A program made the position numbers and the translations under genes. From a virus, in the IMG/VR virus record IMGVR_UViG_3300018017_000005, positions 1 to 59,887 of that record: 59,887 bases of DNA. One strand, 5' to 3'. Below the pieces are notes generated by a model, which did no database searches, was not told where the DNA came from, and saw only the letters and a list, made by a program, of their open reading frames with translations. Positions 1-59,887 of the stretch are shown one piece after another. Positions within the stretch are counted from its first letter, which is position 1. Each line of letters starts with the position of its first letter.

Positions 1-1231
1 CTCCTGTCTGCATACGGCCAAGCCCATAGCCAACAGGGTTCATGAATGTAGCAAGCGGTAGACGCGCCGTCTTTGCCATAGCGGCAGCCGCTTGTTCAAT
101 CGCCGAAGCGTGCTTTGCACCTTTTGGAACGTGTTTGCCAACGCCCATTCTGGTTAGACCGCCACCAATCGTTCCAATTCCTCTAGCGACGCGTCCACCA
201 CCAAGCGCTTTAGCGCGCTGATGCCCAGCGGTACTACCAGCGATAGCACCAGTAACTTTACCAACAGTGCCACCTACGCTGCGCCCCTTGCGCTCAAGGG
301 GTGTTTCATCTTTTGCCGCGGCAATCTTACCGACACCACCGGTTTTTACGAGCTGAAGATTGCCTTTGCCGTCCGTTTCGATACGTGCAAGACCAAGAGT
401 GACGAGATTATTTGCGTAAGCAGCCGAGGTTTTCTGTCCCTCAATACTTGTCTTTTGATTGGGGATGGGCTCTTCGGGTTGCTCTGGATGCTCCACGGCA
501 TCGTTGGTCTGAAGCCCGGTACCAGGGTCAGCAGGACGGGTAGGATCCTTCTGCTGCTCAGGATTTTTGGGAGGCTGCTCTAGCGCTCTACCGCTCTCAT
601 TTGGCTGAAGCGGGGGGTTGGAGCTTACCGCGTGCGTAACATCCAATGCACCAGGGCCTTCCCCAGGACCAACACCCGTCGTTGTTCCAGAATCAAGCTC
701 GATTGCGGCAAGCTTTGGATTCATCTTCTTTGCAATAGAATCCAAGGCACCGGCCAACTTGATGGTCAGCGTTGTAGGCATACTCGTAGGTCGCGCCGAC
801 GCAGTTTTTGTCTGTGTAACCGGAGGCGTACCTCCGTTATTCGCGATTTGACGAGCCGCTTCAAGGCCCACATCGACCCGTGCTGCAGCACCCGCCGTGG
901 CTTGTTTGATCAATTCCTGGAGCGAGGGTCGCCCGGTCATCGTAGGCATCGAACTGTTCTCCTGTACGGACGCAACCTTAGGTAGGAACTCAAGCCCACG
1001 TGGAGCTTGTGATTTTTGAGCGCTGGCTCCCATATCGGGTGTTGGCGGAGTTCCTGTATTCACGCGAGAGTACGTTGTACGGCCACCAAGACCTACCGGC
1101 CCACGCTGTCCAGGCGCAGGTTTATTCTCAATTGCCGTTTGTGGCACAGGCGCTTGACGAGCTGGGGCGGTGCTAGGATCAGGAGTTCCCGACCCGATAC
1201 CATCCGCCAGCTTGTACAAAACCTGCCCCAT
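1..1231 (-). CDS. putative virion protein, cut by left edge
   Basis: An open frame on the minus strand starts at ATG 1231-1229 and runs without a stop to the window edge (410 codons), so the C-terminus is missing. An AAAGG stretch about 10 bases upstream can serve as ribosome binding site, and the preceding gene ends 18 bases away, so the two are probably co-transcribed. The first 250 or so residues are rich in Pro, Gln, Thr and Ala and look disordered. A Gly/Ala-rich stretch (GGTVGKVTGAIAGSTAG) follows and resembles the glycine-zipper segments of the protein at 35019-36140. It carries KTA-type tags (TKTASA, AKTARL) shared with neighbouring structural genes. No family is recognised; a virion role is inferred from context only. 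Confidence 0.75.
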   Translation of the reverse strand, partial: MGQVLYKLADGIGSGTPDPSTAPARQAPVPQTAIENKPAPGQRGPVGLGGRTTYSRVNTGTPPTPDMGASAQKSQAPRGLEFLPKVASVQENSSMPTMTGRPSLQELIKQATAGAAARVDVGLEAARQIANNGGTPPVTQTKTASARPTSMPTTLTIKLAGALDSIAKKMNPKLAAIELDSGTTTGVGPGEGPGALDVTHAVSSNPPLQPNESGRALEQPPKNPEQQKDPTRPADPGTGLQTNDAVEHPEQPEEPIPNQKTSIEGQKTSAAYANNLVTLGLARIETDGKGNLQLVKTGGVGKIAAAKDETPLERKGRSVGGTVGKVTGAIAGSTAGHQRAKALGGGRVARGIGTIGGGLTRMGVGKHVPKGAKHASAIEQAAAAMAKTARLPLATFMNPVGYGLGRMQTG

Positions 1232-1249
1232 GACTAAAGCCTTTGGCGC

Positions 1250-2002
1250 TTACGCCGGAACCTGAGACCAATCGATCGGGTAACCAGCAGACTCCATGAG
1301 CTCAAGCGCGCGAACGTTGAGCGTGTGGTCGTAATTACCCTTCGTAGCGGCAGAGGCCGTCTTGTCCATCGGAGGAACACCCAGCGTAAGAAGCGCATTC
1401 AACCGATTGGCGGCGTCGTTGACGTCCATATTGGCTGCCTGCGCCAACTTGAGCGCGTACTTGGCCGCCTGAACGTCAAGGGCAGATGCAGCCTGCTTTA
1501 CAGCAGCCGTTTTCGCCGTAGGGACAACGACAGGTACCTGCTTACCGGAAACCGCAGAAGCTTCAGCCAGCTTGATCTTCTGCTGCTCATCGTGGAGAGC
1601 ATGCGCCATAGTGCGCCCAAGGTAATCAGCTTCAGCAACCTTCTGTTGCCACTCAGCCATTGCATAGGCTTGCGCCTGTGCCTCCTTTTTCTCCTCCTCC
1701 TCTTTTTCCTCTTCTTTCTTCTCTTCCTCTTTCTTCTCTTCGTGCGTCTCCCCCTCGCCGTCCCTGTGCTCACCCTCTTCCTTGTTCTCTTCGAAGGGGT
1801 TCTCACCGGCTTGCTTGGTGAAAGCGCTGTAGAGCTCGGTACGAGCCTCAGGAGTCATAGCCGACAGATCAATTCCGTTGGCCGCCGCTGATTTGGCGAA
1901 CAACTCCAGATGGGCTTGTTTGCGCATCTCTTGATTGACAACATCGCCGTACCCATGAGTATTGTAACGAGCTGCGAGCTGGGGGTTCATACCGGTATTC
2001 AT
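1250..2002 (-). CDS. charged scaffold-like protein
   Basis: 250 aa. Residues about 70-107 are almost only Glu and Lys (long EEKKEEE runs), flanked by Ala-rich helical segments that should form coiled coil. Tags of the KTA type occur near residues 165 (AKTAAV) and 215 (DKTASA). The gene lies immediately downstream of the putative prohead protease, where tailed phages often place the scaffold and then the major capsid gene. From that order and the strong charge I infer a scaffold or capsid-assembly protein; I see no diagnostic domain. The plus-strand frame opposite is a shadow created by the GAG/AAG codon bias. Confidence 0.8.
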   Translation of the reverse strand: MNTGMNPQLAARYNTHGYGDVVNQEMRKQAHLELFAKSAAANGIDLSAMTPEARTELYSAFTKQAGENPFEENKEEGEHRDGEGETHEEKKEEEKKEEEKEEEEKKEAQAQAYAMAEWQQKVAEADYLGRTMAHALHDEQQKIKLAEASAVSGKQVPVVVPTAKTAAVKQAASALDVQAAKYALKLAQAANMDVNDAANRLNALLTLGVPPMDKTASAATKGNYDHTLNVRALELMESAGYPIDWSQVPA

Positions 2003-2035
2003 TCTCTTCCTCTTACAGAGCGAGAAGCTGTCTAG

Positions 2036-3679
2036 CTAATGATAAAGTTGTATCATCCGGGACGGCAAGTATGCAACTTCGTCCAGGTATGCATCGCGTA
2101 AGTAACAATAAGACAATGGCGTAAACACCTCTTCAGGAGTAGCTGAAGCGATTTTAAGGATATCAATATCCTTCTTTGTCGCCGTTTTCTGAAGCAGGCT
2201 TTGCGCGTAGGGGGCCATGGCCAGAGCTTGTTTTCTATATCCGTTATAAGCGGCCCCAATCTTACGAAGAAGCTCAGAGTCATGGGAAGTACTCTCCCTT
2301 GGAGAATCCCCAGAAGAGCTAATCACAACAACGCGGCGCTCAATGGCTGGAGCCAGAGCCGTGCGCTGATCAAATAAAGGCAAAAGCATTCGCGCCAACG
2401 CAGGCATAAACGAATCAGGAGACAACGGGCATTCTGCGCTATCCTCCGATTCTGGAAATACCTTGTTGTCTTTTTCTAACGAATCTGCCAACGCCCCTCT
2501 ACCCGCCCTTATCAAAACAATTCTTTGGAACTCTCTGGGGCGCAATAGCATGCCAAGTCCACTCGTTGTGCTTAGAGCACTCGACGTGGGTACACCAGCT
2601 AGCGCACTAAGAATTTCTTTAGGTATATCCGGCTCATTCTTGGTCATGAGCGGGATAGCTTTCGCGGCAGCTGGGATAGGAGTTACCTCTTTATCTATTT
2701 CGGCGTTCTTGTCTTTTGCTGATTTACCCAAGAAGGCAACTTTCAAAGCGTCCTGTGCTTCAGCAACTTTCTCAAAGCCGACGTAACGAACAGAAGCTGT
2801 CTTAGCCTCAGGCTCGCTCTGCACCGAACCATTACGCGCGATATAAACCATCACCTTAGCGGTGCGGTCTGCCCCAATGAACACGAAACTGATATCAAAG
2901 AATCTAGGATAGTCGTTGTAGACGAATACCTTCCTGCCATCAGGCAGGATCTTGTTCATGCTTTTAAGGCAATACTCATCGTAGTCATCCCGGGTAATGC
3001 TGAGACCCTTAATGGGATCTTTCTTGTGGTATTCAAGGACAGCGATACCTGGGTGCTTGTGCTTTTTAGGATCAAACGTCGCCTGCGCTTTGCGGTATTT
3101 ATCCCAATCAAGAGTGATCGAGCTGCAGTCATATGGGACCCTTGTGCCCATGCTGACATCGGCGTATTGCCCAGCCTGCAGCTTATCCCAAACCGGGATA
3201 CCCCCGAACTCGATACAGTTAGCATGGTCTACTCGAACAACGAGCTCGACCCGCTTCATGTGGTCATTCCAAACCGCAAGCTCTACGCTGCCATAAGCGC
3301 GATTTATATCCTTATTTTTGTGGTGGGAAAATACACCAGCGTTGTAAAAGGTAGGAAAGCCATAAGACCAATTAGTGGACAGGGCCCTATCAACACCAGG
3401 GTTATCTGACCAATTCGATGGCTTGTGAACAAGTCCAGCTTCTGTAAATGCATCTCCATTAATATTACTGGAGTAATACTCACTGGCGCCCAACGCGTTT
3501 ACGAGAACGTATTGCGCGTCTTGTCTAGGCCTAAGCCCGGCTATGTATTGCGCGATAGGAGTGAGCAAATGCGAGGCGGCAGTCTTCTCAAACGCCCGAT
3601 CTACCTCAGGAGTGCTAAAGAGAGGTATCGCGGTGTAGCCAAAGTCGTTCTGACGTGAGAAGGTACTGAGCTTAAGCAC
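2036..3679 (-). CDS. putative prohead maturation protease, with long C-terminal extension
   Basis: 547 aa. The first 275 residues have the layout of prohead serine proteases: a His in FSHHKNKD (about residue 120), then AYGSVELAVWN, then VELVVRVDHA, then a candidate catalytic Ser in VSMGTRV (about residue 180). Such enzymes cut scaffold and capsid proteins inside the prohead. The rest is a charged, Ala-rich extension that could be a fused scaffold. Several tags resembling those of other structural genes occur: FEKTAAS near the N-terminus, AKTASVRY and FEKVAEA in the middle, LQKTATK near the end. They could be self-processing sites. It is followed by the scaffold-like gene. The family call rests on motif order, not on a search. 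Confidence 0.6.
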   Translation of the reverse strand: MLKLSTFSRQNDFGYTAIPLFSTPEVDRAFEKTAASHLLTPIAQYIAGLRPRQDAQYVLVNALGASEYYSSNINGDAFTEAGLVHKPSNWSDNPGVDRALSTNWSYGFPTFYNAGVFSHHKNKDINRAYGSVELAVWNDHMKRVELVVRVDHANCIEFGGIPVWDKLQAGQYADVSMGTRVPYDCSSITLDWDKYRKAQATFDPKKHKHPGIAVLEYHKKDPIKGLSITRDDYDEYCLKSMNKILPDGRKVFVYNDYPRFFDISFVFIGADRTAKVMVYIARNGSVQSEPEAKTASVRYVGFEKVAEAQDALKVAFLGKSAKDKNAEIDKEVTPIPAAAKAIPLMTKNEPDIPKEILSALAGVPTSSALSTTSGLGMLLRPREFQRIVLIRAGRGALADSLEKDNKVFPESEDSAECPLSPDSFMPALARMLLPLFDQRTALAPAIERRVVVISSSGDSPRESTSHDSELLRKIGAAYNGYRKQALAMAPYAQSLLQKTATKKDIDILKIASATPEEVFTPLSYCYLRDAYLDEVAYLPSRMIQLYH

Positions 3680-3687
3680 AAAAGGCT

Positions 3688-4245
3688 CTATGGAGTACCC
3701 AAAGACTCCTTAAGGTTCTTTTCCTTCTGCATTAGCTCCAGCGCTTTAACGCGCTCTGCCTGTGCCGCGAGCGGGTCGACCTGGCGAGCTCCAGCAGAAA
3801 GTGCATTACCAATGCCAGGACCAGCGCTGGTGAAAGCTTTTGAGATAGAAGACTGAGGTAGTTCTTTGACTTGACCTCGCGCCTCTGCCGCAACAAGCCC
3901 AGGCGCCTGTGTATTACCCAGCATCTTCTTCATGTACGCGCTGGCGATGAGAGGGTCTGAGGCAAACTCAGGATTCATCTTATGCAGCGCGTTGAACATC
4001 AAATTGAACCTTTTTGGGTCCTGCGCGTGATGCTCCTGCAGCTCTTCATCGTTGGCCAACATATTATTGAAATGGTGGCTCTTAGTAACCGCGTTGTAGA
4101 TTTTACTAGCGGCGACAGGAAGGGCCGCGGCGGCAACAGTGGCACCCGCATGAATACCAGCGTTACGAAGCGCAGGCCCCCAACCGTGCTCTTGCGGACC
4201 TTCGGCTTGCTTCGTCGAGAGGTATTCCTCTACCGGATCCATCAC
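3688..4245 (-). CDS. hypothetical protein in capsid block
   Basis: 185 aa, not recognised. One hydrophobic Ala-rich helix lies at about residues 34-52 (GATVAAAALPVAASKIYNAV); the rest is polar and helical with a Gln/Glu/Lys-rich C-terminus. The ATG overlaps the stop of the 320-aa gene upstream by four bases (ATGA), which suggests translational coupling, and the protease gene starts 9 bases downstream. A minor capsid or head-assembly role is likely from position only. Confidence 0.75.
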   Translation of the reverse strand: MMDPVEEYLSTKQAEGPQEHGWGPALRNAGIHAGATVAAAALPVAASKIYNAVTKSHHFNNMLANDEELQEHHAQDPKRFNLMFNALHKMNPEFASDPLIASAYMKKMLGNTQAPGLVAAEARGQVKELPQSSISKAFTSAGPGIGNALSAGARQVDPLAAQAERVKALELMQKEKNLKESLGTP

Positions 4246-5204
4246 ACCACCTCAGAGTAATGCTGGTTTACCAAGCGCTCAAAAGTAGTGAGCTGGTTAA
4301 TTCCATCCACGACCTCGTTTCTAGAAGCTCTAAGCTGCGCCAGCTTTGCCAGAGTATCGCAATAAGCGTCAAACGTGACGACTACGGGATGCTTCTCGTT
4401 CACAACAAGCCTTGTCCCAGCCGTCTTCTCAATAGAAGCTCCTAGAGCGTCCCAAGAACTAAAAACTTCTTCTTGCAATCGGGGGCTAAGAAAAGCGAAC
4501 GCTGCTTTTACTAGCTCAGGCTTTGGTGCTAGCGCTTGATTCCACGCTTGCACAATAGCGCCTAGAGACGTTCCAGATAACGCGGCTTGTTTAACTTGGT
4601 GATACATCTCCTCAGATACGCTGAGCAGGTCAACTTCAAGCTCCGACATTTGAGCCGTATGCGCGTCCTTGATCGTGGCGAGCTTGTCCCGAAGATCGTA
4701 AACATCAGCCAATGGCTTCGCGAACGGAATAGGAGCAGCTTTTTGACCTACGCGAAATACCTCAGCCAGAATGTCATCGTCAGCTACAGCCGCCGCCGTT
4801 TTTTCAAAGCCACGTGCAGCAGAAGTTTTTATAGGCGTATGCGAATAATCAGCGATGCCCCTGTCAAACACCGTTCCGCCACCACCGTCATTCAAATCCT
4901 TTATCACTTCGCCAAAATGGGCTGGGCCACCATCAAACACCACGTACTTGCTAGCGGCGCCTTCTTTGTTAAATTCAGACAAGAAGGCACACGTGTTCGC
5001 GAACTCGACTACGCGGCGTACCTGCTCCGGCGCAAGTCCAGCGCTTTTAACCGTTTCCACGACAGCTGCGTTAAGTGTTGGCTGAGCGCCACTGCCGTAA
5101 AGATCCGCAGCATGATTCCCGTAAGTCTCCAGCTCTTCTCCGCTAACAGCGCGTGCTGAAGATTGCTGAATCAGTGTCTGCGGTGGTAGGTCGTACTGGC
5201 TCAT
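4242..5204 (-). CDS. hypothetical structural protein with KTA tags
   Basis: 320 aa, not recognised. It is mostly helical, with repeated short tags that recur in the other late proteins: RGFEKTAAAV near residue 134, VKQAALS near 207, IEKTAGTRL near 261 and LAKLAQL near 288. First gene of the leftward capsid block. It begins 24 bases from the start of the divergent plus-strand gene at 5228, so a promoter for it must lie inside or beyond that gene. A virion role is inferred from tags and context. Confidence 0.75.
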   Translation of the reverse strand: MSQYDLPPQTLIQQSSARAVSGEELETYGNHAADLYGSGAQPTLNAAVVETVKSAGLAPEQVRRVVEFANTCAFLSEFNKEGAASKYVVFDGGPAHFGEVIKDLNDGGGGTVFDRGIADYSHTPIKTSAARGFEKTAAAVADDDILAEVFRVGQKAAPIPFAKPLADVYDLRDKLATIKDAHTAQMSELEVDLLSVSEEMYHQVKQAALSGTSLGAIVQAWNQALAPKPELVKAAFAFLSPRLQEEVFSSWDALGASIEKTAGTRLVVNEKHPVVVTFDAYCDTLAKLAQLRASRNEVVDGINQLTTFERLVNQHYSEVV

Positions 5205-5227
5205 CGATTGTCTAAAGAGGGTACAAC

Positions 5228-5932
5228 ATGCGCGAGGACAGCGGAAGTAAAGAGAAAGTTGTAACGCTGCGAGAGACCGCAGAGATTCTTGGGGTGACTC
5301 CGGATCGTGTCACTGGCCTAATTCGTAATGGCACGCTCAAGAGAGTCCCTGGAAATCTGAAGTCAGAAGCGTTGCTCTATGCCGCAGACGTTGAGGCTCT
5401 CTACGAAACGCGCCTAGAAGGACGTCAAGGCCCCACGTCTCTTCAGATAAGAATCGCTACAGCAGAAAAAAAGAATAAGCTATTAGAGCATCGAATAGAG
5501 CTTCTCGAGCGGATGCTCGGCTTGGTCCCTCCGGCCGTACGCTACGACAAAACGGAAATTCTCGACTTTCTCAACCGTGTGCATGAGGCGTTGAAGGAAC
5601 CACCCACCGAGACACTGGAGATCCTTGATTGGTGCGCTTGCCTTTTCAGCATCCACGAAGAGCTGTTTGATCTTATCGAAGCTTATACCAGTAACCCCGA
5701 GCCATGGGTTGAGATCATGCTCTTGGCTGAGAGGATGTACAAGAACAGCGAAGGGCGTTTGGACGATCAAGAACTCTTGAACGCCTATACAGAATTGGCG
5801 GCAGCAAGAAGAAGCCTTCGGCATGCGGTCTTCTTCTACATTTGGCGCCGGCAGGGAAGAGAAAAGGCTACGGAGATTATCCCCGAAGTGAGCCCCGATA
5901 TTTTGCATAAAATTGGTAAATACGTTCGATAG
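5228..5932 (+). CDS. putative terminase small subunit (HTH protein)
   Basis: 234 aa. Residues about 12-60 form a MerR/excisionase-like helix-turn-helix (VTLRETAEILGVTPDRV, then IRNGTLKRVPG), followed by a coiled coil at about 80-100 (KKNKLLEHRIELLERML) and an all-helical C-terminal part. HTH plus coiled coil is the usual build of small terminases, which bind pac or cos DNA and feed it to the large subunit. It lies next to the large terminase but on the opposite strand, the two genes converging with 13 bases between them. GAGGG sits 8 bases before the ATG. An unrelated regulator with an HTH is the alternative. Confidence 0.5.
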   Translation: MREDSGSKEKVVTLRETAEILGVTPDRVTGLIRNGTLKRVPGNLKSEALLYAADVEALYETRLEGRQGPTSLQIRIATAEKKNKLLEHRIELLERMLGLVPPAVRYDKTEILDFLNRVHEALKEPPTETLEILDWCACLFSIHEELFDLIEAYTSNPEPWVEIMLLAERMYKNSEGRLDDQELLNAYTELAAARRSLRHAVFFYIWRRQGREKATEIIPEVSPDILHKIGKYVR

Positions 5933-5945
5933 TGGGGCGTATTGC

Positions 5946-7721
5946 CTAGCTTTGATTGGTTGGCCCCGTATAGGGACTGAGTGGTTTACCATCGGGGCCT
6001 TCAATCGAAGGCGCGATGATGTCTGGGCGGCGGATTACTACCATAGACGACAACCAGCAAAACAAGAATGAGTGAAAGGAATCGTCTGGAGTACCCGCTT
6101 TATGGTCGTATTTGACCATGCGTAACGTGTCATTGTACTCGCTATAAATTGCCGTAAAGTCCTCAGCGAACGGCTTCTTGAACTCGTCCCATTTGGGGAA
6201 CTCGGCTTTACCTTTTTTGATGGCCTCAAAGATGGCGCTCATCACAGCGGTACGATGGACCTTCCAGCGCATCATTTTGACGTCAAATACGACCTTCTTA
6301 TTTATGCGCGCCATGTACTGAAACTGATGAACACGGGCGTTACCAAATGCGCGTACTAGGTGATGGTTCATCCCGAAACCATAGCCGTGGTCACAGCCTA
6401 TTGTGGCGGCATTGAAATGGTTAGCAGTGTCCAGAATGATCTTTATCTGAACGCCTGGATCTGCTTCCTCACCCACAAAGCGGTGCATGTACACGACACG
6501 AAAGCGATCCTTTACGTAAGTCGCTATCGTCATTACAGTGTAGCTGTTATTACCACTCCCCCAATCTATACCAAAAAAGAATGGCTCAGATAACGACTGG
6601 TTACGGATTGATTCCAGCTCCGATATCGAGTGTGTACCACACTGCGCCTGAAGCTGCGCTCTAGTGATTGGGCGAGTGCCGGCCTCATAAGAAATACCCA
6701 AACACTCATTCATAAACTGAGCGCGTGGATAATTTTCGTAGTCGTGCAGAACCTCACCCCAGCTACGGATCTTCCATGGCACCATGAGCTGAGGGATACG
6801 GTAGCTTTCCCAAGGTACCTTCTGCCGTTCTTCATCAGGCTCTACCATCCACGCCCATTGAGATCGTTCGCCTTGTGGATCAATTGCTTTTCCACACTTA
6901 GCGCATATTGGTCCCACTTTACCGATATTCTTCTCACCCAATATATTCCAGTTGCCGCACCCTTCGCAGGGAACAACCCACTCTCCCTGTGTACTCCTAT
7001 TCGCCCGGTACTCCTCCATGATGTTATCCAAGCTTTTGGGCGTACCTGAGTATGTATATCCTTTCCAACGCTCTATGGCGTGTGATGTGCACTGTTCAAT
7101 GATAGGAACACAAGCGCGAAGGATATCCTGGAATTCATCTATGCTTAATCTATCGACGGCGTTACCTCGCGTTCGATCGGCGTTGAGAAACGCATAACGA
7201 AGAACGATCTTTGAGCGGTTTATGAACTGCTTCTCAAAGATATTCTGACTCAGCATCCGCGTAGTAAACTGACTGAGTATGGGACTTGTCTCAATGGGCT
7301 CTTTAATGCGGTCATTCGAAAATGTCTTCGTCTGCGATGCGGAAGGGCTAACATACATTTGACGCAAACCCGCTACGAGCATAGCGTAACAAAGTGATCT
7401 ATTTCCGAGTAATGTCGTCTTTTCAGTCTGACGGGCTGCACACAGCAAAATACGCCGTGCTGGGCTGTCGTAAATTTGCTTTAAGTGCCGGCGTCCAGCA
7501 AAAGAAAAAGGTCCGTACCCAGTGCCGTCATCTTTAGGAATAAGAAATGTTCGCGCTGTGAACTGAGATGGGCGCAGTGCTGGTATACTTGGCGCGGTCT
7601 CTTTAGCTCTGCGCAAGACAATAGACTCTTCTTTAGGAGGTACTTCAGGCACCCAAGGCTCGTCATCAAACCAGGTATCGTCGTAGTCGTCCTCAGGCTG
7701 TATTTGTGCGGAGATACCCAT
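5946..7721 (-). CDS. terL: terminase large subunit
   Basis: 591 aa, the expected size for the packaging motor that pumps DNA into the prohead through the portal and cuts it. The ATPase part has a Walker A-like loop AARQTEKTT (about residues 93-101, with Glu where Gly is usual) and Walker B RLSIDEFQD (about 190-197). A four-Cys zinc ribbon follows (CEGC and CAKC, about 260-285). The RNase-H-like nuclease has GIDWGSG (about 385), GCDHGYG and a C-terminal PDDSFHS, giving the three expected acidic positions. GAGG lies about 7 bases before the ATG. The start overlaps the start of the divergent gene at 7720 by two bases. Confidence 0.93.
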   Translation of the reverse strand: MGISAQIQPEDDYDDTWFDDEPWVPEVPPKEESIVLRRAKETAPSIPALRPSQFTARTFLIPKDDGTGYGPFSFAGRRHLKQIYDSPARRILLCAARQTEKTTLLGNRSLCYAMLVAGLRQMYVSPSASQTKTFSNDRIKEPIETSPILSQFTTRMLSQNIFEKQFINRSKIVLRYAFLNADRTRGNAVDRLSIDEFQDILRACVPIIEQCTSHAIERWKGYTYSGTPKSLDNIMEEYRANRSTQGEWVVPCEGCGNWNILGEKNIGKVGPICAKCGKAIDPQGERSQWAWMVEPDEERQKVPWESYRIPQLMVPWKIRSWGEVLHDYENYPRAQFMNECLGISYEAGTRPITRAQLQAQCGTHSISELESIRNQSLSEPFFFGIDWGSGNNSYTVMTIATYVKDRFRVVYMHRFVGEEADPGVQIKIILDTANHFNAATIGCDHGYGFGMNHHLVRAFGNARVHQFQYMARINKKVVFDVKMMRWKVHRTAVMSAIFEAIKKGKAEFPKWDEFKKPFAEDFTAIYSEYNDTLRMVKYDHKAGTPDDSFHSFLFCWLSSMVVIRRPDIIAPSIEGPDGKPLSPYTGPTNQS

Positions 7722-8112
7722 GCAAAACCTCGAAGAAACGAACGACCCTAGAAAGGCACTTGAGGAAATCTATAGCTGGTTGAGCGCAGGTGGAGACTAC
7801 TTTCTAGGCGGTTGGTCTATGGATACCGACGAAAGAAAAGAGTCGCACAGGGTGACACTCCAGGTTCAGCATATTCCCGCGACGATGCACCGGGCAATTA
7901 AAGGCGTTATTCAAGACGTAGCTTTATGCGTAGGCTGGAGAGCTTTGGCTTTGAAAATCACGAATAGCCTGGTGGAGTTTACGCTCAAACCCTACCCGCG
8001 TGAGGAGCGGACGCGGCGAGAAGCGCGTCGTGAAGAGTATCGTCAAGACGCAAAAAGAAAGCGTCTAGATACGCCGCCAAGTCAAGAAGGTGACCATAAC
8101 CCTGAGCTTTGA
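7720..8112 (+). CDS. small hypothetical protein
   Basis: 130 aa, not recognised. The central part (HRVTLQVQHIPATMHRAIKG, then VALCVGWRALALKI and VEFTLKPY) reads like an alternating beta/alpha fold; the C-terminus is very basic. GGAG lies about 8 bases before the ATG. Its last 128 bases overlap the end of the minus-strand gene at 7985, a large convergent overlap that lowers confidence. Without it, 264 bases beside the terminase would be empty, which is unusual in so dense a genome. Confidence 0.5.
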   Translation: MQNLEETNDPRKALEEIYSWLSAGGDYFLGGWSMDTDERKESHRVTLQVQHIPATMHRAIKGVIQDVALCVGWRALALKITNSLVEFTLKPYPREERTRREARREEYRQDAKRKRLDTPPSQEGDHNPEL

Positions 8113-8455
8113 ACCACCAGCTTGCTACTTCAGGCGTGTATTTTGCCACAATTCTTGGCGCATCGGCCTTGAAATGCTCCTTAGCTACTACACTAAGCGT
8201 AGCGGCGAACGTGTTGAGCCACCAGTATTCCAATTGTTTGATGTCCCACGCTGCCTTAAGCTTGTCCGACACAAAGAAATGGATAATTACAGCCCTGTCG
8301 TTGAGCGTATGCTCCGCAGTAAAATAACGAAAACTGACAGGAGTAAACGTAAGGGCCTGAGGTACACCCATATGCCCTTGAAACTCAGCTGCAGCAAAGC
8401 TCTCGGGGCTACCATCTGCTACGGCCACTACTCGCTCTGACACGTTACTTGTCAT
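7985..8455 (-). CDS. hypothetical protein
   Basis: 156 aa, not recognised. It is rich in aromatic residues (WWLNTF, SWWFKAQGYGHLLDLAAYLDAFF), with an N-terminal beta-rich part and an amphipathic helical C-terminus. Its start overlaps the end of the 335-aa gene by 11 bases, so the two form a coupled pair. It lies between the terminase and the repeat protein; a neck or tail-assembly role is possible, but nothing in the sequence proves it. Confidence 0.7.
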   Translation of the reverse strand: MTSNVSERVVAVADGSPESFAAAEFQGHMGVPQALTFTPVSFRYFTAEHTLNDRAVIIHFFVSDKLKAAWDIKQLEYWWLNTFAATLSVVAKEHFKADAPRIVAKYTPEVASWWFKAQGYGHLLDLAAYLDAFFLRLDDTLHDALLAASAPHAGRV

Positions 8456-9452
8456 TGTCTACCTCTGTGTGTGCAGGGAGCTCTAGGCTCTCTGTAAAGT
8501 TACCATTGGACAGCGCTCTGACTGTAGGAATTTCATTTAGATCTGTAGTCAACGCCACTAGCGCCAGGTTCTTATTACTTTCTACAATCCCGTCATCTTT
8601 AGCGCGCAGGATATTATCCATATTTACGGCTACGGTAGCTAGATCGCGCGCCTCCGTAGCTGACTTAGGACCACCCCTAAGCAAAGCTTCTTGCACCGCG
8701 ATGATGGAGATCGTCCTAGCCCCTTCTGCCAACGCGCTGTAATCAGCCCTGTTCGGCTTTAGTCCATGCCGCAGCTGAAGCTTCATAGCTGCCAGCTTGG
8801 GCGTTGGTGAATTGACTGCCATGTAGCGCGCGTCGCTGTACATAGCCTGCTTCATCGCTTTGGCACGAATTAAATCCTCTGGGGAGCTACCATCTAGCAT
8901 CATGTCATCAACGCGAATGGACATGAGGGCACGTAACTCTGTGGAGTCTACGAGGCTAGTGTTAAAAAAGAAATGCTCAAAGTACTCGATGGCCTTGGGC
9001 GCAACATTAAACCCAAAGCGCCTAAGGCGCGTACAGATTACAAGCAATGGCTCTTCAACAAGAATAAGCGCTTCTACTAGCTCTTTTGCACGAGGATCCT
9101 CTAGAATACTTAAGGCATTTGTAGCGTGCGCATTACGAAAGAAAAGGTTGTGTACCTTATGCTGCTGCAGAAAAGTGTAGGAGGGAACATCGGACTCCAC
9201 CATAGGGAAAAACGGAGTTGGTGGATGCAACGTAGCTCGCAACTGCGCTAAGTATCGACCGCCAGGATAATCCAAGTGATGCTCGCGCAATGTCCTTATG
9301 ATGTCTTCATCCGACAGCTTGTCGGGTAAAAGCATCAGGTAGCGAATATAGACCTCAGCGGGGCTTCTGCGCACAGCCATGCTTAGACCATACACCGTGC
9401 AAAAGATCAGCGCCAGCAGGCATAACAGTAATGGAGGAACCAATGACGCCAA
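8445..9452 (-). CDS. hypothetical membrane-anchored or tail-assembly protein, start uncertain
   Basis: Up to 335 aa. With the TTG start at 9452 the protein opens with a strong hydrophobic segment (LVPPLLLCLLALIFCTVYGL) followed by basic residues, like a signal anchor. The alternative ATG at 9380 removes this segment. Neither start has a clear ribosome binding site, and the longer form overlaps the plus-strand gene at 9443 and its upstream motif. The body is helical (LRALMSIRVDDMMLDGSSPE and neighbours) without a recognised domain. If the anchor is real, a membrane role would be odd inside a structural block. Confidence 0.65.
   Translation of the reverse strand: MASLVPPLLLCLLALIFCTVYGLSMAVRRSPAEVYIRYLMLLPDKLSDEDIIRTLREHHLDYPGGRYLAQLRATLHPPTPFFPMVESDVPSYTFLQQHKVHNLFFRNAHATNALSILEDPRAKELVEALILVEEPLLVICTRLRRFGFNVAPKAIEYFEHFFFNTSLVDSTELRALMSIRVDDMMLDGSSPEDLIRAKAMKQAMYSDARYMAVNSPTPKLAAMKLQLRHGLKPNRADYSALAEGARTISIIAVQEALLRGGPKSATEARDLATVAVNMDNILRAKDDGIVESNKNLALVALTTDLNEIPTVRALSNGNFTESLELPAHTEVDNDK
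9399..9426 (+). promoter_or_regulatory. candidate phage promoter upstream of 9443 gene
   Basis: GCAAAA at 9399 and CAGGCATAA at 9417-9425, followed by a GGAGG ribosome site and the ATG at 9443. The same arrangement (GCAAGA, 18 bases to CAGGCATAA) stands before the plus-strand gene at 25766, and the nonamer also precedes the gene at 39506. CATAAC could act as a -10 box with a very short leader. Confidence 0.45.
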
Positions 9453-9640
9453 AACTGGAAGAGAAGCTTCGTACCCTTAATAGCGAAACCTCGCGAGGTA
9501 TTCTCGAGGCGCGTGAGCTCATTGAGTTCACTGAAAAAATCGCAGACGCTGCACGCGCTGCGAACCGACACGTTATTCGTCTAGCATTACCTGGTTTACA
9601 AATACCTGGAGAACGCTCCAGGTTGTTCTGTGAGCGCTAA
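9443..9640 (+). CDS. small coiled-coil protein
   Basis: 65 aa from the ATG at 9443, which has GGAGGAAC right before it; an in-frame ATG at 9431 lies upstream of that ribosome site and is less likely. The protein is helical (LEEKLRTLNSETSRGILEAR, EFTEKIADAARAA) and probably forms a coiled coil. It is a plus-strand gene inside the leftward late block, has its own candidate promoter, and is closed by the palindrome at 9703. Function unknown. Confidence 0.55.
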   Translation: MTPKLEEKLRTLNSETSRGILEARELIEFTEKIADAARAANRHVIRLALPGLQIPGERSRLFCER

Positions 9641-9702
9641 AAGCTCAACACCGTAAACAGCAATGCCCTGCGCCGAAGGCCATAGGTAAGCGCGCTACGC
9701 GC

Positions 9703-9727
9703 AAAGAAAAGGTGCTACCTTTTCTTT
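9703..9727. terminator. 11-bp palindrome, likely bidirectional terminator
   Basis: Perfect inverted repeat: AAAGAAAAGGT, loop GCT, ACCTTTTCTTT. It spans the stop codon of the 684-aa minus-strand gene and follows the plus-strand gene ending at 9640, so it can serve both convergent genes. The stem is A/T-rich and read-through RNAs would end in U-rich arms on either strand. Confidence 0.5.
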
Positions 9728-11769
9728 AGCTTATAAAACGCGCTTACTCTTGGCGCTATAGTACCAATATGCTTCTTATCACTAGGTGTGAATACAGTAA
9801 CTGTGGGCGTTACTCCGTGCAAGACAGCAATGAGAGGGTTAGCCCTTACATCTACTCTGCTACCTACCGCTGCGCCAATTACTGTACTTGGCGCTTGCTT
9901 TTTCGCTAGTGCAGCTACGCATACTTTTGGTGCTGGCGCATAGCTGTATAAAGGTGGAGCTGCCGGACCTGATAAAGGTGGAGCTGCCGGACCTGGTAAA
10001 ACCTCCGCATCAAACCGTAGCAACGCCGACTGCCGTATAACCAAGTCAGCAGGGCAAAGCACGTATTCGTATTGTCCCCGAGTCAGCGCAGCATGAAAAA
10101 TGGGTGCATCCTGCACCACGCTTATTTCTTCAGACGCGCTTCGGCTATACCCTACACTAAGCCAATTGCTATCGTTTAAGCTGTAAACCGCATCTTGTAA
10201 ACTACGCCATACTTGCAGCAAGTTGCTAACAATGTCGTTAGGCGCACAGGTGCACTCGCCAATATTTATTGCTAAAACAAGCAGTCTGTCTATTGAATCA
10301 ACTTGCGCATACAAGTATTCCGTACCTATACGTACTAAACCGGTACACCGCGTAATAAAATCTGTAGGCGCACTCAGGTACTCCAGTCCAACACGTGTAC
10401 GCGAAAGCATGCGCTGTTGAGTATCCACTAGCGCGTCGATGGTTTCTACCACGTTTCTGTACAACGAGCGCTGCTCATACTCAAAATCAGTCGCAGCGCC
10501 TACAGTGTCATAAATAGCTCTATACTCATTGCAGGCTCTAGCAGCTACATCGGCTATTGGTGCAAGTGGCTCTGATGCTGCGCGTGTACCGGCTACTACA
10601 CGTACAGCCACGTCTGACACCGCCATCAACGCTTCCGTCAAAACTCGCAGGCCATAAAACACACGAGCTGTAACATCCATAATGGCTGCCACGGATTCCG
10701 TCGCGTACACGTGAAGCACCCGTTGCAGCAGAGAGAAATCCGAGAGTACGCTAAGGCTTTCAGGCAAATAACGATGCAAAACTTGTGCATGCGCCGCCAC
10801 GTCACTTGGTAAGAGCGTGGTCTCGTAAAAGCTCCTACCGAGCGTAGTTGCTCGTATAAAAGCATCTGTAGTAGCAGCTACACTCTCAGGCTCACCCCTA
10901 ATATGCGTAGCTGTACGCCCAAGAGAGTCTGTAGGCGCAAGCACATTCTCAGAGTATCCCCTAGTCAATACCTGTGTTCTGCTAAATGCGTCTATTACCG
11001 CACTTGTACTTTCAGAAAAACCGCGGTGTAGAACCTGAACTTTAACCAAGCCATCCGTTACCGCAGATACTGATTCAGCAAGTGTACGGGTAAGTATCTG
11101 TGCACGCGATGAGGAATCTGCAGTGGCCGTGACTGTTTCTGCACCAGCTCGATACAAGCCACGTGCGCTGCTAGGTGCGTCTATAAACGAAGACATCGTT
11201 TCACTGACCGCGTTGATTAATACCTGGGTACGCCCAACGGAGTCGATCAATACCAATATAGACTCCGCGGCACCACACTGCAGCGCTTGGGTACGCGTAG
11301 GAACATCCGTAGGTGCCAGCGCTGTCTCGCTAGTACTATTTGGTATCGTTACCGCACGCAACACAGAATCAGTAAACGCACTTACAGCTTCTGTACCACC
11401 GCGCGCGAGTGTACTTACTCGTACCGGCGCGTCTGTTAGCCCAATTGCACTTTCTGCAGCATTGCGAGATTCTGCCGCAACACGCGTTGGAGTATCAACA
11501 GGAATAAAAACCGTATCTGCTGCATTTCGCCCCAGTGCATCTACTCGAGTAGCTGCATCCGTTAGAATGCTGACGCTATCGTTTGAACCACGAAGTAGCG
11601 TCTGTGCTATGGCAGGTGCAGCTGTAGGCGCACTTACGTTTTCGCTACTTCCTTTAGAAAGCTTAAGAATAAACGGTTCATCAATATCGAACCAAATAGG
11701 CGCGGATAAATCCTTGTCAAACCAGCCGAGAGGTCGCGCATCCGCTTCGAACGTAGCTAGGTTTGCCAC
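9715..11769 (-). CDS. 21-residue tandem-repeat structural protein
   Basis: 684 aa. After a 42-residue head, residues 43-588 consist of 26 consecutive repeats of exactly 21 residues without insertion or deletion. The consensus is about E-S-V-S-A-x-T-D-A-x-x-R-x-x-x-L-x-R-x-x-x: acidic at 1, Asp at 8, Arg at 12 and 18. Similar Ser/Thr-rich repeats are known in phage tail and adhesin proteins, and a fibrous or solenoid shape is likely. A Pro/Ala linker with a duplicated GPAAPPL follows, then a basic C-terminus. It sits beside fibre-like genes, so a long tail fibre or whisker is my inference. DNA repeats have diverged, so the array is old. Confidence 0.8.
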   Translation of the reverse strand: MANLATFEADARPLGWFDKDLSAPIWFDIDEPFILKLSKGSSENVSAPTAAPAIAQTLLRGSNDSVSILTDAATRVDALGRNAADTVFIPVDTPTRVAAESRNAAESAIGLTDAPVRVSTLARGGTEAVSAFTDSVLRAVTIPNSTSETALAPTDVPTRTQALQCGAAESILVLIDSVGRTQVLINAVSETMSSFIDAPSSARGLYRAGAETVTATADSSSRAQILTRTLAESVSAVTDGLVKVQVLHRGFSESTSAVIDAFSRTQVLTRGYSENVLAPTDSLGRTATHIRGEPESVAATTDAFIRATTLGRSFYETTLLPSDVAAHAQVLHRYLPESLSVLSDFSLLQRVLHVYATESVAAIMDVTARVFYGLRVLTEALMAVSDVAVRVVAGTRAASEPLAPIADVAARACNEYRAIYDTVGAATDFEYEQRSLYRNVVETIDALVDTQQRMLSRTRVGLEYLSAPTDFITRCTGLVRIGTEYLYAQVDSIDRLLVLAINIGECTCAPNDIVSNLLQVWRSLQDAVYSLNDSNWLSVGYSRSASEEISVVQDAPIFHAALTRGQYEYVLCPADLVIRQSALLRFDAEVLPGPAAPPLSGPAAPPLYSYAPAPKVCVAALAKKQAPSTVIGAAVGSRVDVRANPLIAVLHGVTPTVTVFTPSDKKHIGTIAPRVSAFYKLKKR
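9948..9995. repeat. 24-base tandem duplication
   Basis: Two perfect adjacent copies of 24 bases (9948-9971 and 9972-9995) inside the 684-aa gene. Each encodes the eight residues around GPAAPPL. Being perfect, it is a recent duplication, unlike the diverged 63-base array next to it. Confidence 0.85.
10006..11643 (-). repeat. 26 coding repeats of 63 bases
   Basis: DNA footprint of the 26 in-frame 21-residue repeats in the 684-aa protein. Units start with codons for Glu or Asp (first ENVSAP, later ESVSAV, ESTSAV, ENVLAP, last EYVLCP). Every unit has the same length, but bases differ widely between units, showing selection on the protein period rather than recent DNA expansion. Confidence 0.88.
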
Positions 11770-11779
11770 GAGCTAAACC

Positions 11780-12811
11780 CTAACTGTACTGATCAACAAT
11801 CCAACATCCAGCAGATCCATTACCGCCAGTACGCACAGCAGACGCACCAGTAAACGCGCCGCTGCCGCCTGCTCCATACCCTGTTGCATTATTTCCATTA
11901 CCGACAGCGTTAATACCCAACCCACCCGCACCAAGTGGGCTTGATCCACCATTACCGCTGACTCCAATAGGCGTAGCAACAACCAACGTTACACCAGGGT
12001 AACCAGGATATCCTGCTATATTCACGTCACCGTTTGTAGATACAGCGCCACCAGCGCCGCCTAGATACGAAATAAGCGTCGTAACCGCAGTTGCTACAGG
12101 AGCACCCACGCCACCGTTCGCTGTATACGTAGTCACGCCAACAACAAAGGTGCTATTCGTGCCGTTGCCACCAAGTGCACCGCTAGCCCCAGCTCCTGCT
12201 GGACCGCACGTGTACGCATAAGAAGTATTAGGAGATACAGCAACAGTCTTTTCTATGTAGCTTCCAGCGCCACCTCCGCCACCGGCAGCAGCCGCAGATG
12301 CCAAAGAAGTGCATCCAGCACCACCTGCTCCGCCACCTACACCGCGAATACGGATTGTGCTGCAACTACCCGTCGTAGTGAAATTTCCAGAAGCCGAAGT
12401 AAGCAACGTGCTGCCAAGGTATCGACCGGTAAGCGGTGTCTGTATCTTACCGCCACTAGAATCATAAAGAGACCAATCAACGCCCTCTTCATAACTAAAC
12501 GTGTAGCTCGGCTGTAACGCAAATGAGAATAGTGGCTCAACGTTTGTGCCATCCGTATGCTGAAGCGTGATAACGTTCGAGGATGCCCCACCGTTACGAA
12601 CAGTAATTTTCTTTACGTTGGTATACGTGCTCGATGCCACCGCAGGTGTAATCTGCGTCGTTGTAGCCGTCGAGATTGTAGCTGTATTTTGATACTCTGG
12701 CGTTACAGTAGTGCCGCTAATGCTTACGCATGAGACATGCGCATTGATCGTCCCGGCCGACCCGGTAATCAGATTTATGAGCGATCCGGTTGTACAAAGC
12801 AGATATCCCAT
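11780..12811 (-). CDS. tail-fibre or receptor-binding protein with Gly-rich C-terminus
   Basis: 343 aa. The N-terminal 150 residues are beta-rich with many Thr (TVTPEYQNTATISTATTTQ). From about residue 155 the protein is extremely Gly-rich (GVGGGAGGAG, AAAGGGGGAGSYIEKTV, GAGGSGAFTGAS) and ends in a short CWIVDQY motif. Gly-rich C-terminal domains of this type are typical of phage adhesins and fibre tips that bind the host surface. It lies between the repeat protein and another fibre-like gene in one leftward run. A direct test of receptor binding is not possible from sequence. Confidence 0.7.
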   Translation of the reverse strand: MGYLLCTTGSLINLITGSAGTINAHVSCVSISGTTVTPEYQNTATISTATTTQITPAVASSTYTNVKKITVRNGGASSNVITLQHTDGTNVEPLFSFALQPSYTFSYEEGVDWSLYDSSGGKIQTPLTGRYLGSTLLTSASGNFTTTGSCSTIRIRGVGGGAGGAGCTSLASAAAAGGGGGAGSYIEKTVAVSPNTSYAYTCGPAGAGASGALGGNGTNSTFVVGVTTYTANGGVGAPVATAVTTLISYLGGAGGAVSTNGDVNIAGYPGYPGVTLVVATPIGVSGNGGSSPLGAGGLGINAVGNGNNATGYGAGGSGAFTGASAVRTGGNGSAGCWIVDQYS

Positions 12812-12821
12812 GTCTGCTTAG

Positions 12822-13670
12822 CTAGTTGATTGTGATAGTGATCGTCTGCGCAACGGTATCCCCTGCCGCCAGCACTGCGTTAGGCGACTCGCTCGATTCG
12901 AATGGCATAACCCCAAGGTTAATAACCGCTGAGCTGAATTCAGCTTCCTCAGCTACAGTTGCAGAACCTGTAGCTGTAAACGTATGTGTCAGCGTGAACG
13001 TTGTTGCATTGAGCGCGTGACTCCAAGAACCAATAGCTCTTGTAAGTCCGCTGCCAGAAAACTCTGAGTTAAGCGTCGTATCTGATGTGGCTGGAGCTCC
13101 GACGTTCGAAGACAGAGCAAGAAACGCAGCAGGCCCTTGAACAAAAAGGATCTGATACGAGCACGTACCGTTCGGTGGTGTTCCTACCGCGGCACCCGTT
13201 GCGCTAGCTGGGTTGTACCACTGATCAATCGTCAAAACAGTTGCGGTGTTCGAGGTAATGTATCCCCAGGCTACAGCTCCCGCACCACTGCTGTTAGGTC
13301 CTGCTGCAACAATGCAACCGGAAAGGCCAAGACCGGTGGTGGGGAACGCAGCACCCGTATTTGTAAGAGACGAGGCAGAAGTCGATGTAGCGTTACCTGT
13401 TGCGGTGGCAAATGCCGCAGCAAGACCATTACCCATCGCTGCAGCTTCCCACTGGCGCCTACCCGTATACCCAGCTGCTGCGTCTGTTGTAAGATTATGG
13501 ATCCAAGGGGACTCTTCGACCGTGCCATCCCTGCGGTAGATCGTGTAAGACACATGAGAGTGAATAGACGGGCCTCTGGCAGCTTGTCTAGAAGCTCGCT
13601 CGATAGCCTGCTCAAGTGTCATATGCCCTCGCCGAGAACGACGGGCGCTTACTCGTCGAGCGTTGCTCAT
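12822..13670 (-). CDS. fibre-like virion protein
   Basis: 282 aa. A short very basic N-terminus (NARRVSARRSRRGHM) is followed by a Thr/Ser/Ala/Gly-rich, beta-strand-rich body (ATGNATSTSASSLTNTG, FTLTHTFTATGSATVAEEAE) typical of tail-fibre or decoration domains. Its start overlaps the stop of the 168-aa gene by four bases, so translation is coupled. No domain recognised; the role is inferred from composition and neighbours. Confidence 0.65.
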   Translation of the reverse strand: MSNARRVSARRSRRGHMTLEQAIERASRQAARGPSIHSHVSYTIYRRDGTVEESPWIHNLTTDAAAGYTGRRQWEAAAMGNGLAAAFATATGNATSTSASSLTNTGAAFPTTGLGLSGCIVAAGPNSSGAGAVAWGYITSNTATVLTIDQWYNPASATGAAVGTPPNGTCSYQILFVQGPAAFLALSSNVGAPATSDTTLNSEFSGSGLTRAIGSWSHALNATTFTLTHTFTATGSATVAEEAEFSSAVINLGVMPFESSESPNAVLAAGDTVAQTITITIN

Positions 13671-14173
13671 GACGCCACCTTATCCTTAAGCCCAAGCTTT
13701 GCGCGCACGGTAGCCGTAGTGTCTTCTACTGTTCTATACGCCTCTACAAGTTGCTCAGCGTGCTCTTCTAGGATGCTTCCAGCTGAAATATGGTCTGCGA
13801 TCTTTGCACGAAACGCAGCCTCTTCCAGGTATGGGTCATCGTGCACGCTAGCATCAGTAACCCAATTTACTTTGACCTGAAGGTCCACATGAGTAGGTAG
13901 AATTACACGATGCAACGCGCGTGCAGCTGCTTGGGACCTTGTAAGCATTTCGAAATCATGGAGGTGTGCATCAATAATATGCTCCATAATCATGAGCTCA
14001 GAAATTGTACCGATCACCGACGTCGGGCCAGGCTGAGGCACACGCATCAGATACCCACCGCCTTGCTTGTTGGGTTTAACAACTTTTTGCTTGATATGCG
14101 CAGGCGTCACCGTAACTTCGGGTGGTACGGGTTTCCAATCATAAAAATGGGAAACTTTGATCTCGAAGTGCAT
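13667..14173 (-). CDS. hypothetical tail-region protein
   Basis: 168 aa, not recognised. The N-terminal half is beta-rich (FEIKVSHFYDWKPVPPEVTV, GGGYLMRVPQPGPTSVIGTI) and the C-terminal half helical (ADHISAGSILEEHAEQLVEA). It sits upstream of and coupled to the fibre-like gene at 12822, which suggests a fibre-attachment or chaperone role, without proof. Confidence 0.7.
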   Translation of the reverse strand: MHFEIKVSHFYDWKPVPPEVTVTPAHIKQKVVKPNKQGGGYLMRVPQPGPTSVIGTISELMIMEHIIDAHLHDFEMLTRSQAAARALHRVILPTHVDLQVKVNWVTDASVHDDPYLEEAAFRAKIADHISAGSILEEHAEQLVEAYRTVEDTTATVRAKLGLKDKVAS

Positions 14174-14202
14174 ATTACTATCCTTTTACCTCATGCAAAG
14201 TG

Positions 14203-16497
14203 TCAAGAACCTTGGAAACCAAGTATCTTAAGTCCTTCAATCACCTCTTCTGTAGAACGTACAGCCCGCTCTAGCGCCGACTGAGGAACATTAGAAAGAC
14301 CCAAACGTACTGCGAACAAAAGCTCGCACATTTTGGTCTGCACATCCTCGATGTCGGGCAGATAACTGATGAAAGTCATGATGTTCTCGGGATTGATAAA
14401 TCCCAAGGACAGCACGGTATCTACCATCTGAGGATCTGGGAAGCTGGCGGCCTCTTTGAGTAGCAATGGCTGCTTAAACCCTGCTACAGATTCCACGATA
14501 CCAGCAGCTTTTTCTAGCGCTTTCTCCAACAAGTCTTTCTTGAGCTCGATCACACGCGCAATCTTTATCAGACTGGGCTGCTTGAGCGCGATTGCCTCCG
14601 CCAACTTTTTGGTTCCGTACTCCAGCTCAACGCCAAGCCCGGCCAGCAAGAACAGTGTGTCATCCAATGACAAAAAGCTCTTCTGTTCCGTAGCTAGCTT
14701 CATAAGGGGCACGCCGCGCAGCGTGAACGAATCTCCATCCGATATCACTTCGACCTGCGCTAACTTGTTCTCCATATTTGCGGATTGCGCTTCTTCGCTA
14801 CTAAGCAACGCAATATGATCCGCACCGTCCAATGGAAGCCATTTCCAAGTAGCTGGAATGAGCAGCTTCCCTTCTTCCGCTGGAGTCACGTCGACTATGT
14901 TGGGTTGTACAGAGACCTCAACAGGCTCACCCGAAAATGAAGTGCCACTGTAAGTACGAGGTTGCCCCTCTTGAGACACAGAGTCCTGCAGGTCGAAGGG
15001 CACCGTCATGCGAACGCCACCCTCTGCTTCCGTGTAGAACGCTCCGTGCTTCCCAATAGGCCCTGAGGGTAGACTGACGCTGCCAGAGCCCGCGGGGACG
15101 CCGTGGATGTCGCTCTGCACCGCTACTGCGCTGCCATTGGTGAACAGAGCAATAGGTACCTCGTTACCACTGACGTCGATAAGAGAGGGCACGACATACC
15201 CAATCAACTCCTTACCTTCTGTGTCCATAACCTTGTAGACACCAGGCTTTACCACTGCCTCCGCTACAGACGCCTCCCCATCCGCGGCCTTAACAAGACC
15301 CTGTGCGAAAGTGCAGCTCCCGGTAAGATCCGCCTGCATGGCTACTTTAGCGCCGTACCTGCGCACCACATCGCCGCGATCTGCTATTACTTCTTTAGGC
15401 GACCAGTACCTATAACTGGCGGTCTTAATCGTATATCCGCTTGCTGTCTTTTGTACTTGAGCCACGTCGGGCTTAAGCCAATTTTCCCAGGTAGCGTGAT
15501 CAAGCGAGTCTTTAGGCCGCTCCATGAGCAAAGACAGCGCAGTGTGAAAGCGCGAGGAGGCAACCTTAGGACGACTGTAAAGAACGTCGGCGTCTTGAAT
15601 CACGGCATCCTCAATACGAGAGCCGTCATCCACACTTAGTGTAGGAAGAATTACCTCCAGGATGGATGCCTTCTTGACCTTATCCCTTACAGAAGGAATT
15701 GAAGATCGAGCTGCTAGCCCAGGATATTTCTTTGCTACCGCAGCATGAACTTTTGCCTGTTCTTCAGGATTTCCATGCTTTGCAACCATAGACAAAGCTG
15801 CCCTAGCATGGAACTCATCGTGAATAGGATACGATCCTGTCCCACCAGGGCCATTACCCTTAGGAATAGCAAAATTCTTGGGCTTGATCTTTTCGCGCCC
15901 AGCTTGAGTAAGTACAGCCGCATTTTTCTCAGGATCTAAATACTCCTCAAGTGCCGAACCGACCTTACCGATGCCCATGCCACCTGCGGCATTCATTGCG
16001 ATACCACCACCGCCGAAGCCATAATTCTGACGGTACGGCGGATAGAGCTGCCCTATCATGCTCTGATCGCCTGGAGTACGGCTAGTCACATCAAAGGCCT
16101 GTGGCCGAAAAAGCGCTTGGCGTAGACGGTTCTCCGTGAGAGGAATCGTCGCACCGGTATCGTTGATCAAAAGATCGAATGGACTGAGCTTCTTCTCGCG
16201 AATTACGAATGGAATGCGGACGGTACGGATGCCCGCTGCTTCAAGTTGCTCCTCAGGCGTGTCCATAGGAGCTTCTGTCTGATTCTTGATCTCAACGTGC
16301 CCCAAACCGTAACCGCGCTCGGCATCTACGCGAGCCATCACGACATGCGGCTGATAGTCCGTAATGTAAGGTACTTGTTTGTACAACTCTTGAAGAATGT
16401 TCTCCGGCCACTGATTAGGGTCGTCGGGGAGATCGACTTCGCCCGCTGTTTTCTCAAAGAATGCAATGGGCTCGTAGAAGAGGGGTTGTACAGTCAT
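14203..16497 (-). CDS. large virion protein with KTA tags and a DUF6582-like segment
   Basis: 764 aa. The N-terminus has FFEKTAGEV, and further tags occur (VQKTASGY, IKTASYR, LIKIARV, LMKLATEQ). Around residues 205-265 a segment (FAIPKGNGPGGTGSYPIHDE, then HARAALSMVAKHGNPEEQAKV and KKYPGLA) resembles the small domain found in many phage proteins that I associate with DUF6582. The middle is beta-rich and may bind sugar or form a shell; the C-terminus is helical. It lies between tail genes. Size, tags and position suggest a virion protein, perhaps baseplate or internal. The DUF name is from memory. Confidence 0.7.
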   Translation of the reverse strand: MTVQPLFYEPIAFFEKTAGEVDLPDDPNQWPENILQELYKQVPYITDYQPHVVMARVDAERGYGLGHVEIKNQTEAPMDTPEEQLEAAGIRTVRIPFVIREKKLSPFDLLINDTGATIPLTENRLRQALFRPQAFDVTSRTPGDQSMIGQLYPPYRQNYGFGGGGIAMNAAGGMGIGKVGSALEEYLDPEKNAAVLTQAGREKIKPKNFAIPKGNGPGGTGSYPIHDEFHARAALSMVAKHGNPEEQAKVHAAVAKKYPGLAARSSIPSVRDKVKKASILEVILPTLSVDDGSRIEDAVIQDADVLYSRPKVASSRFHTALSLLMERPKDSLDHATWENWLKPDVAQVQKTASGYTIKTASYRYWSPKEVIADRGDVVRRYGAKVAMQADLTGSCTFAQGLVKAADGEASVAEAVVKPGVYKVMDTEGKELIGYVVPSLIDVSGNEVPIALFTNGSAVAVQSDIHGVPAGSGSVSLPSGPIGKHGAFYTEAEGGVRMTVPFDLQDSVSQEGQPRTYSGTSFSGEPVEVSVQPNIVDVTPAEEGKLLIPATWKWLPLDGADHIALLSSEEAQSANMENKLAQVEVISDGDSFTLRGVPLMKLATEQKSFLSLDDTLFLLAGLGVELEYGTKKLAEAIALKQPSLIKIARVIELKKDLLEKALEKAAGIVESVAGFKQPLLLKEAASFPDPQMVDTVLSLGFINPENIMTFISYLPDIEDVQTKMCELLFAVRLGLSNVPQSALERAVRSTEEVIEGLKILGFQGS

Positions 16498-16499
16498 GT

Positions 16500-17129
16500 T
16501 TACACCGAAAAGAGTACATCGAATGCAGCTGAAGCCGAAGGTTCGGGGCTTAGCATTACGATACCGAGCACGGTGTCCGTGGGCAAAACTACGTTTGCGC
16601 CATCAACCAATCCGGTAGAAAATAACCCGGCGATCTCATCGCCTGTAGCTGCCAGCGTGTCACTGTCAAACGTGAACGCAAATACCGACGCATTCATGGC
16701 TGCGGTCAATGAAGCTATAGCAGCTAGTGCTGGAATCTTTACGGCTAGCGCTAGCTGAATTGCTTGTTGCAAGGCACCGAGCTGAACAGATAATGTACCT
16801 TGCAGCGCCATAGACGCACTAAGCTGTGCGCTAATTTGAACGGAGGGAATGGGAAATGCTAACGCAGCAGACAGCGCTACTTGAATCGAAGCTAACGACG
16901 CTAAGAGTGCTTCAAGCGCCGCGAACGGGTCCCCTACCTGGATAGCCAAGCTAGCCGACGCAGCAAGAGCCGCATTGAGCTGAAGCCCTATATCTAGCTG
17001 AAGTGGACCAAGCCCAGCGGCTATAAGGGCGTCAATCTGCCCGGCCGCTGGAATCAAAGCGTTAACACCCAAGGCTAAGCCTACGTTAAAACCGCCTAGT
17101 GTACCGCTCTTTACTTGGTGCAGAGGCAC
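16500..17129 (-). CDS. Ala/Leu-rich hydrophobic protein
   Basis: 209 aa, of which about half is Ala, Leu, Ile and Val. From residue 10 to 150 it is one long run of amphipathic, almost uncharged segments (QLNAALAASASLAIQVG, ALAFPIPSVQISAQLSASMA) with recurrent Gln and Ser, and the end is more polar. Charges are nearly absent, which is unusual for a soluble protein. Located between the spike and the 764-aa gene. Could be a pore-forming or membrane-inserting baseplate part, or a fibrous helical protein; no family recognised. Confidence 0.7.
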   Translation of the reverse strand: MPLHQVKSGTLGGFNVGLALGVNALIPAAGQIDALIAAGLGPLQLDIGLQLNAALAASASLAIQVGDPFAALEALLASLASIQVALSAALAFPIPSVQISAQLSASMALQGTLSVQLGALQQAIQLALAVKIPALAAIASLTAAMNASVFAFTFDSDTLAATGDEIAGLFSTGLVDGANVVLPTDTVLGIVMLSPEPSASAAFDVLFSV

Positions 17130-17132
17130 TGG

Positions 17133-18398
17133 TTACGGGCCCGGTACAAGAACTGTGTTACTACCATCTGCAACAAATCCAGTCATCATCGCTCCTGACA
17201 AGATTGTACCAGCACCCACTGTAGTCATAATTGGCACAGGGGTTGAAATTAGGATACTGACGGCAGAACCGACGCAGGCAACAGGAGCAGAACCACCATT
17301 AATCGCTACGGCACCGCTACCACCACCCAACTGAAGACCGCTTGCGCCGTTAATCGACACACCCTGAGCTGCATTAATTGTCAATGACTGCTTTGTTGTC
17401 AGAGTGATCCCTTGGTCAGCCGTTATCTGAAGCTTTTGCTTTATACGGATATTAACGCTTGCTTCTGAGCGAAGAAAGCCGGCTCCGGTGCTGTCGAAGA
17501 ACATCTTCAGCTTAGTCAAATTAGCAATACCATCTACAGGAGAGCCTGCTTCCGCATTAAAACCTGCGGGAGCGATTACAAACTCAGCGACGATAGGACC
17601 ATTTGTCCCAATGTTCAAGCTGGCATTTGTAGAGGCCTCTCCAGCATCTCCTGAGGGCTCGGGAACAGGTTGATGCACCTGTCCGATGGCTACTCGAAGA
17701 GTTGCTTGGTCGTCGTTGGCGAATAATCGAAAAGTTTGACGAAATTCGGTCTGAGGATTTGTATCCGTAAAACTTGTGGACAATCCCCAGTTAATAGACC
17801 CGCCGGTATTGTGGTGCTCATAGTTCTGGCTAATGTCTGTGATTATGTTGCCAAGGGGTATGTAAATACGCTGGGCTAGCTGCGTTGAGCCGACTTGAAG
17901 GACACCGCCACGGTGCATGATGACAAAGTTGCCATCGCGCCCCTGCCAGACCATATCTCCTGGCTTACCGCGAGTACGCCCACCAGCAAATACGGCTCCC
18001 TGATTCGTGCCCGTTGTATCAGCCGCTTGCTCTGCCGCGGTGCTTGTGGATGGATCTTCTGGGATCTCCATCGGCATAATAAACGCCAGCACAAAAGGCG
18101 GTGGGCCATCGCTTGGGATGCACACGAGACACTTCGCGTTAACTTCTGGTAGGCAGTACCAGCCCTCACCACGATTTGAGTGTAGGTATGGCCCTGCTAC
18201 TTGAATATTTGGATAGTATTTCTGGTCAAACTGAGAGCGCACATCGACAGTCCACGTTTGCAGATTAATGTCGATTACCCTCGCCTCATGAATGAACGCA
18301 GGACCGCCGCCATGCGGCTGCGTCCAGGACGTCCGCATACTGGTACGCTCGAGAGGCGTCGGCGTTGGCGTATGCGGATCTGTAATATAGCGAGACAT
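17133..18398 (-). CDS. baseplate central spike (gpV/gp5-like)
   Basis: 421 aa. Residues about 35-115 look like the OB-fold of baseplate spike proteins (EARVIDINLQTWTVDVRS, AKCLVCIPSDGPPPFVLAFI). A middle part has the GKPGDMVWQGRDGNFVIMHRG pattern. From about residue 310 short beta repeats follow (IRIKQKLQITADQGITLTTK, then SLTINAAQGVSINGASG), as in the triple-stranded beta-helix of gp5, gpV and VgrG. The spike pierces the outer membrane during contraction. Its ATG overlaps the stop of the RNA polymerase gene (TAATG), so it is expressed with it. Fold assignment is by pattern. Confidence 0.75.
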   Translation of the reverse strand: MSRYITDPHTPTPTPLERTSMRTSWTQPHGGGPAFIHEARVIDINLQTWTVDVRSQFDQKYYPNIQVAGPYLHSNRGEGWYCLPEVNAKCLVCIPSDGPPPFVLAFIMPMEIPEDPSTSTAAEQAADTTGTNQGAVFAGGRTRGKPGDMVWQGRDGNFVIMHRGGVLQVGSTQLAQRIYIPLGNIITDISQNYEHHNTGGSINWGLSTSFTDTNPQTEFRQTFRLFANDDQATLRVAIGQVHQPVPEPSGDAGEASTNASLNIGTNGPIVAEFVIAPAGFNAEAGSPVDGIANLTKLKMFFDSTGAGFLRSEASVNIRIKQKLQITADQGITLTTKQSLTINAAQGVSINGASGLQLGGGSGAVAINGGSAPVACVGSAVSILISTPVPIMTTVGAGTILSGAMMTGFVADGSNTVLVPGP

Positions 18399-21300
18399 TA
18401 GTACGCGTGAGTAGGAACGTCTTTAAGCTCAGTATGCGTAAATCGATTGGCCGATGTAAGACCAAACTGGGCTCCGTAAGCCATGCCAGGTATAGGCGAT
18501 ACGCCGTGCAAATCTGACACAGCGCCCAAAGCGGCACTGCGCATAATACCTTTTCGCAAACCCTCGGTATTCAACTGCGCCATCCAGTCTTCTTGAACCT
18601 CGTGCGGAAGAACGTCGATACCCTTCATAATAGGCGTGTGCTGAATTGGCTGAAGACCTTGTGCAACCAATTGTTTATTGGCCTCTTGAACTTTAGCACG
18701 CGAAGCGTACTGTCCCTTTACCATAGTTTCATGGTCTCCTGGGTCAATAACGCGCGTAAGGTCACTGATAGCGCGTACTACAGTCTCCGTATTTTGGCGA
18801 CGGACACCCTCCCTACCGTAAATATCGTGTAGCTCCGTAGCCAAATGCTCTTGAACCTTCGCCATGTTTCCTGTGACTTCGTACAGGTCGTGCGGATTTA
18901 CGTGCGTGCGCGACGGGTCGGTCAGCATATCCCCGGCGTTAACCTTCATACCGACCTTGATTCCAGACCAAGTGTCACCACCTGGAAGACGCGTAGCCTC
19001 AACACCAGGTAATGGCTTAAACAATGGATTGCCACGAGCATCGTTAGGCAAATGGTGCGCCACGCCACCAATCCAAGCTACGTGGCCTGTAGGATCCTCT
19101 TCAATTTTCTCAATGACCCCAGACTTACTTGCCAGTTGTGCCTGATCAGCGATTACTCGTGGCAGTTGAGTCAACTCTTGCACGCGGTCAAAGTCATTCA
19201 CCAAGCTAGAATTACGCTCAGCAAGCCCTCCTGAATGAAATTGTTTGAGCGTAAGCTGAGTAGCTCTTTCTCCTAACGCCTGCGTAGAGAGAATGCCGAC
19301 GTTGGTTCCCAAGGCGTAGTGCTGTCCATTCGATGCAAGCCCAGCACACTTCTGGCAAACGCCTGTACCATTGTCACATTTCATAGTAGATCGCACAAAC
19401 AAAGAGGCGTTTTTGTCTGCTGCTTTTATCGTTGAAGCAAGCTGTGGCGTAACAATGGTGTCTTTCTTGTAAGTCACCCCACCAATCGTGTGGTCTTGCG
19501 CAAGCGTGCGGTCGAATACATCCTGAGAATGTACAGGGATAGAAATACCGTTCTCGGTACCGCAATCATGCGCAGTTACCTGCAACCCCATGGTTGTGTT
19601 CATAAGCTGCTTGGTGAAATAACCAGGCTCTCTCACCTCTTGCACTTTGAGCACAGAACCACGACGGGCACCCGACATCGAACGCCAGTAAGAAGCAAGG
19701 TCTAACCCCTCCGTATAGCTCTTTGTAATAGGATCGGGGATGACATGGTTATTGCTGTCCACCATCAGCATAGGCGCCAAGCGCAGCTGACGATATTGAA
19801 TCGCGCTGGGCTTTACACCTGCCTGCTGCATCAACGCCAAATTATTTGGATTCTTAACGTTCTTAGCCGCGTGCTCTTTCTCCATCTTCTCTGTAGCGTC
19901 GAACCAGGCAGTCACAACGTGATGCTCCTTCTCAGCATCACTGAGGTCTGTACGCGCCTGAATCTGATCTACCTTTTTCTTAGCTTCGGCTACGATAGGA
20001 TCCCTAAGCCCTTTGTCGGGAGTAAAATCGTTAAGGCTGAATGAGTGCGTGCCCACAGCTATGTCTGTGCCGTTCAGCGCAGGATGCGTCATCGGGATTA
20101 CACCGAAAGAGGTATTGAACCCCAAGCGCATGAGCTTAGAAGCTGAATCTGCAAAATCTGGCTTATGGTCTTTAGCAAGTTTCGTGTAAAGCTTATCTAC
20201 TCCTTTTTTATCCAGTGTCATACCCAGATTATGCAGAACGTCTTGCTGCATTGGAGCCGGGACAGCGGCAGACAAAAGCACACGACCCGCTGTAGTTACT
20301 TTGTTACCTACAGTTGCCTGATCTGTAACGCTAAGATGCCCCTCTTGTACAGCTTTCAATAAATCTTCGTGCGTATCAAAGACCTTTTTGCTGTCCCCAG
20401 TAACGCGCGAAAGCTTGAACAGACCAAGATTTGATTCCAGCGTAGGCTGATAAACAACCCTACCGCTCGATTCGCTGGTGATGTTGTTTGAGGGAAGCAT
20501 GCGCTTTGCCTCTTCTACCGCATCATGTCCTATGGGCACGAATGCAGCCATCGTGTCCCAGACAACCAAACCGCCGTTTACGGCAAAAACTTTTGTCTCT
20601 GGAACAACCAAGTCGTACACGCGTTGTTTACCCAGAGACACTACAGAATCAATCAGGTCCCAATGAACGTCTGTAGCCAACACTAAGCGCCCCCACGCAT
20701 CGATACCTTCAATATTGGCGGCTTTTAGATAACCCAAGGCTTTTACAGCAGACGCTCTTGACAGGTAAGGTGCCTCTTTACGAACGGATTTAACAGTCGC
20801 TAGCTCGCTAGAAAAGGACGCGTCGGCGCCACATGGTTCCTTACTCAATGCGAGCAGCTCAAGTAATCTATGCGTGATCGGTACAATGTCTAAGTTATCC
20901 TTAAGTAACGTAGAAGGCGCCGAGATAAAGCTATTAGAATAAGGCCCTTCATGCGGAATATGACGCAAGACCGGAGAAAGACGTCCTATAGCCTGCGCTG
21001 GCGATAAATCTCGTACCTCTCCAGTCTCGTGGTCGTATACACATAGAGATTCATTCATGGAGGCTTCTACACTTAGACCCCTACGCATCGTGATGCGTGC
21101 GGTATCGCAGCCTTCTTCGATAGTAATATCTGTAGCCTTAGCCATTATACTATCTGCTGTCGCATGGTGGTAAGACCAAACCTCAATACCGGGCGGGAGC
21201 GAGTAAACAGACGCACCGTGCCTATCTACGCGACGTGTCGCTGCGAGATAAGGAATGTCCTTCAGCGCTGCATCTACCAGGTAACCCTGCGATGTCCTTG

Positions 21301-24300
21301 CAAGGATCTTCGTACTACCAGCAAATTTCATAGGTGACTCCTGAGGCCTAGCAAGCGCCTCAGGAGAGTCACGCCATAGCGCTTCAGGAATTGTCAAGGC
21401 TACTCTTGTACGACCTACAAAACAGTTACCATCAAAGTCCGCACCGAGGCCACCTGTTACTAGTGGGTGTATTCGAATTGCTTTACCTGGAGCGCGCTGC
21501 GCCCAAAATGCTTGAACACTGTGCTTATGCAGAACTGGGTCTCGCTTAAGCAAAACAGGTCGTTCCGCCATAACTCTATCCAGCGCTTTGTAAACAAGAG
21601 GATCTTTCTTACCTTGTTCAGCAAGCAAGGTATGCGCCTCTCGTGGAGTACTGGCGGCACCTAGCTCTTGAAGCTTTTGTACGACAAAAGGTCGAAACAG
21701 ATCCAACGCCTTCTTTTCTGGCAATCCGACGTAATCCAAATGAAGCCCGGCGTCTGGGGTTATTGTTCCGCGCATAGATAGGTCTTGTCGCCGGGACAAA
21801 AGAGTATCCTGGAACATACCTGTTTTAGGCGCACGGCCAGCAATCTGTAAAAGGATTCCCTTGGGATTCGTTCCGCGCTTTTCCCAGTTCTCTCCAACTC
21901 CCATAAGCGCCTTTACACTATCGTACAAAGCAGCTCTGTCTTCTTGTTTATCGTGGTCGCTCAAATACTTATAGTTGGGCCCCTGCATCTGAGATGCGAT
22001 ACCACCCGCTTGAACATAGAGCTTATTCAGATCCGCCTGCAGAATGTTGCCATTAGGCAGCACGCCAACAGGGCGCATAATAGGAGGAATAACAGGCAGA
22101 TTATTTAGGATATAAGCGTCTTTTGGATGAATTCCCGCTGTATCCAGCGCGGACAAATATCTTACGCGCTTTGACAGCGCATCGATCTTTTCTGTCCCAG
22201 TTCTATGCGCTATATTCTCTGGGATCTTGTACTTATCCAAATCCTTTTGCGCCTGAGCCAACTCTGCCTTTAGGTCAATGCGCTCCAACAAATGCGCGAT
22301 GCCAGGCCCTCCTGCTTTGGCGCCCTCAGTGCCTAAAGGTACAATCTTCCCATCCTTTACCGCGGATTTGCCCTCGATAATATCCGCATAAGCACCCTGT
22401 TTTAGCCCTAGTACCTTTTGAATAGCATCTTCAAAAATTGGGTTAGGCACAGGCTCTGGTAATTTGATGTGGGACCAATTGGTACCATTTAATCCGCCCG
22501 TAATTACAGGATCAAGCACTCCGCCTTTTCTAGGTACAGGCTCCCCGTGCCTATCCATTTTTGTGTAAAGGGCATAAGCCGGCTCAGGCAGCTCCCCCTT
22601 GCTCATGGACAACACCTGCTTATCCGTCATCGGCATGACTTGAATTTGATGCCCCTTTTTTACGACATCAATTCCGGCCGCGCGGAGCATGTCCTCGAAT
22701 TTCTGGAAGGCAAATGTCTTCTTGGGTGGTGGCGGAGTCTCTCCTGTTTGAATCGCTCGCCATACTTCGTTATGAAGACTGTCCCACTTCTCTTTACGGT
22801 CTGGACCTTCGCTCTTCCAAGTTTGGAATTCCCTTATATTATGTACCGCTCCATGTCCGAGAAGGCCGTACATGCCTAGATTACCCATGGACTGCCCACC
22901 CGTCTTACCTCCTTGAGATGGCAGCAGTGTCTCCGCGTCATAAGACTCAGGCTCTGCCCCTTCCAATGGCATACCCGACCTGGCGCTCACCTTTTTATCG
23001 ATCTGGAAATTGAGCTGAAGCATGTGCTGTTTACCTGTAAGCGCATGCCCCAAAGAGTGACCGCTAATTGGATCAATCAGCTCTTCTGTGTCCGATAATC
23101 CATGAGTAGCCAGCTCCTTTTTGACCCTATCGAGCGCATCAACACCGGGCTCAAAATTGTTAACGATGTAGGGCTTACCTGTCTTCTCAGCGATCTTAGA
23201 CGCGACAGTTTCAAGTATCTGTCCAGGATTAATACGCCCTGGGACACCGCTTGGGCTAAGGAGAGCTTCTAATGGAGTCCCGTCCACCGTATGTGGCATA
23301 TCTTTGTCTGGCAAGATACATGAAATTACGCCTTTGTTGCCCGCTCTTGCACTGAGCTTAGACCCTACCTGGAGAGGCTCTACTGTCTTTACGTGCACAG
23401 TTACATTGCCACTGCTATCTCTGCGCACACCCACTACTTCTCCTGGGTGATCACCCTTCCAAGCAAGGCTGGTGTCTAGCGTCTGGCTACCTAGGCTTTT
23501 ACGAATTTTACTAAGCGAAAAAGAGCCGTGGGATTCAAATGGCCTTGAAGCCACAACGAGCGGATCGCCAGGCTTAACTATCTGGCCTACGCGAACAATG
23601 CCCTCGTCATCCAGCCCAGCGAGCTGGCTCTTTTCATACGCAGTAGGGTGCAGTGCCTTAAACTTCGATAGGCCGGTAATTGCGTCTGGGCCCAAGGTAA
23701 CTGATGGCTTATGCATGTGCTCGCTAGCCATTTTCTGAGCCGCGGTTTCGCTAACTACAATCCCATCCTCAAAATTCAAGCCCTTGTAATTTACGTAGCC
23801 AACCCTGAGGTTCTTGCCTAGAGCCAACGTGCCATTACGCGTGAAGTTATTATCAGCCAACAGCTGCCCACTCTTTACCTCATCACCTTCTTTAACAACC
23901 GGGGTGCTGTGCAAAACAGCCTTAGCGTCATTAAGCGGGTAATTGTTATAGATGCTAACGCGCTGTTCTTTACCATCTTTTCCTGTGAGCGTAATAGCAT
24001 CAGGTGTTACTGAAGTAACCTTACCCTCAATAGGAGCGATGTGAGCCGACTGGCGTCCAATAAAATCCTCAAAGGTCCGAACACCTTCTTGGCGCCCTGT
24101 ACCTGACTGAACGAGCGGCGCATCACGGTCATGAAGACTAATAGCCTGCTCGATGTGGTGTGTGGCGTAGCTGACCCTATTCCCAGAGTTATTCCCCATA
24201 AAAGGGATGAGGTTAGTGGTGTAACTAAATAGCTGACTGGGACTACGCATTACGTAGTCGGCGTCCTCAAACTTGCCAGTACCCAGATCATTACCCTTTT

Positions 24301-25687
24301 TTGACAGGGCTACGGTTTTAGCGACAGGAGTGGGCGTGTTCTTGTTCCATGTAACCTGGTCAGGAAGAACAACTACTGAATTGTGGTAAGCAACTGGGTC
24401 AATCTTGTCCATCTTCTTTGTCTTCAGGTTAAAGACAGAGATAACTGGATTGTTGCCCTCTTTAGTAACTCCTAGAGGAAGGCGGCAAGTAATACCTGTC
24501 TTACCACCTTCTGGCGTCGCCAACCCATCCAAAAAACCGAGATGGCTAGGACTTACCAGTTTGGCCGAATCGCTAATAGCGTTCTCGCTTTGAATTCCAC
24601 CAGGACCCATAATGGTGGTTTGAAAGCTGGAGGAGAGCATCTCAACGGGGTTTACTTGGTCGGCATCTCTAGCCAACGAGTTTGCTGTAAACGTGGCTTT
24701 TACCGGTGCGTCGAACATGCCCCCGCGAACTACCTGACGAATACTTGTAGCGGTGTTGATCTGCCTATCCGTGCGTGCCTTCAATGCCGCCTTCGTCTTC
24801 CAGGCGCTTAAACTGTCTTTGGCGAAATCAGCTACTGTACGAAGATCCTTAAACGCCAAACTATCCCGCTCATCTTCTGGGATATCACCGCGCTGCACCC
24901 CAATCATTTTTGTGGTGGTGTCGTGCAGCACAGCACCGTTTACATTGGCGTAAGGCTTGCCTAACGTGATGAGTGTAGAATCAGGACGAAGCTTAGACTC
25001 TGCCATGGTATCAATGAAATACTGCCTCGCTTCTTCCGTGCTACCTGGCGCCCTCTTCTTGTCTGCCTTATAAAAGCGCTCCAGAGCCGTACCCGTTGCT
25101 CTTGCGCTTCTATTAGCCGCCAAGATGCCCTTACCCCAGGATTTCTGAAGAGTGTCGTCATCGACACCAAGCTCTTTCATCAAGGGATATACGGGGATAT
25201 TCTCAGAGGTACCGCGCGACATAGAAAAAACGTGTGTCTTTGGGTCCAACGTAACGTCAAAACGGTTCTTACCCTGAACATTGAACTGAGTTTTTAGCTC
25301 GCCGTTCTCTTTACGCTGCGTGTACGCACCAGGCTTAAGACGCCACTGGTTATCGAATTGGCACTCGCGGCCATCGACAATGTACGAATAGCGCTGTGTC
25401 ATGTAGGGCAAATCGGTAAGCTTGATCGTCTTTTTATCAACGACCGCTCCTGTGTCGTTGTTTTTCATAACAAGCGTACCGAAAACAGGCACTGCCCAAG
25501 ATTGTCCATTGATCTTGGCTTGATGCTGACCTGTAATGTCAGACATGTCCTTATCGCCCTCGCGGACATCCAAGGATTCCAGGTGAATGCTCTGCTTGGA
25601 CCCCACGATAGGAAAATGAGATCGAATCCCATCGACTACGTTTTGCTGCAAGTCGGCAAACGCTTTCTTAGGGTCTAGATAGGCCAT
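18398..25687 (-). CDS. fused beta-beta-prime DNA-directed RNA polymerase with intein
   Basis: 2429 aa (2139 after removal of the 290-aa intein). The beta part has TNLIPFMGNNSGNRVSYAT (about 490), GYVNYKGLNFEDGIVVSE (about 635), GNKGVISCILPDKDMPH then GVPGRINPGQILET (about 775-822), and a beta C-terminal GMYGLLGHGAVHNIREFQ. The beta-prime part has NLPVIPPIMRPVG, PVLLKRDPVLHKHSVQAF, GKAIRIHPLVTGG, the metal loop GADFDGN (1415-1421, split by the intein), NNITSESSG, a zinc-like CDNGTGVCQKC (about 2106), the trigger loop LTLKQFHSGG and a C-terminal clamp. All main regions of a bacterial core enzyme are present in one chain; alpha, omega and sigma are not seen. First gene of the leftward tail operon; TAATG-coupled to the spike. 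Confidence 0.95.
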   Translation of the reverse strand: MAYLDPKKAFADLQQNVVDGIRSHFPIVGSKQSIHLESLDVREGDKDMSDITGQHQAKINGQSWAVPVFGTLVMKNNDTGAVVDKKTIKLTDLPYMTQRYSYIVDGRECQFDNQWRLKPGAYTQRKENGELKTQFNVQGKNRFDVTLDPKTHVFSMSRGTSENIPVYPLMKELGVDDDTLQKSWGKGILAANRSARATGTALERFYKADKKRAPGSTEEARQYFIDTMAESKLRPDSTLITLGKPYANVNGAVLHDTTTKMIGVQRGDIPEDERDSLAFKDLRTVADFAKDSLSAWKTKAALKARTDRQINTATSIRQVVRGGMFDAPVKATFTANSLARDADQVNPVEMLSSSFQTTIMGPGGIQSENAISDSAKLVSPSHLGFLDGLATPEGGKTGITCRLPLGVTKEGNNPVISVFNLKTKKMDKIDPVAYHNSVVVLPDQVTWNKNTPTPVAKTVALSKKGNDLGTGKFEDADYVMRSPSQLFSYTTNLIPFMGNNSGNRVSYATHHIEQAISLHDRDAPLVQSGTGRQEGVRTFEDFIGRQSAHIAPIEGKVTSVTPDAITLTGKDGKEQRVSIYNNYPLNDAKAVLHSTPVVKEGDEVKSGQLLADNNFTRNGTLALGKNLRVGYVNYKGLNFEDGIVVSETAAQKMASEHMHKPSVTLGPDAITGLSKFKALHPTAYEKSQLAGLDDEGIVRVGQIVKPGDPLVVASRPFESHGSFSLSKIRKSLGSQTLDTSLAWKGDHPGEVVGVRRDSSGNVTVHVKTVEPLQVGSKLSARAGNKGVISCILPDKDMPHTVDGTPLEALLSPSGVPGRINPGQILETVASKIAEKTGKPYIVNNFEPGVDALDRVKKELATHGLSDTEELIDPISGHSLGHALTGKQHMLQLNFQIDKKVSARSGMPLEGAEPESYDAETLLPSQGGKTGGQSMGNLGMYGLLGHGAVHNIREFQTWKSEGPDRKEKWDSLHNEVWRAIQTGETPPPPKKTFAFQKFEDMLRAAGIDVVKKGHQIQVMPMTDKQVLSMSKGELPEPAYALYTKMDRHGEPVPRKGGVLDPVITGGLNGTNWSHIKLPEPVPNPIFEDAIQKVLGLKQGAYADIIEGKSAVKDGKIVPLGTEGAKAGGPGIAHLLERIDLKAELAQAQKDLDKYKIPENIAHRTGTEKIDALSKRVRYLSALDTAGIHPKDAYILNNLPVIPPIMRPVGVLPNGNILQADLNKLYVQAGGIASQMQGPNYKYLSDHDKQEDRAALYDSVKALMGVGENWEKRGTNPKGILLQIAGRAPKTGMFQDTLLSRRQDLSMRGTITPDAGLHLDYVGLPEKKALDLFRPFVVQKLQELGAASTPREAHTLLAEQGKKDPLVYKALDRVMAERPVLLKRDPVLHKHSVQAFWAQRAPGKAIRIHPLVTGGLGADFDGNCFVGRTRVALTIPEALWRDSPEALARPQESPMKFAGSTKILARTSQGYLVDAALKDIPYLAATRRVDRHGASVYSLPPGIEVWSYHHATADSIMAKATDITIEEGCDTARITMRRGLSVEASMNESLCVYDHETGEVRDLSPAQAIGRLSPVLRHIPHEGPYSNSFISAPSTLLKDNLDIVPITHRLLELLALSKEPCGADASFSSELATVKSVRKEAPYLSRASAVKALGYLKAANIEGIDAWGRLVLATDVHWDLIDSVVSLGKQRVYDLVVPETKVFAVNGGLVVWDTMAAFVPIGHDAVEEAKRMLPSNNITSESSGRVVYQPTLESNLGLFKLSRVTGDSKKVFDTHEDLLKAVQEGHLSVTDQATVGNKVTTAGRVLLSAAVPAPMQQDVLHNLGMTLDKKGVDKLYTKLAKDHKPDFADSASKLMRLGFNTSFGVIPMTHPALNGTDIAVGTHSFSLNDFTPDKGLRDPIVAEAKKKVDQIQARTDLSDAEKEHHVVTAWFDATEKMEKEHAAKNVKNPNNLALMQQAGVKPSAIQYRQLRLAPMLMVDSNNHVIPDPITKSYTEGLDLASYWRSMSGARRGSVLKVQEVREPGYFTKQLMNTTMGLQVTAHDCGTENGISIPVHSQDVFDRTLAQDHTIGGVTYKKDTIVTPQLASTIKAADKNASLFVRSTMKCDNGTGVCQKCAGLASNGQHYALGTNVGILSTQALGERATQLTLKQFHSGGLAERNSSLVNDFDRVQELTQLPRVIADQAQLASKSGVIEKIEEDPTGHVAWIGGVAHHLPNDARGNPLFKPLPGVEATRLPGGDTWSGIKVGMKVNAGDMLTDPSRTHVNPHDLYEVTGNMAKVQEHLATELHDIYGREGVRRQNTETVVRAISDLTRVIDPGDHETMVKGQYASRAKVQEANKQLVAQGLQPIQHTPIMKGIDVLPHEVQEDWMAQLNTEGLRKGIMRSAALGAVSDLHGVSPIPGMAYGAQFGLTSANRFTHTELKDVPTHAY
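20555..21424 (-). mobile_element. intein in RNA polymerase catalytic loop
   Basis: 290 aa, residues 1422-1711 of the polymerase, between GADFDGN and TMAAFVP, exactly in the metal-binding loop of beta-prime. Block A is CFVGRTRVAL with Cys1; the block B region is VEASMNESLCVYD; block F is RVYDLVVPETKVFAVNGG; the end is LVVWD followed by Thr+1. Relative to standard inteins, block B Thr-x-x-His reads Ser-Met-Asn-Glu, the penultimate His is Trp and the final Asn is Asp. No LAGLIDADG motif is evident, so the roughly 150 extra residues may be a decayed endonuclease. Whether it splices is open. Confidence 0.85.
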
Positions 25688-25720
25688 ACCGGCTAGCGTA
25701 CCGCGAGAGGGTTACAAGCC

Positions 25721-25748
25721 GCAAGAACGCTGAGCTTTCAGGCATAAC
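25721..25748 (+). promoter_or_regulatory. candidate phage promoter upstream of 25766 gene
   Basis: GCAAGA at 25721 and CAGGCATAA at 25739-25747, with 18 bases between their starts as at 9399/9417. It lies in the 78-base divergent gap between the RNA polymerase start and the first gene of the rightward cluster, followed by a GAGGAG ribosome site. Confidence 0.5.
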
Positions 25749-25765
25749 AAGTATGAGGAGAGACC

Positions 25766-25924
25766 ATGCCTGACAAGAAAAGTACACAGAAGGCGCAGCT
25801 CGAGCAAGATGTTGAAGACTTGCTCGGATTTGATGAGGGCACAGAAGTATGCCCTCCGACACTGCCAGACCCAGACTGCCAAAAGCTGCTAGAGGAGCAG
25901 CGTAAAGAGCAGGAGAAGAAGTAG
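25766..25924 (+). CDS. small acidic protein
   Basis: 52 aa, first gene of the rightward cluster. GAGGAG lies about 7 bases before the ATG. It has an acidic helical N-terminal half (KAQLEQDVEDLLGFDEG), a CPPTLPDPDC stretch with two Cys, and a charged Lys/Glu C-terminal helix. Not recognised. Directly downstream of a candidate promoter and divergent from the RNA polymerase gene, so it may be made in quantity at the same phase as the small genes that follow. Confidence 0.65.
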   Translation: MPDKKSTQKAQLEQDVEDLLGFDEGTEVCPPTLPDPDCQKLLEEQRKEQEKK

Positions 25925-26098
25925 TTGTTCATATTCGCGGTGGCGGTCGGTGTACTGCAGGGCGTAGCCCTGTGGCTCATCGACCATAGCCGCTTTTTAC
26001 CCTACGAGGAGGCACGACGTGCATCAAATAGGCAACGAAGGGCTCAGAATAATTCCAGGAACACGCCTCCTATCGTCATCCGACTTAGTGGGCAGTAA
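25925..26098 (+). CDS. possible small membrane protein (TTG start)
   Basis: 57 aa if translation starts at the TTG touching the stop of the previous gene (TAGTTG), with AGGAG about 9 bases upstream. Residues 2-19 (FIFAVAVGVLQGVALWLI) form one clear membrane segment, followed by an Arg-rich tail, the layout of a small inner-membrane protein. It overlaps the next gene by 80 bases in another frame, and the start is not ATG, so it stays a candidate only. Confidence 0.35.
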   Translation: MFIFAVAVGVLQGVALWLIDHSRFLPYEEARRASNRQRRAQNNSRNTPPIVIRLSGQ

Positions 26099-26633
26099 AT
26101 TCTCAGATCCCAAAAATCCGCATAGGGTGTGGGACATCAATAATGAGCTTTACCCCACCGAAGAGCGTAGTGGCAGGCGGCTTCGTATAAGCGACCAACG
26201 CGGATTTGTGTCGTTTATTACTGAAGCTGACTACCTGCTGCTTAGCGGTCAAGCAAAACCAGGAAATCTCAATTCGTGGTCTGGCGAAGAATTTGGCGAT
26301 ATAGGGGATTACAGACGTGGATGGACTGGGCTACGCGCGTCTTTCGAGGATTTAGAAGATGATCTCTATCTTCGCGAAGCAGACTTGCGAACACAGCATG
26401 CTCGCTACTTTTATCAATGTGTGGGCCGTTGGCCCATAGAGCAAGAGCGCGTCCTTGCAGGTCCGTTTCACATTCAGCGTCTTGTGCATAGGTCCAACAC
26501 CGTAGATGAGCTGCACCACGACTTATTTCTACGTGATGCCCACCCAATTACAGGAGAATACCCCGATACTTCCTTCGAAAACTTGAAGTATCGCTGGGTA
26601 CATGAAGGACAGGAGGCTGTTAAATGGCAATAA
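26019..26633 (+). CDS. hypothetical protein
   Basis: 204 aa, GTG start chosen because GAGGAGG lies 7 bases before it. Not recognised; charged and aromatic (RRGWTGLRASFEDLEDDLYL, NLKYRWVHEGQEAVKW), without membrane segments or Cys clusters. Overlaps the following gene by ten bases. It is part of the small-gene set between the RNA polymerase and the MoxR/VWA pair. Confidence 0.7.
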   Translation: MHQIGNEGLRIIPGTRLLSSSDLVGSKFSDPKNPHRVWDINNELYPTEERSGRRLRISDQRGFVSFITEADYLLLSGQAKPGNLNSWSGEEFGDIGDYRRGWTGLRASFEDLEDDLYLREADLRTQHARYFYQCVGRWPIEQERVLAGPFHIQRLVHRSNTVDELHHDLFLRDAHPITGEYPDTSFENLKYRWVHEGQEAVKWQ

Positions 26634-27256
26634 GCGTGCTCGCACAAGAGCATTTGGCGGACAAACAAGTAGAAAAAGAGGGGCACCTGTGCGGTAGCTG
26701 CGGAGAGCATACGTACTCTCGCGTACCGCTTTATCTTCTACATATCGGCCGCGCCGGCGTTCAATACGACGCATCAGGACGACCATCGCAAAAGATTGAA
26801 GCGCTGCTACTAAGTGATGGCTCTTACCGGCATCAACCCTATTTCTTGCACGAAGACTGCTGGGACGAGGCTAAAGACTCTCTGCAGGAGCTACACGAGG
26901 ATCAACCAGCTGTTAAAGTTGATGCATCCAAAGTACTCGTTTTTGCAGAGTGCTTATCCTGCGGCTCTCATATTCTTACTGGAGAGGTAATGGGTGTCAT
27001 CTACGCAGGAGAACTTAGTCTATCTCCACGTGTGCCCAGCGGCCAATGGGCACTCGATTTCGAGACGGTACCACCGTTCGAGTACGTCTGCCTCCCCTGT
27101 CTTAATGACATCAATATGACTGTAATAGAGAATCTATGGGGAGAAGGGCAGCGCATTCTACAAAATAACGAATGCTCTGCAGGCATTATGTCACGTTGTT
27201 GGCGCAACGGGGCATGCGACCAAAATGCTGGCTATTGCACAGCAACAAAGGGGTAA
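26624..27256 (+). CDS. Cys-rich putative zinc-binding protein
   Basis: 210 aa. Cys pairs occur at CGSCGEH (about 23-26), CLSCGSH (about 110-113), CLPC (about 150-153), and a C-terminal group with CSAG, RCWRNGAC and GYC. The first three look like halves of zinc ribbons. A HEDCW motif lies near residue 77. Not recognised as a family; could be a nucleic-acid-binding or protein-binding zinc protein. Its TAA shares one base with the next ATG (TAATG), so the genes are coupled. Confidence 0.75.
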   Translation: MAISVLAQEHLADKQVEKEGHLCGSCGEHTYSRVPLYLLHIGRAGVQYDASGRPSQKIEALLLSDGSYRHQPYFLHEDCWDEAKDSLQELHEDQPAVKVDASKVLVFAECLSCGSHILTGEVMGVIYAGELSLSPRVPSGQWALDFETVPPFEYVCLPCLNDINMTVIENLWGEGQRILQNNECSAGIMSRCWRNGACDQNAGYCTATKG

Positions 27257-27567
27257 TGAAGCCAGAACGCGTTTACGTAATTCGACATGCGCTCGATCGC
27301 TTACGTGAGAGGTGGCCTGAGGCTACCGCCTTGAGCGATCGAGCCTTGCGGCAACAAATAGAAGGCAACATCGCAAAGGCAGAAAAACAGCAAACAGCGC
27401 TACGCACCCCTGGAGGTACTTATATACCGTTTCTATTAGGGGACAAGCACGGTTTTCTCGTCGTTCAAAACAGCAAAGTAATTACTATTTTAGGCTCCGA
27501 ATATTGCGGAGACGTGACTGATTTTCTTACAGAGCGAAAGCAGGAGAAAGAGAATGGATCGATTTGA
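27256..27567 (+). CDS. small hypothetical protein
   Basis: 103 aa from the ATG at 27256, which overlaps the previous stop and has AAAGGGG just upstream; an in-frame start further left inside the previous gene lacks this support. The N-terminus (ERVYVIRHALDRLRERWPEA) is helical, the end beta-rich (GFLVVQNSKVITILGSEYCG). The pattern resembles small toxin-like or mRNA-interferase-like folds such as those with a conserved His-Ala-x-x-R-x-x-R helix, but this is weak. It lies directly before the AAA ATPase gene. Confidence 0.7.
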   Translation: MKPERVYVIRHALDRLRERWPEATALSDRALRQQIEGNIAKAEKQQTALRTPGGTYIPFLLGDKHGFLVVQNSKVITILGSEYCGDVTDFLTERKQEKENGSI

Positions 27568-28786
27568 GTCTCTTATGGTTGTCTGCATGTCTACACCGCT
27601 AGCCTCAGGGCCTGACGCGCCATACCAGCATGGAAATATGGGCATCAACCTGAACGCCATTGGAGGTTCAGGCGTAGGAAAAAGCGCACGCATCCGTGAA
27701 ATCGGTAAAGCGCTAGGCCTCAACGTTTACTCTATTTTCACAGCAACAAAGACACCTGAACATATTGGTGGCTTTCCAGTAATGACACCGCGCGGCTTCA
27801 CACTGGAATGTGCCATGCCCCAAATTAGGGCAGCTATTAGCGACGAGCGCGCCATCATATTTTTGGACGAGATTTCCTCTGCGCCAAGAGCTGTACAAGC
27901 AGCTATCCTTTCATTTCTTAACGAACGAACTGTGGGTGAATACACACTGCCTCCAGGTATTCGTCTGGTTCTCGCAATGAATCCGCCTGATATCGCCGCA
28001 AACGGTAGGGATCTTGAAGTACCCCTAGCCAACAGAGTGCTTCACTTCCAGTATGAGACACCAGCGCTAAACCAGTGGAAGGAGTACATGATGGGTACTT
28101 ATGACCCTGGTATTTCCAAGATACATGACAGCGACGAATTGGTACGGCTTAATTGGCGCGCGCACTATGTAAACGTTCTTGGTACAACCGAAGGCTACTT
28201 GGTAGCTGCGGGGGGCAAGTACAAAGAAAAGAACGAGGCGGGCGAAGAGGTAGAACGCTCCAAGCTCTACGATCAGCCTGAAGCAGACAGTCCGCGTGCA
28301 TCCAAGGCATGGCCATCTCATCGTACCTGGTCCTGGGCCGTAAACGGGGTCACAACCGCGCGATGCCTAGGGATGGGTATCACCGTGCAGACAGATATCG
28401 TGGAGGGCCTGGTGGGCAAAGGGTTGGCCGCAGAGTGGACGGCCTATGCTAAGAAAGTCAATCTGCCCCATCCGTTGGATGTTCTATCCGGCAAATGGCA
28501 GATCCCCAAGCAACTCGATGTAGTGCGCACCGTGTTGTCCTCTTGCGCGGTTTACGTAGCCCAAGAAAAGAATGCGGAGCTAAAAGCACAGCTCGGTACT
28601 GCGTGCTGGGCATTATTGCACACAGCTGCAACAGCTGGTTATGCTGACTTGAGTGTTAGACCAGCTGGTACCTTGCTCCACGCAGGTCTTGACCTTGCCA
28701 GCCCTGTTGAAGCTGTTCGAGACGCAGCAAGCAAAATGCTAGAGCTCCTTAACGACAAAGACCACACCAAGTACATTCCTCGATGA
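27554..28786 (+). CDS. MoxR-type AAA+ ATPase
   Basis: 410 aa. Walker A is GGSGVGKS at residues 37-44, Walker B IIFLDEIS at about 100-107, and a sensor-1 AMNPP follows at about 140; the order and spacing fit the MoxR/AAA_5 group. MoxR ATPases usually act as chaperones with a partner carrying a von Willebrand A domain. The next gene, overlapping by four bases (ATGA), encodes just such a partner, which supports a functional pair. The C-terminal 200 residues are helical and less typical. Confidence 0.85.
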   Translation: MDRFESLMVVCMSTPLASGPDAPYQHGNMGINLNAIGGSGVGKSARIREIGKALGLNVYSIFTATKTPEHIGGFPVMTPRGFTLECAMPQIRAAISDERAIIFLDEISSAPRAVQAAILSFLNERTVGEYTLPPGIRLVLAMNPPDIAANGRDLEVPLANRVLHFQYETPALNQWKEYMMGTYDPGISKIHDSDELVRLNWRAHYVNVLGTTEGYLVAAGGKYKEKNEAGEEVERSKLYDQPEADSPRASKAWPSHRTWSWAVNGVTTARCLGMGITVQTDIVEGLVGKGLAAEWTAYAKKVNLPHPLDVLSGKWQIPKQLDVVRTVLSSCAVYVAQEKNAELKAQLGTACWALLHTAATAGYADLSVRPAGTLLHAGLDLASPVEAVRDAASKMLELLNDKDHTKYIPR

Positions 28787-30144
28787 TAACGCCACAAGAC
28801 GAGCAGCGCGTAAGAGAAAAGCTATCTCTCGGACGTGCTTATGTACTATCTAGAGCGGATTACTACAGTAGTATTCTACTAGAAATGTCTGTCGAGGTTG
28901 TTAGCAATGCCACCGTAACTATGGGAGTTACCAAAGGATTGGTGCTGTACGTTAACGGTGAATGGCTGCTTAACGACCCTGAGATGCAAACCGATGAAGT
29001 AATAGGTGGCTGCCTTGTCCATGAATGCGAGCATCCATTACGTGGGCTAGATCGTCTGGAGGCACTACCCGATAAAGCTCTAGCTAACATTGCTGGGGAC
29101 GAAGCCATTAACCTCAATCTGCGCGAAGAGCAATGGCAATTACCTTCTTGGGTTGTTTATCCTGAACGATATGGGCATCCCCCAAATTTAACTCTTGAGC
29201 AGTACTACGCGTTGTTGAGCGACCAGTTGCTGCAAGAAAATAAAACGCTAGAGCAGCTAATGGCCGACGCCCCTCAAGGCGGAGGTGGAACAAAGGGCAA
29301 CGGGAAGAACCAAAATAAAGGTAGCGGTCTAGGCAATAAGCAACAAAAACAATGGACGCCTAAAATAGGCGCAGGTGGATGTGGTTCTGCTGGCGGATAC
29401 GCCGTAGACGAAAGTCTTGAAGCAGAGCTTGACACCGCCTATGGCAAAGGCCCTAGTGAGGTAGAAAGCGCGCGTAGACAAACCTTTGATGCAATTGAAA
29501 AAGCGCTAGAATCTGGAAAAGGCTGCGGAAACATACCTGGGCGCTTCAAAGAGCTTCTCAAAATTAGGTACCAAGTGCCAGACGTCAACTGGCGCTCTTT
29601 TCTACGCCGCATTCTTCAGCGCGCATTAGAACGCACAATTGGAGACAGCGATTACTCTCTAAGCAACCCTAGCTTAGGAGGTCAATTAGCTGGCTGTATA
29701 ACTTCGGGCCTAGTCGACCAGAAAATCAACGTAGTTATCGCTGAAGACACATCTGGATCGATGGGTGAGCCACAGTTACTTAACGCGCGCAGCGAGGCAT
29801 ATCACCTGATACGCGCCGTAGGTATCGATGAGGCCATCCACATCCAATCCGACATGGTAGTGCAACACGAGAAGCGCATAAGACTGCGTGACCTACCTAA
29901 GTTAGCCTACCATGGACGCGGCGGCACCGACTTTAACGCTGTTTTTGAACGCGTTAATAAGCGGTATCCAGAAACCAATTTGCTAGTTTATTTCACGGAT
30001 GGCGATGGGCGCGCGCCAGCTAAACCGCCACGGAACTTCGATGTAGTTTGGTGCATTATTCGAACAGAGCACGCCAGACGTCCCGCTCACTGGGGACATG
30101 TTGTTGTATGCGATAAAAATCAAAAGCTGGAGGAACCTTACTAA
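28783..30144 (+). CDS. metallopeptidase-like / VWA protein (DUF2201-like)
   Basis: 453 aa. The N-terminal domain has HECEH at residues 80-84, a zinc-peptidase HExxH, followed by AGDEAINLNL as in DUF2201-type proteins. A Gly/Lys/Asn/Gln-rich linker (about 165-200) leads to the C-terminal VWA domain with the metal site DTSGSMG at about 321, plus GRGGTDF and YFTDGDG further on, matching the MIDAS pattern. It is coupled to the MoxR gene. Such MoxR-VWA pairs remodel protein complexes; here the target is unknown. Both the protease and the MIDAS residues look intact. Confidence 0.85.
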   Translation: MITPQDEQRVREKLSLGRAYVLSRADYYSSILLEMSVEVVSNATVTMGVTKGLVLYVNGEWLLNDPEMQTDEVIGGCLVHECEHPLRGLDRLEALPDKALANIAGDEAINLNLREEQWQLPSWVVYPERYGHPPNLTLEQYYALLSDQLLQENKTLEQLMADAPQGGGGTKGNGKNQNKGSGLGNKQQKQWTPKIGAGGCGSAGGYAVDESLEAELDTAYGKGPSEVESARRQTFDAIEKALESGKGCGNIPGRFKELLKIRYQVPDVNWRSFLRRILQRALERTIGDSDYSLSNPSLGGQLAGCITSGLVDQKINVVIAEDTSGSMGEPQLLNARSEAYHLIRAVGIDEAIHIQSDMVVQHEKRIRLRDLPKLAYHGRGGTDFNAVFERVNKRYPETNLLVYFTDGDGRAPAKPPRNFDVVWCIIRTEHARRPAHWGHVVVCDKNQKLEEPY

Positions 30145-30145
30145 T

Positions 30146-30499
30146 ATGACAATCCATGTGCAAGAAATCGAGCTTCTACTCAGCCGTATTAAACACGACT
30201 TGGACGATAATCATACATTATACTCTTCTGTACTAGACTATACCGTCGGGTATTTGACCGATATGGTATCTATGTATCGCAGTCAAAATGATGACGAAGA
30301 GCGTCTTGACCGCTATCGTATAGCGGCTATTCCAAGCGTCATGACGGCGCTAGTACCGTTCTTGCCTACTACCCCATGTAACATGGGCGACGTCGCCGAT
30401 AGGGTGGATAGCCTAGCTAGATGCTTACTTTTCAGAGCAAAAGCCGCACAGCGTAACGATTCTGTAAGCCAGCCCGCGCCTCAAAGCGTACAAAGCTAA
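30146..30499 (+). CDS. small helical protein
   Basis: 117 aa starting at the ATG just after the VWA gene stop, with GGAGG about 12 bases upstream; the longer in-frame version inside the VWA gene is less likely. Mostly helical (IHVQEIELLLSRIKHDLDD, AIPSVMTALVPFLP), with a disordered Ser/Gln C-terminus. Not recognised. Last gene before the terminator at 30508, so it closes the MoxR/VWA transcript. Confidence 0.7.
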   Translation: MTIHVQEIELLLSRIKHDLDDNHTLYSSVLDYTVGYLTDMVSMYRSQNDDEERLDRYRIAAIPSVMTALVPFLPTTPCNMGDVADRVDSLARCLLFRAKAAQRNDSVSQPAPQSVQS

Positions 30500-30507
30500 A
30501 TAACTTG

Positions 30508-30530
30508 AAAAGCCCGAAAGGGTTTTTCTT
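30508..30530. terminator. rho-independent terminator
   Basis: AAAAGCCC, loop GAAA, GGGTTTTT: an 8-bp stem with one G-T pair and a five-T tract. It lies between convergent genes ending at 30499 (plus) and 30529 (minus), and the A-rich 5-prime arm lets it work on the minus strand too. Confidence 0.75.
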
Positions 30531-31170
30531 AGCCCTTGTTTTGTGCCAGCTTCCTTGCGGTGCTCGCGTTTCTAGCGTTCGTGTAATGAATAACCATAGA
30601 AACGACTGAGACAACGAGCCCCAATACTGCGATGACTTCAATAACGTAGTCACGAAATGTCTTCCCAGTATTCTGGGCGTTGGCTACCGTAACTGTTTCT
30701 AGCCGCGTCACTAAATTATCAGCGCGATCCATAAGGCCATCTACACGATCTAAAAGCTGATTGGCGTCTGCTACTGTTGCCTTACGCTCTTCATCTGTTT
30801 TTGTAAGCAGATTCGCGGCAATGCTCTCAACGCGTTGCTCTACGTCAAAGGCCATCGTGTGCTCAGTTCGTACTACCTGATTAAGCCCCTTTTGTTCCTC
30901 AATTAGTATGGGCTTAGCAACTACTGGGACACCTGCAGCAATCGCTTGAGCACCAGCGTCGACTAGATCAGCAACAATGGGAGGTCCTTGAACAGCAACA
31001 GCGCTAAGTGCGCCTGCTGCCACCGCATCTCCGGCACCTTGAAGCACCTTTCCTGCGGCGCCACAGCCTATAAGGTGGAGTAACAGGACGCCAGTAATAC
31101 AGATGGCAGCTAACAGCGAAGCTACGCTGAATGGTAACCGCCCTATAGGCGTAGAAACACGACGTATCAT
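30529..31170 (-). CDS. candidate unimolecular spanin (lipoprotein with C-terminal TM)
   Basis: 213 aa. The N-terminus is a signal peptide with a perfect lipobox L-I-G-C at residues 33-36, predicting an outer-membrane lipoprotein. The middle (about 105-165) is charged and heptad-like (VEQRVESIAANLL, LLDRVDGLMDRADNLVTRLE). A strong membrane segment follows at about 174-194 (EVIAVLGLVVSVVSMVIHY) with a basic tail. Lipobox plus C-terminal inner-membrane anchor is the hallmark of u-spanins, which fuse inner and outer membranes at lysis, though this one is longer than T1 gp11. An internal-membrane virion protein is the alternative. Its start overlaps the helicase gene end by four bases. Confidence 0.6.
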   Translation of the reverse strand: MIRRVSTPIGRLPFSVASLLAAICITGVLLLHLIGCGAAGKVLQGAGDAVAAGALSAVAVQGPPIVADLVDAGAQAIAAGVPVVAKPILIEEQKGLNQVVRTEHTMAFDVEQRVESIAANLLTKTDEERKATVADANQLLDRVDGLMDRADNLVTRLETVTVANAQNTGKTFRDYVIEVIAVLGLVVSVVSMVIHYTNARNASTARKLAQNKG

Positions 31171-32657
31171 GTTGCTTCCGCATTAGGTAGCAGAGCCTTC
31201 ATTTGGTTAATAAGAGCATCTTTCTTGCTACTGAGTGCAGCTAAATATTGGTCCGAGCTTCCGCCAGTATTTTTACCTAAAATTGCGCCCGATAACCCTG
31301 TACGTTTTGGTCTCGTCGCCAAGTAATTCTCGATGAGTACCTTACGCTCTGCCTCGGGCAGATGCTCGTGGCTACCAAAACGGATACCTCGCCCTTCTAC
31401 TTGACGCAGCTTCTCATTATTCCAATGGGGATCCAGCACTTGCATTAGCCGCGTGCCTTTGAGGTCGAGCCCTTCGCCACCGGCTGAGGATAAAAGTAGC
31501 GCTTTTAGCTTACCTTCGTTGTAGTCGCGAACCATTTGGTCGCGCTCTTTCTTGGGCATTTCGCCTGTGAACAAACCGTGCGGTATACCAGCTTGCTCCA
31601 GCTTTTGATGATAAGGGTTCAACCCACTTTCGAGGTAATTTGAGTAAATTACCGCGCGCGCATTAGGGTTCTCCTTAAAGGTGTTCTGCAGGCTTCCAAA
31701 AGCTGTTTCTATCTTGGGCTCATGGGGTGTCTGACCTGGAGCAAAGCCACGCGTGGTGTTCGACACTTGCCTTACCGCGTTGATAAAGGCGTTAAGATCT
31801 TTCGACTCCTGCTTACTAGGAGGTAGTCCTTGCTTGACCTTATACCGTACCCAAGCTGGCGCATTACCCATTAAAGCGTCGTAGACTTTAAGCTGCTCAT
31901 CGCTCATAGGGACTTCGACGTTCTTACGCTCGACAGTAGGAAATCCCTCTGTGCTGCCTGGATGGTAATCCACCCACTTCTTGAACGTGTTCTTGAGCTC
32001 CGGCACCGCCCTGGGATTAACTATCTCCTCCATCCCTGGTTTCGCACCATGAGCCAAGCTACCCCACAGCGATGGCTTTACCTGCTTCTCGGAAATATAC
32101 CGCTTATTGAACTCAGTCTGGTCATTCGGCAAAACATTATGACCTGCGGCCATGTTAATAAGCGGGGCAATATCACTCGGCCTATTGTAAAAAGGACTAG
32201 CTGTAAGAAGCATTCGCTTCTGCGTACCCTTCAGACTGTCCCTCAGGTTCTGATACGTGCTGGAGCCGACCTCACGAGCTCTATGCGCCTCATCTACGAT
32301 AGCCATGGGGTGTTCTGCAGGCAGCGTTCCGCCGGCCCGTGACAGCGCTTGCAGTGAGGAAACGGCTATTGGTTGCTCTGTGCCTGGTACAAGGTGCTTC
32401 GCCCGCTCCTTCTCGTAGTTCGTTTGAAGCGCCGCGGGCAGAATAACGTTAGCAGGCATGCCTAGGGCATCTTGCGCCGCCATTGATGCGAGGCTCTTAC
32501 CTGATCCGAGCCCATGTGCGACAACTAGCCCCGGTTGGTCATCCTGAAGCATCCTATCGACAACGCGCTGCTGATGTGGCTTTAAACTAGTAGCTACATC
32601 AGCAATTTTGGTAAATTCGTCGCAGAAGGCTTTGAATAAAAGCACGACTAATCCCAC
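31167..32657 (-). CDS. SNF2-type helicase with virion-like N-terminal tag
   Basis: 496 aa. Superfamily 2 motifs in order: I HGLGSGKS (about 49-56), II DEAH (about 121), III LLTASP, V SSAGGEGLDL and VI RQVEGRGIRFG; the wide split and motif V/VI form fit the SNF2 group. It should use ATP to move along double-stranded DNA or strip proteins. It opens with FCDEFTKIADVAT, the same tag as FVDELEKIA in the putative virion gene at 36143, and lies among structural genes, which suggests it travels in the particle. Coupled to the spanin and the DUF6527-like gene. Confidence 0.85.
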   Translation of the reverse strand: MGLVVLLFKAFCDEFTKIADVATSLKPHQQRVVDRMLQDDQPGLVVAHGLGSGKSLASMAAQDALGMPANVILPAALQTNYEKERAKHLVPGTEQPIAVSSLQALSRAGGTLPAEHPMAIVDEAHRAREVGSSTYQNLRDSLKGTQKRMLLTASPFYNRPSDIAPLINMAAGHNVLPNDQTEFNKRYISEKQVKPSLWGSLAHGAKPGMEEIVNPRAVPELKNTFKKWVDYHPGSTEGFPTVERKNVEVPMSDEQLKVYDALMGNAPAWVRYKVKQGLPPSKQESKDLNAFINAVRQVSNTTRGFAPGQTPHEPKIETAFGSLQNTFKENPNARAVIYSNYLESGLNPYHQKLEQAGIPHGLFTGEMPKKERDQMVRDYNEGKLKALLLSSAGGEGLDLKGTRLMQVLDPHWNNEKLRQVEGRGIRFGSHEHLPEAERKVLIENYLATRPKRTGLSGAILGKNTGGSSDQYLAALSSKKDALINQMKALLPNAEAT

Positions 32658-32962
32658 TTATTACCAATCGAATCCCAGTCTGGCAAATCAACTGTCTGGC
32701 CTGCCATCGAATGGGTGCAGTCCTTCAAATATTGAATGCGCCCATTCGTAACGTAGGAGTGGCAGAGAGGCCATCCTTTATAACCATCCTTATCGGGCAC
32801 TTCGTGTTGAAGCACAGAACCTGTAAAGGTAGGGGCTTCTTGATTCCCGTTGAATTCCCAGCGATTGTCGCATTGGTGCGGAGACTTGCATGCTGGGCAA
32901 AAGAACACCCAACTGCGATGCTCCCCACTTGCTTTCGTTTGTTCTATCAGCTTATTGCCCAT
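32648..32962 (-). CDS. DUF6527-like zinc protein
   Basis: 104 aa. Pattern: WVFFCPACKSPHQC, RWEFNGNQEAPTFTGSV, LCHSYVTNGRIQYLKDCTH, then AGQTVDLPDWD. This order, with paired Cys and His, matches small phage proteins I know as DUF6527; the role is not established. It sits directly after the portal gene with three bases between and overlaps the helicase start by ten bases. Confidence 0.75.
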   Translation of the reverse strand: MGNKLIEQTKASGEHRSWVFFCPACKSPHQCDNRWEFNGNQEAPTFTGSVLQHEVPDKDGYKGWPLCHSYVTNGRIQYLKDCTHSMAGQTVDLPDWDSIGNKWD

Positions 32963-32964
32963 AG

Positions 32965-35022
32965 CTACACCAACGCTTGCATGCGCCTTGGCGGAAGCAT
33001 GCCTGGTAATGGACGTTGATCTACATTACCTGTGTCTGACCCGCCTTGCGCACCGCCAAGCATTAGAGCTTGACCCGCTGAGCCCTTTTGAATTTTAGCT
33101 AAATCCTCAGCGACCAAATCAGCAAGATCCTGATTTTGAGCCGCTATAGCATTGAGGGCCATTTCCTGCATATCTGGCTGAAGATCTGATATTTGCGCAG
33201 CGTAACCTTCGGCGAGCTGAATGAGATCTACTGGCAGCTTCTCACCACCAGCTTCCGCACCTAGGTCTTGTCCCTGGCTCAACGAGCTGGCGGCACTTTG
33301 CGGAATAGAAGACGACCCACCGCCTTCTGGGGGTGCTGGGAGCATAGGGGGTAACGGGGGCTGCTGGCCTTGCTGCTGAGCCTGAGCAGCGTTCATTGCC
33401 CCCTCTGGCCCATCTGGCTCGCCAGGTGCAGCAGGCTGCTGCTGTGCCTGGGCCATAGTTTGCTGAGCTTTGGCCTGCATCTTCATCATGATGACCTGGC
33501 TCTCGCCTTGAATTTCGGCCATAGCAAGCTGTTGCTTCTTGACCGCGGCAAGACGTCTCGCGCTCTCGCGAACCATGATGTCGTTCTCTTCTTCCATATC
33601 GAGATCGGCATCAGCAAGTAGGGTCGTATCACTAACTTTGTTTCCTGCGTTAAGCTGGAACAAGTAGCTCTTACGCTGCATATCGTCGGCCATCTTAAAT
33701 GGCTTAAGCCGCACGTTGACCTTCGGCCATCCCATAAAATGAGAGACCAAGCTCATAATCCATTTCAGCTCTTGGCGACGCCTACCAATGTAGCTTAAGA
33801 AGGAGTTTTCTACCATACGCATAGACACGTTGGTACCGCTCCAGCTTGCTCCACCTTTTATGAACTCAATCGGAACACCTAAACCGTTAATGATGCTCTC
33901 GCCAAGCTGTTGCATTTCTTGACCAAGCAAAAGAGCTTTACCATCACCACCTATAGTTTGATTACCAATAGGTAATGGAACTATAGGCACGTAGGCATTA
34001 TCCTGTCTCCAACGGGCTATTTCCATAGCCACTTGATCCCGCCAATCAAGTAAATTGATACTAGAGAACGGGTCCGTTGACCCGGAAGCAGCTTGTGGAA
34101 ATAAAATGCGTAGTGGGACGATATGTTCTAGCATCAGACTTTCTGACGCCTTTTTCATTATTTGAAGATAAAACGCGTCCTTAAGTACAGGTAAGATCAA
34201 GGGAATCCCCCATCCTCGATCTTGAAAAGCAAGTGTGGCGCGCTTCATTACAAACAGATTCGCTTTGCTGAATACCACACCTTTTTCTTGCCGAATTGCC
34301 TGCAAGAAAATCTGAGGCATTCCCTCAACGATATCTTTCTTACCCAGCGTAATATCCGCGCGCATGGGGGCAGGGATCGTATAGAAATACGTAGTATCCC
34401 CGCTAATATCGTTATAGCTGACTTCGACGTCCTCTACGTTCCAACGCACTGGACGCACAGAGCTTGCGTCGCGGTAGTACCAATCCTTAGGCGTTGCTGC
34501 CCCAGTTTGTCCGCATTTAGGACAAGAGAGTCGAAACTCATTACTGGTGTAGAGCCAATACTCTCGAATTTTGCGCGCCTGCTCGCTAAAGCCACACGAT
34601 GTACAAGTCAGATACTTTTGAAACGGAAAGGATAGACTTACGGCGCTTGTACCATAACAAAAGTAGTCTAATCCGCTCTCGATCTGATGCGATCGAATAC
34701 GAATTGTCTCGTTGAAATACTCTGACCACATCCGCACCACTTCTGGGTCTTCGTGATCGACAACGACATCCGTAATAGGATATTCAGACAGCTTGGTAAT
34801 ACACGCGTTGATGATAGGGTTGGTTAGAAAGTAATACCGACAAAACTTGAAAAGCTGCTTAACCGTTGTCGGCAAGTAGGTATGCGCAATATCAAAGAAG
34901 GGGCTAGGGTAGTTAACTCCCTGAACGTTACTTCCGTTGATACGCCCGCGCGTCATCCCGCCTTGGAAGCGGCCTGGGCTTGTAGGGGATCCTAACGCAA
35001 AATTGCCGAAGGAGAAGCTCAT
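32965..35022 (-). CDS. portal protein
   Basis: 685 aa. The portal ring is the DNA gate of the head. Typical features are a helical N-terminal part, NPIINACITKLSEYPITDVV, LDYFCYGTSAVSLSFPF, a stem/crown-like middle with LPVLKDAFYLQIMKKASESL, and GLGVPIEFIKGGASWSGTNVSMR followed by VENSFLSYIGRRRQELK. An extra four-Cys zinc ribbon lies at about 140-175 (CTSCG and CPKCG), seen in some large-phage portals. From about 510 the tail is Gln/Pro/Ala-rich and disordered. The ATG overlaps the stop of the 373-aa gene by four bases. The large terminase is far away at 5946. Confidence 0.88.
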   Translation of the reverse strand: MSFSFGNFALGSPTSPGRFQGGMTRGRINGSNVQGVNYPSPFFDIAHTYLPTTVKQLFKFCRYYFLTNPIINACITKLSEYPITDVVVDHEDPEVVRMWSEYFNETIRIRSHQIESGLDYFCYGTSAVSLSFPFQKYLTCTSCGFSEQARKIREYWLYTSNEFRLSCPKCGQTGAATPKDWYYRDASSVRPVRWNVEDVEVSYNDISGDTTYFYTIPAPMRADITLGKKDIVEGMPQIFLQAIRQEKGVVFSKANLFVMKRATLAFQDRGWGIPLILPVLKDAFYLQIMKKASESLMLEHIVPLRILFPQAASGSTDPFSSINLLDWRDQVAMEIARWRQDNAYVPIVPLPIGNQTIGGDGKALLLGQEMQQLGESIINGLGVPIEFIKGGASWSGTNVSMRMVENSFLSYIGRRRQELKWIMSLVSHFMGWPKVNVRLKPFKMADDMQRKSYLFQLNAGNKVSDTTLLADADLDMEEENDIMVRESARRLAAVKKQQLAMAEIQGESQVIMMKMQAKAQQTMAQAQQQPAAPGEPDGPEGAMNAAQAQQQGQQPPLPPMLPAPPEGGGSSSIPQSAASSLSQGQDLGAEAGGEKLPVDLIQLAEGYAAQISDLQPDMQEMALNAIAAQNQDLADLVAEDLAKIQKGSAGQALMLGGAQGGSDTGNVDQRPLPGMLPPRRMQALV

Positions 35023-36140
35023 GTCATCAGGTTATCCGGGGGTTTCCCCTGTGCCGCGTTAGACATCACACGTTCAACTTGAGGACTATCTAGCCCAGGT
35101 TGCGCTCCAGGGGTAGATGCACCGCCACCAAGGTACATTTGCGGCTTTGGTTTCACTGCGCCGATAACATGATGAATTCCTTGTCCGATTGTACCCCCTA
35201 CAGCACCACCGGCTCTGCCAACAAGCTCTCCACCCGTAGAACCGACAAATGGAGTAGCCGTAGACGCCAAGGCGCTACCAAGCGCGTTACCTACCCGTTT
35301 ACCCTTTTGCGGGTTATCAGGGTCATCAGGCTGCATCGCAGTGAGCGCCGCTGCGCCTACTGGCAGAGCCGCAGCGGTTAAAGCACCTTTAGCGCTTATA
35401 TTGCCGAGCCCGTGCTGAAGGATTTCTTTACCGCCTTCGCGCGCACCCTTCTGACGAATTGTATTCGCTAATCCTGCCAAGCTTGACTGCCCCGCTTGGG
35501 CCTTTGACAGAATATGTTCTCGCTGCTCCGCCAGCATCTTGGCCTTTGTTAGTGCTGCCTCGGATTTCGCAGCAAGCGTTTGAACACCCCCAATGTTCGC
35601 TTGATGCAACCCTTTGGCATATTCCGCGGTACCTCTAGCGGCACCACCTGGAACAAGGCCTGTAATAGAATGGAGTTTCTGCTGTCCTTGTCGCGCCGCC
35701 ATACCCAACGGATTATGCAACCCTTGAGTAAGCTTGTTAACCATTTTGGTGCCTCGGCCTCCAGAGGCCAAACCAGCAGCACCCCCTAGAGCCGTACCAA
35801 TGGCAGCACCTCTGCCCGCCCCTGAGAGAGCGCCGAGCCCAGCTCCTAGGAGGTTGCCACCTCCCTCCTCTTCCGGCTTGTTGTACGCATTGTACGCGCC
35901 TCTGGCGCCACCTATAAGACCACCTGCAGCCGCGCCCAAACCCATGCCTGCTCCTGTATTCGTAGCAGAGCGAGCAATGTGCCTACCAGCTGCTTGGATA
36001 GCTGACTGAGTAGCTGGACTATTGATTTGATTCCTAGCTGAGGAAACGGCACCGCGCGCCATATTTCCAAGCAATGCTGGATTAAACGCCTCTTTCCTCA
36101 TCTCCTCGTGCATAAACTGGAGAACAATAGGATCAATCAT
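35019..36140 (-). CDS. glycine-zipper virion-like protein
   Basis: 373 aa. It opens with FMHEEMRKEAFNPALL, a variant of the shared EKIA tag. Residues about 60-135 are Gly/Ala-rich with a zipper pattern (TGAGMGLGAAAGGLIGGARG, AGLGALSGAGRGAAIGTALG), and two more such stretches occur near 240-265 and 300-325 (VGRAGGAVGGTIGQG). Such segments can insert into membranes, so an ejected internal protein or tape-like channel is possible. Coupled upstream of the portal. No family recognised. Confidence 0.75.
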   Translation of the reverse strand: MIDPIVLQFMHEEMRKEAFNPALLGNMARGAVSSARNQINSPATQSAIQAAGRHIARSATNTGAGMGLGAAAGGLIGGARGAYNAYNKPEEEGGGNLLGAGLGALSGAGRGAAIGTALGGAAGLASGGRGTKMVNKLTQGLHNPLGMAARQGQQKLHSITGLVPGGAARGTAEYAKGLHQANIGGVQTLAAKSEAALTKAKMLAEQREHILSKAQAGQSSLAGLANTIRQKGAREGGKEILQHGLGNISAKGALTAAALPVGAAALTAMQPDDPDNPQKGKRVGNALGSALASTATPFVGSTGGELVGRAGGAVGGTIGQGIHHVIGAVKPKPQMYLGGGASTPGAQPGLDSPQVERVMSNAAQGKPPDNLMT

Positions 36141-36142
36141 AG

Positions 36143-37060
36143 TTATCCATTACCCGGCCCTAAGTAGGTAGGCAAGCCTCCTAAAGCTTTCATGTCAGCA
36201 AGCGCTTTATTGGCGTGTCTACGGCCGACGTCTTGTAGCGTTTTAGCATACGAAGCCAAATTACTTTGTGGCGTAGTAGGCGCTACAGAGGCTTTCGCTG
36301 GCATTTTAATTAAGCGCTCCAACGAACGCGCTTGTCGTGTACCTGGCTGAACAAGATGTCCACCAACCCCTCCTACTTGCTTCAATAAAGCTGCGGCGCG
36401 AGCGTTCTCTGGATCCTTTCTTAGGCCGGCAAAAGTACTGGCGGCTCTTGGATCCCCATGAATTGCCATACGCTCTTCTAGCAACGGGGTGATACCTGCA
36501 TGGGACGCATAAGGAGCAGGCATGCGCCCACGTAGCATATCTTTTGCCTCACCTAGCTCATGCCTAAAAACTGCATGATGTGTAGTAGCGTCATCAATAG
36601 GGATATGCATGCCTAGTGACTTATTTACCTTTGACGCTAAGCTCTTAGGAAGCATACTAACCACGCCACCTAATGCGTACCTTCCCTGATCTTTTAGGGT
36701 TTCAAACTCTGTATTTGTTTGTGCTTTTACAGCACCTGGACCTACTTGAATCTGCAAACCACCTTTTGGTGATACCCCAGAAGATGCTGCGCCGACATCC
36801 GAGGGGTGCAAATTTACAGATATATTCTTCAGTTTATTAAGCGCGGCTGCTTGTGCAGGAGTTTTAAGCAGCGAAAGAGCTCGCTGCCTACTTAATGCCT
36901 TACCAGCTAATTCAGGCATGGCAGCAAACGATTTTCGCGCGGCTTCTACCGTAGGTGCACCGATATCACCTAAAGAGATATTTCCGGCGGCCAGCTCTTT
37001 CTGCCAACGTGCCAGAGCGATCTTTTCAAGCTCATCTACAAAAGCGGCGTAATCAATCAT
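36143..37060 (-). CDS. virion-like protein with EKIA tag and HELGEA motif
   Basis: 305 aa from the ATG at 37060; an in-frame start at 37084 lies inside the previous gene and is less likely, and MIDYAAF parallels the MIDPIVL start of the next gene. The N-terminus is AAFVDELEKIALARW, the clearest example of the shared tag. Near residue 185 VFRHELGEAKDML looks like HExxH without the last His, followed by LLEERMAIHGDPRA, so a peptidase-like fold with a lost or altered site is possible. Otherwise Ala/Lys-rich and helical. Overlaps the previous gene by eight bases. Confidence 0.75.
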   Translation of the reverse strand: MIDYAAFVDELEKIALARWQKELAAGNISLGDIGAPTVEAARKSFAAMPELAGKALSRQRALSLLKTPAQAAALNKLKNISVNLHPSDVGAASSGVSPKGGLQIQVGPGAVKAQTNTEFETLKDQGRYALGGVVSMLPKSLASKVNKSLGMHIPIDDATTHHAVFRHELGEAKDMLRGRMPAPYASHAGITPLLEERMAIHGDPRAASTFAGLRKDPENARAAALLKQVGGVGGHLVQPGTRQARSLERLIKMPAKASVAPTTPQSNLASYAKTLQDVGRRHANKALADMKALGGLPTYLGPGNG

Positions 37061-37862
37061 CGTAAACCAGCGGAAGCTGAGCATGCATCTGCTTCCTGCT
37101 CTCCTCTAGGATGTTATGGGCTTCCAGCATACGCTGAAGTTGAACATTTTCTGGTGTAAGCCCTTCAGGCGCTTTATTCGCCTTTCGCACTTCCTCCCAT
37201 TTAGCCTTTATCCCTGCAGTGTCTATATCGTACCTAGAAGCATCAACGTGTACGATATCCGTCATAGGCTCGGTGGGGCAAACAATTCCATCGTGCAGAT
37301 AAACAACTTCAAGGAACGTCCTAACCTCAAGGCCGTACTGGATATCCGAACGAATCTTTGCCGCGATATCTACAGCGATCATAGCTTGAGGCACAGTCGG
37401 CGCGGTAAGTACCCTAAATTCAGCATGTACACCGGAAAGCGCCATTGAACAAGGAACAAAGACCAGCCAGCTACTCCAGAAGGTGTCTACCAAGTGCAGG
37501 GTCTTTACGGCTTGAATTTTATCGATGGTTAGCTGGCTTAGGTCGTCGATACGGAAATCATGAGCTATCTTCATCTCGAGCACACTAGGCTCCCAGCCCA
37601 TCCAATCAACACCGTACTTGTGTAGCAGCGCCACATCCAGCACGAACGGATGCGCATCCGGCATCAAGAACAAATTGTCCGATACAACCTTTGCAACTAC
37701 AGTAGTCGTTTTAGCGCTTGGTGCAGGCTCAAGAATCTCTGCGACAACAGTTGCGCTGTCCTCAGGATCTTCGTGCGCAATTTGAAAAGGAGTCTTGTTC
37801 AGCTCCTCGCTCGTACCTCGCGCCGCTTGGCGCTTGGCTTGTTGAATGATGTCGGTCAGCAT
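37053..37862 (-). CDS. hypothetical structural protein
   Basis: 269 aa, not recognised. The N-terminus is polar (TDIIQQAKRQAARGTSEELN); the middle is alpha/beta with aromatic residues (LHKYGVDWMGWEPSVLEMKI, DTFWSSWLVFVPCSMALSG); the C-terminus is helical and charged (LQRMLEAHNILEESRKQMHA). It sits between the 517-aa and 305-aa tagged genes and overlaps the latter, so a head or tail-assembly role is likely. The composition resembles neck or tail proteins, but no diagnostic motif is visible. Confidence 0.75.
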   Translation of the reverse strand: MLTDIIQQAKRQAARGTSEELNKTPFQIAHEDPEDSATVVAEILEPAPSAKTTTVVAKVVSDNLFLMPDAHPFVLDVALLHKYGVDWMGWEPSVLEMKIAHDFRIDDLSQLTIDKIQAVKTLHLVDTFWSSWLVFVPCSMALSGVHAEFRVLTAPTVPQAMIAVDIAAKIRSDIQYGLEVRTFLEVVYLHDGIVCPTEPMTDIVHVDASRYDIDTAGIKAKWEEVRKANKAPEGLTPENVQLQRMLEAHNILEESRKQMHAQLPLVYDD

Positions 37863-37876
37863 AGCGCGACCTTAGC

Positions 37877-39427
37877 TTACGACATTCGTGTTTCGGTCGC
37901 ATCATTTGCGATGCGCATAAAGACCAACTTCTGGTCGAGCGGGAGCGATTCGAATATAGCCACTGGGTCTTTTTGGAACTCCGTGACTAGCTCTTCGCTA
38001 AAGCGCTTACGCAAGATCTGAGGCTTGGCAGCCGCAATGGCTTTTAGATCCGACACGCGCATATACTCATTGCCAACGACTAGGGTATCTCGAATATCGT
38101 CGTGCTCAGCAACCTTATCGAACGTGGAGAGGTAAGGATCAATAACATCTTGGTCCCAATACTCATCCAACCCAGCCAGCTTATCGATTTCGGTAAGCGT
38201 GCTCGCATAGACTTCTGGTCCTAAAAGACCGCGATTGCTGAAAAGGTCTGTGTAGAGCCTCATAGTATGCGCTGCGCTATGCTCGCTAGCGGTCTTCTCA
38301 TGCAAATTGAACCCCTGCGTATGCGGAGCTAAGAGCTGAAGACGCTGCTCAATGCAAACTTGCAAGTGCTCAGGTGCTGCGTAGTTTGTTTGACCATATT
38401 GCTGCGCTAGCTTGCTCACGCCGATATCCATGGGCGTTGCACGCCGTAGAAGGTTTACGGCAAAGGCGTGCCTATCTTCGGGAGGCAGCATCTTGTGATA
38501 ATTGTCAAAGTACGCGCTAGCAGCTTTGACTTGCCCGTAGCTGTCCAATGGGTACCTACGTGCATAAGGCAGCGCGTAATGCTGCGCGTGCTTCTCTTCG
38601 ATAAGCTGAGAGGGCTCTTTGTCAGTTACGTCGACGTGTGGATGCAAAACCGTTGTGACCTGTGGCTCTGCCTTTTCGTTTTTCTCTTTGACACCAAAAG
38701 CTTGCTCCAGAATCGTATCCGCATCACCTTTGTTTGCTTTGTCAGTATCGACAAGATGCGCGATTTCACCCTCTGCCGTTTTAGCGTAGGACAGCGGCGT
38801 CTTCTTAGTACGAACCAAAGTCTCCTTAGAGCCCTGAGTAGGCATATCCATAGTGCCCACTACATCCGCAGTCTTAGGTACATTAGGAACATGCTCTGGG
38901 CCAGAGAATGCGTTCAAATACTTATTAAGTGCGGAGCGCTCTTCGTCGTCTGCTGGCTCTAGCGCAGCGGTTTTCTGGATATCCCAATGCTGCCCGTCGC
39001 TTCCGTAAATGCCGCCTTCTTGATCTTTCCAAACACGTTGGCGTCCGATAGTTACTAGCGCACCCGTACTGAGCTTCTTCAGCTCTTCTGGTGGCTCTAT
39101 GTCGTACCAACCGCATGCCGTAACCAGATTCTGCGCAGCGACCTTGATTGCCTCAACGGGAAGCTTGTCGAAATTGGACAAAAAGTAGCCGATGTGCAGC
39201 GTAGTATTCCCCGCGTCTACACAGGCGTATTTACGCAGTGTAGTATCTCCTTGCCGCAGTATAAGAGCGAATACGTCATCGGGCAGCGCGTCGAGGTCTT
39301 CCTGAGTCACAGGCTCTGCAGTCTTGATGAAATCAGGGATATCTTCGTATTTTGGATACAGGCTATTGAGGATCTGACCTTCTGAGTCGTCATAAACGTC
39401 AAGAACCAAACCACTGATTTTTTGCAT
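37877..39427 (-). CDS. large tagged virion-like protein
   Basis: 516 aa from the ATG at 39427 (QKISGLVLDVYDD); an ATG at 39463 is also possible, but the frame further upstream runs into the divergent gene and is rejected. It has the densest set of tags of any gene here: FIKTAEPV, IQKTAALE, VPKTADVV, YAKTAEGE, VKAASAY, EKTASEHS, IDKLAGLD and FDKVAEHD. The rest is helical and acidic. It starts the leftward portal operon, so a head or internal virion protein is inferred. If the tags are protease sites it would be cut into many pieces. Confidence 0.75.
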   Translation of the reverse strand: MQKISGLVLDVYDDSEGQILNSLYPKYEDIPDFIKTAEPVTQEDLDALPDDVFALILRQGDTTLRKYACVDAGNTTLHIGYFLSNFDKLPVEAIKVAAQNLVTACGWYDIEPPEELKKLSTGALVTIGRQRVWKDQEGGIYGSDGQHWDIQKTAALEPADDEERSALNKYLNAFSGPEHVPNVPKTADVVGTMDMPTQGSKETLVRTKKTPLSYAKTAEGEIAHLVDTDKANKGDADTILEQAFGVKEKNEKAEPQVTTVLHPHVDVTDKEPSQLIEEKHAQHYALPYARRYPLDSYGQVKAASAYFDNYHKMLPPEDRHAFAVNLLRRATPMDIGVSKLAQQYGQTNYAAPEHLQVCIEQRLQLLAPHTQGFNLHEKTASEHSAAHTMRLYTDLFSNRGLLGPEVYASTLTEIDKLAGLDEYWDQDVIDPYLSTFDKVAEHDDIRDTLVVGNEYMRVSDLKAIAAAKPQILRKRFSEELVTEFQKDPVAIFESLPLDQKLVFMRIANDATETRMS

Positions 39428-39437
39428 AGCGCTACCC

Positions 39438-39466
39438 GAAATACTAGTTGATTCTCCAGGCATAAG
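39438..39466 (+). promoter_or_regulatory. candidate phage promoter upstream of 39506 gene
   Basis: CAGGCATAA at 39457-39465 with an A-rich GAAATA about 18 bases before it, then GAGAATTGGAGG. It lies in the divergent gap before the plus-strand replication cluster and closely matches a copy at 56993 over about 18 bases. Confidence 0.45.
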
Positions 39467-39505
39467 AGAATTGGAGGCAAGCCCGACTAGCCCCCAAGGA
39501 GAAAC

Positions 39506-40282
39506 ATGGAATATGGGCTTTGTCCAAACTGTAACAATGACACAGTTCGGATTGTCGAAAAGAACGACGGATCCGAGGGTAGCCAGTGCTATCAATGTAC
39601 CTGGACGGGTCCTATGTGCTTTGGACGCAAGCACAGCACCGAAGACCCAAAGTGCGCAGGAGGGAACGATCCAGCGTATTGGTCTGGCTCCTCCCACACG
39701 CGAGGACGCTGTTCTTTTTATTCGCGTTGTCAGGAGGCAACCAGAACTATGCTGCCGAGACAGACCTTTGAAATGACCAGCTTACCCACACCGGGCATGC
39801 AATTTACACAGATCCCCGTAACGAACCAGAATGCACCGGCACCAAACTGGGCGCCATTCAACCCGCAGGTACAGCAGGTGCAACAGCCAACACAACAGTT
39901 CATGCCAATAAACCAGTTGGCGTATCGGCCAATGCAACAACAAATGCCGATGCAGGCACAAGTGCAACCACAAGCTCAAATGCAACCTATGCGGGTAGGC
40001 ATGCCACAGCAATATCCGGTATATGGTGGATACGTCGCTGGACAGCAGCAAGGAGCGCCCACCTATTATGTGCCCCCAGAAAACGCATGTATGCCGATGG
40101 CTGTACCACAAAATCACATAATGCCAGGGATGGAAACAGGGTCTTTTTTAGCAAATCCAGAGCCGTATAAACCTGGAGATCCTATTCTACCCATGGCACT
40201 AAAAGCGCTAATGCGATCAATAGGCAAAGCGATCGGTTATACCATTCTAAACATATCCGATTACTTCCCGTGGGGCAGCTAA
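39506..40282 (+). CDS. zinc-ribbon protein with Gln/Met/Pro-rich disordered body
   Basis: 258 aa. Cys 6, 9, 28 and 31 (CPNC and CYQC) form a zinc ribbon, followed by more Cys near 38-74. From about residue 90 to 190 the chain is made of Gln, Met, Pro and Ala (QQVQQPTQQFMPINQ, QQQMPMQAQVQPQAQMQPM), surely disordered. A short helical end follows (MALKALMRSIGKAIGYTI). AAGGAG lies 6 bases before the ATG. First gene of the rightward replication cluster. Similar Met/Pro/Gln-rich tails recur at 47389 and 57558. Function unknown; a nucleic-acid-binding or condensate-forming role is a guess. Confidence 0.75.
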   Translation: MEYGLCPNCNNDTVRIVEKNDGSEGSQCYQCTWTGPMCFGRKHSTEDPKCAGGNDPAYWSGSSHTRGRCSFYSRCQEATRTMLPRQTFEMTSLPTPGMQFTQIPVTNQNAPAPNWAPFNPQVQQVQQPTQQFMPINQLAYRPMQQQMPMQAQVQPQAQMQPMRVGMPQQYPVYGGYVAGQQQGAPTYYVPPENACMPMAVPQNHIMPGMETGSFLANPEPYKPGDPILPMALKALMRSIGKAIGYTILNISDYFPWGS

Positions 40283-40291
40283 ACAAGAGGG

Positions 40292-40309
40292 CCCGGGCGA
40301 AAGCCCGGG
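40292..40309 (+). other. GC-rich hairpin just before a start codon
   Basis: CCCGGGC, loop GAAA, GCCCGGG: seven perfect GC pairs closed by a GNRA-type tetraloop, ending ten bases before the ATG at 40319. There is no T tract after it, so it may be a weak terminator, an RNA-stability element or a translation control site. Confidence 0.55.
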
Positions 40310-40318
40310 TAACCATTT

Positions 40319-40672
40319 ATGGATGCTTCAAAACTTAAGAAGGGCGATACCGTCATATACATTCCGGCGAATAGCAACAGTAAGCAAGAATGTGTAGTAG
40401 AAAAAGTAGGTTCTAAATACGTCTACGCGCATTTCAAAAAATTTTATGCAGAAGACGGCGTTGAGGTAACACGATATGCACCCGCCCAAATACTTACGCT
40501 AGAAGAAGACACCAGAAGAGTACGCGTGCGCATAGCCGCTTATGACATTGCCGAGCTAGGTGTAATCGTCAACGACAAGTTGCTATATGACCATAGTGAA
40601 AAGGCACAGAACAAAATACTAGCTATCCGAGCTGCGCTAGATCCTCTTATCCAAGCTAATAAAGCAAAATGA
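40319..40672 (+). CDS. small SH3/KOW-like protein
   Basis: 117 aa. The N-terminal 40 residues (LKKGDTVIYIPANSNSKQE, then CVVEKVGSKYVYAHF) look like a small SH3-like barrel such as KOW or hypothetical RNA-binding folds; the C-terminal half is helical and basic. There is no ribosome binding site before the ATG, only the hairpin at 40292. Overlaps the helicase start by four bases (ATGA). Function unknown. Confidence 0.65.
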   Translation: MDASKLKKGDTVIYIPANSNSKQECVVEKVGSKYVYAHFKKFYAEDGVEVTRYAPAQILTLEEDTRRVRVRIAAYDIAELGVIVNDKLLYDHSEKAQNKILAIRAALDPLIQANKAK

Positions 40673-42453
40673 AGGTCGTCCGACGAGATCCAGGATACGC
40701 CTATTTAGACCGATTCCTCTGGATGCCAAAACGCTTCATTGACGTAGCATCCATAAAGAGCGCTCTTACCTATGAAATCCGCAGTAGCTACGGAAATGAA
40801 GGGTATGGACGCTTACTTTACCTGTGGAAAGAATCAGCGCACCACTTACTGCTGCCAAGAGCGTTCTGGGATCCCGTTAGGATACCTTGCCCGGTAATCG
40901 ACTGTCGTCCATGTAGCTACCCGCGTATTATTTTCGTGAGCCGCATCAAGCTCGATCACAAGCTTGCAGACGTCAACGGAAAGCGCGTGCTTGTACCTAC
41001 AGGCAACGATATTCAAACCAAAAGTGTCAAGGCACTAGAGGATACTCAGGGAGGGATTTTACAGCTTTCTTGTGGTAGAGGAAAATCAATAGTGGCGCTA
41101 GAACTTATCGCCAGAAAACAGGTACCGGCCATTGTGCTCCTCGACAATACGCAATTGCTCTACCAGTGGAAACGAGAAGTTGAAGCCTGCTTAGATGTAC
41201 CAGGTGGCATCGGAATCTATGGGGATGGACAAAAAGACTGGAAGAAGGGTCTTGTCTTAGCGACTTACCATTCAATTGCCAATTGGTCTGAAACAATACC
41301 TGAAGAAGCGCGTCGCTGGTTTGGTGTAATGATCGCAGATGAAGCACATCACATAAATGCCCCAGTCTTTTCACGCGCAGCCGATATGTTCTATGGAATG
41401 CGCGTTGGGCTTACGGCCACGCCAAAGCGTTCAGACGGTATGGATGTGCTGGCTGATGGGCACATTGGGCCTGTTGTCTACAAAAACCTGTCGCCCATGC
41501 TTATCCCAAGATTTAGCTTCTTGTGGAGCGGGTTGTCTCTGGATTTACGCGATCCGTTTGTAGCACCCAAAGTGCTAGACATTAACGGCGAAGTACATCT
41601 ATCTAAGCTAAACGGGTTCTTTGGACAGTGGCCAGCACGAATCAACATAATTCTTCAGCTTATTCAAATGGCACGGGCGCAAAATCGTGTAGTTCTAATC
41701 TTAAGTAACAGCGTCGACGAAGTGGCTAACCTCATGAACCTATGGGAAAGACCAGGGCATCCCCTCTACACAGATATTCCCATACCGACACCAGCTGACG
41801 TAGGTGAGCAATTAACCCCTATTGTGCTACCAGACAAAGACTACGCAAAAGTATGTAAACGGATAGATCACATTACTGACCGTTTACAGGACCCGCGTTG
41901 GGTAACCAAAGTGGGCACTGGCGAAGTAGCAAAAATACAGGCGGAGCTTACATTGCTGCAACAAGCTATAAAGCAGCACAAAATTGGTGCCAAAATAAAC
42001 AACGAGCTGGCCCGTAGACAAAAAGCTTACATACAACAGCTTGTCGCCGACTCAAAAACAGCTGGGCTGCTTACCTTTGATGTGGATACAAAGGTAAGGC
42101 AACGATTCGTTGCAACGCGTGACCTTATCTTTGCTATTACCAAATACGGAAAAGAGGGGTATGACTGTCTTCGGCTAGATACAGTCATCTTGTCCTCCCT
42201 ATTTTCTGACCGAAATGGCTTGCAGCAACTAATAGGACGTCCTACACGCCCATTACCGGGTAAAAAGACACCGGCTTTCGTAGCCATTGTAGACGACATA
42301 GGGCCTTGCATAGGCATGGCCAAAAAGCTCATGAATCATTTACGGTCCTGGCCTATCGAGGAGGGCGGACCGCATGAACCTATCCTCTTAGGATTCCCCC
42401 CATCATGGAGATCGAGAAGAACGGACACAGTAGCGACCATCTTTGGGCCGTAG
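40669..42453 (+). CDS. superfamily 2 helicase (UvsW/ERCC3-like)
   Basis: 594 aa. Motifs: I SCGRGKS (about 132-138), Ia IVLLDNTQLLYQW, II ADEAHH (about 223-228), III GLTATPKR, then a divergent second RecA domain with VILSSLFSDRNGLQQLIGRPTRP (motifs V-VI). This matches the XPB/UvsW helicase type used in fork regression and recombination. A long helical insertion lies between the two halves (about 375-460). The N-terminal 110 residues may be a damage- or DNA-recognition region. It is coupled to genes on both sides. Confidence 0.88.
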   Translation: MKVVRRDPGYAYLDRFLWMPKRFIDVASIKSALTYEIRSSYGNEGYGRLLYLWKESAHHLLLPRAFWDPVRIPCPVIDCRPCSYPRIIFVSRIKLDHKLADVNGKRVLVPTGNDIQTKSVKALEDTQGGILQLSCGRGKSIVALELIARKQVPAIVLLDNTQLLYQWKREVEACLDVPGGIGIYGDGQKDWKKGLVLATYHSIANWSETIPEEARRWFGVMIADEAHHINAPVFSRAADMFYGMRVGLTATPKRSDGMDVLADGHIGPVVYKNLSPMLIPRFSFLWSGLSLDLRDPFVAPKVLDINGEVHLSKLNGFFGQWPARINIILQLIQMARAQNRVVLILSNSVDEVANLMNLWERPGHPLYTDIPIPTPADVGEQLTPIVLPDKDYAKVCKRIDHITDRLQDPRWVTKVGTGEVAKIQAELTLLQQAIKQHKIGAKINNELARRQKAYIQQLVADSKTAGLLTFDVDTKVRQRFVATRDLIFAITKYGKEGYDCLRLDTVILSSLFSDRNGLQQLIGRPTRPLPGKKTPAFVAIVDDIGPCIGMAKKLMNHLRSWPIEEGGPHEPILLGFPPSWRSRRTDTVATIFGP

Positions 42454-42827
42454 TGGATTCTGGTACTCGTCGGCTGGTAGGAAAACTGGCGGATCTAGCC
42501 TTTAACGCTGACAGCTCACGGCTGTCAGAGGCCATCACCGTGCACGAAGCGCTCACCCTGCACTGCCAGTCTATTAAGGTGATGACACCTCAAGGCCCTG
42601 GGTATCTCTACGAGCCCAATATGACGGCCGTTGATGGCGCGGACGATGCCGTAGACATTACGGTACGTCCTTCCAGCATCCGGCGCTTTAGTGAGATGGA
42701 CGACAACGAGCGGAACGCCTACAAGGCCATGCGCGAAAACGTGCTGGAAAACCTGCAGCGCAATCGTCTTGCAAGGTTGGGCATCACTCAGGCATCACAG
42801 GTTCCGAAAGGAGGCTTACTGGTTTGA
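42405..42827 (+). CDS. hypothetical protein
   Basis: 140 aa, not recognised. It overlaps the end of the helicase gene by 49 bases. The middle (GPGYLYEPNMTAVDGADDAV, then DITVRPSSIRRFSEM) is beta-rich, and the C-terminus helical (NERNAYKAMRENVLENLQRNR). It ends with a TTGA overlap into the glycosylase gene, so the genes are translated together. Function unknown; perhaps an accessory to helicase or repair. Confidence 0.65.
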   Translation: MEIEKNGHSSDHLWAVVDSGTRRLVGKLADLAFNADSSRLSEAITVHEALTLHCQSIKVMTPQGPGYLYEPNMTAVDGADDAVDITVRPSSIRRFSEMDDNERNAYKAMRENVLENLQRNRLARLGITQASQVPKGGLLV

Positions 42828-43696
42828 TTCCTGATGCACGAAAAAGCCTGCCGGTCCTACGCCAAGAGTGGGAGAATTGCACATGCTGCAACCTTGGTGA
42901 GATACGGAAGCAAACTGGGGGTGCCTTCGTTTTCGGAGAAGGCACCCCCGGTACCATCATGTTCATCGGTGAGGGTCCCGGCGTCGATGAGAATGAGCAA
43001 GGCCGCCCTTTTATCGGTAAGAGCGGCCGTTTTCTACGCGACATCCTCGCTAAAATAGGCATCGAGCACTTCTACATTACGAACACCGTTTGCTGTCGCT
43101 CATTCGTTTTTGAGTACGACACAGAGGGGCAGCAAAAGTTTGTCACACGCCATGGGGTGTCTGTACCCGTAGAAAAGGATGAAGCACCAGGCGCGGCACA
43201 GCGCCAAGCATGCCTATCGCGGCTTCAGCAAGAAATATATATTGTCGACCCAATTCTCATTGTGACCCTAGGGGGCACCGCAGCAGAGACACTCCTAGAA
43301 CGAAAGGTTGTCGTCACACAAGAATCTGGGGATCTAAAAGCGGATACAGCCACCACGCTCGGCACAGTCTTACGCCTACCTGGTGCTGGGCACGAAGCAG
43401 TGCTTACGCCAAAAGGCGCATGGAGGCATAAGGTGCGGGGCAACTACGTTATGCCAACACGGCAAAGCACCGTAGTTTACCCCGTGATTCCATTGCTTCA
43501 CCCAGCCTATGTTATGCGCTGCTTATCCGATCGCAGCATCGGTAGCCCAAGAGACATGTTCGCCAACGGCCTAAAGCGAGTGCTGCGTTACTACAACGAG
43601 TACATGAAAATTGCATTCGGCGAAAGTCACAGTAGTGATACTGCTACCACCGACTCTATGGATCTTTACGTGAACGAGGCTGAGTATGATCTATAA
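42824..43696 (+). CDS. uracil-DNA glycosylase, family 4-like (Fe-S)
   Basis: 290 aa, TTG start overlapping the previous stop (TTGA), with AAAGGAGG upstream. Cys 19 and 22 (CTCC), the Cys in ITNTVCCRS and the Cys in QACLSRLQQEI fit the four ligands of the 4Fe-4S cluster of family 4. The catalytic loop is GEGPGVDENEQGRPFIGKSG, and the second loop LLHPAYVMR. An insertion of about 60 residues lies in the middle. The enzyme removes uracil from DNA. It sits between a helicase and other replication genes. A strong hairpin is embedded in the coding DNA (42917). Confidence 0.8.
   Translation: MIPDARKSLPVLRQEWENCTCCNLGEIRKQTGGAFVFGEGTPGTIMFIGEGPGVDENEQGRPFIGKSGRFLRDILAKIGIEHFYITNTVCCRSFVFEYDTEGQQKFVTRHGVSVPVEKDEAPGAAQRQACLSRLQQEIYIVDPILIVTLGGTAAETLLERKVVVTQESGDLKADTATTLGTVLRLPGAGHEAVLTPKGAWRHKVRGNYVMPTRQSTVVYPVIPLLHPAYVMRCLSDRSIGSPRDMFANGLKRVLRYYNEYMKIAFGESHSSDTATTDSMDLYVNEAEYDL
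42917..42949. repeat. 12-bp perfect inverted repeat inside the glycosylase gene
   Basis: GGGGGTGCCTTC, nine-base loop, GAAGGCACCCCC. It encodes TGGAFVFGEGTPG in the glycosylase just before the catalytic loop. A stem this long and GC-rich inside a coding region is unlikely by chance and should fold strongly in the mRNA. Confidence 0.85.
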
Positions 43697-44114
43697 CCAA
43701 GTTCCTGTTGTCAACATTCCAGAAGTAATGGCGTTCGAGCAAGCCAAAGAAGATTTAGCCAGATACAAGCAATGCTACGCTCAGATTGTTCAAGGACTAG
43801 AGGCATGTATCGAACGGTACAACAGCACGCTCGAAGCCGCAGACAAAGCCGTGCGCAGTCTGAAGGCATCCAGCGGCGACTTCGAGTACTATCAAAAAGC
43901 CACCAAGATTGACGCCAAGTCGCTGCATGACGCTGTAGGTCGCGAAACCTTCCTTACAATCGGCGGTACACTAAAAACAGAAACGGTGTACAAAGTTGAC
44001 CCAAATCGACTTCAGCTTGCCGTAGCACAACAAAAAGTAAGTGCTGAGCTTGTATCTGAGGTAACTAAGGAAGAAGCTCGCTACCACACCCCTAAACCTG
44101 CGGTGCTGCCGTGA
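43686..44114 (+). CDS. helical protein, possible DNA-repair accessory
   Basis: 142 aa, not recognised. Residues about 15-70 form a long charged helix (FEQAKEDLARYKQCYAQIV, ERYNSTLEAADKAVRSLK), followed by a helical-beta mixed part (LTIGGTLKTETVYKVDPNRL) and a Lys/Glu-rich end. Overlaps the glycosylase gene by 11 bases and the next gene by four. Confidence 0.65.
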   Translation: MIYNQVPVVNIPEVMAFEQAKEDLARYKQCYAQIVQGLEACIERYNSTLEAADKAVRSLKASSGDFEYYQKATKIDAKSLHDAVGRETFLTIGGTLKTETVYKVDPNRLQLAVAQQKVSAELVSEVTKEEARYHTPKPAVLP

Positions 44115-44443
44115 CACAACCGGCTCCTGTATGGCAGGCGCTATTCGAACGCTATGGCGTGGCTCCCACTGCTTGTTCTGGCGTGCTGGGAGACCCTTTT
44201 ACGTTTATGGCTGAGGCCGCTCGTCAATCTGCGCAGGCTGAGGATAGACCCCCGTGCACAGTCTCTGTACTGCTATCAACGGCGTCGGATGACTATAGCA
44301 AGCGCCGATGTACCGTTACCATAACGTGTCCGTGCCCTCCCATGGAGAAGGCAATAGAGTTTGCTACGGAGGCCTCCTATATTACCTGCAAAAATCTGCT
44401 GAATAGGGCGGCGGCCGACTTTGGCCTACCCATGCTAGGGTAG
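44111..44443 (+). CDS. small hypothetical protein
   Basis: 110 aa, not recognised. It has four Cys in the second half (CTVSVLL, CTVTITCPCPPM, ITCKN) but no clear zinc pattern. It looks beta in the middle and helical at the end. Tightly packed between 43686 and 44447 and coupled to the former. Confidence 0.65.
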   Translation: MTQPAPVWQALFERYGVAPTACSGVLGDPFTFMAEAARQSAQAEDRPPCTVSVLLSTASDDYSKRRCTVTITCPCPPMEKAIEFATEASYITCKNLLNRAAADFGLPMLG

Positions 44444-44446
44444 CGC

Positions 44447-44776
44447 ATGCCCGTCGATGGCACTAGCCGACTTACGCGCGTGCAGCTCGCAAAAGTCTCT
44501 GTTGACTTTACAAAAAGCCCGGTGGAGATTCAGACCACAGTTGCGCTAAGAGACCCAACAGGAGCCACTGCCACTACAGCACTTTTTTACTGTAATGGCA
44601 GCGTGTGGAGCAAAGATACACGCGAGGCCATGCTGCACTTTGTGGCCTGCTTAGAGCAGGACGTAGCCTCCGTAGTGCTATCTGATGGCGATCTCGTCGG
44701 AGGCAGCACATTCGGTAAGAAGCAGGCAATGGGTCTCGGCGAGCACCTTGCAGGCGAGGATGTCCCCGACCTGTAG
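44447..44776 (+). CDS. small hypothetical protein
   Basis: 109 aa, not recognised. The first half is beta-rich (LAKVSVDFTKSPVEIQTTVA, ATTALFYCNGSVWS) and the second helical (REAMLHFVACLEQDVASVVL). The ATG is three bases after the previous stop. Followed by a 49-base gap before the helicase gene with no clear feature. Confidence 0.65.
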   Translation: MPVDGTSRLTRVQLAKVSVDFTKSPVEIQTTVALRDPTGATATTALFYCNGSVWSKDTREAMLHFVACLEQDVASVVLSDGDLVGGSTFGKKQAMGLGEHLAGEDVPDL

Positions 44777-44825
44777 TAGCTCGCGCGCAAAGTAATACAA
44801 CACCTAGTACTGCTAAATTACCCTA

Positions 44826-46331
44826 TTGCACAGCAAAAACGGGGAGCTTACGGTACTCGTCCCTGTCAGTGCGGACACGGGAGAATGGAGAGGTGCAACC
44901 ATTTATTCGTTTCAGGCACAACTCTTGTCGCGCATTATTAAAGCAGGGGAGCTGAATAAAGTTGTACAGTGGGGAATAACACGCGACGACTTCACGATGG
45001 CGGAGACCCAAGGGTTCTTCGACCAGATGATCGCCTACCACAGTGCCGCGGAAACAGCGGGTAGCATTTACGGTGTAAATTCACAGCTCTACCGCTTCCC
45101 TGGATTTGCTTTTTGTGACGACGACTCCATGAGCACAGAAGCCATATGTGTCGAAGTCCGAAAAGAGAAGATAAAAGTACGAACGCGCCAGCTTTTACAG
45201 GATGCCACAGACCTGATTAGCGTAGACCCCCAAGGCGCAGTTACCCTATTACGCGAAAAAAGCGCTGCGTTACAGAACGACTGCACACCTAAAAATCTAG
45301 ATGTGCATATCGCCGATAGTATGGAGCGTGTATGGTCAAATTACTGCGCTGGAGTAGAGGGGAAACGCGTATCTGTATTTAATTGGCCATGGCAACCTTT
45401 GCAGGAGGCAACCCTAGGGGTACGAGAAGCGGATTACATCATCTTCTACGCACGCCCTAAGTGCTTCAAGTCTTGGATGCTCTGTTACCTCGTGGCCTAC
45501 GCGATTTGCGTGAATAGGGATTTTCGTGTCCTTATCTACTCTCGTGAAATGCCGGCCGACGAAGTATTTGAGCGCATAGGCTGCGCCTTAGCCGCTGTAG
45601 ACTATGAACATTTTACGCGGGGGCAGCTAGCACCCAACGAAAAGTTCAGTCTCCAATACAGCCTAAATGAGCTGAGGACACTGCGAGAGCAGATGACCGT
45701 GGTCTGTCTTGACGCGCAAAACGTTAAAACGGGACAGGACACGGTGTCTTGGCTGGAGTCAAAGATCGACAGATATCAGCCTCAAGCCGTGTTCGTAGAC
45801 GGCTTGTATTTAATGAGTGACCAGCAGGGCTCAAAGAGAAACCATGAGCGCGTATCCAACGTAAGCCGTTCTATACGCCAGCTTGTGCTGCATAAGCACA
45901 TTCCCGTCATTGCCACTGTCCAAGCAAATAGAGACGCCGCTAAGAATGAAGATGCGAATTTAGAAGAAGTCGCTTTCTCCGATTCTCTGGGGCAAGATGC
46001 CACAATGTTGATACGCATTGTTAATGAATGGAAACGAAGCGACAACAGCCTTGCTCTTGTAATGGGAGGTGCCAGCAGACGCTTTCGCTTAGACGGTTTT
46101 CGTATCTATGGAATACCTGCGCACAATTTCCGATACCTTGGGGAGCTGAGCGCTAGAGAAGCACAAGCTCTTGTTCGCGCGGACATCGCTGGCGGTAAAG
46201 CCAAAGCTCCTAAACCATTAACTACAAGCAACGGCGCCAGCAAAGCGGAGGACAAAAAGAGAGAAGAAACCATGCTCGCACAAGGAGCAGCCGATATTGC
46301 CGGAATGGTTACAAGCGATGCTCGACATTAG
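44826..46331 (+). CDS. DnaB-like replicative helicase
   Basis: 501 aa from a TTG at 44826; the frame opens only at 44817 and no ribosome site is seen, so the start is uncertain. A helical N-terminal domain (about 20-160) is followed by the RecA-like motor: Walker A variant ARPKCFKSW (about 209), SREMPADEVFERI, Walker B AVFVDGLYLM (about 322), then IPVIATVQANRD and a C-terminal MGGASRRFRLDGF. The layout matches the DnaB family, but the P-loop has Pro-Lys-Cys-Phe where others have Ser-Met-Gly. The gene overlaps the primase gene, supporting a primase-helicase pair. Its C-terminal 60 residues are disordered. Confidence 0.8.
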   Translation: MHSKNGELTVLVPVSADTGEWRGATIYSFQAQLLSRIIKAGELNKVVQWGITRDDFTMAETQGFFDQMIAYHSAAETAGSIYGVNSQLYRFPGFAFCDDDSMSTEAICVEVRKEKIKVRTRQLLQDATDLISVDPQGAVTLLREKSAALQNDCTPKNLDVHIADSMERVWSNYCAGVEGKRVSVFNWPWQPLQEATLGVREADYIIFYARPKCFKSWMLCYLVAYAICVNRDFRVLIYSREMPADEVFERIGCALAAVDYEHFTRGQLAPNEKFSLQYSLNELRTLREQMTVVCLDAQNVKTGQDTVSWLESKIDRYQPQAVFVDGLYLMSDQQGSKRNHERVSNVSRSIRQLVLHKHIPVIATVQANRDAAKNEDANLEEVAFSDSLGQDATMLIRIVNEWKRSDNSLALVMGGASRRFRLDGFRIYGIPAHNFRYLGELSAREAQALVRADIAGGKAKAPKPLTTSNGASKAEDKKREETMLAQGAADIAGMVTSDARH

Positions 46332-47361
46332 AGCAGAGATTCTAAGGGTCATTGACAAATATCTCGAGCGCGTCAGCCCGACGGGCTCCGATAACGTCAT
46401 GGCCCTATGCCCATTCCACGGAGAAGACACTCCCTCCTTTGCAATGAATACAACAAACGGGGTGTACTTCTGCCACGCGTGCCACGCAAAAGGGAATTTA
46501 CTAACCTTTTTACGTGGCGTAGGAGTGTCCAGGCAGCTCATCGATATCCAGTACAAAGAGGTTATCGAAGAGGCCAGACGCTATACACCCCCAGGACCTA
46601 ATCCACTCGACCCAGGAGTAAGAGACCTAGCGCCTATACCCGAAGGCACTCTTGGGCTTTTTGACGGCTATACAATCCCAAGTTTACTCAATGATGGGTA
46701 TGCAGAATCCACGTTGTGCCACTTTGACGTTGGATATGACCGCTGGCATCAACGAATTACCTATCCGATACGTGACGTACAGGGAAAGATTGTAGGAATT
46801 AGCGGTAGGGCGATTCACCCCGACGTAAAACCGAAGTACAAAATCTATAACCGAGAGTACGTCACATGGAATTTGCCTGAGCGTGGTCCATGGGATCGCC
46901 GTAAGGTCCTGTATAACCTACATAATGTTCTACCCACGATGCTCACGCATCAAAAAGCAGACAGCTACATCGTAATCGTCGAGGGGTTCAAGGCGTGCAT
47001 GTGGCTCTGGCAATCAGGCATAAAGAATGTGGTGGCTCTCCTCGGCTCTTATTTTTCTTGGGAGCACCGTTGGTTCATAGAGAAATTCCACGGCGCGGCG
47101 TATTTCTTCTTGGATAATAACTATGCTGGAACGCGAGGTACATACCAAGCAAGCCAGTCCTTACTTAAAACGCCAATACGTAAAAACGAAGAAGTATACG
47201 GTAGCGTCTTGGACCTTTTTGTGGTGGAGTACCCTGAGCGCCTTCAATGCGCGGAGGACGCACAGCCTGATAGCCTAACACCGGAAGAAGTTAGAACGCA
47301 GCTTTTTAAAGCCTTACCTTACCAAAATTGGCTTAGCAAAAAGACGGGCGATGCCCACTAA
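46297..47361 (+). CDS. DnaG-like primase (CHC2 zinc finger, Toprim)
   Basis: 354 aa from the TTG at 46297, supported by AAGGAG nine bases upstream; the ATG at 46318 is an alternative. C38, H41, C59 and C62 (CPFHGEDTPSF, then YFCHACHAKGN) form the CHC2 zinc finger. A catalytic part follows with RITYPIRDVQGKIVGISGRA and KYKIYN, then the Toprim motif IVIVEGFKACMWLWQSG and FFLDNNYAG, where the usual Asp-x-Asp reads Asp-Asn-Asn. It makes RNA primers for the fork. Overlaps the DnaB-like gene by 35 bases. Confidence 0.88.
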   Translation: MPEWLQAMLDIRAEILRVIDKYLERVSPTGSDNVMALCPFHGEDTPSFAMNTTNGVYFCHACHAKGNLLTFLRGVGVSRQLIDIQYKEVIEEARRYTPPGPNPLDPGVRDLAPIPEGTLGLFDGYTIPSLLNDGYAESTLCHFDVGYDRWHQRITYPIRDVQGKIVGISGRAIHPDVKPKYKIYNREYVTWNLPERGPWDRRKVLYNLHNVLPTMLTHQKADSYIVIVEGFKACMWLWQSGIKNVVALLGSYFSWEHRWFIEKFHGAAYFFLDNNYAGTRGTYQASQSLLKTPIRKNEEVYGSVLDLFVVEYPERLQCAEDAQPDSLTPEEVRTQLFKALPYQNWLSKKTGDAH

Positions 47362-47388
47362 GACGACCTGAGGGTCAAAGGATTGAAC

Positions 47389-48786
47389 ATGCCTGGTTTT
47401 GGAAAAGATCCCAATGATTTGAACAGGGTAATCCCCTTCGGTGGGGGTACTATGAGTCAACGCGAGCGCTACTTCGCACAGCAGGAAGCCAAGGCTCGTG
47501 AGAACCGAAAAGCGGGGGGCAACGCTCCGTTTTGGAAAGACACGTTTCGTCTTCCCAAAGACCACACGCGCATGGGACGACTCATTCCCGGAAAGTACCC
47601 CATCAAGTACACGCTGGATGGCGAAACTCTGGTAGACGACATGCTCGAATACGTCGAGTTTGTTGAGCACCGAGATACCGCATCCAAGAAAACGGCTATT
47701 TGCAGTGCGGGCCCCTTCCGTCGCGTAAAAGGAAAACGAGAAGAATGCCTCGGCTGTGATAAGTACTGGGCGGACAAAGACCACATGTCCATGACCATGA
47801 CCACTCGCTATGCCTTTAATTGGTTCGACTATGGCTTGTGGCTCAAGCTGCCCAGCGGCAATACAAACCCTACTACAGGACAACCTTACGTAGACTGGGT
47901 ACCTGTTCCGCCGAATGACTCACGCGTGAGTCAGTATGAGTCCAAGTGGGGCAATTATTTACCTTGGGTAATGCCCTTTACTCACAAGAAGCAGCTCGTA
48001 GGCTTCGCCGAGCTGACTATCAACAATGACTGCGCCACGTGTGGCGGACAGACCACAATTTCCTTGCTGGGTAAATTGTGCGGCAACCCACAATGCCGAG
48101 CCATCTTCTGCGACATGCGCGGAGGCTACCCAGTAGATCGAACCGGTAAGCCCCTGGATGCTCCCGAGCTTGCGGCGCTGTCAGAGCTCATTAAATGCGA
48201 CGTATGCGGCTACGAAGGTTACGTGATCGAGATTCTTAACTGCCGAAACTGCCAGCAAAGCGGCGCCACGCCTAAACGCGCTACGATTTTCGACGAAGAT
48301 CTGGAAGTCATTGCGCAACTGGACGGTAAAGGCGACTCAACCAAGCTTACTGTCCTGAATAGGTCCAACCCACGACCCATTCAAGCACCTGATAATATCG
48401 TGCAGCAGCTGAAGCCGTTGCCGCTCGACAAGAAGTTCACTCCAAGTACAATTCAGCAGCAGGCTGCCACCTGGAATATACGGTTGGGCAATCCTGCGAC
48501 AGGGGCGCCGTCGGCTTCCACCCCCTTCTATAATCCGCAGCAGGCGCCCTACACACCGCCTTTCGCACCACCGCCGCAGGCCATGCCAGGCGCCATTCCT
48601 GGGATGACTCAGCAGCCCTTCCCCGTGCCTGCAATGGGCACACCGCAACCAATGGCCATCCCCTTCGGACAGCCCATGAGCAGTCCAGGAATGGGTACGT
48701 CTACAAATCCGCAAAACCCCACTCCATTTGGTGGCGGATTCCAGGCGCCTACCTTCTGGAATCCTGGCAATAACCAGAACCAATAA
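47389..48786 (+). CDS. zinc-rich putative single-strand DNA-binding protein
   Basis: 465 aa from the ATG at 47389, with AAAGGA six bases before it. Basic N-terminus, then a beta-rich core (about 60-240) with Cys groups CLGC, CATCGG, CGNPQC, CDVCG and CRNC, suggesting several zinc sites. From about 350 the tail is Pro/Met/Gly/Gln-rich (FAPPPQAMPGAIPGMTQQP) and disordered. Position between primase and DNA polymerase fits an SSB or gp2.5-like role, though gp32-like proteins usually have one zinc. The gene ends at a strong terminator, suggesting high expression. Confidence 0.55.
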   Translation: MPGFGKDPNDLNRVIPFGGGTMSQRERYFAQQEAKARENRKAGGNAPFWKDTFRLPKDHTRMGRLIPGKYPIKYTLDGETLVDDMLEYVEFVEHRDTASKKTAICSAGPFRRVKGKREECLGCDKYWADKDHMSMTMTTRYAFNWFDYGLWLKLPSGNTNPTTGQPYVDWVPVPPNDSRVSQYESKWGNYLPWVMPFTHKKQLVGFAELTINNDCATCGGQTTISLLGKLCGNPQCRAIFCDMRGGYPVDRTGKPLDAPELAALSELIKCDVCGYEGYVIEILNCRNCQQSGATPKRATIFDEDLEVIAQLDGKGDSTKLTVLNRSNPRPIQAPDNIVQQLKPLPLDKKFTPSTIQQQAATWNIRLGNPATGAPSASTPFYNPQQAPYTPPFAPPPQAMPGAIPGMTQQPFPVPAMGTPQPMAIPFGQPMSSPGMGTSTNPQNPTPFGGGFQAPTFWNPGNNQNQ

Positions 48787-48794
48787 TACGGAGG

Positions 48795-48822
48795 AAGGCC
48801 CGTCGTAACGACGGGCCTTTTT
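48795..48822 (+). terminator. strong rho-independent terminator before polA
   Basis: AAGGCCCGTCG, loop TAA, CGACGGGCCTT then TTT: an 11-bp perfect stem with a short T tract. It closes the transcript of the zinc-rich protein and lies only 11 bases before the DNA polymerase ATG, which has no ribosome site of its own. Confidence 0.88.
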
Positions 48823-48833
48823 ACTGTCAATTT

Positions 48834-51800
48834 ATGTGGAACATCAATGCGCCCACAGCGCAGTATCTAGGGCATACCTACCCGACGCTTCCGACACGTC
48901 CAGTAACCAGTCCCTTCGAGATTCAACGCGTAATTAACGAGGTTTACAACTCGCCGTTCGTGGCAATCGATACAGAGACCACAGGGCTTGTGCAATGGCA
49001 AGATGTGCCGCTTTACTGGTCTCTTGCTTGGGGTAACCAACGAGCTACGTTACACGCGGATTTACTACCATACTTCGACGTTTGCTTTAACAACCCAAAC
49101 ATCACTTGGGTGCTAGCAAACGCCAAATACGACATGCACATCTTGGCCAATTACGGACATATCCTCGTAGGTATGTGGCGGGATGTCCAAGTTATGCACG
49201 GCCTTCTATTCGATCACCTCCCGCACAGGCTGAAGTTCATCGCGCAGCAACTACTCAATTGGACGTGGGGTGACTTCCAGGACCAATTTGGAAAGATCAC
49301 TAAGAAACAAACCCCAAGGCAATTGATAGAAAAAGCCGAACAAGAAAACTTCGGTCTGTTGGTCGAATACGCAGCGAACGACGCTTGGGGGACGCTGAAG
49401 GTCTACGAGGCTTTGGAAGCGATGCTCAGGCACGAAGCTACCTTCTCCTTGTTCCGCAAACACCCACCGTACATTGATACATTGTGGGACTATTTCACAA
49501 AGGTAGAATCACCGTTTACTCGCTCACTGTGGAAGATGGAACGTAGGGGTGTAAAGATCGACCGTGCCCGCTTTGCTGCTGCAAAGCCAGAAGCGGAGAA
49601 AAAGCTCGATCAAATATCCCGAGATATGACTCGCTTAGCAGGATTTCCCTTGAACCCCAATTCCCCTGCGCAAGTCGCCAAGTACATGGATTCACAGGGG
49701 TACAAGCCCATTAAATGGACTAAAGGGGGTAAATACGGGGTAAGAAAACCCTCATGGGACGCCGACGTGCTGGAGCACTACGACGAAGACCCCGTTGTCG
49801 AGCTTATTCTTGAGCAACACGCCTATTCTAAGCTTTACGGAACCTATATCGTCGGCTTGGACGAGATGGTTGACCCATTCGATAGGATTCACTCTAGCTT
49901 TAATCAAACACCGCGTACTGGTCGCATATCCAGCAGTACGCCCAACCTGCAAAATTTACCTCGAGCGGAAAATGACCACTGGAATTTAAGAAGCGCATTC
50001 ATCGCAGAACCTGGATGTAAAATCATTGATTTCGATTTTAACCAGTTAGAGATGCGCCTTCTTGCCGCCGGAGCCGAAGAGCAAACTATGGTGGATATCT
50101 TCTTGCGCGGTTGGGATATCCATGCGGGCAACGCAGCTATGATGTTCAACGGAAACTATGAGGACATCAACGCGGCGAAAGACTTACTCAAGAAAATAGA
50201 CAAACTGAAGCTATCACCTGCCGATACGCTAACCGAGTGCGAGTCCGAAAGCCCTGGTATAAGCACCAGAGCTACAGCTGCAGGTAAGTCTTTACTAGGA
50301 TATTTGCACCAATGTGCAGAGGATAGAACTGGGGCAAAGAGTGTCGGCTTCGGGCTAAATTACGGTCTTGGACCAAAGAAACTAGCCAGGCAAATAAAGA
50401 CATCTCAAGCGGATGCCGTGCAGAAGATCGCACTGTACAAAGGCACATACCCAGCCGTAGAAGCCTTCATGAAAGAATCCGTAGAAGAAGGCCGCAGAAC
50501 AGGATTTGCTTTTACTGTAATGGGTAGACGCCGTAATATCCCGATGATTGCTTCTACGATTAAAGGGGAGCAGGCGTTAGGAGAAAGACTTGCCACGAAT
50601 ACCAGGATACAAGGATGCCTACCCGCACATGTGCGAATTTTAACGAAAGATGGATACCTACCAATTAAACAAGCGCCTGAGCTAGGCATCGCGTGGACAG
50701 GTACAGACTTCGCTCCTTACAGGAAGTTGGATAGAGGACCGTCAGAGCTGGCAGAACTGCACCTCAGTAATGGTCAAACACTTGATTGTGACGTACGGCA
50801 TAAGGTGCTTACTGTTGGCACACAGGCTTATGAATTTAAGCATTTTGACGATCTTCGAGAAGGGGATCAAATCTGTACAAGCCTAGCGCGCCCTCTGGAA
50901 TTCGGAAGTAACAATGTGCATGCGGTTCACATGTATTGGATGGGCTTTATGCTGGGTAATGCCTATACAAGCAAGGGCCCAGACCACAGAAATGCGCTAT
51001 CTGTAACCTTTGGCGACAGGTGCAACCGGTACGAGAAAGAAGTACGCGCTAAAGAGTATGTCAATTATATTAATCAAGCATTTGGAATAGCTACCCAAAA
51101 ACCTCGTGTACAAGAAGGCAAAATAACCATCGTTGTAGAAAGCGCTGGTGTGCGCCAATTCTACGAATCGCTAGGATACCCATGGGGCAAAACGGCCGAA
51201 GTTAAGACAGCACCTACAACGGTATGGACCGCGTGTCTAGAAGGAAGAAAATCCTTCTTATTGGGTATGCTAGACGCGGATGGACATTTGCACGCGACCA
51301 GCCCCAACATTCATTTATGTCAACGCCCGTTACTTCACGAGCTGCTTATTCTATTTCGCACTTGCGGTATAGAAGGAACACTACGCGACTTAGCCGATGG
51401 CTCCTACAGGCTTGATCTAGTGGGTAGCCAATGCGCTAGACACCTCAGCTACGGTAGCATACGCCGTAATACTATTCCTATGCCGGCGCCTAAGTGTGTC
51501 TATAAACGCTTTTTAACAGATGCCCCAGGCACAACGCTATCCCATACTGTTCTTCGCTCTAGGGTCCGTAGGGGCGGACACATTGGTGTCTACACGATAG
51601 CCGCCATGTACGAAAATAGCGGGTTACTCTTACCCACACTTTATGCGTCGCGCGCATTGGTACGAAAGGAACGGCTAGGAAAGGTAGATACTACATACAC
51701 CCTTTCAGTACAAGATCCAGGGCACCGTTTTGATTCTGAGGGAGTTATCAGTCAAAACAGTGCAGCAGAAGTAACTAAGATGGCGCAGCTGGCTATCGAC

Positions 51801-52001
51801 ACCGTAGGCTTGGATACACTGTTTAACTGCCACATCGAGCTACAAGTACATGACGAGCTGGTTTTTGAATGCCCCGAAGAGAACGTAGCTAGGGTTATGC
51901 CAGAAATCAAAGAATTGATGGAACATCCGTTCTCCATCGATCTTATCTGCCCACTGAAGGTAGAAGGTGGCTTTGCGAATAGCTGGGGAGAGGCAAAATG
52001 A
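48834..52001 (+). CDS. polA: family A DNA polymerase with 3-5 exonuclease and intein
   Basis: 1055 aa (674 without the 381-aa intein). The exonuclease has AIDTETTGL (D46, E48), ANAKYDMHIL and YAANDAWGTLKVYE. The polymerase has TGRISSSTPNLQNLP, motif A IIDFDFNQLEMRLLA (about 397), motif B AKSVGFGLNYG (about 500-510) and motif C LQVHDELVFE (about 1005). No 5-3 exonuclease domain is present, as in T7-type polymerases. The intein sits in the conserved NTRIQGSAAE segment between motifs B and C. No ribosome site is seen at the ATG, which follows the terminator at 48795 by 11 bases. Confidence 0.95.
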   Translation: MWNINAPTAQYLGHTYPTLPTRPVTSPFEIQRVINEVYNSPFVAIDTETTGLVQWQDVPLYWSLAWGNQRATLHADLLPYFDVCFNNPNITWVLANAKYDMHILANYGHILVGMWRDVQVMHGLLFDHLPHRLKFIAQQLLNWTWGDFQDQFGKITKKQTPRQLIEKAEQENFGLLVEYAANDAWGTLKVYEALEAMLRHEATFSLFRKHPPYIDTLWDYFTKVESPFTRSLWKMERRGVKIDRARFAAAKPEAEKKLDQISRDMTRLAGFPLNPNSPAQVAKYMDSQGYKPIKWTKGGKYGVRKPSWDADVLEHYDEDPVVELILEQHAYSKLYGTYIVGLDEMVDPFDRIHSSFNQTPRTGRISSSTPNLQNLPRAENDHWNLRSAFIAEPGCKIIDFDFNQLEMRLLAAGAEEQTMVDIFLRGWDIHAGNAAMMFNGNYEDINAAKDLLKKIDKLKLSPADTLTECESESPGISTRATAAGKSLLGYLHQCAEDRTGAKSVGFGLNYGLGPKKLARQIKTSQADAVQKIALYKGTYPAVEAFMKESVEEGRRTGFAFTVMGRRRNIPMIASTIKGEQALGERLATNTRIQGCLPAHVRILTKDGYLPIKQAPELGIAWTGTDFAPYRKLDRGPSELAELHLSNGQTLDCDVRHKVLTVGTQAYEFKHFDDLREGDQICTSLARPLEFGSNNVHAVHMYWMGFMLGNAYTSKGPDHRNALSVTFGDRCNRYEKEVRAKEYVNYINQAFGIATQKPRVQEGKITIVVESAGVRQFYESLGYPWGKTAEVKTAPTTVWTACLEGRKSFLLGMLDADGHLHATSPNIHLCQRPLLHELLILFRTCGIEGTLRDLADGSYRLDLVGSQCARHLSYGSIRRNTIPMPAPKCVYKRFLTDAPGTTLSHTVLRSRVRRGGHIGVYTIAAMYENSGLLLPTLYASRALVRKERLGKVDTTYTLSVQDPGHRFDSEGVISQNSAAEVTKMAQLAIDTVGLDTLFNCHIELQVHDELVFECPEENVARVMPEIKELMEHPFSIDLICPLKVEGGFANSWGEAK
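50616..51758 (+). mobile_element. intein with LAGLIDADG endonuclease in DNA polymerase
   Basis: 381 aa, residues 595-975, between NTRIQG and SAAEV. Block A is CLPAHVRILTKDGYLPI with Cys1; block B is GQTLDCDVRHKVLTV, keeping the His; the end is GVISQN followed by Ser+1, with Gln in place of the usual penultimate His. The middle holds a LAGLIDADG-type endonuclease: WMGFMLGNAYTSK (first motif, with Asn at the acidic position) and FLLGMLDADGHL (second motif, intact). Family A polymerase inteins are known at this conserved site. Splicing is expected; nuclease activity may be reduced because one catalytic Asp is changed. Confidence 0.93.
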
Positions 52002-52459
52002 GCCCTCAGGGGTATAAGCTGGCGCTGGACACCATGGTCTCTGAGCGCTCTGGGGTTTATCGTCACGTTGTTGCAAAAATCACTACAGCCTTTATCGACG
52101 TCTTGACGGAGCACTTGCTGGAATACAATGAGGTATTCATTCCTAATTTCGGCAAGCTGCGCGCTGTGATCCGTAAAGGGCGTAACACGCGCAGTATCGT
52201 CTCGCATACAACCGGTAAGTCACTAGGCCCTCCCCGTGGCGAAGAAGTGATTATATACTTCTCCAAGTCCGTTCGACTCGCCGCAGCGCATCGCAAGCTG
52301 TTCAAGGAGAAAAACAATGGAAAAGTATGCAGTCCGCGAGGACGTGAATCAGGAGCACTTGGAGAAAATCGCATCTCAAGGCTGCCCGAAGTGCGGAAAA
52401 AGTCTGGAAAAGCACGGACGTGTGCTTCGGTGCCCGATTCACGGGACGGAACCGTTTGA
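51998..52459 (+). CDS. HU-like DNA-binding protein with unusual C-terminal extension
   Basis: 153 aa. Residues about 13-105 match the HU/IHF fold: helical dimerisation part (SGVYRHVVAKITTAFIDVL), the turn VFIPNFGKLRAVIRKGRNTR, an arm with TTGKSLGPP, then VIIYFSKSVRLAAAHRKLF. HU proteins end near here (90-100 aa). The last 45 residues are basic and lie in the 143 bases shared with the next gene in another frame, so they may be a read-through tail or reflect a lost stop. ATG overlaps the polymerase stop (ATGA). Confidence 0.8.
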   Translation: MSPQGYKLALDTMVSERSGVYRHVVAKITTAFIDVLTEHLLEYNEVFIPNFGKLRAVIRKGRNTRSIVSHTTGKSLGPPRGEEVIIYFSKSVRLAAAHRKLFKEKNNGKVCSPRGRESGALGENRISRLPEVRKKSGKARTCASVPDSRDGTV

Positions 52460-52505
52460 AGGAGCCGAATGGCAACCAAAAGAAATGCAAGGAAAGCAGC
52501 AGTAA
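52317..52505 (+). CDS. small zinc-finger protein
   Basis: 62 aa. CPKCGKSLEKHGRVLRCPIHG (two Cys pairs with a His) is a compact zinc ribbon. AAGGAG lies about 8 bases before the ATG, which supports it over the tail of the HU frame that it overlaps by 143 bases. It also overlaps the RecA-like start by 37 bases. Could bind DNA or a partner of the recombinase; unknown. Confidence 0.6.
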   Translation: MEKYAVREDVNQEHLEKIASQGCPKCGKSLEKHGRVLRCPIHGTEPFEGAEWQPKEMQGKQQ

Positions 52506-53821
52506 AGCCCCCGGCGAAGAATAAGGGCGTAGCCCTTCCAACTGCTTCAGAGGTAGCAAATCCTATCGCCGGTGGGCAACTTGCCCCAAATGAAACGTTT
52601 ACCCGTGCAACGGACAAAACGTTTGCGGATAAAATCAAGATCCTGAACGAGCTTCGGCAAAAAAACCCCAACACATTTGTTCGTTCTGAGGATTTAGAGA
52701 ACCCCTATCTTCTACGCCGCCCTACTGGAATTATCGAGCTGGATATTCATCTAGGGGGCGGCTTCCCCGCCGGGGGTGCTTGTACCTTGTCAGGCCCGTA
52801 TGGGGCAGGCAAGAGCTGGCTCTTGTGGCGGCTATTTGCCATGCAGCAGCGCATCTACGGCAACGAGTTCGTTGGGGCTATCGCTCACGTAGAAGGCGCG
52901 ATGCACCATGAGTGGATCCGTAGCCTAGGCTGCTTCATCGCCGTTCCTGATGGCGTTCTGAACGGCTGGAATGAGATCCGAAGACAGAGGGGCTACCCCG
53001 CGCTAAACGCCGAGGAGATCGCTTTCTGGAAGATGCAGATTGGTCACGTAGAGACCATCCAAGGTGACACAGGCGAAGAAATCCTTGCTGGCGTCCTAGG
53101 CCTTGTAGAACGAAACGTCTGCAGCGTTATCGGAGTAGATAGCATTTCTTCCTTACAGCCCATAGCCGACGCGGATAAGAACCTAGATGACGCCACGAAG
53201 CGTGCCGCGCATGCCATGATGATGAAGCAATTTTGGCTTAGATACGTGCCTCTTACGCGGCGAGGTAACAATACCACTAGCTTGCTCTTGGTTCAGCAGG
53301 TTGTGGCAAATGACATGTCTCGTATTCCCAGCTACATGCAGCAATACGCCAAAGAATGGGTCGTTCGCGGCGGGGAGTCAACGAAGCATCATAAGCTCAT
53401 CGATGTCGTCCTCTGGAACGGGTCTGTCCACAAAATACCTGCGCCGGGGAATCCAGCCGATAAGCTCGAAATCGGCAAAGAGGTTAAGTACAGCGTCCTA
53501 AAAGGAAAAGCGGGTACGCATGACAACATCCACGGGGATTTCAATTACTGGTACCAATTAAATGGGACAGATATGTACGGCGACCTTATTCGCTCTGCGC
53601 AATTGCGCAAAGTCATCGTACCGATAAACCTTGGGCACCGCATGGTGCTTAAGGTAATTAATGCCCAAACGCAGCAACCTGCAGACGATGGTAACGGCGG
53701 TGCTCTTGCATTCGACGAAGAAACAGATATAAGAAATCGCCTACAGCAGGATGTTCAGTTCGAATTCTTCGTGCGCCGTGAAGTACTGGCGGCTGCAGGA
53801 GTTCAATGCTTGTATCGCTGA
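52469..53821 (+). CDS. RecA/UvsX-like recombinase
   Basis: 450 aa. A basic Ala/Lys-rich N-terminus precedes the RecA core: GIIELDIHLGGGFPAGGACT, Walker A GPYGAGKS (about 109-116), IAHVEGAMHHEWIRSLG, Walker B CSVIGVDSISSLQP (about 218-230), and TTSLLLVQQVVAND, which is in the place of the Q/N loop motif. The order and spacing fit RecA-type strand-exchange proteins, and length is near UvsX (about 390). The gene is followed by a putative Holliday resolvase, so the pair probably forms the recombination core. Confidence 0.85.
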   Translation: MATKRNARKAAVKPPAKNKGVALPTASEVANPIAGGQLAPNETFTRATDKTFADKIKILNELRQKNPNTFVRSEDLENPYLLRRPTGIIELDIHLGGGFPAGGACTLSGPYGAGKSWLLWRLFAMQQRIYGNEFVGAIAHVEGAMHHEWIRSLGCFIAVPDGVLNGWNEIRRQRGYPALNAEEIAFWKMQIGHVETIQGDTGEEILAGVLGLVERNVCSVIGVDSISSLQPIADADKNLDDATKRAAHAMMMKQFWLRYVPLTRRGNNTTSLLLVQQVVANDMSRIPSYMQQYAKEWVVRGGESTKHHKLIDVVLWNGSVHKIPAPGNPADKLEIGKEVKYSVLKGKAGTHDNIHGDFNYWYQLNGTDMYGDLIRSAQLRKVIVPINLGHRMVLKVINAQTQQPADDGNGGALAFDEETDIRNRLQQDVQFEFFVRREVLAAAGVQCLYR

Positions 53822-54330
53822 GAATTACTCCTTCTATCCCCTCCCCAGCCTATATCACATATCCTATTACTCTCCATTTTGAGCTTGATGGAGCTACAGG
53901 AGAGTATCGTGGTTGCTGGGACGCCATTTCAAGCGCCGCACGCGAAAATAGAAGCATTTATGTTCAGCTCACGAAGCAGAGCACCCTAGCGGCAGCTATG
54001 CCCAATGCAAAACGGGTAAAGCGCGCTTCTATGAAACAAGAGCGTAGGATAGCCGAAGAATTAGGGGGTAGCCGTCAGCAGGGGTCTGGTTCTGTTCCTT
54101 GGCGCAAAGGGGATGGGAGGGTAAAAAACAAGTATCGAATTGAGAACAAATCCTGCTTTTCTAAAGGCATAAGAGTAGCGAGAACCGATTTATCCAAAAT
54201 TCGGTCTGAGTGCTCTTTAGGCGAAGTACCTCTATTCCAAATTAACTTTACGGATAGGGCAACTTGCCGCGTAGAGGATCAATGGATTCTTGTCCCATTC
54301 GAGCATTTCAAGGAGTTGGTTAACAAGTGA
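53806..54330 (+). CDS. putative PD-(D/E)XK nuclease, Holliday-resolvase-like
   Basis: 174 aa, overlapping the recombinase end by 16 bases. From about residue 75: MKQERRIAEELGGSRQQGSG, PWRKGDGRVKNKYRIENKSC, then TDLSKIRSECSLGEVPLFQI. A Glu in the first helix, an Asp after the Gly-rich turn and E-x-K in the strand give the Hjc-like order of PD-(D/E)XK resolvases. The first 70 residues could be a separate beta domain. Position after the RecA-like gene supports junction processing. Another nuclease of the same fold is possible. Confidence 0.6.
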   Translation: MLVSLRITPSIPSPAYITYPITLHFELDGATGEYRGCWDAISSAARENRSIYVQLTKQSTLAAAMPNAKRVKRASMKQERRIAEELGGSRQQGSGSVPWRKGDGRVKNKYRIENKSCFSKGIRVARTDLSKIRSECSLGEVPLFQINFTDRATCRVEDQWILVPFEHFKELVNK

Positions 54331-54794
54331 GAACACAAGAAGAACTTGTTGCGCGCATGCGCGCTTCTGCACTAGATGATCTCTTTGGCTTCGCCAGGGA
54401 GGTTATCTTTCCCTTTCTCAGCCTAGAAAATGCCAAAGAGTTCACTAAGAAGCCAGAGCTGCTAACGCCTGAAACATGGACGCAACCGCGAGACGAAGAA
54501 GCCGTAAAAAAAGAGTTAGCTAGCTACATGGAATTTGCTTGGGGCAAAGTAGAAAACCATCGAGGTTTATCTGCAAATCGCAGCGTGACAAAGCTTTCCA
54601 CTTTGGTGTGGATACTAGGCGATGACATCACCTGCAAAGCTGTGCATGAGGCAGAATACGCTCAATACGGCGCGCCTATGCTAGCTATTATCTGCAAAGC
54701 CTACAATCTACCAATACCTCAAAACGAGGGTATTCAACGCATGATTAAAGGTCTTCCCTGCACAGACTCCTGCAGTGCCGGGTGCGGCGAATGA
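54327..54794 (+). CDS. hypothetical protein
   Basis: 155 aa, not recognised. Entirely helical and charged (FGFAREVIFPFLSLENAKEF, AVKKELASYMEFAWGKV), with a short Cys-containing end (CTDSCSAGCG). Coupled by four-base overlaps on both sides. May be a recombination or replication accessory; no evidence for a specific role. Confidence 0.7.
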   Translation: MRTQEELVARMRASALDDLFGFAREVIFPFLSLENAKEFTKKPELLTPETWTQPRDEEAVKKELASYMEFAWGKVENHRGLSANRSVTKLSTLVWILGDDITCKAVHEAEYAQYGAPMLAIICKAYNLPIPQNEGIQRMIKGLPCTDSCSAGCGE

Positions 54795-55354
54795 AGTACC
54801 GCGACATACCCCAATTTACGCGTCAGGCAGGATACGCCGTCGATGTCTCCTGGGATTACCTACCCGAGCATATCAAGCACTATCAAAATGATTACAAGCT
54901 TGACCTAGACCCTGATTTTCAACGTCCTCACGTCTGGGACGATACAAAGCGCACGCGCTACGTGGAGTACATACTCCGCGGCGGTATCTATGGCCGTGAT
55001 GTTTACTTGAACTGCACAGGCTGGGATTCGGATAGGATTGGGGCCTGTGTGCTCGTTGACGGTAAGCAGCGCATAGAAGCCGTTTGCCGCTTCTTGGACA
55101 ACAAGCTACCCATTTTTGGTGGTCATTACCGCCAAGATTTTGAGGATAGGCTGCGCATAACAGGTCCAAGCTTTAAGTGGCATGTTAACAGCTTAAAAAC
55201 ACGTGCCGAGGTCCTTTCCTGGTACTTAGACCTTAATTCAGGCGGTGTTGTTCATACCGAAGAAGAGCTAGACCGCGTGCGCCAGCTCCTCGAAGAAGAG
55301 AAAGCAAAGAATGCCCAGGCTACTAAGCATAGAGGACCTGTACGATCCAAATAA
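54791..55354 (+). CDS. DUF262/ParB-like protein
   Basis: 187 aa from the ATG at 54791, which overlaps the previous stop (ATGA); a GTG nine bases earlier is in frame. The pattern LDPDFQRPHVWDDTKRTRYV, ILRGGIYGRDVYLNC, CVLVDGKQRIEAVCRFL and LSWYLDLNSGGVVHTEEEL matches the ParB/Srx-like DUF262 fold, also found as the N-terminal half of GmrS/D restriction proteins and in single-domain phage proteins. The fold often binds nucleotides and may hydrolyse them. No HNH half is present, so it is not a full GmrSD enzyme. Confidence 0.75.
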   Translation: MKYRDIPQFTRQAGYAVDVSWDYLPEHIKHYQNDYKLDLDPDFQRPHVWDDTKRTRYVEYILRGGIYGRDVYLNCTGWDSDRIGACVLVDGKQRIEAVCRFLDNKLPIFGGHYRQDFEDRLRITGPSFKWHVNSLKTRAEVLSWYLDLNSGGVVHTEEELDRVRQLLEEEKAKNAQATKHRGPVRSK

Positions 55355-56168
55355 CGATTGGAAGCCGTTACTGGATCACATCGCTTCCCTTGACCTGCTG
55401 TATAAACGATACAGGGCGGCACGAGAGCAGGCGCACACAGTAACAGTATTTTTTGGCGGTACTACAAGTAGGGCTCAAGGCCTTCATGCTTCTGAACTCT
55501 GTAAGTGCCTACGGCAGGCTACGTATTCGTTGCTAGGCACAGAGAAGCGGATCGATGCAGAGAATGCTGATGTCAATATGCTCATGCGCTTTGATATCGG
55601 CACACTCGTACACGCAATGCTTCAAACCGATTTTCATAGCATGTGCGGCCTAACCGACGGGCATCTACTCTTCGAAGATGAGGTAAAGATTAGCGCCCGC
55701 ACGAATGCCCTAGCTGCTCAATACCAATACGCGTCTCACTGCGACGGGATATTCACTTTTTTCGACCAAGGATTTAACCCGTATATTCGTATTGGTCTAG
55801 AGATCAAAACCATGAGTGGGCCGGAGTACGAGACCGCCAAAAAGCCTAAAGAAGAGCATATCGCGCAGGCAATGCTCTACCAGAAGGTGCTCGACCTACC
55901 ACTCATATGGTATCTCTACTACAACAAATCGAACAGCAACTTTGTCTCACCCCGCACGCCATGGCTTGTACCCTACGATAAGAACACATGGAACAGGATT
56001 GAGAGCCGTTCTCAGCAAGTTCATTTAGCGATCGCTCAGGGAGTATTGCCTGAGCGCGAGGAAGGAAGGCACTGTACCTGGTGCCCCTATCCATGGACAT
56101 GTGAACCGGCTTGCATTCGACGCACCGGTGGACGGCCCACCTCTATGGTACCTAGGAGATTAACCTAA
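55311..56168 (+). CDS. Cas4/RecB-like PD-(D/E)XK exonuclease
   Basis: 285 aa. An early CKCLRQATYSLLG (about 65) and late CTWCPYPWTCEPAC (about 255-268) give the Cys set of an iron-sulphur Cas4/AddB-like nuclease. Between them are HCDGIFTFF (Asp), IGLEIKTMSG (E-x-K), and HIAQAMLYQ (the RecB-family Q/Y motif). The expected activity is exonuclease resection of DNA ends for recombination. It lies in the recombination cluster between DUF262 and RusA. Overlaps the previous gene by 44 bases. Confidence 0.8.
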   Translation: MPRLLSIEDLYDPNNDWKPLLDHIASLDLLYKRYRAAREQAHTVTVFFGGTTSRAQGLHASELCKCLRQATYSLLGTEKRIDAENADVNMLMRFDIGTLVHAMLQTDFHSMCGLTDGHLLFEDEVKISARTNALAAQYQYASHCDGIFTFFDQGFNPYIRIGLEIKTMSGPEYETAKKPKEEHIAQAMLYQKVLDLPLIWYLYYNKSNSNFVSPRTPWLVPYDKNTWNRIESRSQQVHLAIAQGVLPEREEGRHCTWCPYPWTCEPACIRRTGGRPTSMVPRRLT

Positions 56169-56169
56169 A

Positions 56170-56748
56170 ATGACACTACAAGTTCCTAGTAATTTAGGAC
56201 TTGGACAAAGCCAAGAAACTGCTACGCATACCAACTGGGATAGCTACGAAGATATAGCGAGATATCTATCTCTTCGTGGCTTTGCTCCTGTTGGTCAACC
56301 CGAATTCGCAAGACCTGTCATCGACCCGCGTTGGTACGCCAAGCTCGAAGGTGAGAATTACTCCATACTCATGGGGCAAATTGACAGATGGTTTGAGTAC
56401 ACGCGCTGTGTACAAGCTGAGCTTGAGGGTAGGCTAATTACGGTACAGAACGAGATGGAGATGATTGGAGTCGACCTCCGCGCGGCCTTTCGCCAAGAGG
56501 TAGAAGCCGGCTTACGAGAAAAAATGTCCGAAGCGGCTATGAAGGATTTAGTAAAGGAAAACACGAGGCATCGTGCCCTACTTAAATCCGAACAAGACTT
56601 GAAGATCGCACAGAAACAAGTAAACGCTATTCTTGAAAGCCTTGAGCGCTACGCCAAGGGGCTCAGCCGTCAGGTTACTGTCCGTGGGCAAGAAATGACT
56701 TTGACTCAAATGGACGCAGGGCGGGGACCACGTAGGCTAGTACCATGA
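56170..56748 (+). CDS. coiled-coil protein
   Basis: 192 aa, not recognised. An N-terminal polar part is followed by long helices (about 75-170: VQNEMEMIGVDLRAAFRQEV, then LREKMSEAAMKDLVKENTRH) that should form coiled coil. Overlaps the RusA-like start by four bases. Its place among nucleases suggests an accessory role. Confidence 0.65.
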   Translation: MTLQVPSNLGLGQSQETATHTNWDSYEDIARYLSLRGFAPVGQPEFARPVIDPRWYAKLEGENYSILMGQIDRWFEYTRCVQAELEGRLITVQNEMEMIGVDLRAAFRQEVEAGLREKMSEAAMKDLVKENTRHRALLKSEQDLKIAQKQVNAILESLERYAKGLSRQVTVRGQEMTLTQMDAGRGPRRLVP

Positions 56749-57203
56749 TATCTGTACACATTCCTTTCTTTCCGCCGTCTACCAATCACGCCTACCTAAG
56801 CACAAGTCATGGGCGCATATTGACCAAAGAAGGAAAAAGGTACAAAACAGAAGTACAACATTTCTTAGGACAGCACTGCCCTGGTTTTATTGCTTTCTTC
56901 AAACCAAATATCGAGTACGAGATCCTATTCATGCTCTACTTCGAAGCGGGGTCCCTGTACACGAAGAGCTGGCCAAAAAATACTGAGGTATCCAGGCATA
57001 AAAGAATTGACGCGACAAATCGCGTTAAGCTATTAGAGGACGTGATTACAGAAACAGCCGGGTACAACGACTGCCAGCATTTCGCGTTTTCTGTAGTAAA
57101 AACGGAGGCTTCTGTAAATCAACACCCGTTTACAGATGTCTATGCATGGGACGAGCAGGAAGATGGACCCCTCGCAAGATACCGACACACAAGGATTGGC
57201 TGA
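56745..57203 (+). CDS. rusA: RusA-like Holliday-junction resolvase
   Basis: 152 aa. PPSTNHAYLSTSHGRILTKE is the usual N-terminal RusA signature; the catalytic part is KRIDATNRVKLLEDVITET, where the Asp, Asn-x-x-Lys and Glu-Asp fit the family, followed by GYNDCQHF (the second Asp pair is weaker). RusA cuts Holliday junctions as a dimer. It is the second junction-type nuclease here besides 53806. It holds a CAGGCATAA motif at 56993 in the coding strand. Overlaps its neighbours. Confidence 0.75.
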   Translation: MISVHIPFFPPSTNHAYLSTSHGRILTKEGKRYKTEVQHFLGQHCPGFIAFFKPNIEYEILFMLYFEAGSLYTKSWPKNTEVSRHKRIDATNRVKLLEDVITETAGYNDCQHFAFSVVKTEASVNQHPFTDVYAWDEQEDGPLARYRHTRIG

Positions 57204-57558
57204 GCTATTCGTTCGTATGAATCGAACGGAGCTTTATCAGCACTGTCGCAGCGCGGGCTTGTCGGTACAACCGAATTGGCGAAGAGAGGATTATTTAGCT
57301 ACCCTTCTTGGTCCTACACCGCCTAAAACGGTGAATGTAATAGACGAGCTTCGCGAAGGCATTATCTTGTTTATCGGAGAATTCTGGAACACGCTACAAG
57401 CACAGCTGAAATGCCCCGCTAAGAATTTGCGTAGTCCAGACCCAGATAAAATAGATCCAAAACCTTGTTACCACTGTGTAGACATGCAAGTGGTGGCCTG
57501 CTGGAGTAATTTGTCTCCGGCGCATCAACAACGCCTTGTTCAATTAAGGAGAAAATAA
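57163..57558 (+). CDS. hypothetical protein
   Basis: 131 aa from the ATG at 57163 (DPSQDTDTQ); an in-frame ATG at 57136 would lengthen it and neither has a clear ribosome site. Helical, with LAELFVRMNRTELYQHCRSA resembling a small SAP-like helix pair, and a Cys pair CYHC near the end. Not recognised. Coupled to the next gene by a one-base overlap. Confidence 0.6.
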   Translation: MDPSQDTDTQGLAELFVRMNRTELYQHCRSAGLSVQPNWRREDYLATLLGPTPPKTVNVIDELREGIILFIGEFWNTLQAQLKCPAKNLRSPDPDKIDPKPCYHCVDMQVVACWSNLSPAHQQRLVQLRRK

Positions 57559-58355
57559 TGTCTGGTCCGCCCGACATTCAAGCGATTATCGATGCCGCCC
57601 CTAGGGGCCTCGAAGAGATTGAAGCTACCTTACAGCTGTACGACCAATTCAGACTTCTGAACGGGCTGGGTTGGCTGTGTACGGAAGAGCAGCGCGCTGC
57701 TTTCACAAAACGCACTATGCGCGAACGCGCACAAACTGTTTACGAAGCATTGACCGATTACGACAAAAAGAAAGGCGGTACGAATACTATGAATAATCAG
57801 CCCATGGGACCAAACAACCAGATGCAACTCCCCGGTGCGCAAGGATATGGGCAACAGGGTATGGGAGGAGGCATGGGCCCTGCCATGGGAATGCCCCAAC
57901 AAACGAGCATGGGAGGTGGCATGGTAGGCAACGCACCTGTTATGGGTGGCCTCGGCGCTCCGCAAGGAGCAATGGGCATGGCACCCCAAGGCATGGGAGT
58001 GGCTATGAGTGGCCTTGGCGCACCCATTGGAAGTAGCGCACCCATGCCGCAGCCGGCGCAAGGTACGTCAGCATCCGAAGACCTTCATGCTGTGTGCACG
58101 ATCGTTGAAACTCTGGTTACTGCGGTAGACGCTCTGACCAAGAAACTGAATGCCGTATCGAATCTCACCTCTGCAAACTTGCTCGCTACAGTTATTGGGC
58201 TGGAGCGACTGTACGGTTCCAATGGAGCCAACGCGGATCGGCAGGGCGTTGTTCAGTTCTTGGCAGATACCATCAAGTCTGGTACCGGCAAAGCGGTAGG
58301 AGATAGCCTTATTGCCGCGTTCCCTACCCAACCGCAGCAACAGAAGAAAGCCTAA
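57558..58355 (+). CDS. protein with Met/Gly/Gln-rich central region
   Basis: 265 aa. A helical N-terminus (about 5-72: AIIDAAPRGLEEIEATLQLY) and helical C-terminus (about 172-260: HAVCTIVETLVTAVDALTKKL) flank about 90 residues of Met, Gly, Gln and Pro (QGYGQQGMGGGMGPAMGMPQ). The central part is disordered. AAGGAG lies about 7 bases before the ATG. Low-complexity parts of similar make-up occur in the proteins at 39506 and 47389. Last recognised gene of the replication cluster. Function unknown. Confidence 0.7.
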   Translation: MSGPPDIQAIIDAAPRGLEEIEATLQLYDQFRLLNGLGWLCTEEQRAAFTKRTMRERAQTVYEALTDYDKKKGGTNTMNNQPMGPNNQMQLPGAQGYGQQGMGGGMGPAMGMPQQTSMGGGMVGNAPVMGGLGAPQGAMGMAPQGMGVAMSGLGAPIGSSAPMPQPAQGTSASEDLHAVCTIVETLVTAVDALTKKLNAVSNLTSANLLATVIGLERLYGSNGANADRQGVVQFLADTIKSGTGKAVGDSLIAAFPTQPQQQKKA

Positions 58356-58528
58356 ACTTATCGTTATGGCCTGGGTGCGTCCTACCTAAACCAGAGGATC
58401 TTGTAGAAGTCAATGAATCGGCGCCCGAAGCCGTGCTAAAAGGCGTTGTGGCCTCTTTGGGCCTAGAGGTCTTTGGATCACCAGAACACGCGCTACGCCG
58501 CCTCCTGAGCGCTGCGTATACACCGTGA
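58356..58528 (+). other. protein-like frame without a start, possible frameshift tail of the 57558 gene
   Basis: In the -1 frame relative to the previous gene, an open frame runs from inside its end to the TGA at 58526-58528. It reads SLWPGCVLPKPEDLVEVNES, then PEAVLKGVVASLGLEVFG and SPEHALRRLLSAAYTP, which looks like a real folded sequence. There is no ATG, GTG or TTG near its beginning; the first in-frame GTG lies in the middle. It could be reached by -1 slippage at the A-rich AGAAGAAAGCC, start at a rare codon, or be broken by an indel. Confidence 0.35.
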
Positions 58529-58530
58529 GA

Positions 58531-58563
58531 AAGGCGGAGACTACACTGGTCTCCGCTTTTTAT
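58531..58563 (+). terminator. rho-independent terminator ending the replication cluster
   Basis: GCGGAGAC, seven-base loop, GTCTCCGC, then TTTTT. It lies between the end of the rightward cluster and the end of the leftward gene at 58569. Confidence 0.85.
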
Positions 58564-58568
58564 TAGCC

Positions 58569-58763
58569 TTAGTTTACACGTTCATTAGCCTGCTGGCTAC
58601 GCACAAAGTTTTGAGATCCCGCGTTCGTGGGGTCTGCGGTGTGGGCTTGCACATAGTAGTTCGTGTACGGGGAGCTTGCATTCTGCGCCACGCTCGCCCA
58701 TGTCGTCCCCTGGAAAATCAGGTCCCAAATAGCTGCCTGTGCGGCATTCGATAAACCAGCCAT
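58569..58763 (-). CDS. small virion-like protein
   Basis: 64 aa from the ATG at 58763, with AAGGAG 7 bases upstream; the much longer frame upstream is a shadow of the next gene. Sequence is helical then polar (SNAAQAAIWDLIFQGTTWAS, SPYTNYYVQAHTADPT). Short phage virion proteins often look like this. Last gene of the right-hand leftward set. Function unknown. Confidence 0.65.
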   Translation of the reverse strand: MAGLSNAAQAAIWDLIFQGTTWASVAQNASSPYTNYYVQAHTADPTNAGSQNFVRSQQANERVN

Positions 58764-58771
58764 GATACTCC

Positions 58772-59191
58772 TTAGGTGTAACCGAGAACGGCGTAGGCTG
58801 CGTTCGCGCCCGCGAACGTCAATGCAGCGTTCGTGAAGGACGTGTAGAGACCGAAGCTCAGTCCGTTCGCGAACGGGAGGCCCATCGGGAACGTGATAGG
58901 TGCCGGCTGTGCCGCAGTGTTCGCGGGCACGTACACCACCTGCGTGATGCCCGTGGGAGTCGCTCCCGGAGCTGCTGCCGTATCGGTGAGCACCAACCAA
59001 AGAGCGCTCGCCGTGGCGTTCACCACGTTGACGGTGAAGAGCTTGGCCGGCGCTCCCGAGTTTGCAGCAACCCCCGCACCCGTAGCCCATCCCTCATAAA
59101 AGGACGCAGGTGCTCCTCCGTAAGGGTTGCCAAATACATCTTCGAGGATGACGGGCTGAGCTTGTCCAGAGATAGGCGGTACGTGTGCCAT
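58772..59191 (-). CDS. beta-rich virion surface protein
   Basis: 139 aa. Rich in Ala, Thr, Val and Gly, with alternating strands (KLFTVNVVNATASALWLVLT, GITQVVYVPANTAAQ, LSFGLYTSFTNAALTFAG), no charges in the core: typical of decoration or fibre-knob proteins. AAAGGA lies about 10 bases before the ATG. It is followed by the 64-aa gene eight bases further on. Confidence 0.65.
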   Translation of the reverse strand: MAHVPPISGQAQPVILEDVFGNPYGGAPASFYEGWATGAGVAANSGAPAKLFTVNVVNATASALWLVLTDTAAAPGATPTGITQVVYVPANTAAQPAPITFPMGLPFANGLSFGLYTSFTNAALTFAGANAAYAVLGYT

Positions 59192-59214
59192 TGTGAGCTA
59201 TCCTTTACGGTCCT

Positions 59215-59887
59215 TTACGGTCCTGCCATCTTGTACGCGACGCCGTTCGACGAAAGCCAAAACAGATCCCCGCCCGTGGCGTAGAGGATTCCTCCCCCCT
59301 CCGGTGTGCCGGCGGGAACAACGGAGCAGTTTCCAAAGAACACAACCCCGGCGCCACGTGTCGCAGGTGGACCCACTGAGTTGATCAAACCTACAACACC
59401 TGCGGAACCACCCGTGCCGCCCGCTCCCGGATAAATCAGAACGTCCCCGCCGATATTGGATGCATTCGAGCTGGGGTTGGTGTTGTTGCCTCCTATGATG
59501 GAGACCACACCGCCTTGGACAGCCGAGGGAGAATTCGCGCCTGACACGTAGACGGCGCCACCTTGTTTCCCTCCCGCACCACCCTGGATAACCGCATAGC
59601 CACCAACCCCGGAGGTAGAAGATGTGGCGGCACCTCCCAAGATGGTAGCGATGCCGCCCGTAACCGCTCCGCTTGCTGCAGTTGCGGCACCTCCTGTGAT
59701 ATTGGTCGCGCTTCCGTTACCCGAAGCATTCGCGGTGGGCTGAACAGTGATGGCGGAAGAGGTTGGGGACGCAACGCTCGAAACAGTGATCGAGGTAAAC
59801 GTGGGAGACAGACCGGAGGTGGTCGAAGTAAGACTGCCCGAAGAGTCCAGCGCGAGGAGAGAGGAGCTCGCAACGTTCCTGGCCGAA
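59215..59887 (-). CDS. fibre-like protein, cut by right edge
   Basis: The minus-strand frame is open from the window edge to the TAA at 59217-59215 (223 codons visible), so the N-terminus is missing; a start at 59640 suggested by the frame is only an internal TTG. The visible part is Ser/Thr-rich (SGSLTSTTSGLSPTFTSI) then Gly-rich (GGNNTNPSSNASNIGGDVLI, GAGGTGGSAGVVGL), ending LFWLSSNGVAYKMAG, a common end of phage tail-fibre and pectate-lyase-like proteins. Confidence 0.7.
   Translation of the reverse strand, partial: SARNVASSSLLALDSSGSLTSTTSGLSPTFTSITVSSVASPTSSAITVQPTANASGNGSATNITGGAATAASGAVTGGIATILGGAATSSTSGVGGYAVIQGGAGGKQGGAVYVSGANSPSAVQGGVVSIIGGNNTNPSSNASNIGGDVLIYPGAGGTGGSAGVVGLINSVGPPATRGAGVVFFGNCSVVPAGTPEGGGILYATGGDLFWLSSNGVAYKMAGP

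Follow-up and report, generated by a model that had tools for sequence, protein, structure and literature searches.

The virus record analyzed here (the window, a linear IMG/VR record of 59,887 bases that is probably a fragment of a larger genome) carries on its minus strand a single ORF, opening with ATG at position 25687, that encodes beta and beta' of an RNA polymerase as one chain. Both halves of the product are backed by sequence profiles and by two AlphaFold models of high confidence, and the gene is best read as specifying a bacterial-type RNA polymerase with its whole catalytic core on a single polypeptide. Most likely (probability about 0.6), the enzyme is a virion-carried, alpha-less, single-chain polymerase that works with a sigma factor of its own, packaging being judged from the homologue in Salmonella phage Arash. 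The one-chain design is not unique to the window, and occurs in many uncultured phages.

The polymerase gene, its intein and its neighbours

Pfam searches of the 2429-aa ORF recovered Rpb2_3, Rpb2_6, Rpb1_1 (weak), Rpb1_2 and Rpb1_5 in the bacterial order, and the top NCBIfam model was the Helicobacter-type fused beta/beta' (E 5e-138), at a score far under the curated cut-off of that model. Matches in PHROGs were to unnamed families and to RNA-polymerase families. Based on alignment, the chain holds the TPEG, NFEDG, GxK..GNK, SGVPGRIN, DFDG, Zn-2 and trigger-loop motifs, while the N-terminal beta' zinc finger was missing from it. An earlier note on this DNA had described beta and beta' regions in bacterial order at 18398-25687, in a near-complete chain with a mature length of 2139 residues; Pfam, NCBIfam and the motifs agreed with this description and placed the gene on the minus strand, the zinc finger being the part that is absent, and the mature length corresponds to 2429 residues minus a 290-aa intein.

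The same note had proposed profile searches and structure prediction against RpoB and RpoC, and by both approaches the two halves were bacterial-like. The AlphaFold model of a relative (L014/L102), spanning from the beta barrel to beyond the beta' barrel (1092 aa; pLDDT 88.3, pTM 0.80), contained the beta and beta' barrel regions in one chain, and a second model covered the C-terminal half of the window's beta' (residues 1712-2429; pLDDT 87.0, pTM 0.82). The best PDB matches in Foldseek were bacterial RpoB (E 3e-37) and RpoC (E 4e-41), the TMq between the model of residues 1712-2429 and bacterial RpoC being ~0.75; VIA Z ranged from 32 to 38, for the beta part only. Foldseek searches against viral models returned known viral polymerases only, none of which outscored the bacterial chains. 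Coordinates of the annotated features are given in Table 1.

Table 1. Features of the polymerase gene and of neighbouring genes in the window.
Feature	Position	Strand	Basis
Large terminase subunit, GpA type (PF05876)	5946..7721	-	Pfam; Arash homologue
Baseplate spike-like protein, 421 aa; start overlaps polymerase stop as TAATG	17133..18398	-	DUF2345 weak match; D69 homologue
Single-chain beta-beta' RNA polymerase precursor, 2429 aa (2139 aa minus intein)	18398..25687	-	ORF, Pfam, PHROGs, NCBIfam
beta'-like part including intein, residues 990-2429	18401..22720	-	Pfam Rpb1_1, Rpb1_2, Rpb1_5; AlphaFold model of residues 1712-2429 similar to bacterial RpoC
Trigger-loop motif GILSTQALGERATQLTLKQFHSGG, catalytic His retained	19226..19297	-	Alignment
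Cys cluster CDNGTGVCQKC, counterpart of C-terminal beta' zinc site	19346..19378	-	Alignment
Bridge-helix motif SGARRGSVLKVQEV	19634..19675	-	Alignment
Intein, 290 aa, residues 1422-1711 (C1 ... D, +1 Thr)	20555..21424	-	Exact gain relative to intein-free homologues; L002/L003 alignment; PF14890
Catalytic loop DFDGN, third triad Asp replaced by Asn, codon AAC	21425..21439	-	Alignment, codon reading
beta-like part, residues 1-989	22721..25687	-	Profile A2 positions 1-986; Pfam Rpb2_3, Rpb2_6
GSKLSARAGNKG: both active-site lysines retained (E. coli beta K1065, K1073 by alignment); GDK replaced by GSK	23330..23365	-	Alignment
SNF2-type helicase, homologue of Arash virion helicase gp217 (E 4e-95)	31167..32657	-	Homology
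Portal protein, homologue of Arash gp204	32965..35022	-	Homology

Compared with intein-free relatives, the chain had a single insertion with clean borders just past the catalytic loop, DFDG(D/N), and showed the residues expected at the ends of an intein and behind it (C1422, D1711 and T1712). The insertion aligned with the same-site inteins of L002 and L003, which have a LAGLIDADG-like segment that the window intein lacks, and matched PF14890 (Intein_splicing) weakly (E 7.6e-5, under the curated cut-off). Splicing would convert the 2429-aa precursor into the 2139-aa enzyme. The third catalytic Asp was present in 104 of 106 distinct sequences, Asn being found only in the window and in L002; both of these have a Cys-1 intein directly after the loop, whereas the Asp is retained where the intein at this site appears to be of the Ser-1 type. 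By known intein chemistry the Asn would remain in the mature enzyme. The effect of a catalytic D-to-N change is judged here from general knowledge, and with DFDGN in the loop full activity of the window polymerase is uncertain.

Across the polymerase lineage, at least seven intein insertion sites were observed, most of them inside universally conserved motifs (TPE/G, GDKM/S, GNKGI/C, LNP/C, DFDGD/T, the trigger loop FH/SGG, and one near beta position 588; the slash marks the site). The intein-bearing loci were L002, L003, L008, L013, L030, L043, L073, L077, L081-L084, L086, L093, L095, L097 and L158.

The gene lies among structural genes, and the window's large terminase subunit, portal, helicase and spike, together with one structural protein, have homologues in Arash or in Vibrio phage D69. 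The spike-like gene is homologous to the D69 gene located just upstream of the PAAR gene, and in at least 74 loci, partly redundant, its homologue headed the list of downstream neighbours lying no more than 200 nt away. The earlier note had placed a complete fused core among tail genes and coupled it directly to the baseplate spike; the location among structural genes was supported by the gene content, and the coupling by the overlap of the two genes and by the position of the D69 homologue. In addition, a MoxR-like AAA ATPase and DUF2201 VWA/metallopeptidase pair was found upstream of the polymerase on the opposite strand (27554-30144), homologues of which were counted more than 80 times over related, partly redundant loci, and a uracil-DNA glycosylase superfamily gene was located at 42824-43696.

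Relatives, phylogeny and the mReC polymerases

Three alignment-based scans of IMG/VR yielded 248, 327 and 474 confirmed matching stretches. Among the matches listed, there were at least 84 distinct complete one-chain enzymes including the window (at least 83 besides it), as well as at least 67 distinct enzymes of a two-part type, in which beta and the N-terminal part of beta' form one chain and the C-terminal part of beta' is separate. Clustering by shared 6-mers resulted in 82 clusters for the 84 one-chain sequences and 65 for the 67 two-part ones. Ten matches were obtained in GTDB genomes, L177 and L178 being of the one-chain type, and the isolated two-part relatives were Salmonella phage Arash and Vibrio phages D69, D148 and D181. 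The earlier implication that the complete fused core stands alone therefore did not hold. No paper on a full-length fused phage beta-beta' enzyme was found in the open-access literature, which was covered in part, and no biochemistry of the lineage was found in the literature.

The polymerases of Arash (gp206 and gp216), D69, D181 and D148 share approximately 30% identity with that of the window over the length. Beta and the N-terminal part of beta' lie in one ORF in Arash and D69, homologous to that of the window, but the C-terminal part of beta' has its own gene instead of continuing in one chain; the break falls ~85-110 aa past DYDGD, and there is no intein at the catalytic loop. These phages have a portal homologous to the window's (in Arash, also the large terminase subunit and the virion helicase), and both Arash and D69 have a gp10-type sigma. 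The paper on Arash annotated gp206 as beta and left the fusion unremarked (PMC10585845). A split intein was considered as the origin of the Arash break and rejected, as gp206 continues beyond DYDGD and the break is further downstream. Also discarded as relatives were two wastewater records labelled 'Staphylococcus/Enterococcus phage' with rpoB and rpoC (L020, L021), which look like bacterial contigs and are probably contamination, and, as near kin of the window, the Rhizobium, Cobetia and Yersinia phages, with their non-fused genes, other capsid and remote place in the phylogeny; when the Rhizobium beta' served as query for a single-protein scan, no match was obtained. Among variant arrangements, the beta part of Vibrio phage D181 (L019) consists of two ORFs with a homing endonuclease gene in between; three MAG contigs (L182, L183, L186) encode a shorter fused beta-beta' of ~1,280-1,470 aa from which much of the N-terminal beta is absent, L182 being cut by the contig end; and a Woesearchaeota MAG contig (L243, L244) has divergent, possibly viral beta genes, one of which adjoins a beta' gene.

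Phylogenetic analysis (FastTree; IQ-TREE LG+F+R5, the latter a topology without completed bootstrap) gathered the fused phage sequences into a single clan, which a branch of ~0.6 substitutions separates from the bacteria and archaea sampled. In both trees the one-chain and two-part types were sister clades (L083 and L097 are labelled FUS, yet belong to the two-part type). The trees were built with few bacterial phyla, generously kept columns and simple models, and contain no mReC, phiKZ, Helicobacter or Wolbachia sequences.

The paper on the mReC polymerases (Weinheimer and Aylward 2020, PMC7481178) describes beta and beta' subunits of tailed phages that branch deeply and separately from those of cells; in its main text, 'fused' and 'fusion' are applied to crAssphage alone, and inteins do not come up. 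The markers of that group are the capsid family PF07068, a capsid gene having been detected in just 8 of 97 contigs, and the terminase family PF03237, to which all of the 17 terminases with a Pfam match (out of 31) belonged (PMC7481178). PF07068, searched in 29 plus 22 records, was absent from 47 of 47 records with a fused polymerase, comprising 24 one-chain records (23 long ones from IMG/VR plus the window, itself probably a fragment) and 23 two-part records (21 from IMG/VR plus Arash and D69), and present in the four non-fused records tested, namely Cobetia phage Carin-5, Yersinia phage GN1 and L285, with separate beta and beta' genes, and Rhizobium phage TM21B, in which only a separate beta' gene was seen. 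The window terminase belongs to PF05876 (E 6e-11) and not to PF03237. Since neither marker was found in the window, its polymerase was not filed as mReC, a separation judged from the markers and the published description. Like mReC, the window is a Caudovirales contig with beta and beta', though in one ORF. To pass the published filter, a beta' must contain NADxDGD without a break (PMC7481178), so the window, where GADFDGN is followed by the intein, would fail it; intein-free relatives carry ADFDGD, and intein-free fused proteins would pass.

It is conceivable, although we do not favour it, that the polymerase is an mReC polymerase whose fusion went unremarked in 2020, as both come from source data of the same kind (IMG/VR), represent a deep phage branch and have tail, portal and terminase genes nearby, the published filters would admit an intein-free fused protein, and one tree groups the fused clade with phages having non-fused genes; the capsid and terminase markers, together with a description in terms of subunits and without inteins, argue against it. 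A recent acquisition of a fused bacterial rpoBC, by contrast, appears extremely improbable. The fused RpoBC of Helicobacter and Wolbachia is cellular, measures ~2,850 aa and has alpha available in the cell. It is likewise a single-chain beta-beta' in the same order (NCBIfam PRK09603, PRK14844), and a Helicobacter model was the top NCBIfam match, yet this match scored far under its cut-off and the phage sequences formed one clan on a long branch outside the sampled bacteria, Helicobacter and Wolbachia not being in the tree. Recent bacterial capture, which the earlier note had named as one outcome that would overturn its proposal, is thus not supported by these trees of few phyla.

Sigma factor, alpha subunit and the virion

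As noted earlier, neither alpha nor sigma genes were found in the window, a linear 60-kb record and probably a fragment. No alpha match was obtained in 26 records, the control being positive in 13 of 14 genomes. Of 23 long one-chain records, 19 had a sigma-70-like gene similar to Arash gp10, as did D69, several of the homologues matching Pfam sigma region 3 and sometimes region 4; given this frequency, the absence of sigma from the window is probably explained by its being a fragment. How such a polymerase finds promoters, previously considered wholly open, now has a candidate answer in these gp10 homologues. Each one-chain record had one beta locus, extra rows being intein-split pieces of a single ORF.

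Virion proteomics, which had been suggested as a check for packaging, has been published for the two-part relative Arash with a positive result (PMC10585845). The virion set includes the polymerase proteins gp206 and gp216, the sigma factor gp10 and the helicase gp217 (PMC10585845), gp206 being the most detected protein, with 128 unique peptides (PMC10585845, Table 2), the counts for gp216, gp217 and gp10 being 40, 38 and 24, and those for the capsid and portal proteins 30 and 32 (PMC10585845). With 116 proteins, the table includes many enzymes, and its authors allow for carry-over of abundant infection-stage proteins (PMC10585845). Computed per 100 aa from these data, peptides amounted to 8.4 for gp206, 6.6 for gp216, 10.3 for gp10 and 8.1 for gp217, compared with 1.4 for ribonucleotide reductase alpha and less than 1 for other helicases.

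By analogy with its Arash homologue, reported as a virion protein, the window polymerase would travel in the particle and enter the cell along with the DNA. With no alpha subunit, the covalent link between beta and beta' would replace the assembly platform that alpha otherwise provides. Co-occurrence suggests that the enzyme uses the gp10-family sigma-70-like protein to start phage transcription. Since there is one such polymerase per long record, it may also act later in infection.

A rather unlikely alternative is a late, non-virion enzyme, made during infection for late genes and present in Arash particles through carry-over. Its location among structural genes would suit this role, and metabolic enzymes occur in the same preparation from which carry-over was proposed (PMC10585845), but the polymerase, gp10 and gp217 were as densely covered as capsid and portal, which the metabolic enzymes were not, and with a single polymerase of this type per record a late-only function would leave early transcription to the host. 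It seems quite improbable that the window polymerase is catalytically dead or weak, serving as a virion or scaffold protein: the Asn shared only with L002, in both cases beside a Cys-1 intein, and the GSK in place of GDK point in that direction, against which stand the long, intact ORF, the retention of the remaining catalytic motifs and an identity of ~66-75% to the closest relatives in the best segments.

Comparison with other phage polymerases and significance

The virion and non-virion polymerases of phiKZ and AR9 consist of four or five polypeptides, with two enzyme sets per phage (PMC7598289). They resemble the window lineage in being phage homologues of beta and beta' without alpha, one set of which is packaged (PMC7598289), and differ from it in their split chains, where the window has one ORF, and in having no recognisable bacterial sigma (PMC7598289). 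The tail-tape-fused vRNAP of P23-45 and its nvRNAP gp64 (PMC10770324), YonO and the crAss-like RNAP are single-chain two-barrel enzymes, some of them virion-borne; P23-45, YonO and crAss-like polymerases are far from bacterial RNAP in sequence, whereas the window chain readily aligns to bacterial beta and beta'. The earlier proposal of a lineage distinct from the phiKZ-like split and the YonO/crAss-like reduced enzymes is supported by these differences. More speculatively, and in our view unlikely in its full form, the relatives could make up a large tailed-phage lineage, non-mReC by its markers, with a virion alpha-less single-chain polymerase and a dedicated sigma, some members being intein-gated and off until spliced.

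A full-length single-chain beta-beta' enzyme that pairs with a sigma of its own and dispenses with alpha would offer structural and mechanistic studies a compact, bacterial-like polymerase, and since the relative Arash has been isolated in the laboratory, its packaging, injection and pairing with sigma can be tested directly. Moreover, fusion, splitting and repeated intein invasion within one clade bear on the relations between phage and cellular polymerases.

Follow-up and report, generated by a model that had tools for sequence, protein, structure and literature searches.

The window, a single IMG/VR virus record 59,887 bases long, derives from a phage that codes for terminase, tail proteins, helicases, a family A DNA polymerase and, on the minus strand at 18398..25687, a fused beta-beta' DNA-dependent RNA polymerase of 2429 aa. 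This single ORF combines domains from the two large RNA polymerase subunits (Pfam RNA_pol_Rpb2_6, E 2e-53; Rpb1_5, 6e-17; Rpb1_2, 2e-14), its metal-B motif NFEDG is intact, and it stays open through a 290-aa intein (aa 1422-1711) that splits the catalytic metal loop. The NADFDGD motif of this loop is nearly invariant, and its three invariant Asp residues hold magnesium (PMC2605557). The phage also has a second intein of 381 aa (50616-51758, plus strand) within the DNA polymerase A gene (48834-52001); this intein has a weak LAGLIDADG signal, near-canonical ends (QG/CLPAH...GVISQN/S, slashes marking intein borders here and below) and the block B His, and the phage thus carries an Asn-ended intein alongside the Asp-ended one in its RNA polymerase.

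Along the RNA polymerase gene, with all coordinates on the minus strand, the first part of the metal loop, ADFDG (aa 1416-1420; 21428..21442), is followed by Asn(-1) with codon AAC (21425..21427), the intein (20555..21424), and Thr(+1) (20552..20554), which is the putative splicing nucleophile, such that the interrupted loop reads LGADFDGN/CFVGRTRV...VYDLVVPETKVFAVNGGLVVWD/TMAAFVP. Block A, CFVGRTRV (21401..21424), starts with Cys1. In block B, SMNESL (21044..21061), Glu (codon 21050-21052) replaces the His at position 10 (HisB:10), which is described as the most conserved intein residue. Block F, VYDLVVPETKVF (20585..20620), retains Asp at position F:4 and has Lys (20591-20593) at the usual place of His, and block G, GLVVWD (20555..20572), has Trp as the penultimate and Asp as the last residue, the intein ending in LVVWD before the Thr. 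Peptides predicted to span the spliced loop junction are GADFDGDTMAAFVP and GADFDGNTMAAFVP. The initial annotation had placed the insert exactly here, at 20555-21424, so that standard boundaries give a spliced loop ADFDGN-T, and had pointed to the Asn before Cys1, the Glu in block B, the penultimate Trp and the terminal Asp; the borders and all four residues are as it described.

The Pfam Intein_splicing match to the insert is weak (E 1e-4, under Pfam's own cut-off). Its AlphaFold (AF2) model (pLDDT 77) has the Hint fold with inteins as the best PDB matches (top 5o9i, E 1e-8), and the in-frame insert is present or absent at one exact site among homologous hosts, as in the intein-free relatives and the L003/L004 pair described below; the earlier identification of the insert as an intein is therefore upheld. 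The features of class 1 inteins are found at position 1 (Cys1 in the window and in all eight inteins of its type), at F:4 (Asp, in VYDL, invariant across the type), and at the C-terminal border, where the cyclising residue is Asp, a rare but accepted variant of the usual Asn (PMC4031507), and the +1 nucleophile Thr. The exceptions are HisB:10 and the penultimate His, the latter common but not universal in this class and replaced by Trp or Tyr in the window's type. A class 2 intein, with Ala1 and hence no nucleophile at position 1, is ruled out by Cys1, and a class 3 (WCT) intein by the presence of Asp rather than Cys at F:4. Because the LAGLIDADG endonuclease found in its relatives is missing, the window copy is a mini-intein. 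Judged by these features, we classify the insert as a class-1-like intein whose endonuclease has been lost and which is predicted to splice.

Relatives were gathered from IMG/VR by junction patterns and two alignment scans, and each was checked individually. This gave 27 distinct inteins at exactly this site of phage polymerases, from pattern scans that are not exhaustive (L240 was missed by an ADFDGDC scan despite a fitting sequence). They fall into two linked types. The eight N-type inteins (the window, L002, L017, L024, L026, L033, L034/L289 and L197, the last on a contig binned as Lentisphaera) have Asn(-1), Cys1, block B S-x-N-E-[ST]-[LV], the block F Lys and a [WY]D/T end. The 19 distinct D-type inteins (listed loci L003, L090, L140, L237, L239, L240 and L242-L262) have Asp(-1), Ser1 (16) or Cys1 (three), the block B His and a [WYQN]D/T or D/C end, with HN/T in L262 as the lone exception. 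The association is perfect, with Asn(-1) and Glu(B:10) in 8/27 and Asp(-1) and His(B:10) in 19/27, although the 27 inteins are not independent and host switches are the independent events; among aligned rows, the Asn/Glu pair is found in 7/7 N-type and 0/17 D-type sequences. Only a fragment of L289 was at hand when the pattern was defined, and its full sequence later matched at blocks B, F, G and +1. LAGLIDADG_3 is present in six of the first seven N-type members, and D-type inteins mostly carry a LAGLIDADG endonuclease. dN/dS is saturated for N-type pairs. Neither 50,697 named phage records nor the plasmid collection yielded a match to the N-type inteins, and 289 genomes of the phylum of L197 contain no member besides L197. 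Three D-type inteins (L244, L245 and L246) have Cys rather than Thr at +1 (WD/CM), a swap between two splicing nucleophiles. The intein of L262 (L262:7464-8522), with canonical ends (GD/S...VIVHN/T), forms a long branch in the intein tree and perhaps represents a separate invasion of the metal-loop site.

Several features thus recur across the site: position 1 is a nucleophile and +1 is Thr or Cys in all 27 inteins, AspF:4 is kept in N-type and nearly all D-type members, and the last residue is Asp in 26/27, usually after Trp or Tyr. The initial annotation had counted the Asp end and the loss of the penultimate His among missing splicing residues. The residues are as stated, but as individual defects these two do not hold up, being common to nearly all inteins at the site, including those with Asp(-1) and HisB:10, which indicates that an Asp end without a penultimate His is not decay; moreover, Asp-ended inteins are known to splice (PMC4031507). 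What is truly odd, judging by the alignments, is the linked pair of Asn(-1) and Glu(B:10), which marks one mobile clade, specialised for the polymerase metal loop, in eight polymerases. Because the N-type residue set recurs in seven polymerases besides that of the window, it is neither chance nor sequencing error.

When residue -1 is left out and B:10 is masked, the intein tree places the N-type inteins in a single clade (support 96/99), consistent with the N/E pair having probably arisen once. The polymerases that carry them do not group together on the extein tree (34 host polymerases), where the Asp/Asn state needs seven changes, at least six of them forced by well-supported branches. These trees therefore indicate that the Asn tracks the intein rather than the host; we conclude that it belongs to the intein, moves with it across hosts, and is coupled to the altered active site of the intein. 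The possibility that Asn is native to a host lineage was rejected, as no intein-free polymerase with Asn was found. Two allele pairs suggest how a host codon is carried along. The near-identical hosts L237 and L240 carry different inteins and differ only over about 360 nt upstream and about 180-630 nt downstream, their sequences being identical beyond these tracts over the compared extent; we read this pair as a natural snapshot of intein replacement with sharply bounded conversion tracts. L003 (with intein) and L004 (empty site) have 94.5% nucleotide identity over 600 nt upstream, most of the divergence lying in the 90 nt immediately upstream and none in the first 270 nt downstream. At the empty site the boundary can be set at GAC/ACC or equally at GGN/GAC, both Asp codons being GAC. 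Both pairs show the pattern left when host sequence is co-converted with the intein, a process that would explain how the Asn codon at -1 can travel along.

The intein-free RNA polymerases compared all have Asp at the third loop position, close intein-free IMG/VR relatives having ADFDGD followed by T, S or A, and a DFDGNTM scan of IMG/VR found no polymerase. The residue after the loop is Ala in 3/12 intein-free phage polymerases as against Thr or Cys in 27/27 intein hosts (Fisher p about 0.02, uncorrected for kinship). Among the polymerases surveyed, four in unverified 'phage' records, L278, L285, L286 and L287 (OR844998, OR846602, MT836236 and OR845682), have the bacterial loop ADFDGDQM and resemble host chromosomal rpoBC, and are probably contamination. 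In L277, L288 (Salmonella phage Arash) and L125 (Vibrio phage D69), beta' is encoded by two genes that break about 90 residues past an intact DYDGDA loop, a position unrelated to the site of the intein, and a split intein was therefore rejected for these relatives.

With ordinary boundaries, D-type inteins leave the native ADFDGD-T and N-type inteins ADFDGN-T. A product with Asn is expected to be inactive; in the related polymerase YonO, replacement of all three loop Asp residues by Asn abolishes activity (PMC5467207), while no report of a change in the third Asp alone was found in the literature examined. Thus, the earlier suspicion that something unusual happens at or after removal of the intein, raised by the mismatch between ADFDGN-T and the Asp of intein-free relatives, stands. 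An adapted host polymerase was dismissed, as no host column specific to N-type was found across the 300 aa before and the 400 aa after the intein. Rescue by a second, intein-free beta' gene was likewise dismissed: none is found elsewhere in the window, which is a partial genome, and N-type contigs of 178 kb and 164 kb each have a single beta' gene, the interrupted one. Because no intein-free Asn polymerase was found, no host change is shared, and the beta' gene is single in the large N-type contigs, the mature N-type enzyme most likely has Asp at the third loop position. This Asp could come from conversion of Asn(-1) or, in a shifted register, from the last residue of the intein.

Our leading guess, which we hold tentatively, is that the N-type intein splices in the ordinary register and that Asn(-1) is turned into Asp. 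Splicing would proceed by an acyl shift at Cys1, transfer to Thr+1, and release by the terminal Asp; with less certainty, Asn(-1) would become Asp before, during, or just after these steps, and the mature loop would be the native ADFDGD-T. The newly made polymerase would be an inactive precursor, requiring excision of the insert as well as the change of one residue. We know of no earlier case in which splicing is coupled to conversion of Asn to Asp, a step that would have to avoid isoaspartate. The ordinary register is supported by the nucleophiles at positions 1 and +1 in all 27 inteins, by AspF:4 and by the HN/T end of L262, and it fits the accepted chemistry of Asp-ended inteins (PMC4031507). 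By homology, HisB:10 contacts the N-terminal scissile bond (PMC4031507), and a Glu there would suit a base that promotes Asn deamidation, which would make GluB:10 the likely base for the conversion, although no precedent for GluB:10 as a splicing catalyst was found in the literature examined. In many inteins, Asp(-1) gives premature N-terminal cleavage (PMC11842431), which could plausibly explain a preference for Asn in an intein inserted here. An isopeptide-type reaction of Lys, Asn and Glu, involving the Lys fixed in N-type block F, was rejected, as three D-type inteins share that Lys.

Alternatively, the match between Glu and Asn could merely serve to bind Asn(-1), which would stay in the product. 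In such a scheme, splicing would be ordinary and the mature loop would keep ADFDGN-T, the Asn being tolerated or making the enzyme slow or conditional. No new chemistry at -1 would be required, and the intein pocket looks adapted to Asn, residue 103 being His in 16/17 aligned D-type rows and Glu or Asp in N-type. We nevertheless regard retention of Asn as unlikely, given that neither an intein-free Asn polymerase nor a shared compensating change in N-type hosts was found, and given the inactivity of the YonO triple mutant (PMC5467207).

More doubtful again is a shifted register, matching the ADFDG-D-T joining raised in the initial annotation. In this frame the Asn would be the first residue of the intein, a piece from Asn to Trp would be excised, and Gly would be joined to the last Asp, giving the native ADFDG-D-T without any residue change. 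Such a frame has its appeal: one rule yields the native product in 26 of the 27 inteins, the near-universal terminal Asp is explained, and N-type inteins could insert with no change to the host gene. However, it requires the chain to be cut on the N-terminal side of both Asn and Asp, while Cys1 and Thr+1 keep their ordinary positions, and the residue after the last Asp is always Thr or Cys; in addition, the ordinary frame suits the D-type inteins and is obligatory for L262, which occupies this site with HN/T and Asp(-1). Because we know of no intein precedent for either of the two cleavages, we favor conversion of Asn in the ordinary register.

About equally improbable is cleavage without ligation, which would leave a polymerase of two chains broken in the metal loop, the second starting with Asp or Thr. 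HisB:10 and the penultimate His are indeed absent, and phages commonly have split beta' subunits, those seen here being broken elsewhere; yet Cys1, AspF:4 and the +1 nucleophile, together with the terminal Asp, are retained throughout the N-type clade, Asp-ended G blocks lacking the His are also found in D-type inteins with HisB:10, and a broken catalytic loop has no known precedent. Finally, a decaying intein in a dead gene, as loss of the endonuclease and of several consensus residues might suggest, is very improbable and largely refuted by the same residues in eight divergent polymerases, frames open throughout, the intact NFEDG of the window gene, and the interrupted gene being the only beta' in the large N-type contigs.

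Altogether, we consider it an even call that this intein clade brings Asn into the RNA polymerase core and, on excision, either edits it to Asp or joins the chain one residue out of frame; should either be so, splicing would mend both the chain and the active site.

Inteins that end in Asp, that lack the penultimate His, or that sit in an active site are each known (PMC4031507, PMC4996933). Class 1 inteins ending in Asp or Gln resemble the window intein in Cys1, AspF:4, the +1 nucleophile, the Hint fold and, for those so ended, the last Asp, whereas the N-type clade differs in having Glu for HisB:10 and an altered -1 residue in a host catalytic motif (PMC4031507). Only two inteins without HisB:10 were counted in 2014, one a pseudogene and the other Tko CDC21-1, which uses Lys (PMC4031507). 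The D-type inteins share with the window the insertion point, a homologous splicing domain and the [W/Y/Q/N]D/T or D/C end (HN/T in L262), but have Asp(-1), HisB:10, mostly Ser1, and mostly LAGLIDADG. In the Ssp DnaB M86 intein, a bulky -1 extein residue compensates for loss of HisB:10 in the H73A variant, which is, however, a laboratory mutant with Ala at B:10, steric compensation and an unaltered extein residue (PMC6333167); that interplay of residue -1 and HisB:10 upon mutation was presented as the first case of an extein residue acting directly in splicing (PMC6333167). Inteins of archaeal PolD DP2 also lie within the catalytic loop of a two-barrel polymerase, but the host is a DNA polymerase, and the likeness is by description, not sequence (PMC4996933). 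In the literature searched, which mostly excluded subscription journals, we found no description of these polymerase inteins and none of a natural GluB:10 clade tied to a changed host catalytic residue.

The general view is that an intein does not alter its host. In at least six separate host lineages, however, the N-type clade puts another residue in place of a catalytic one that ranks among the most conserved in biology, and the most conserved residue of the intein itself has changed to match. Either splicing can include a residue change or a change of splice frame, or an RNA polymerase works without the third metal-binding Asp, and each would be surprising. The N/D and E/H pairs at this site thus provide a natural series for the cooperation between the -1 residue and block B.
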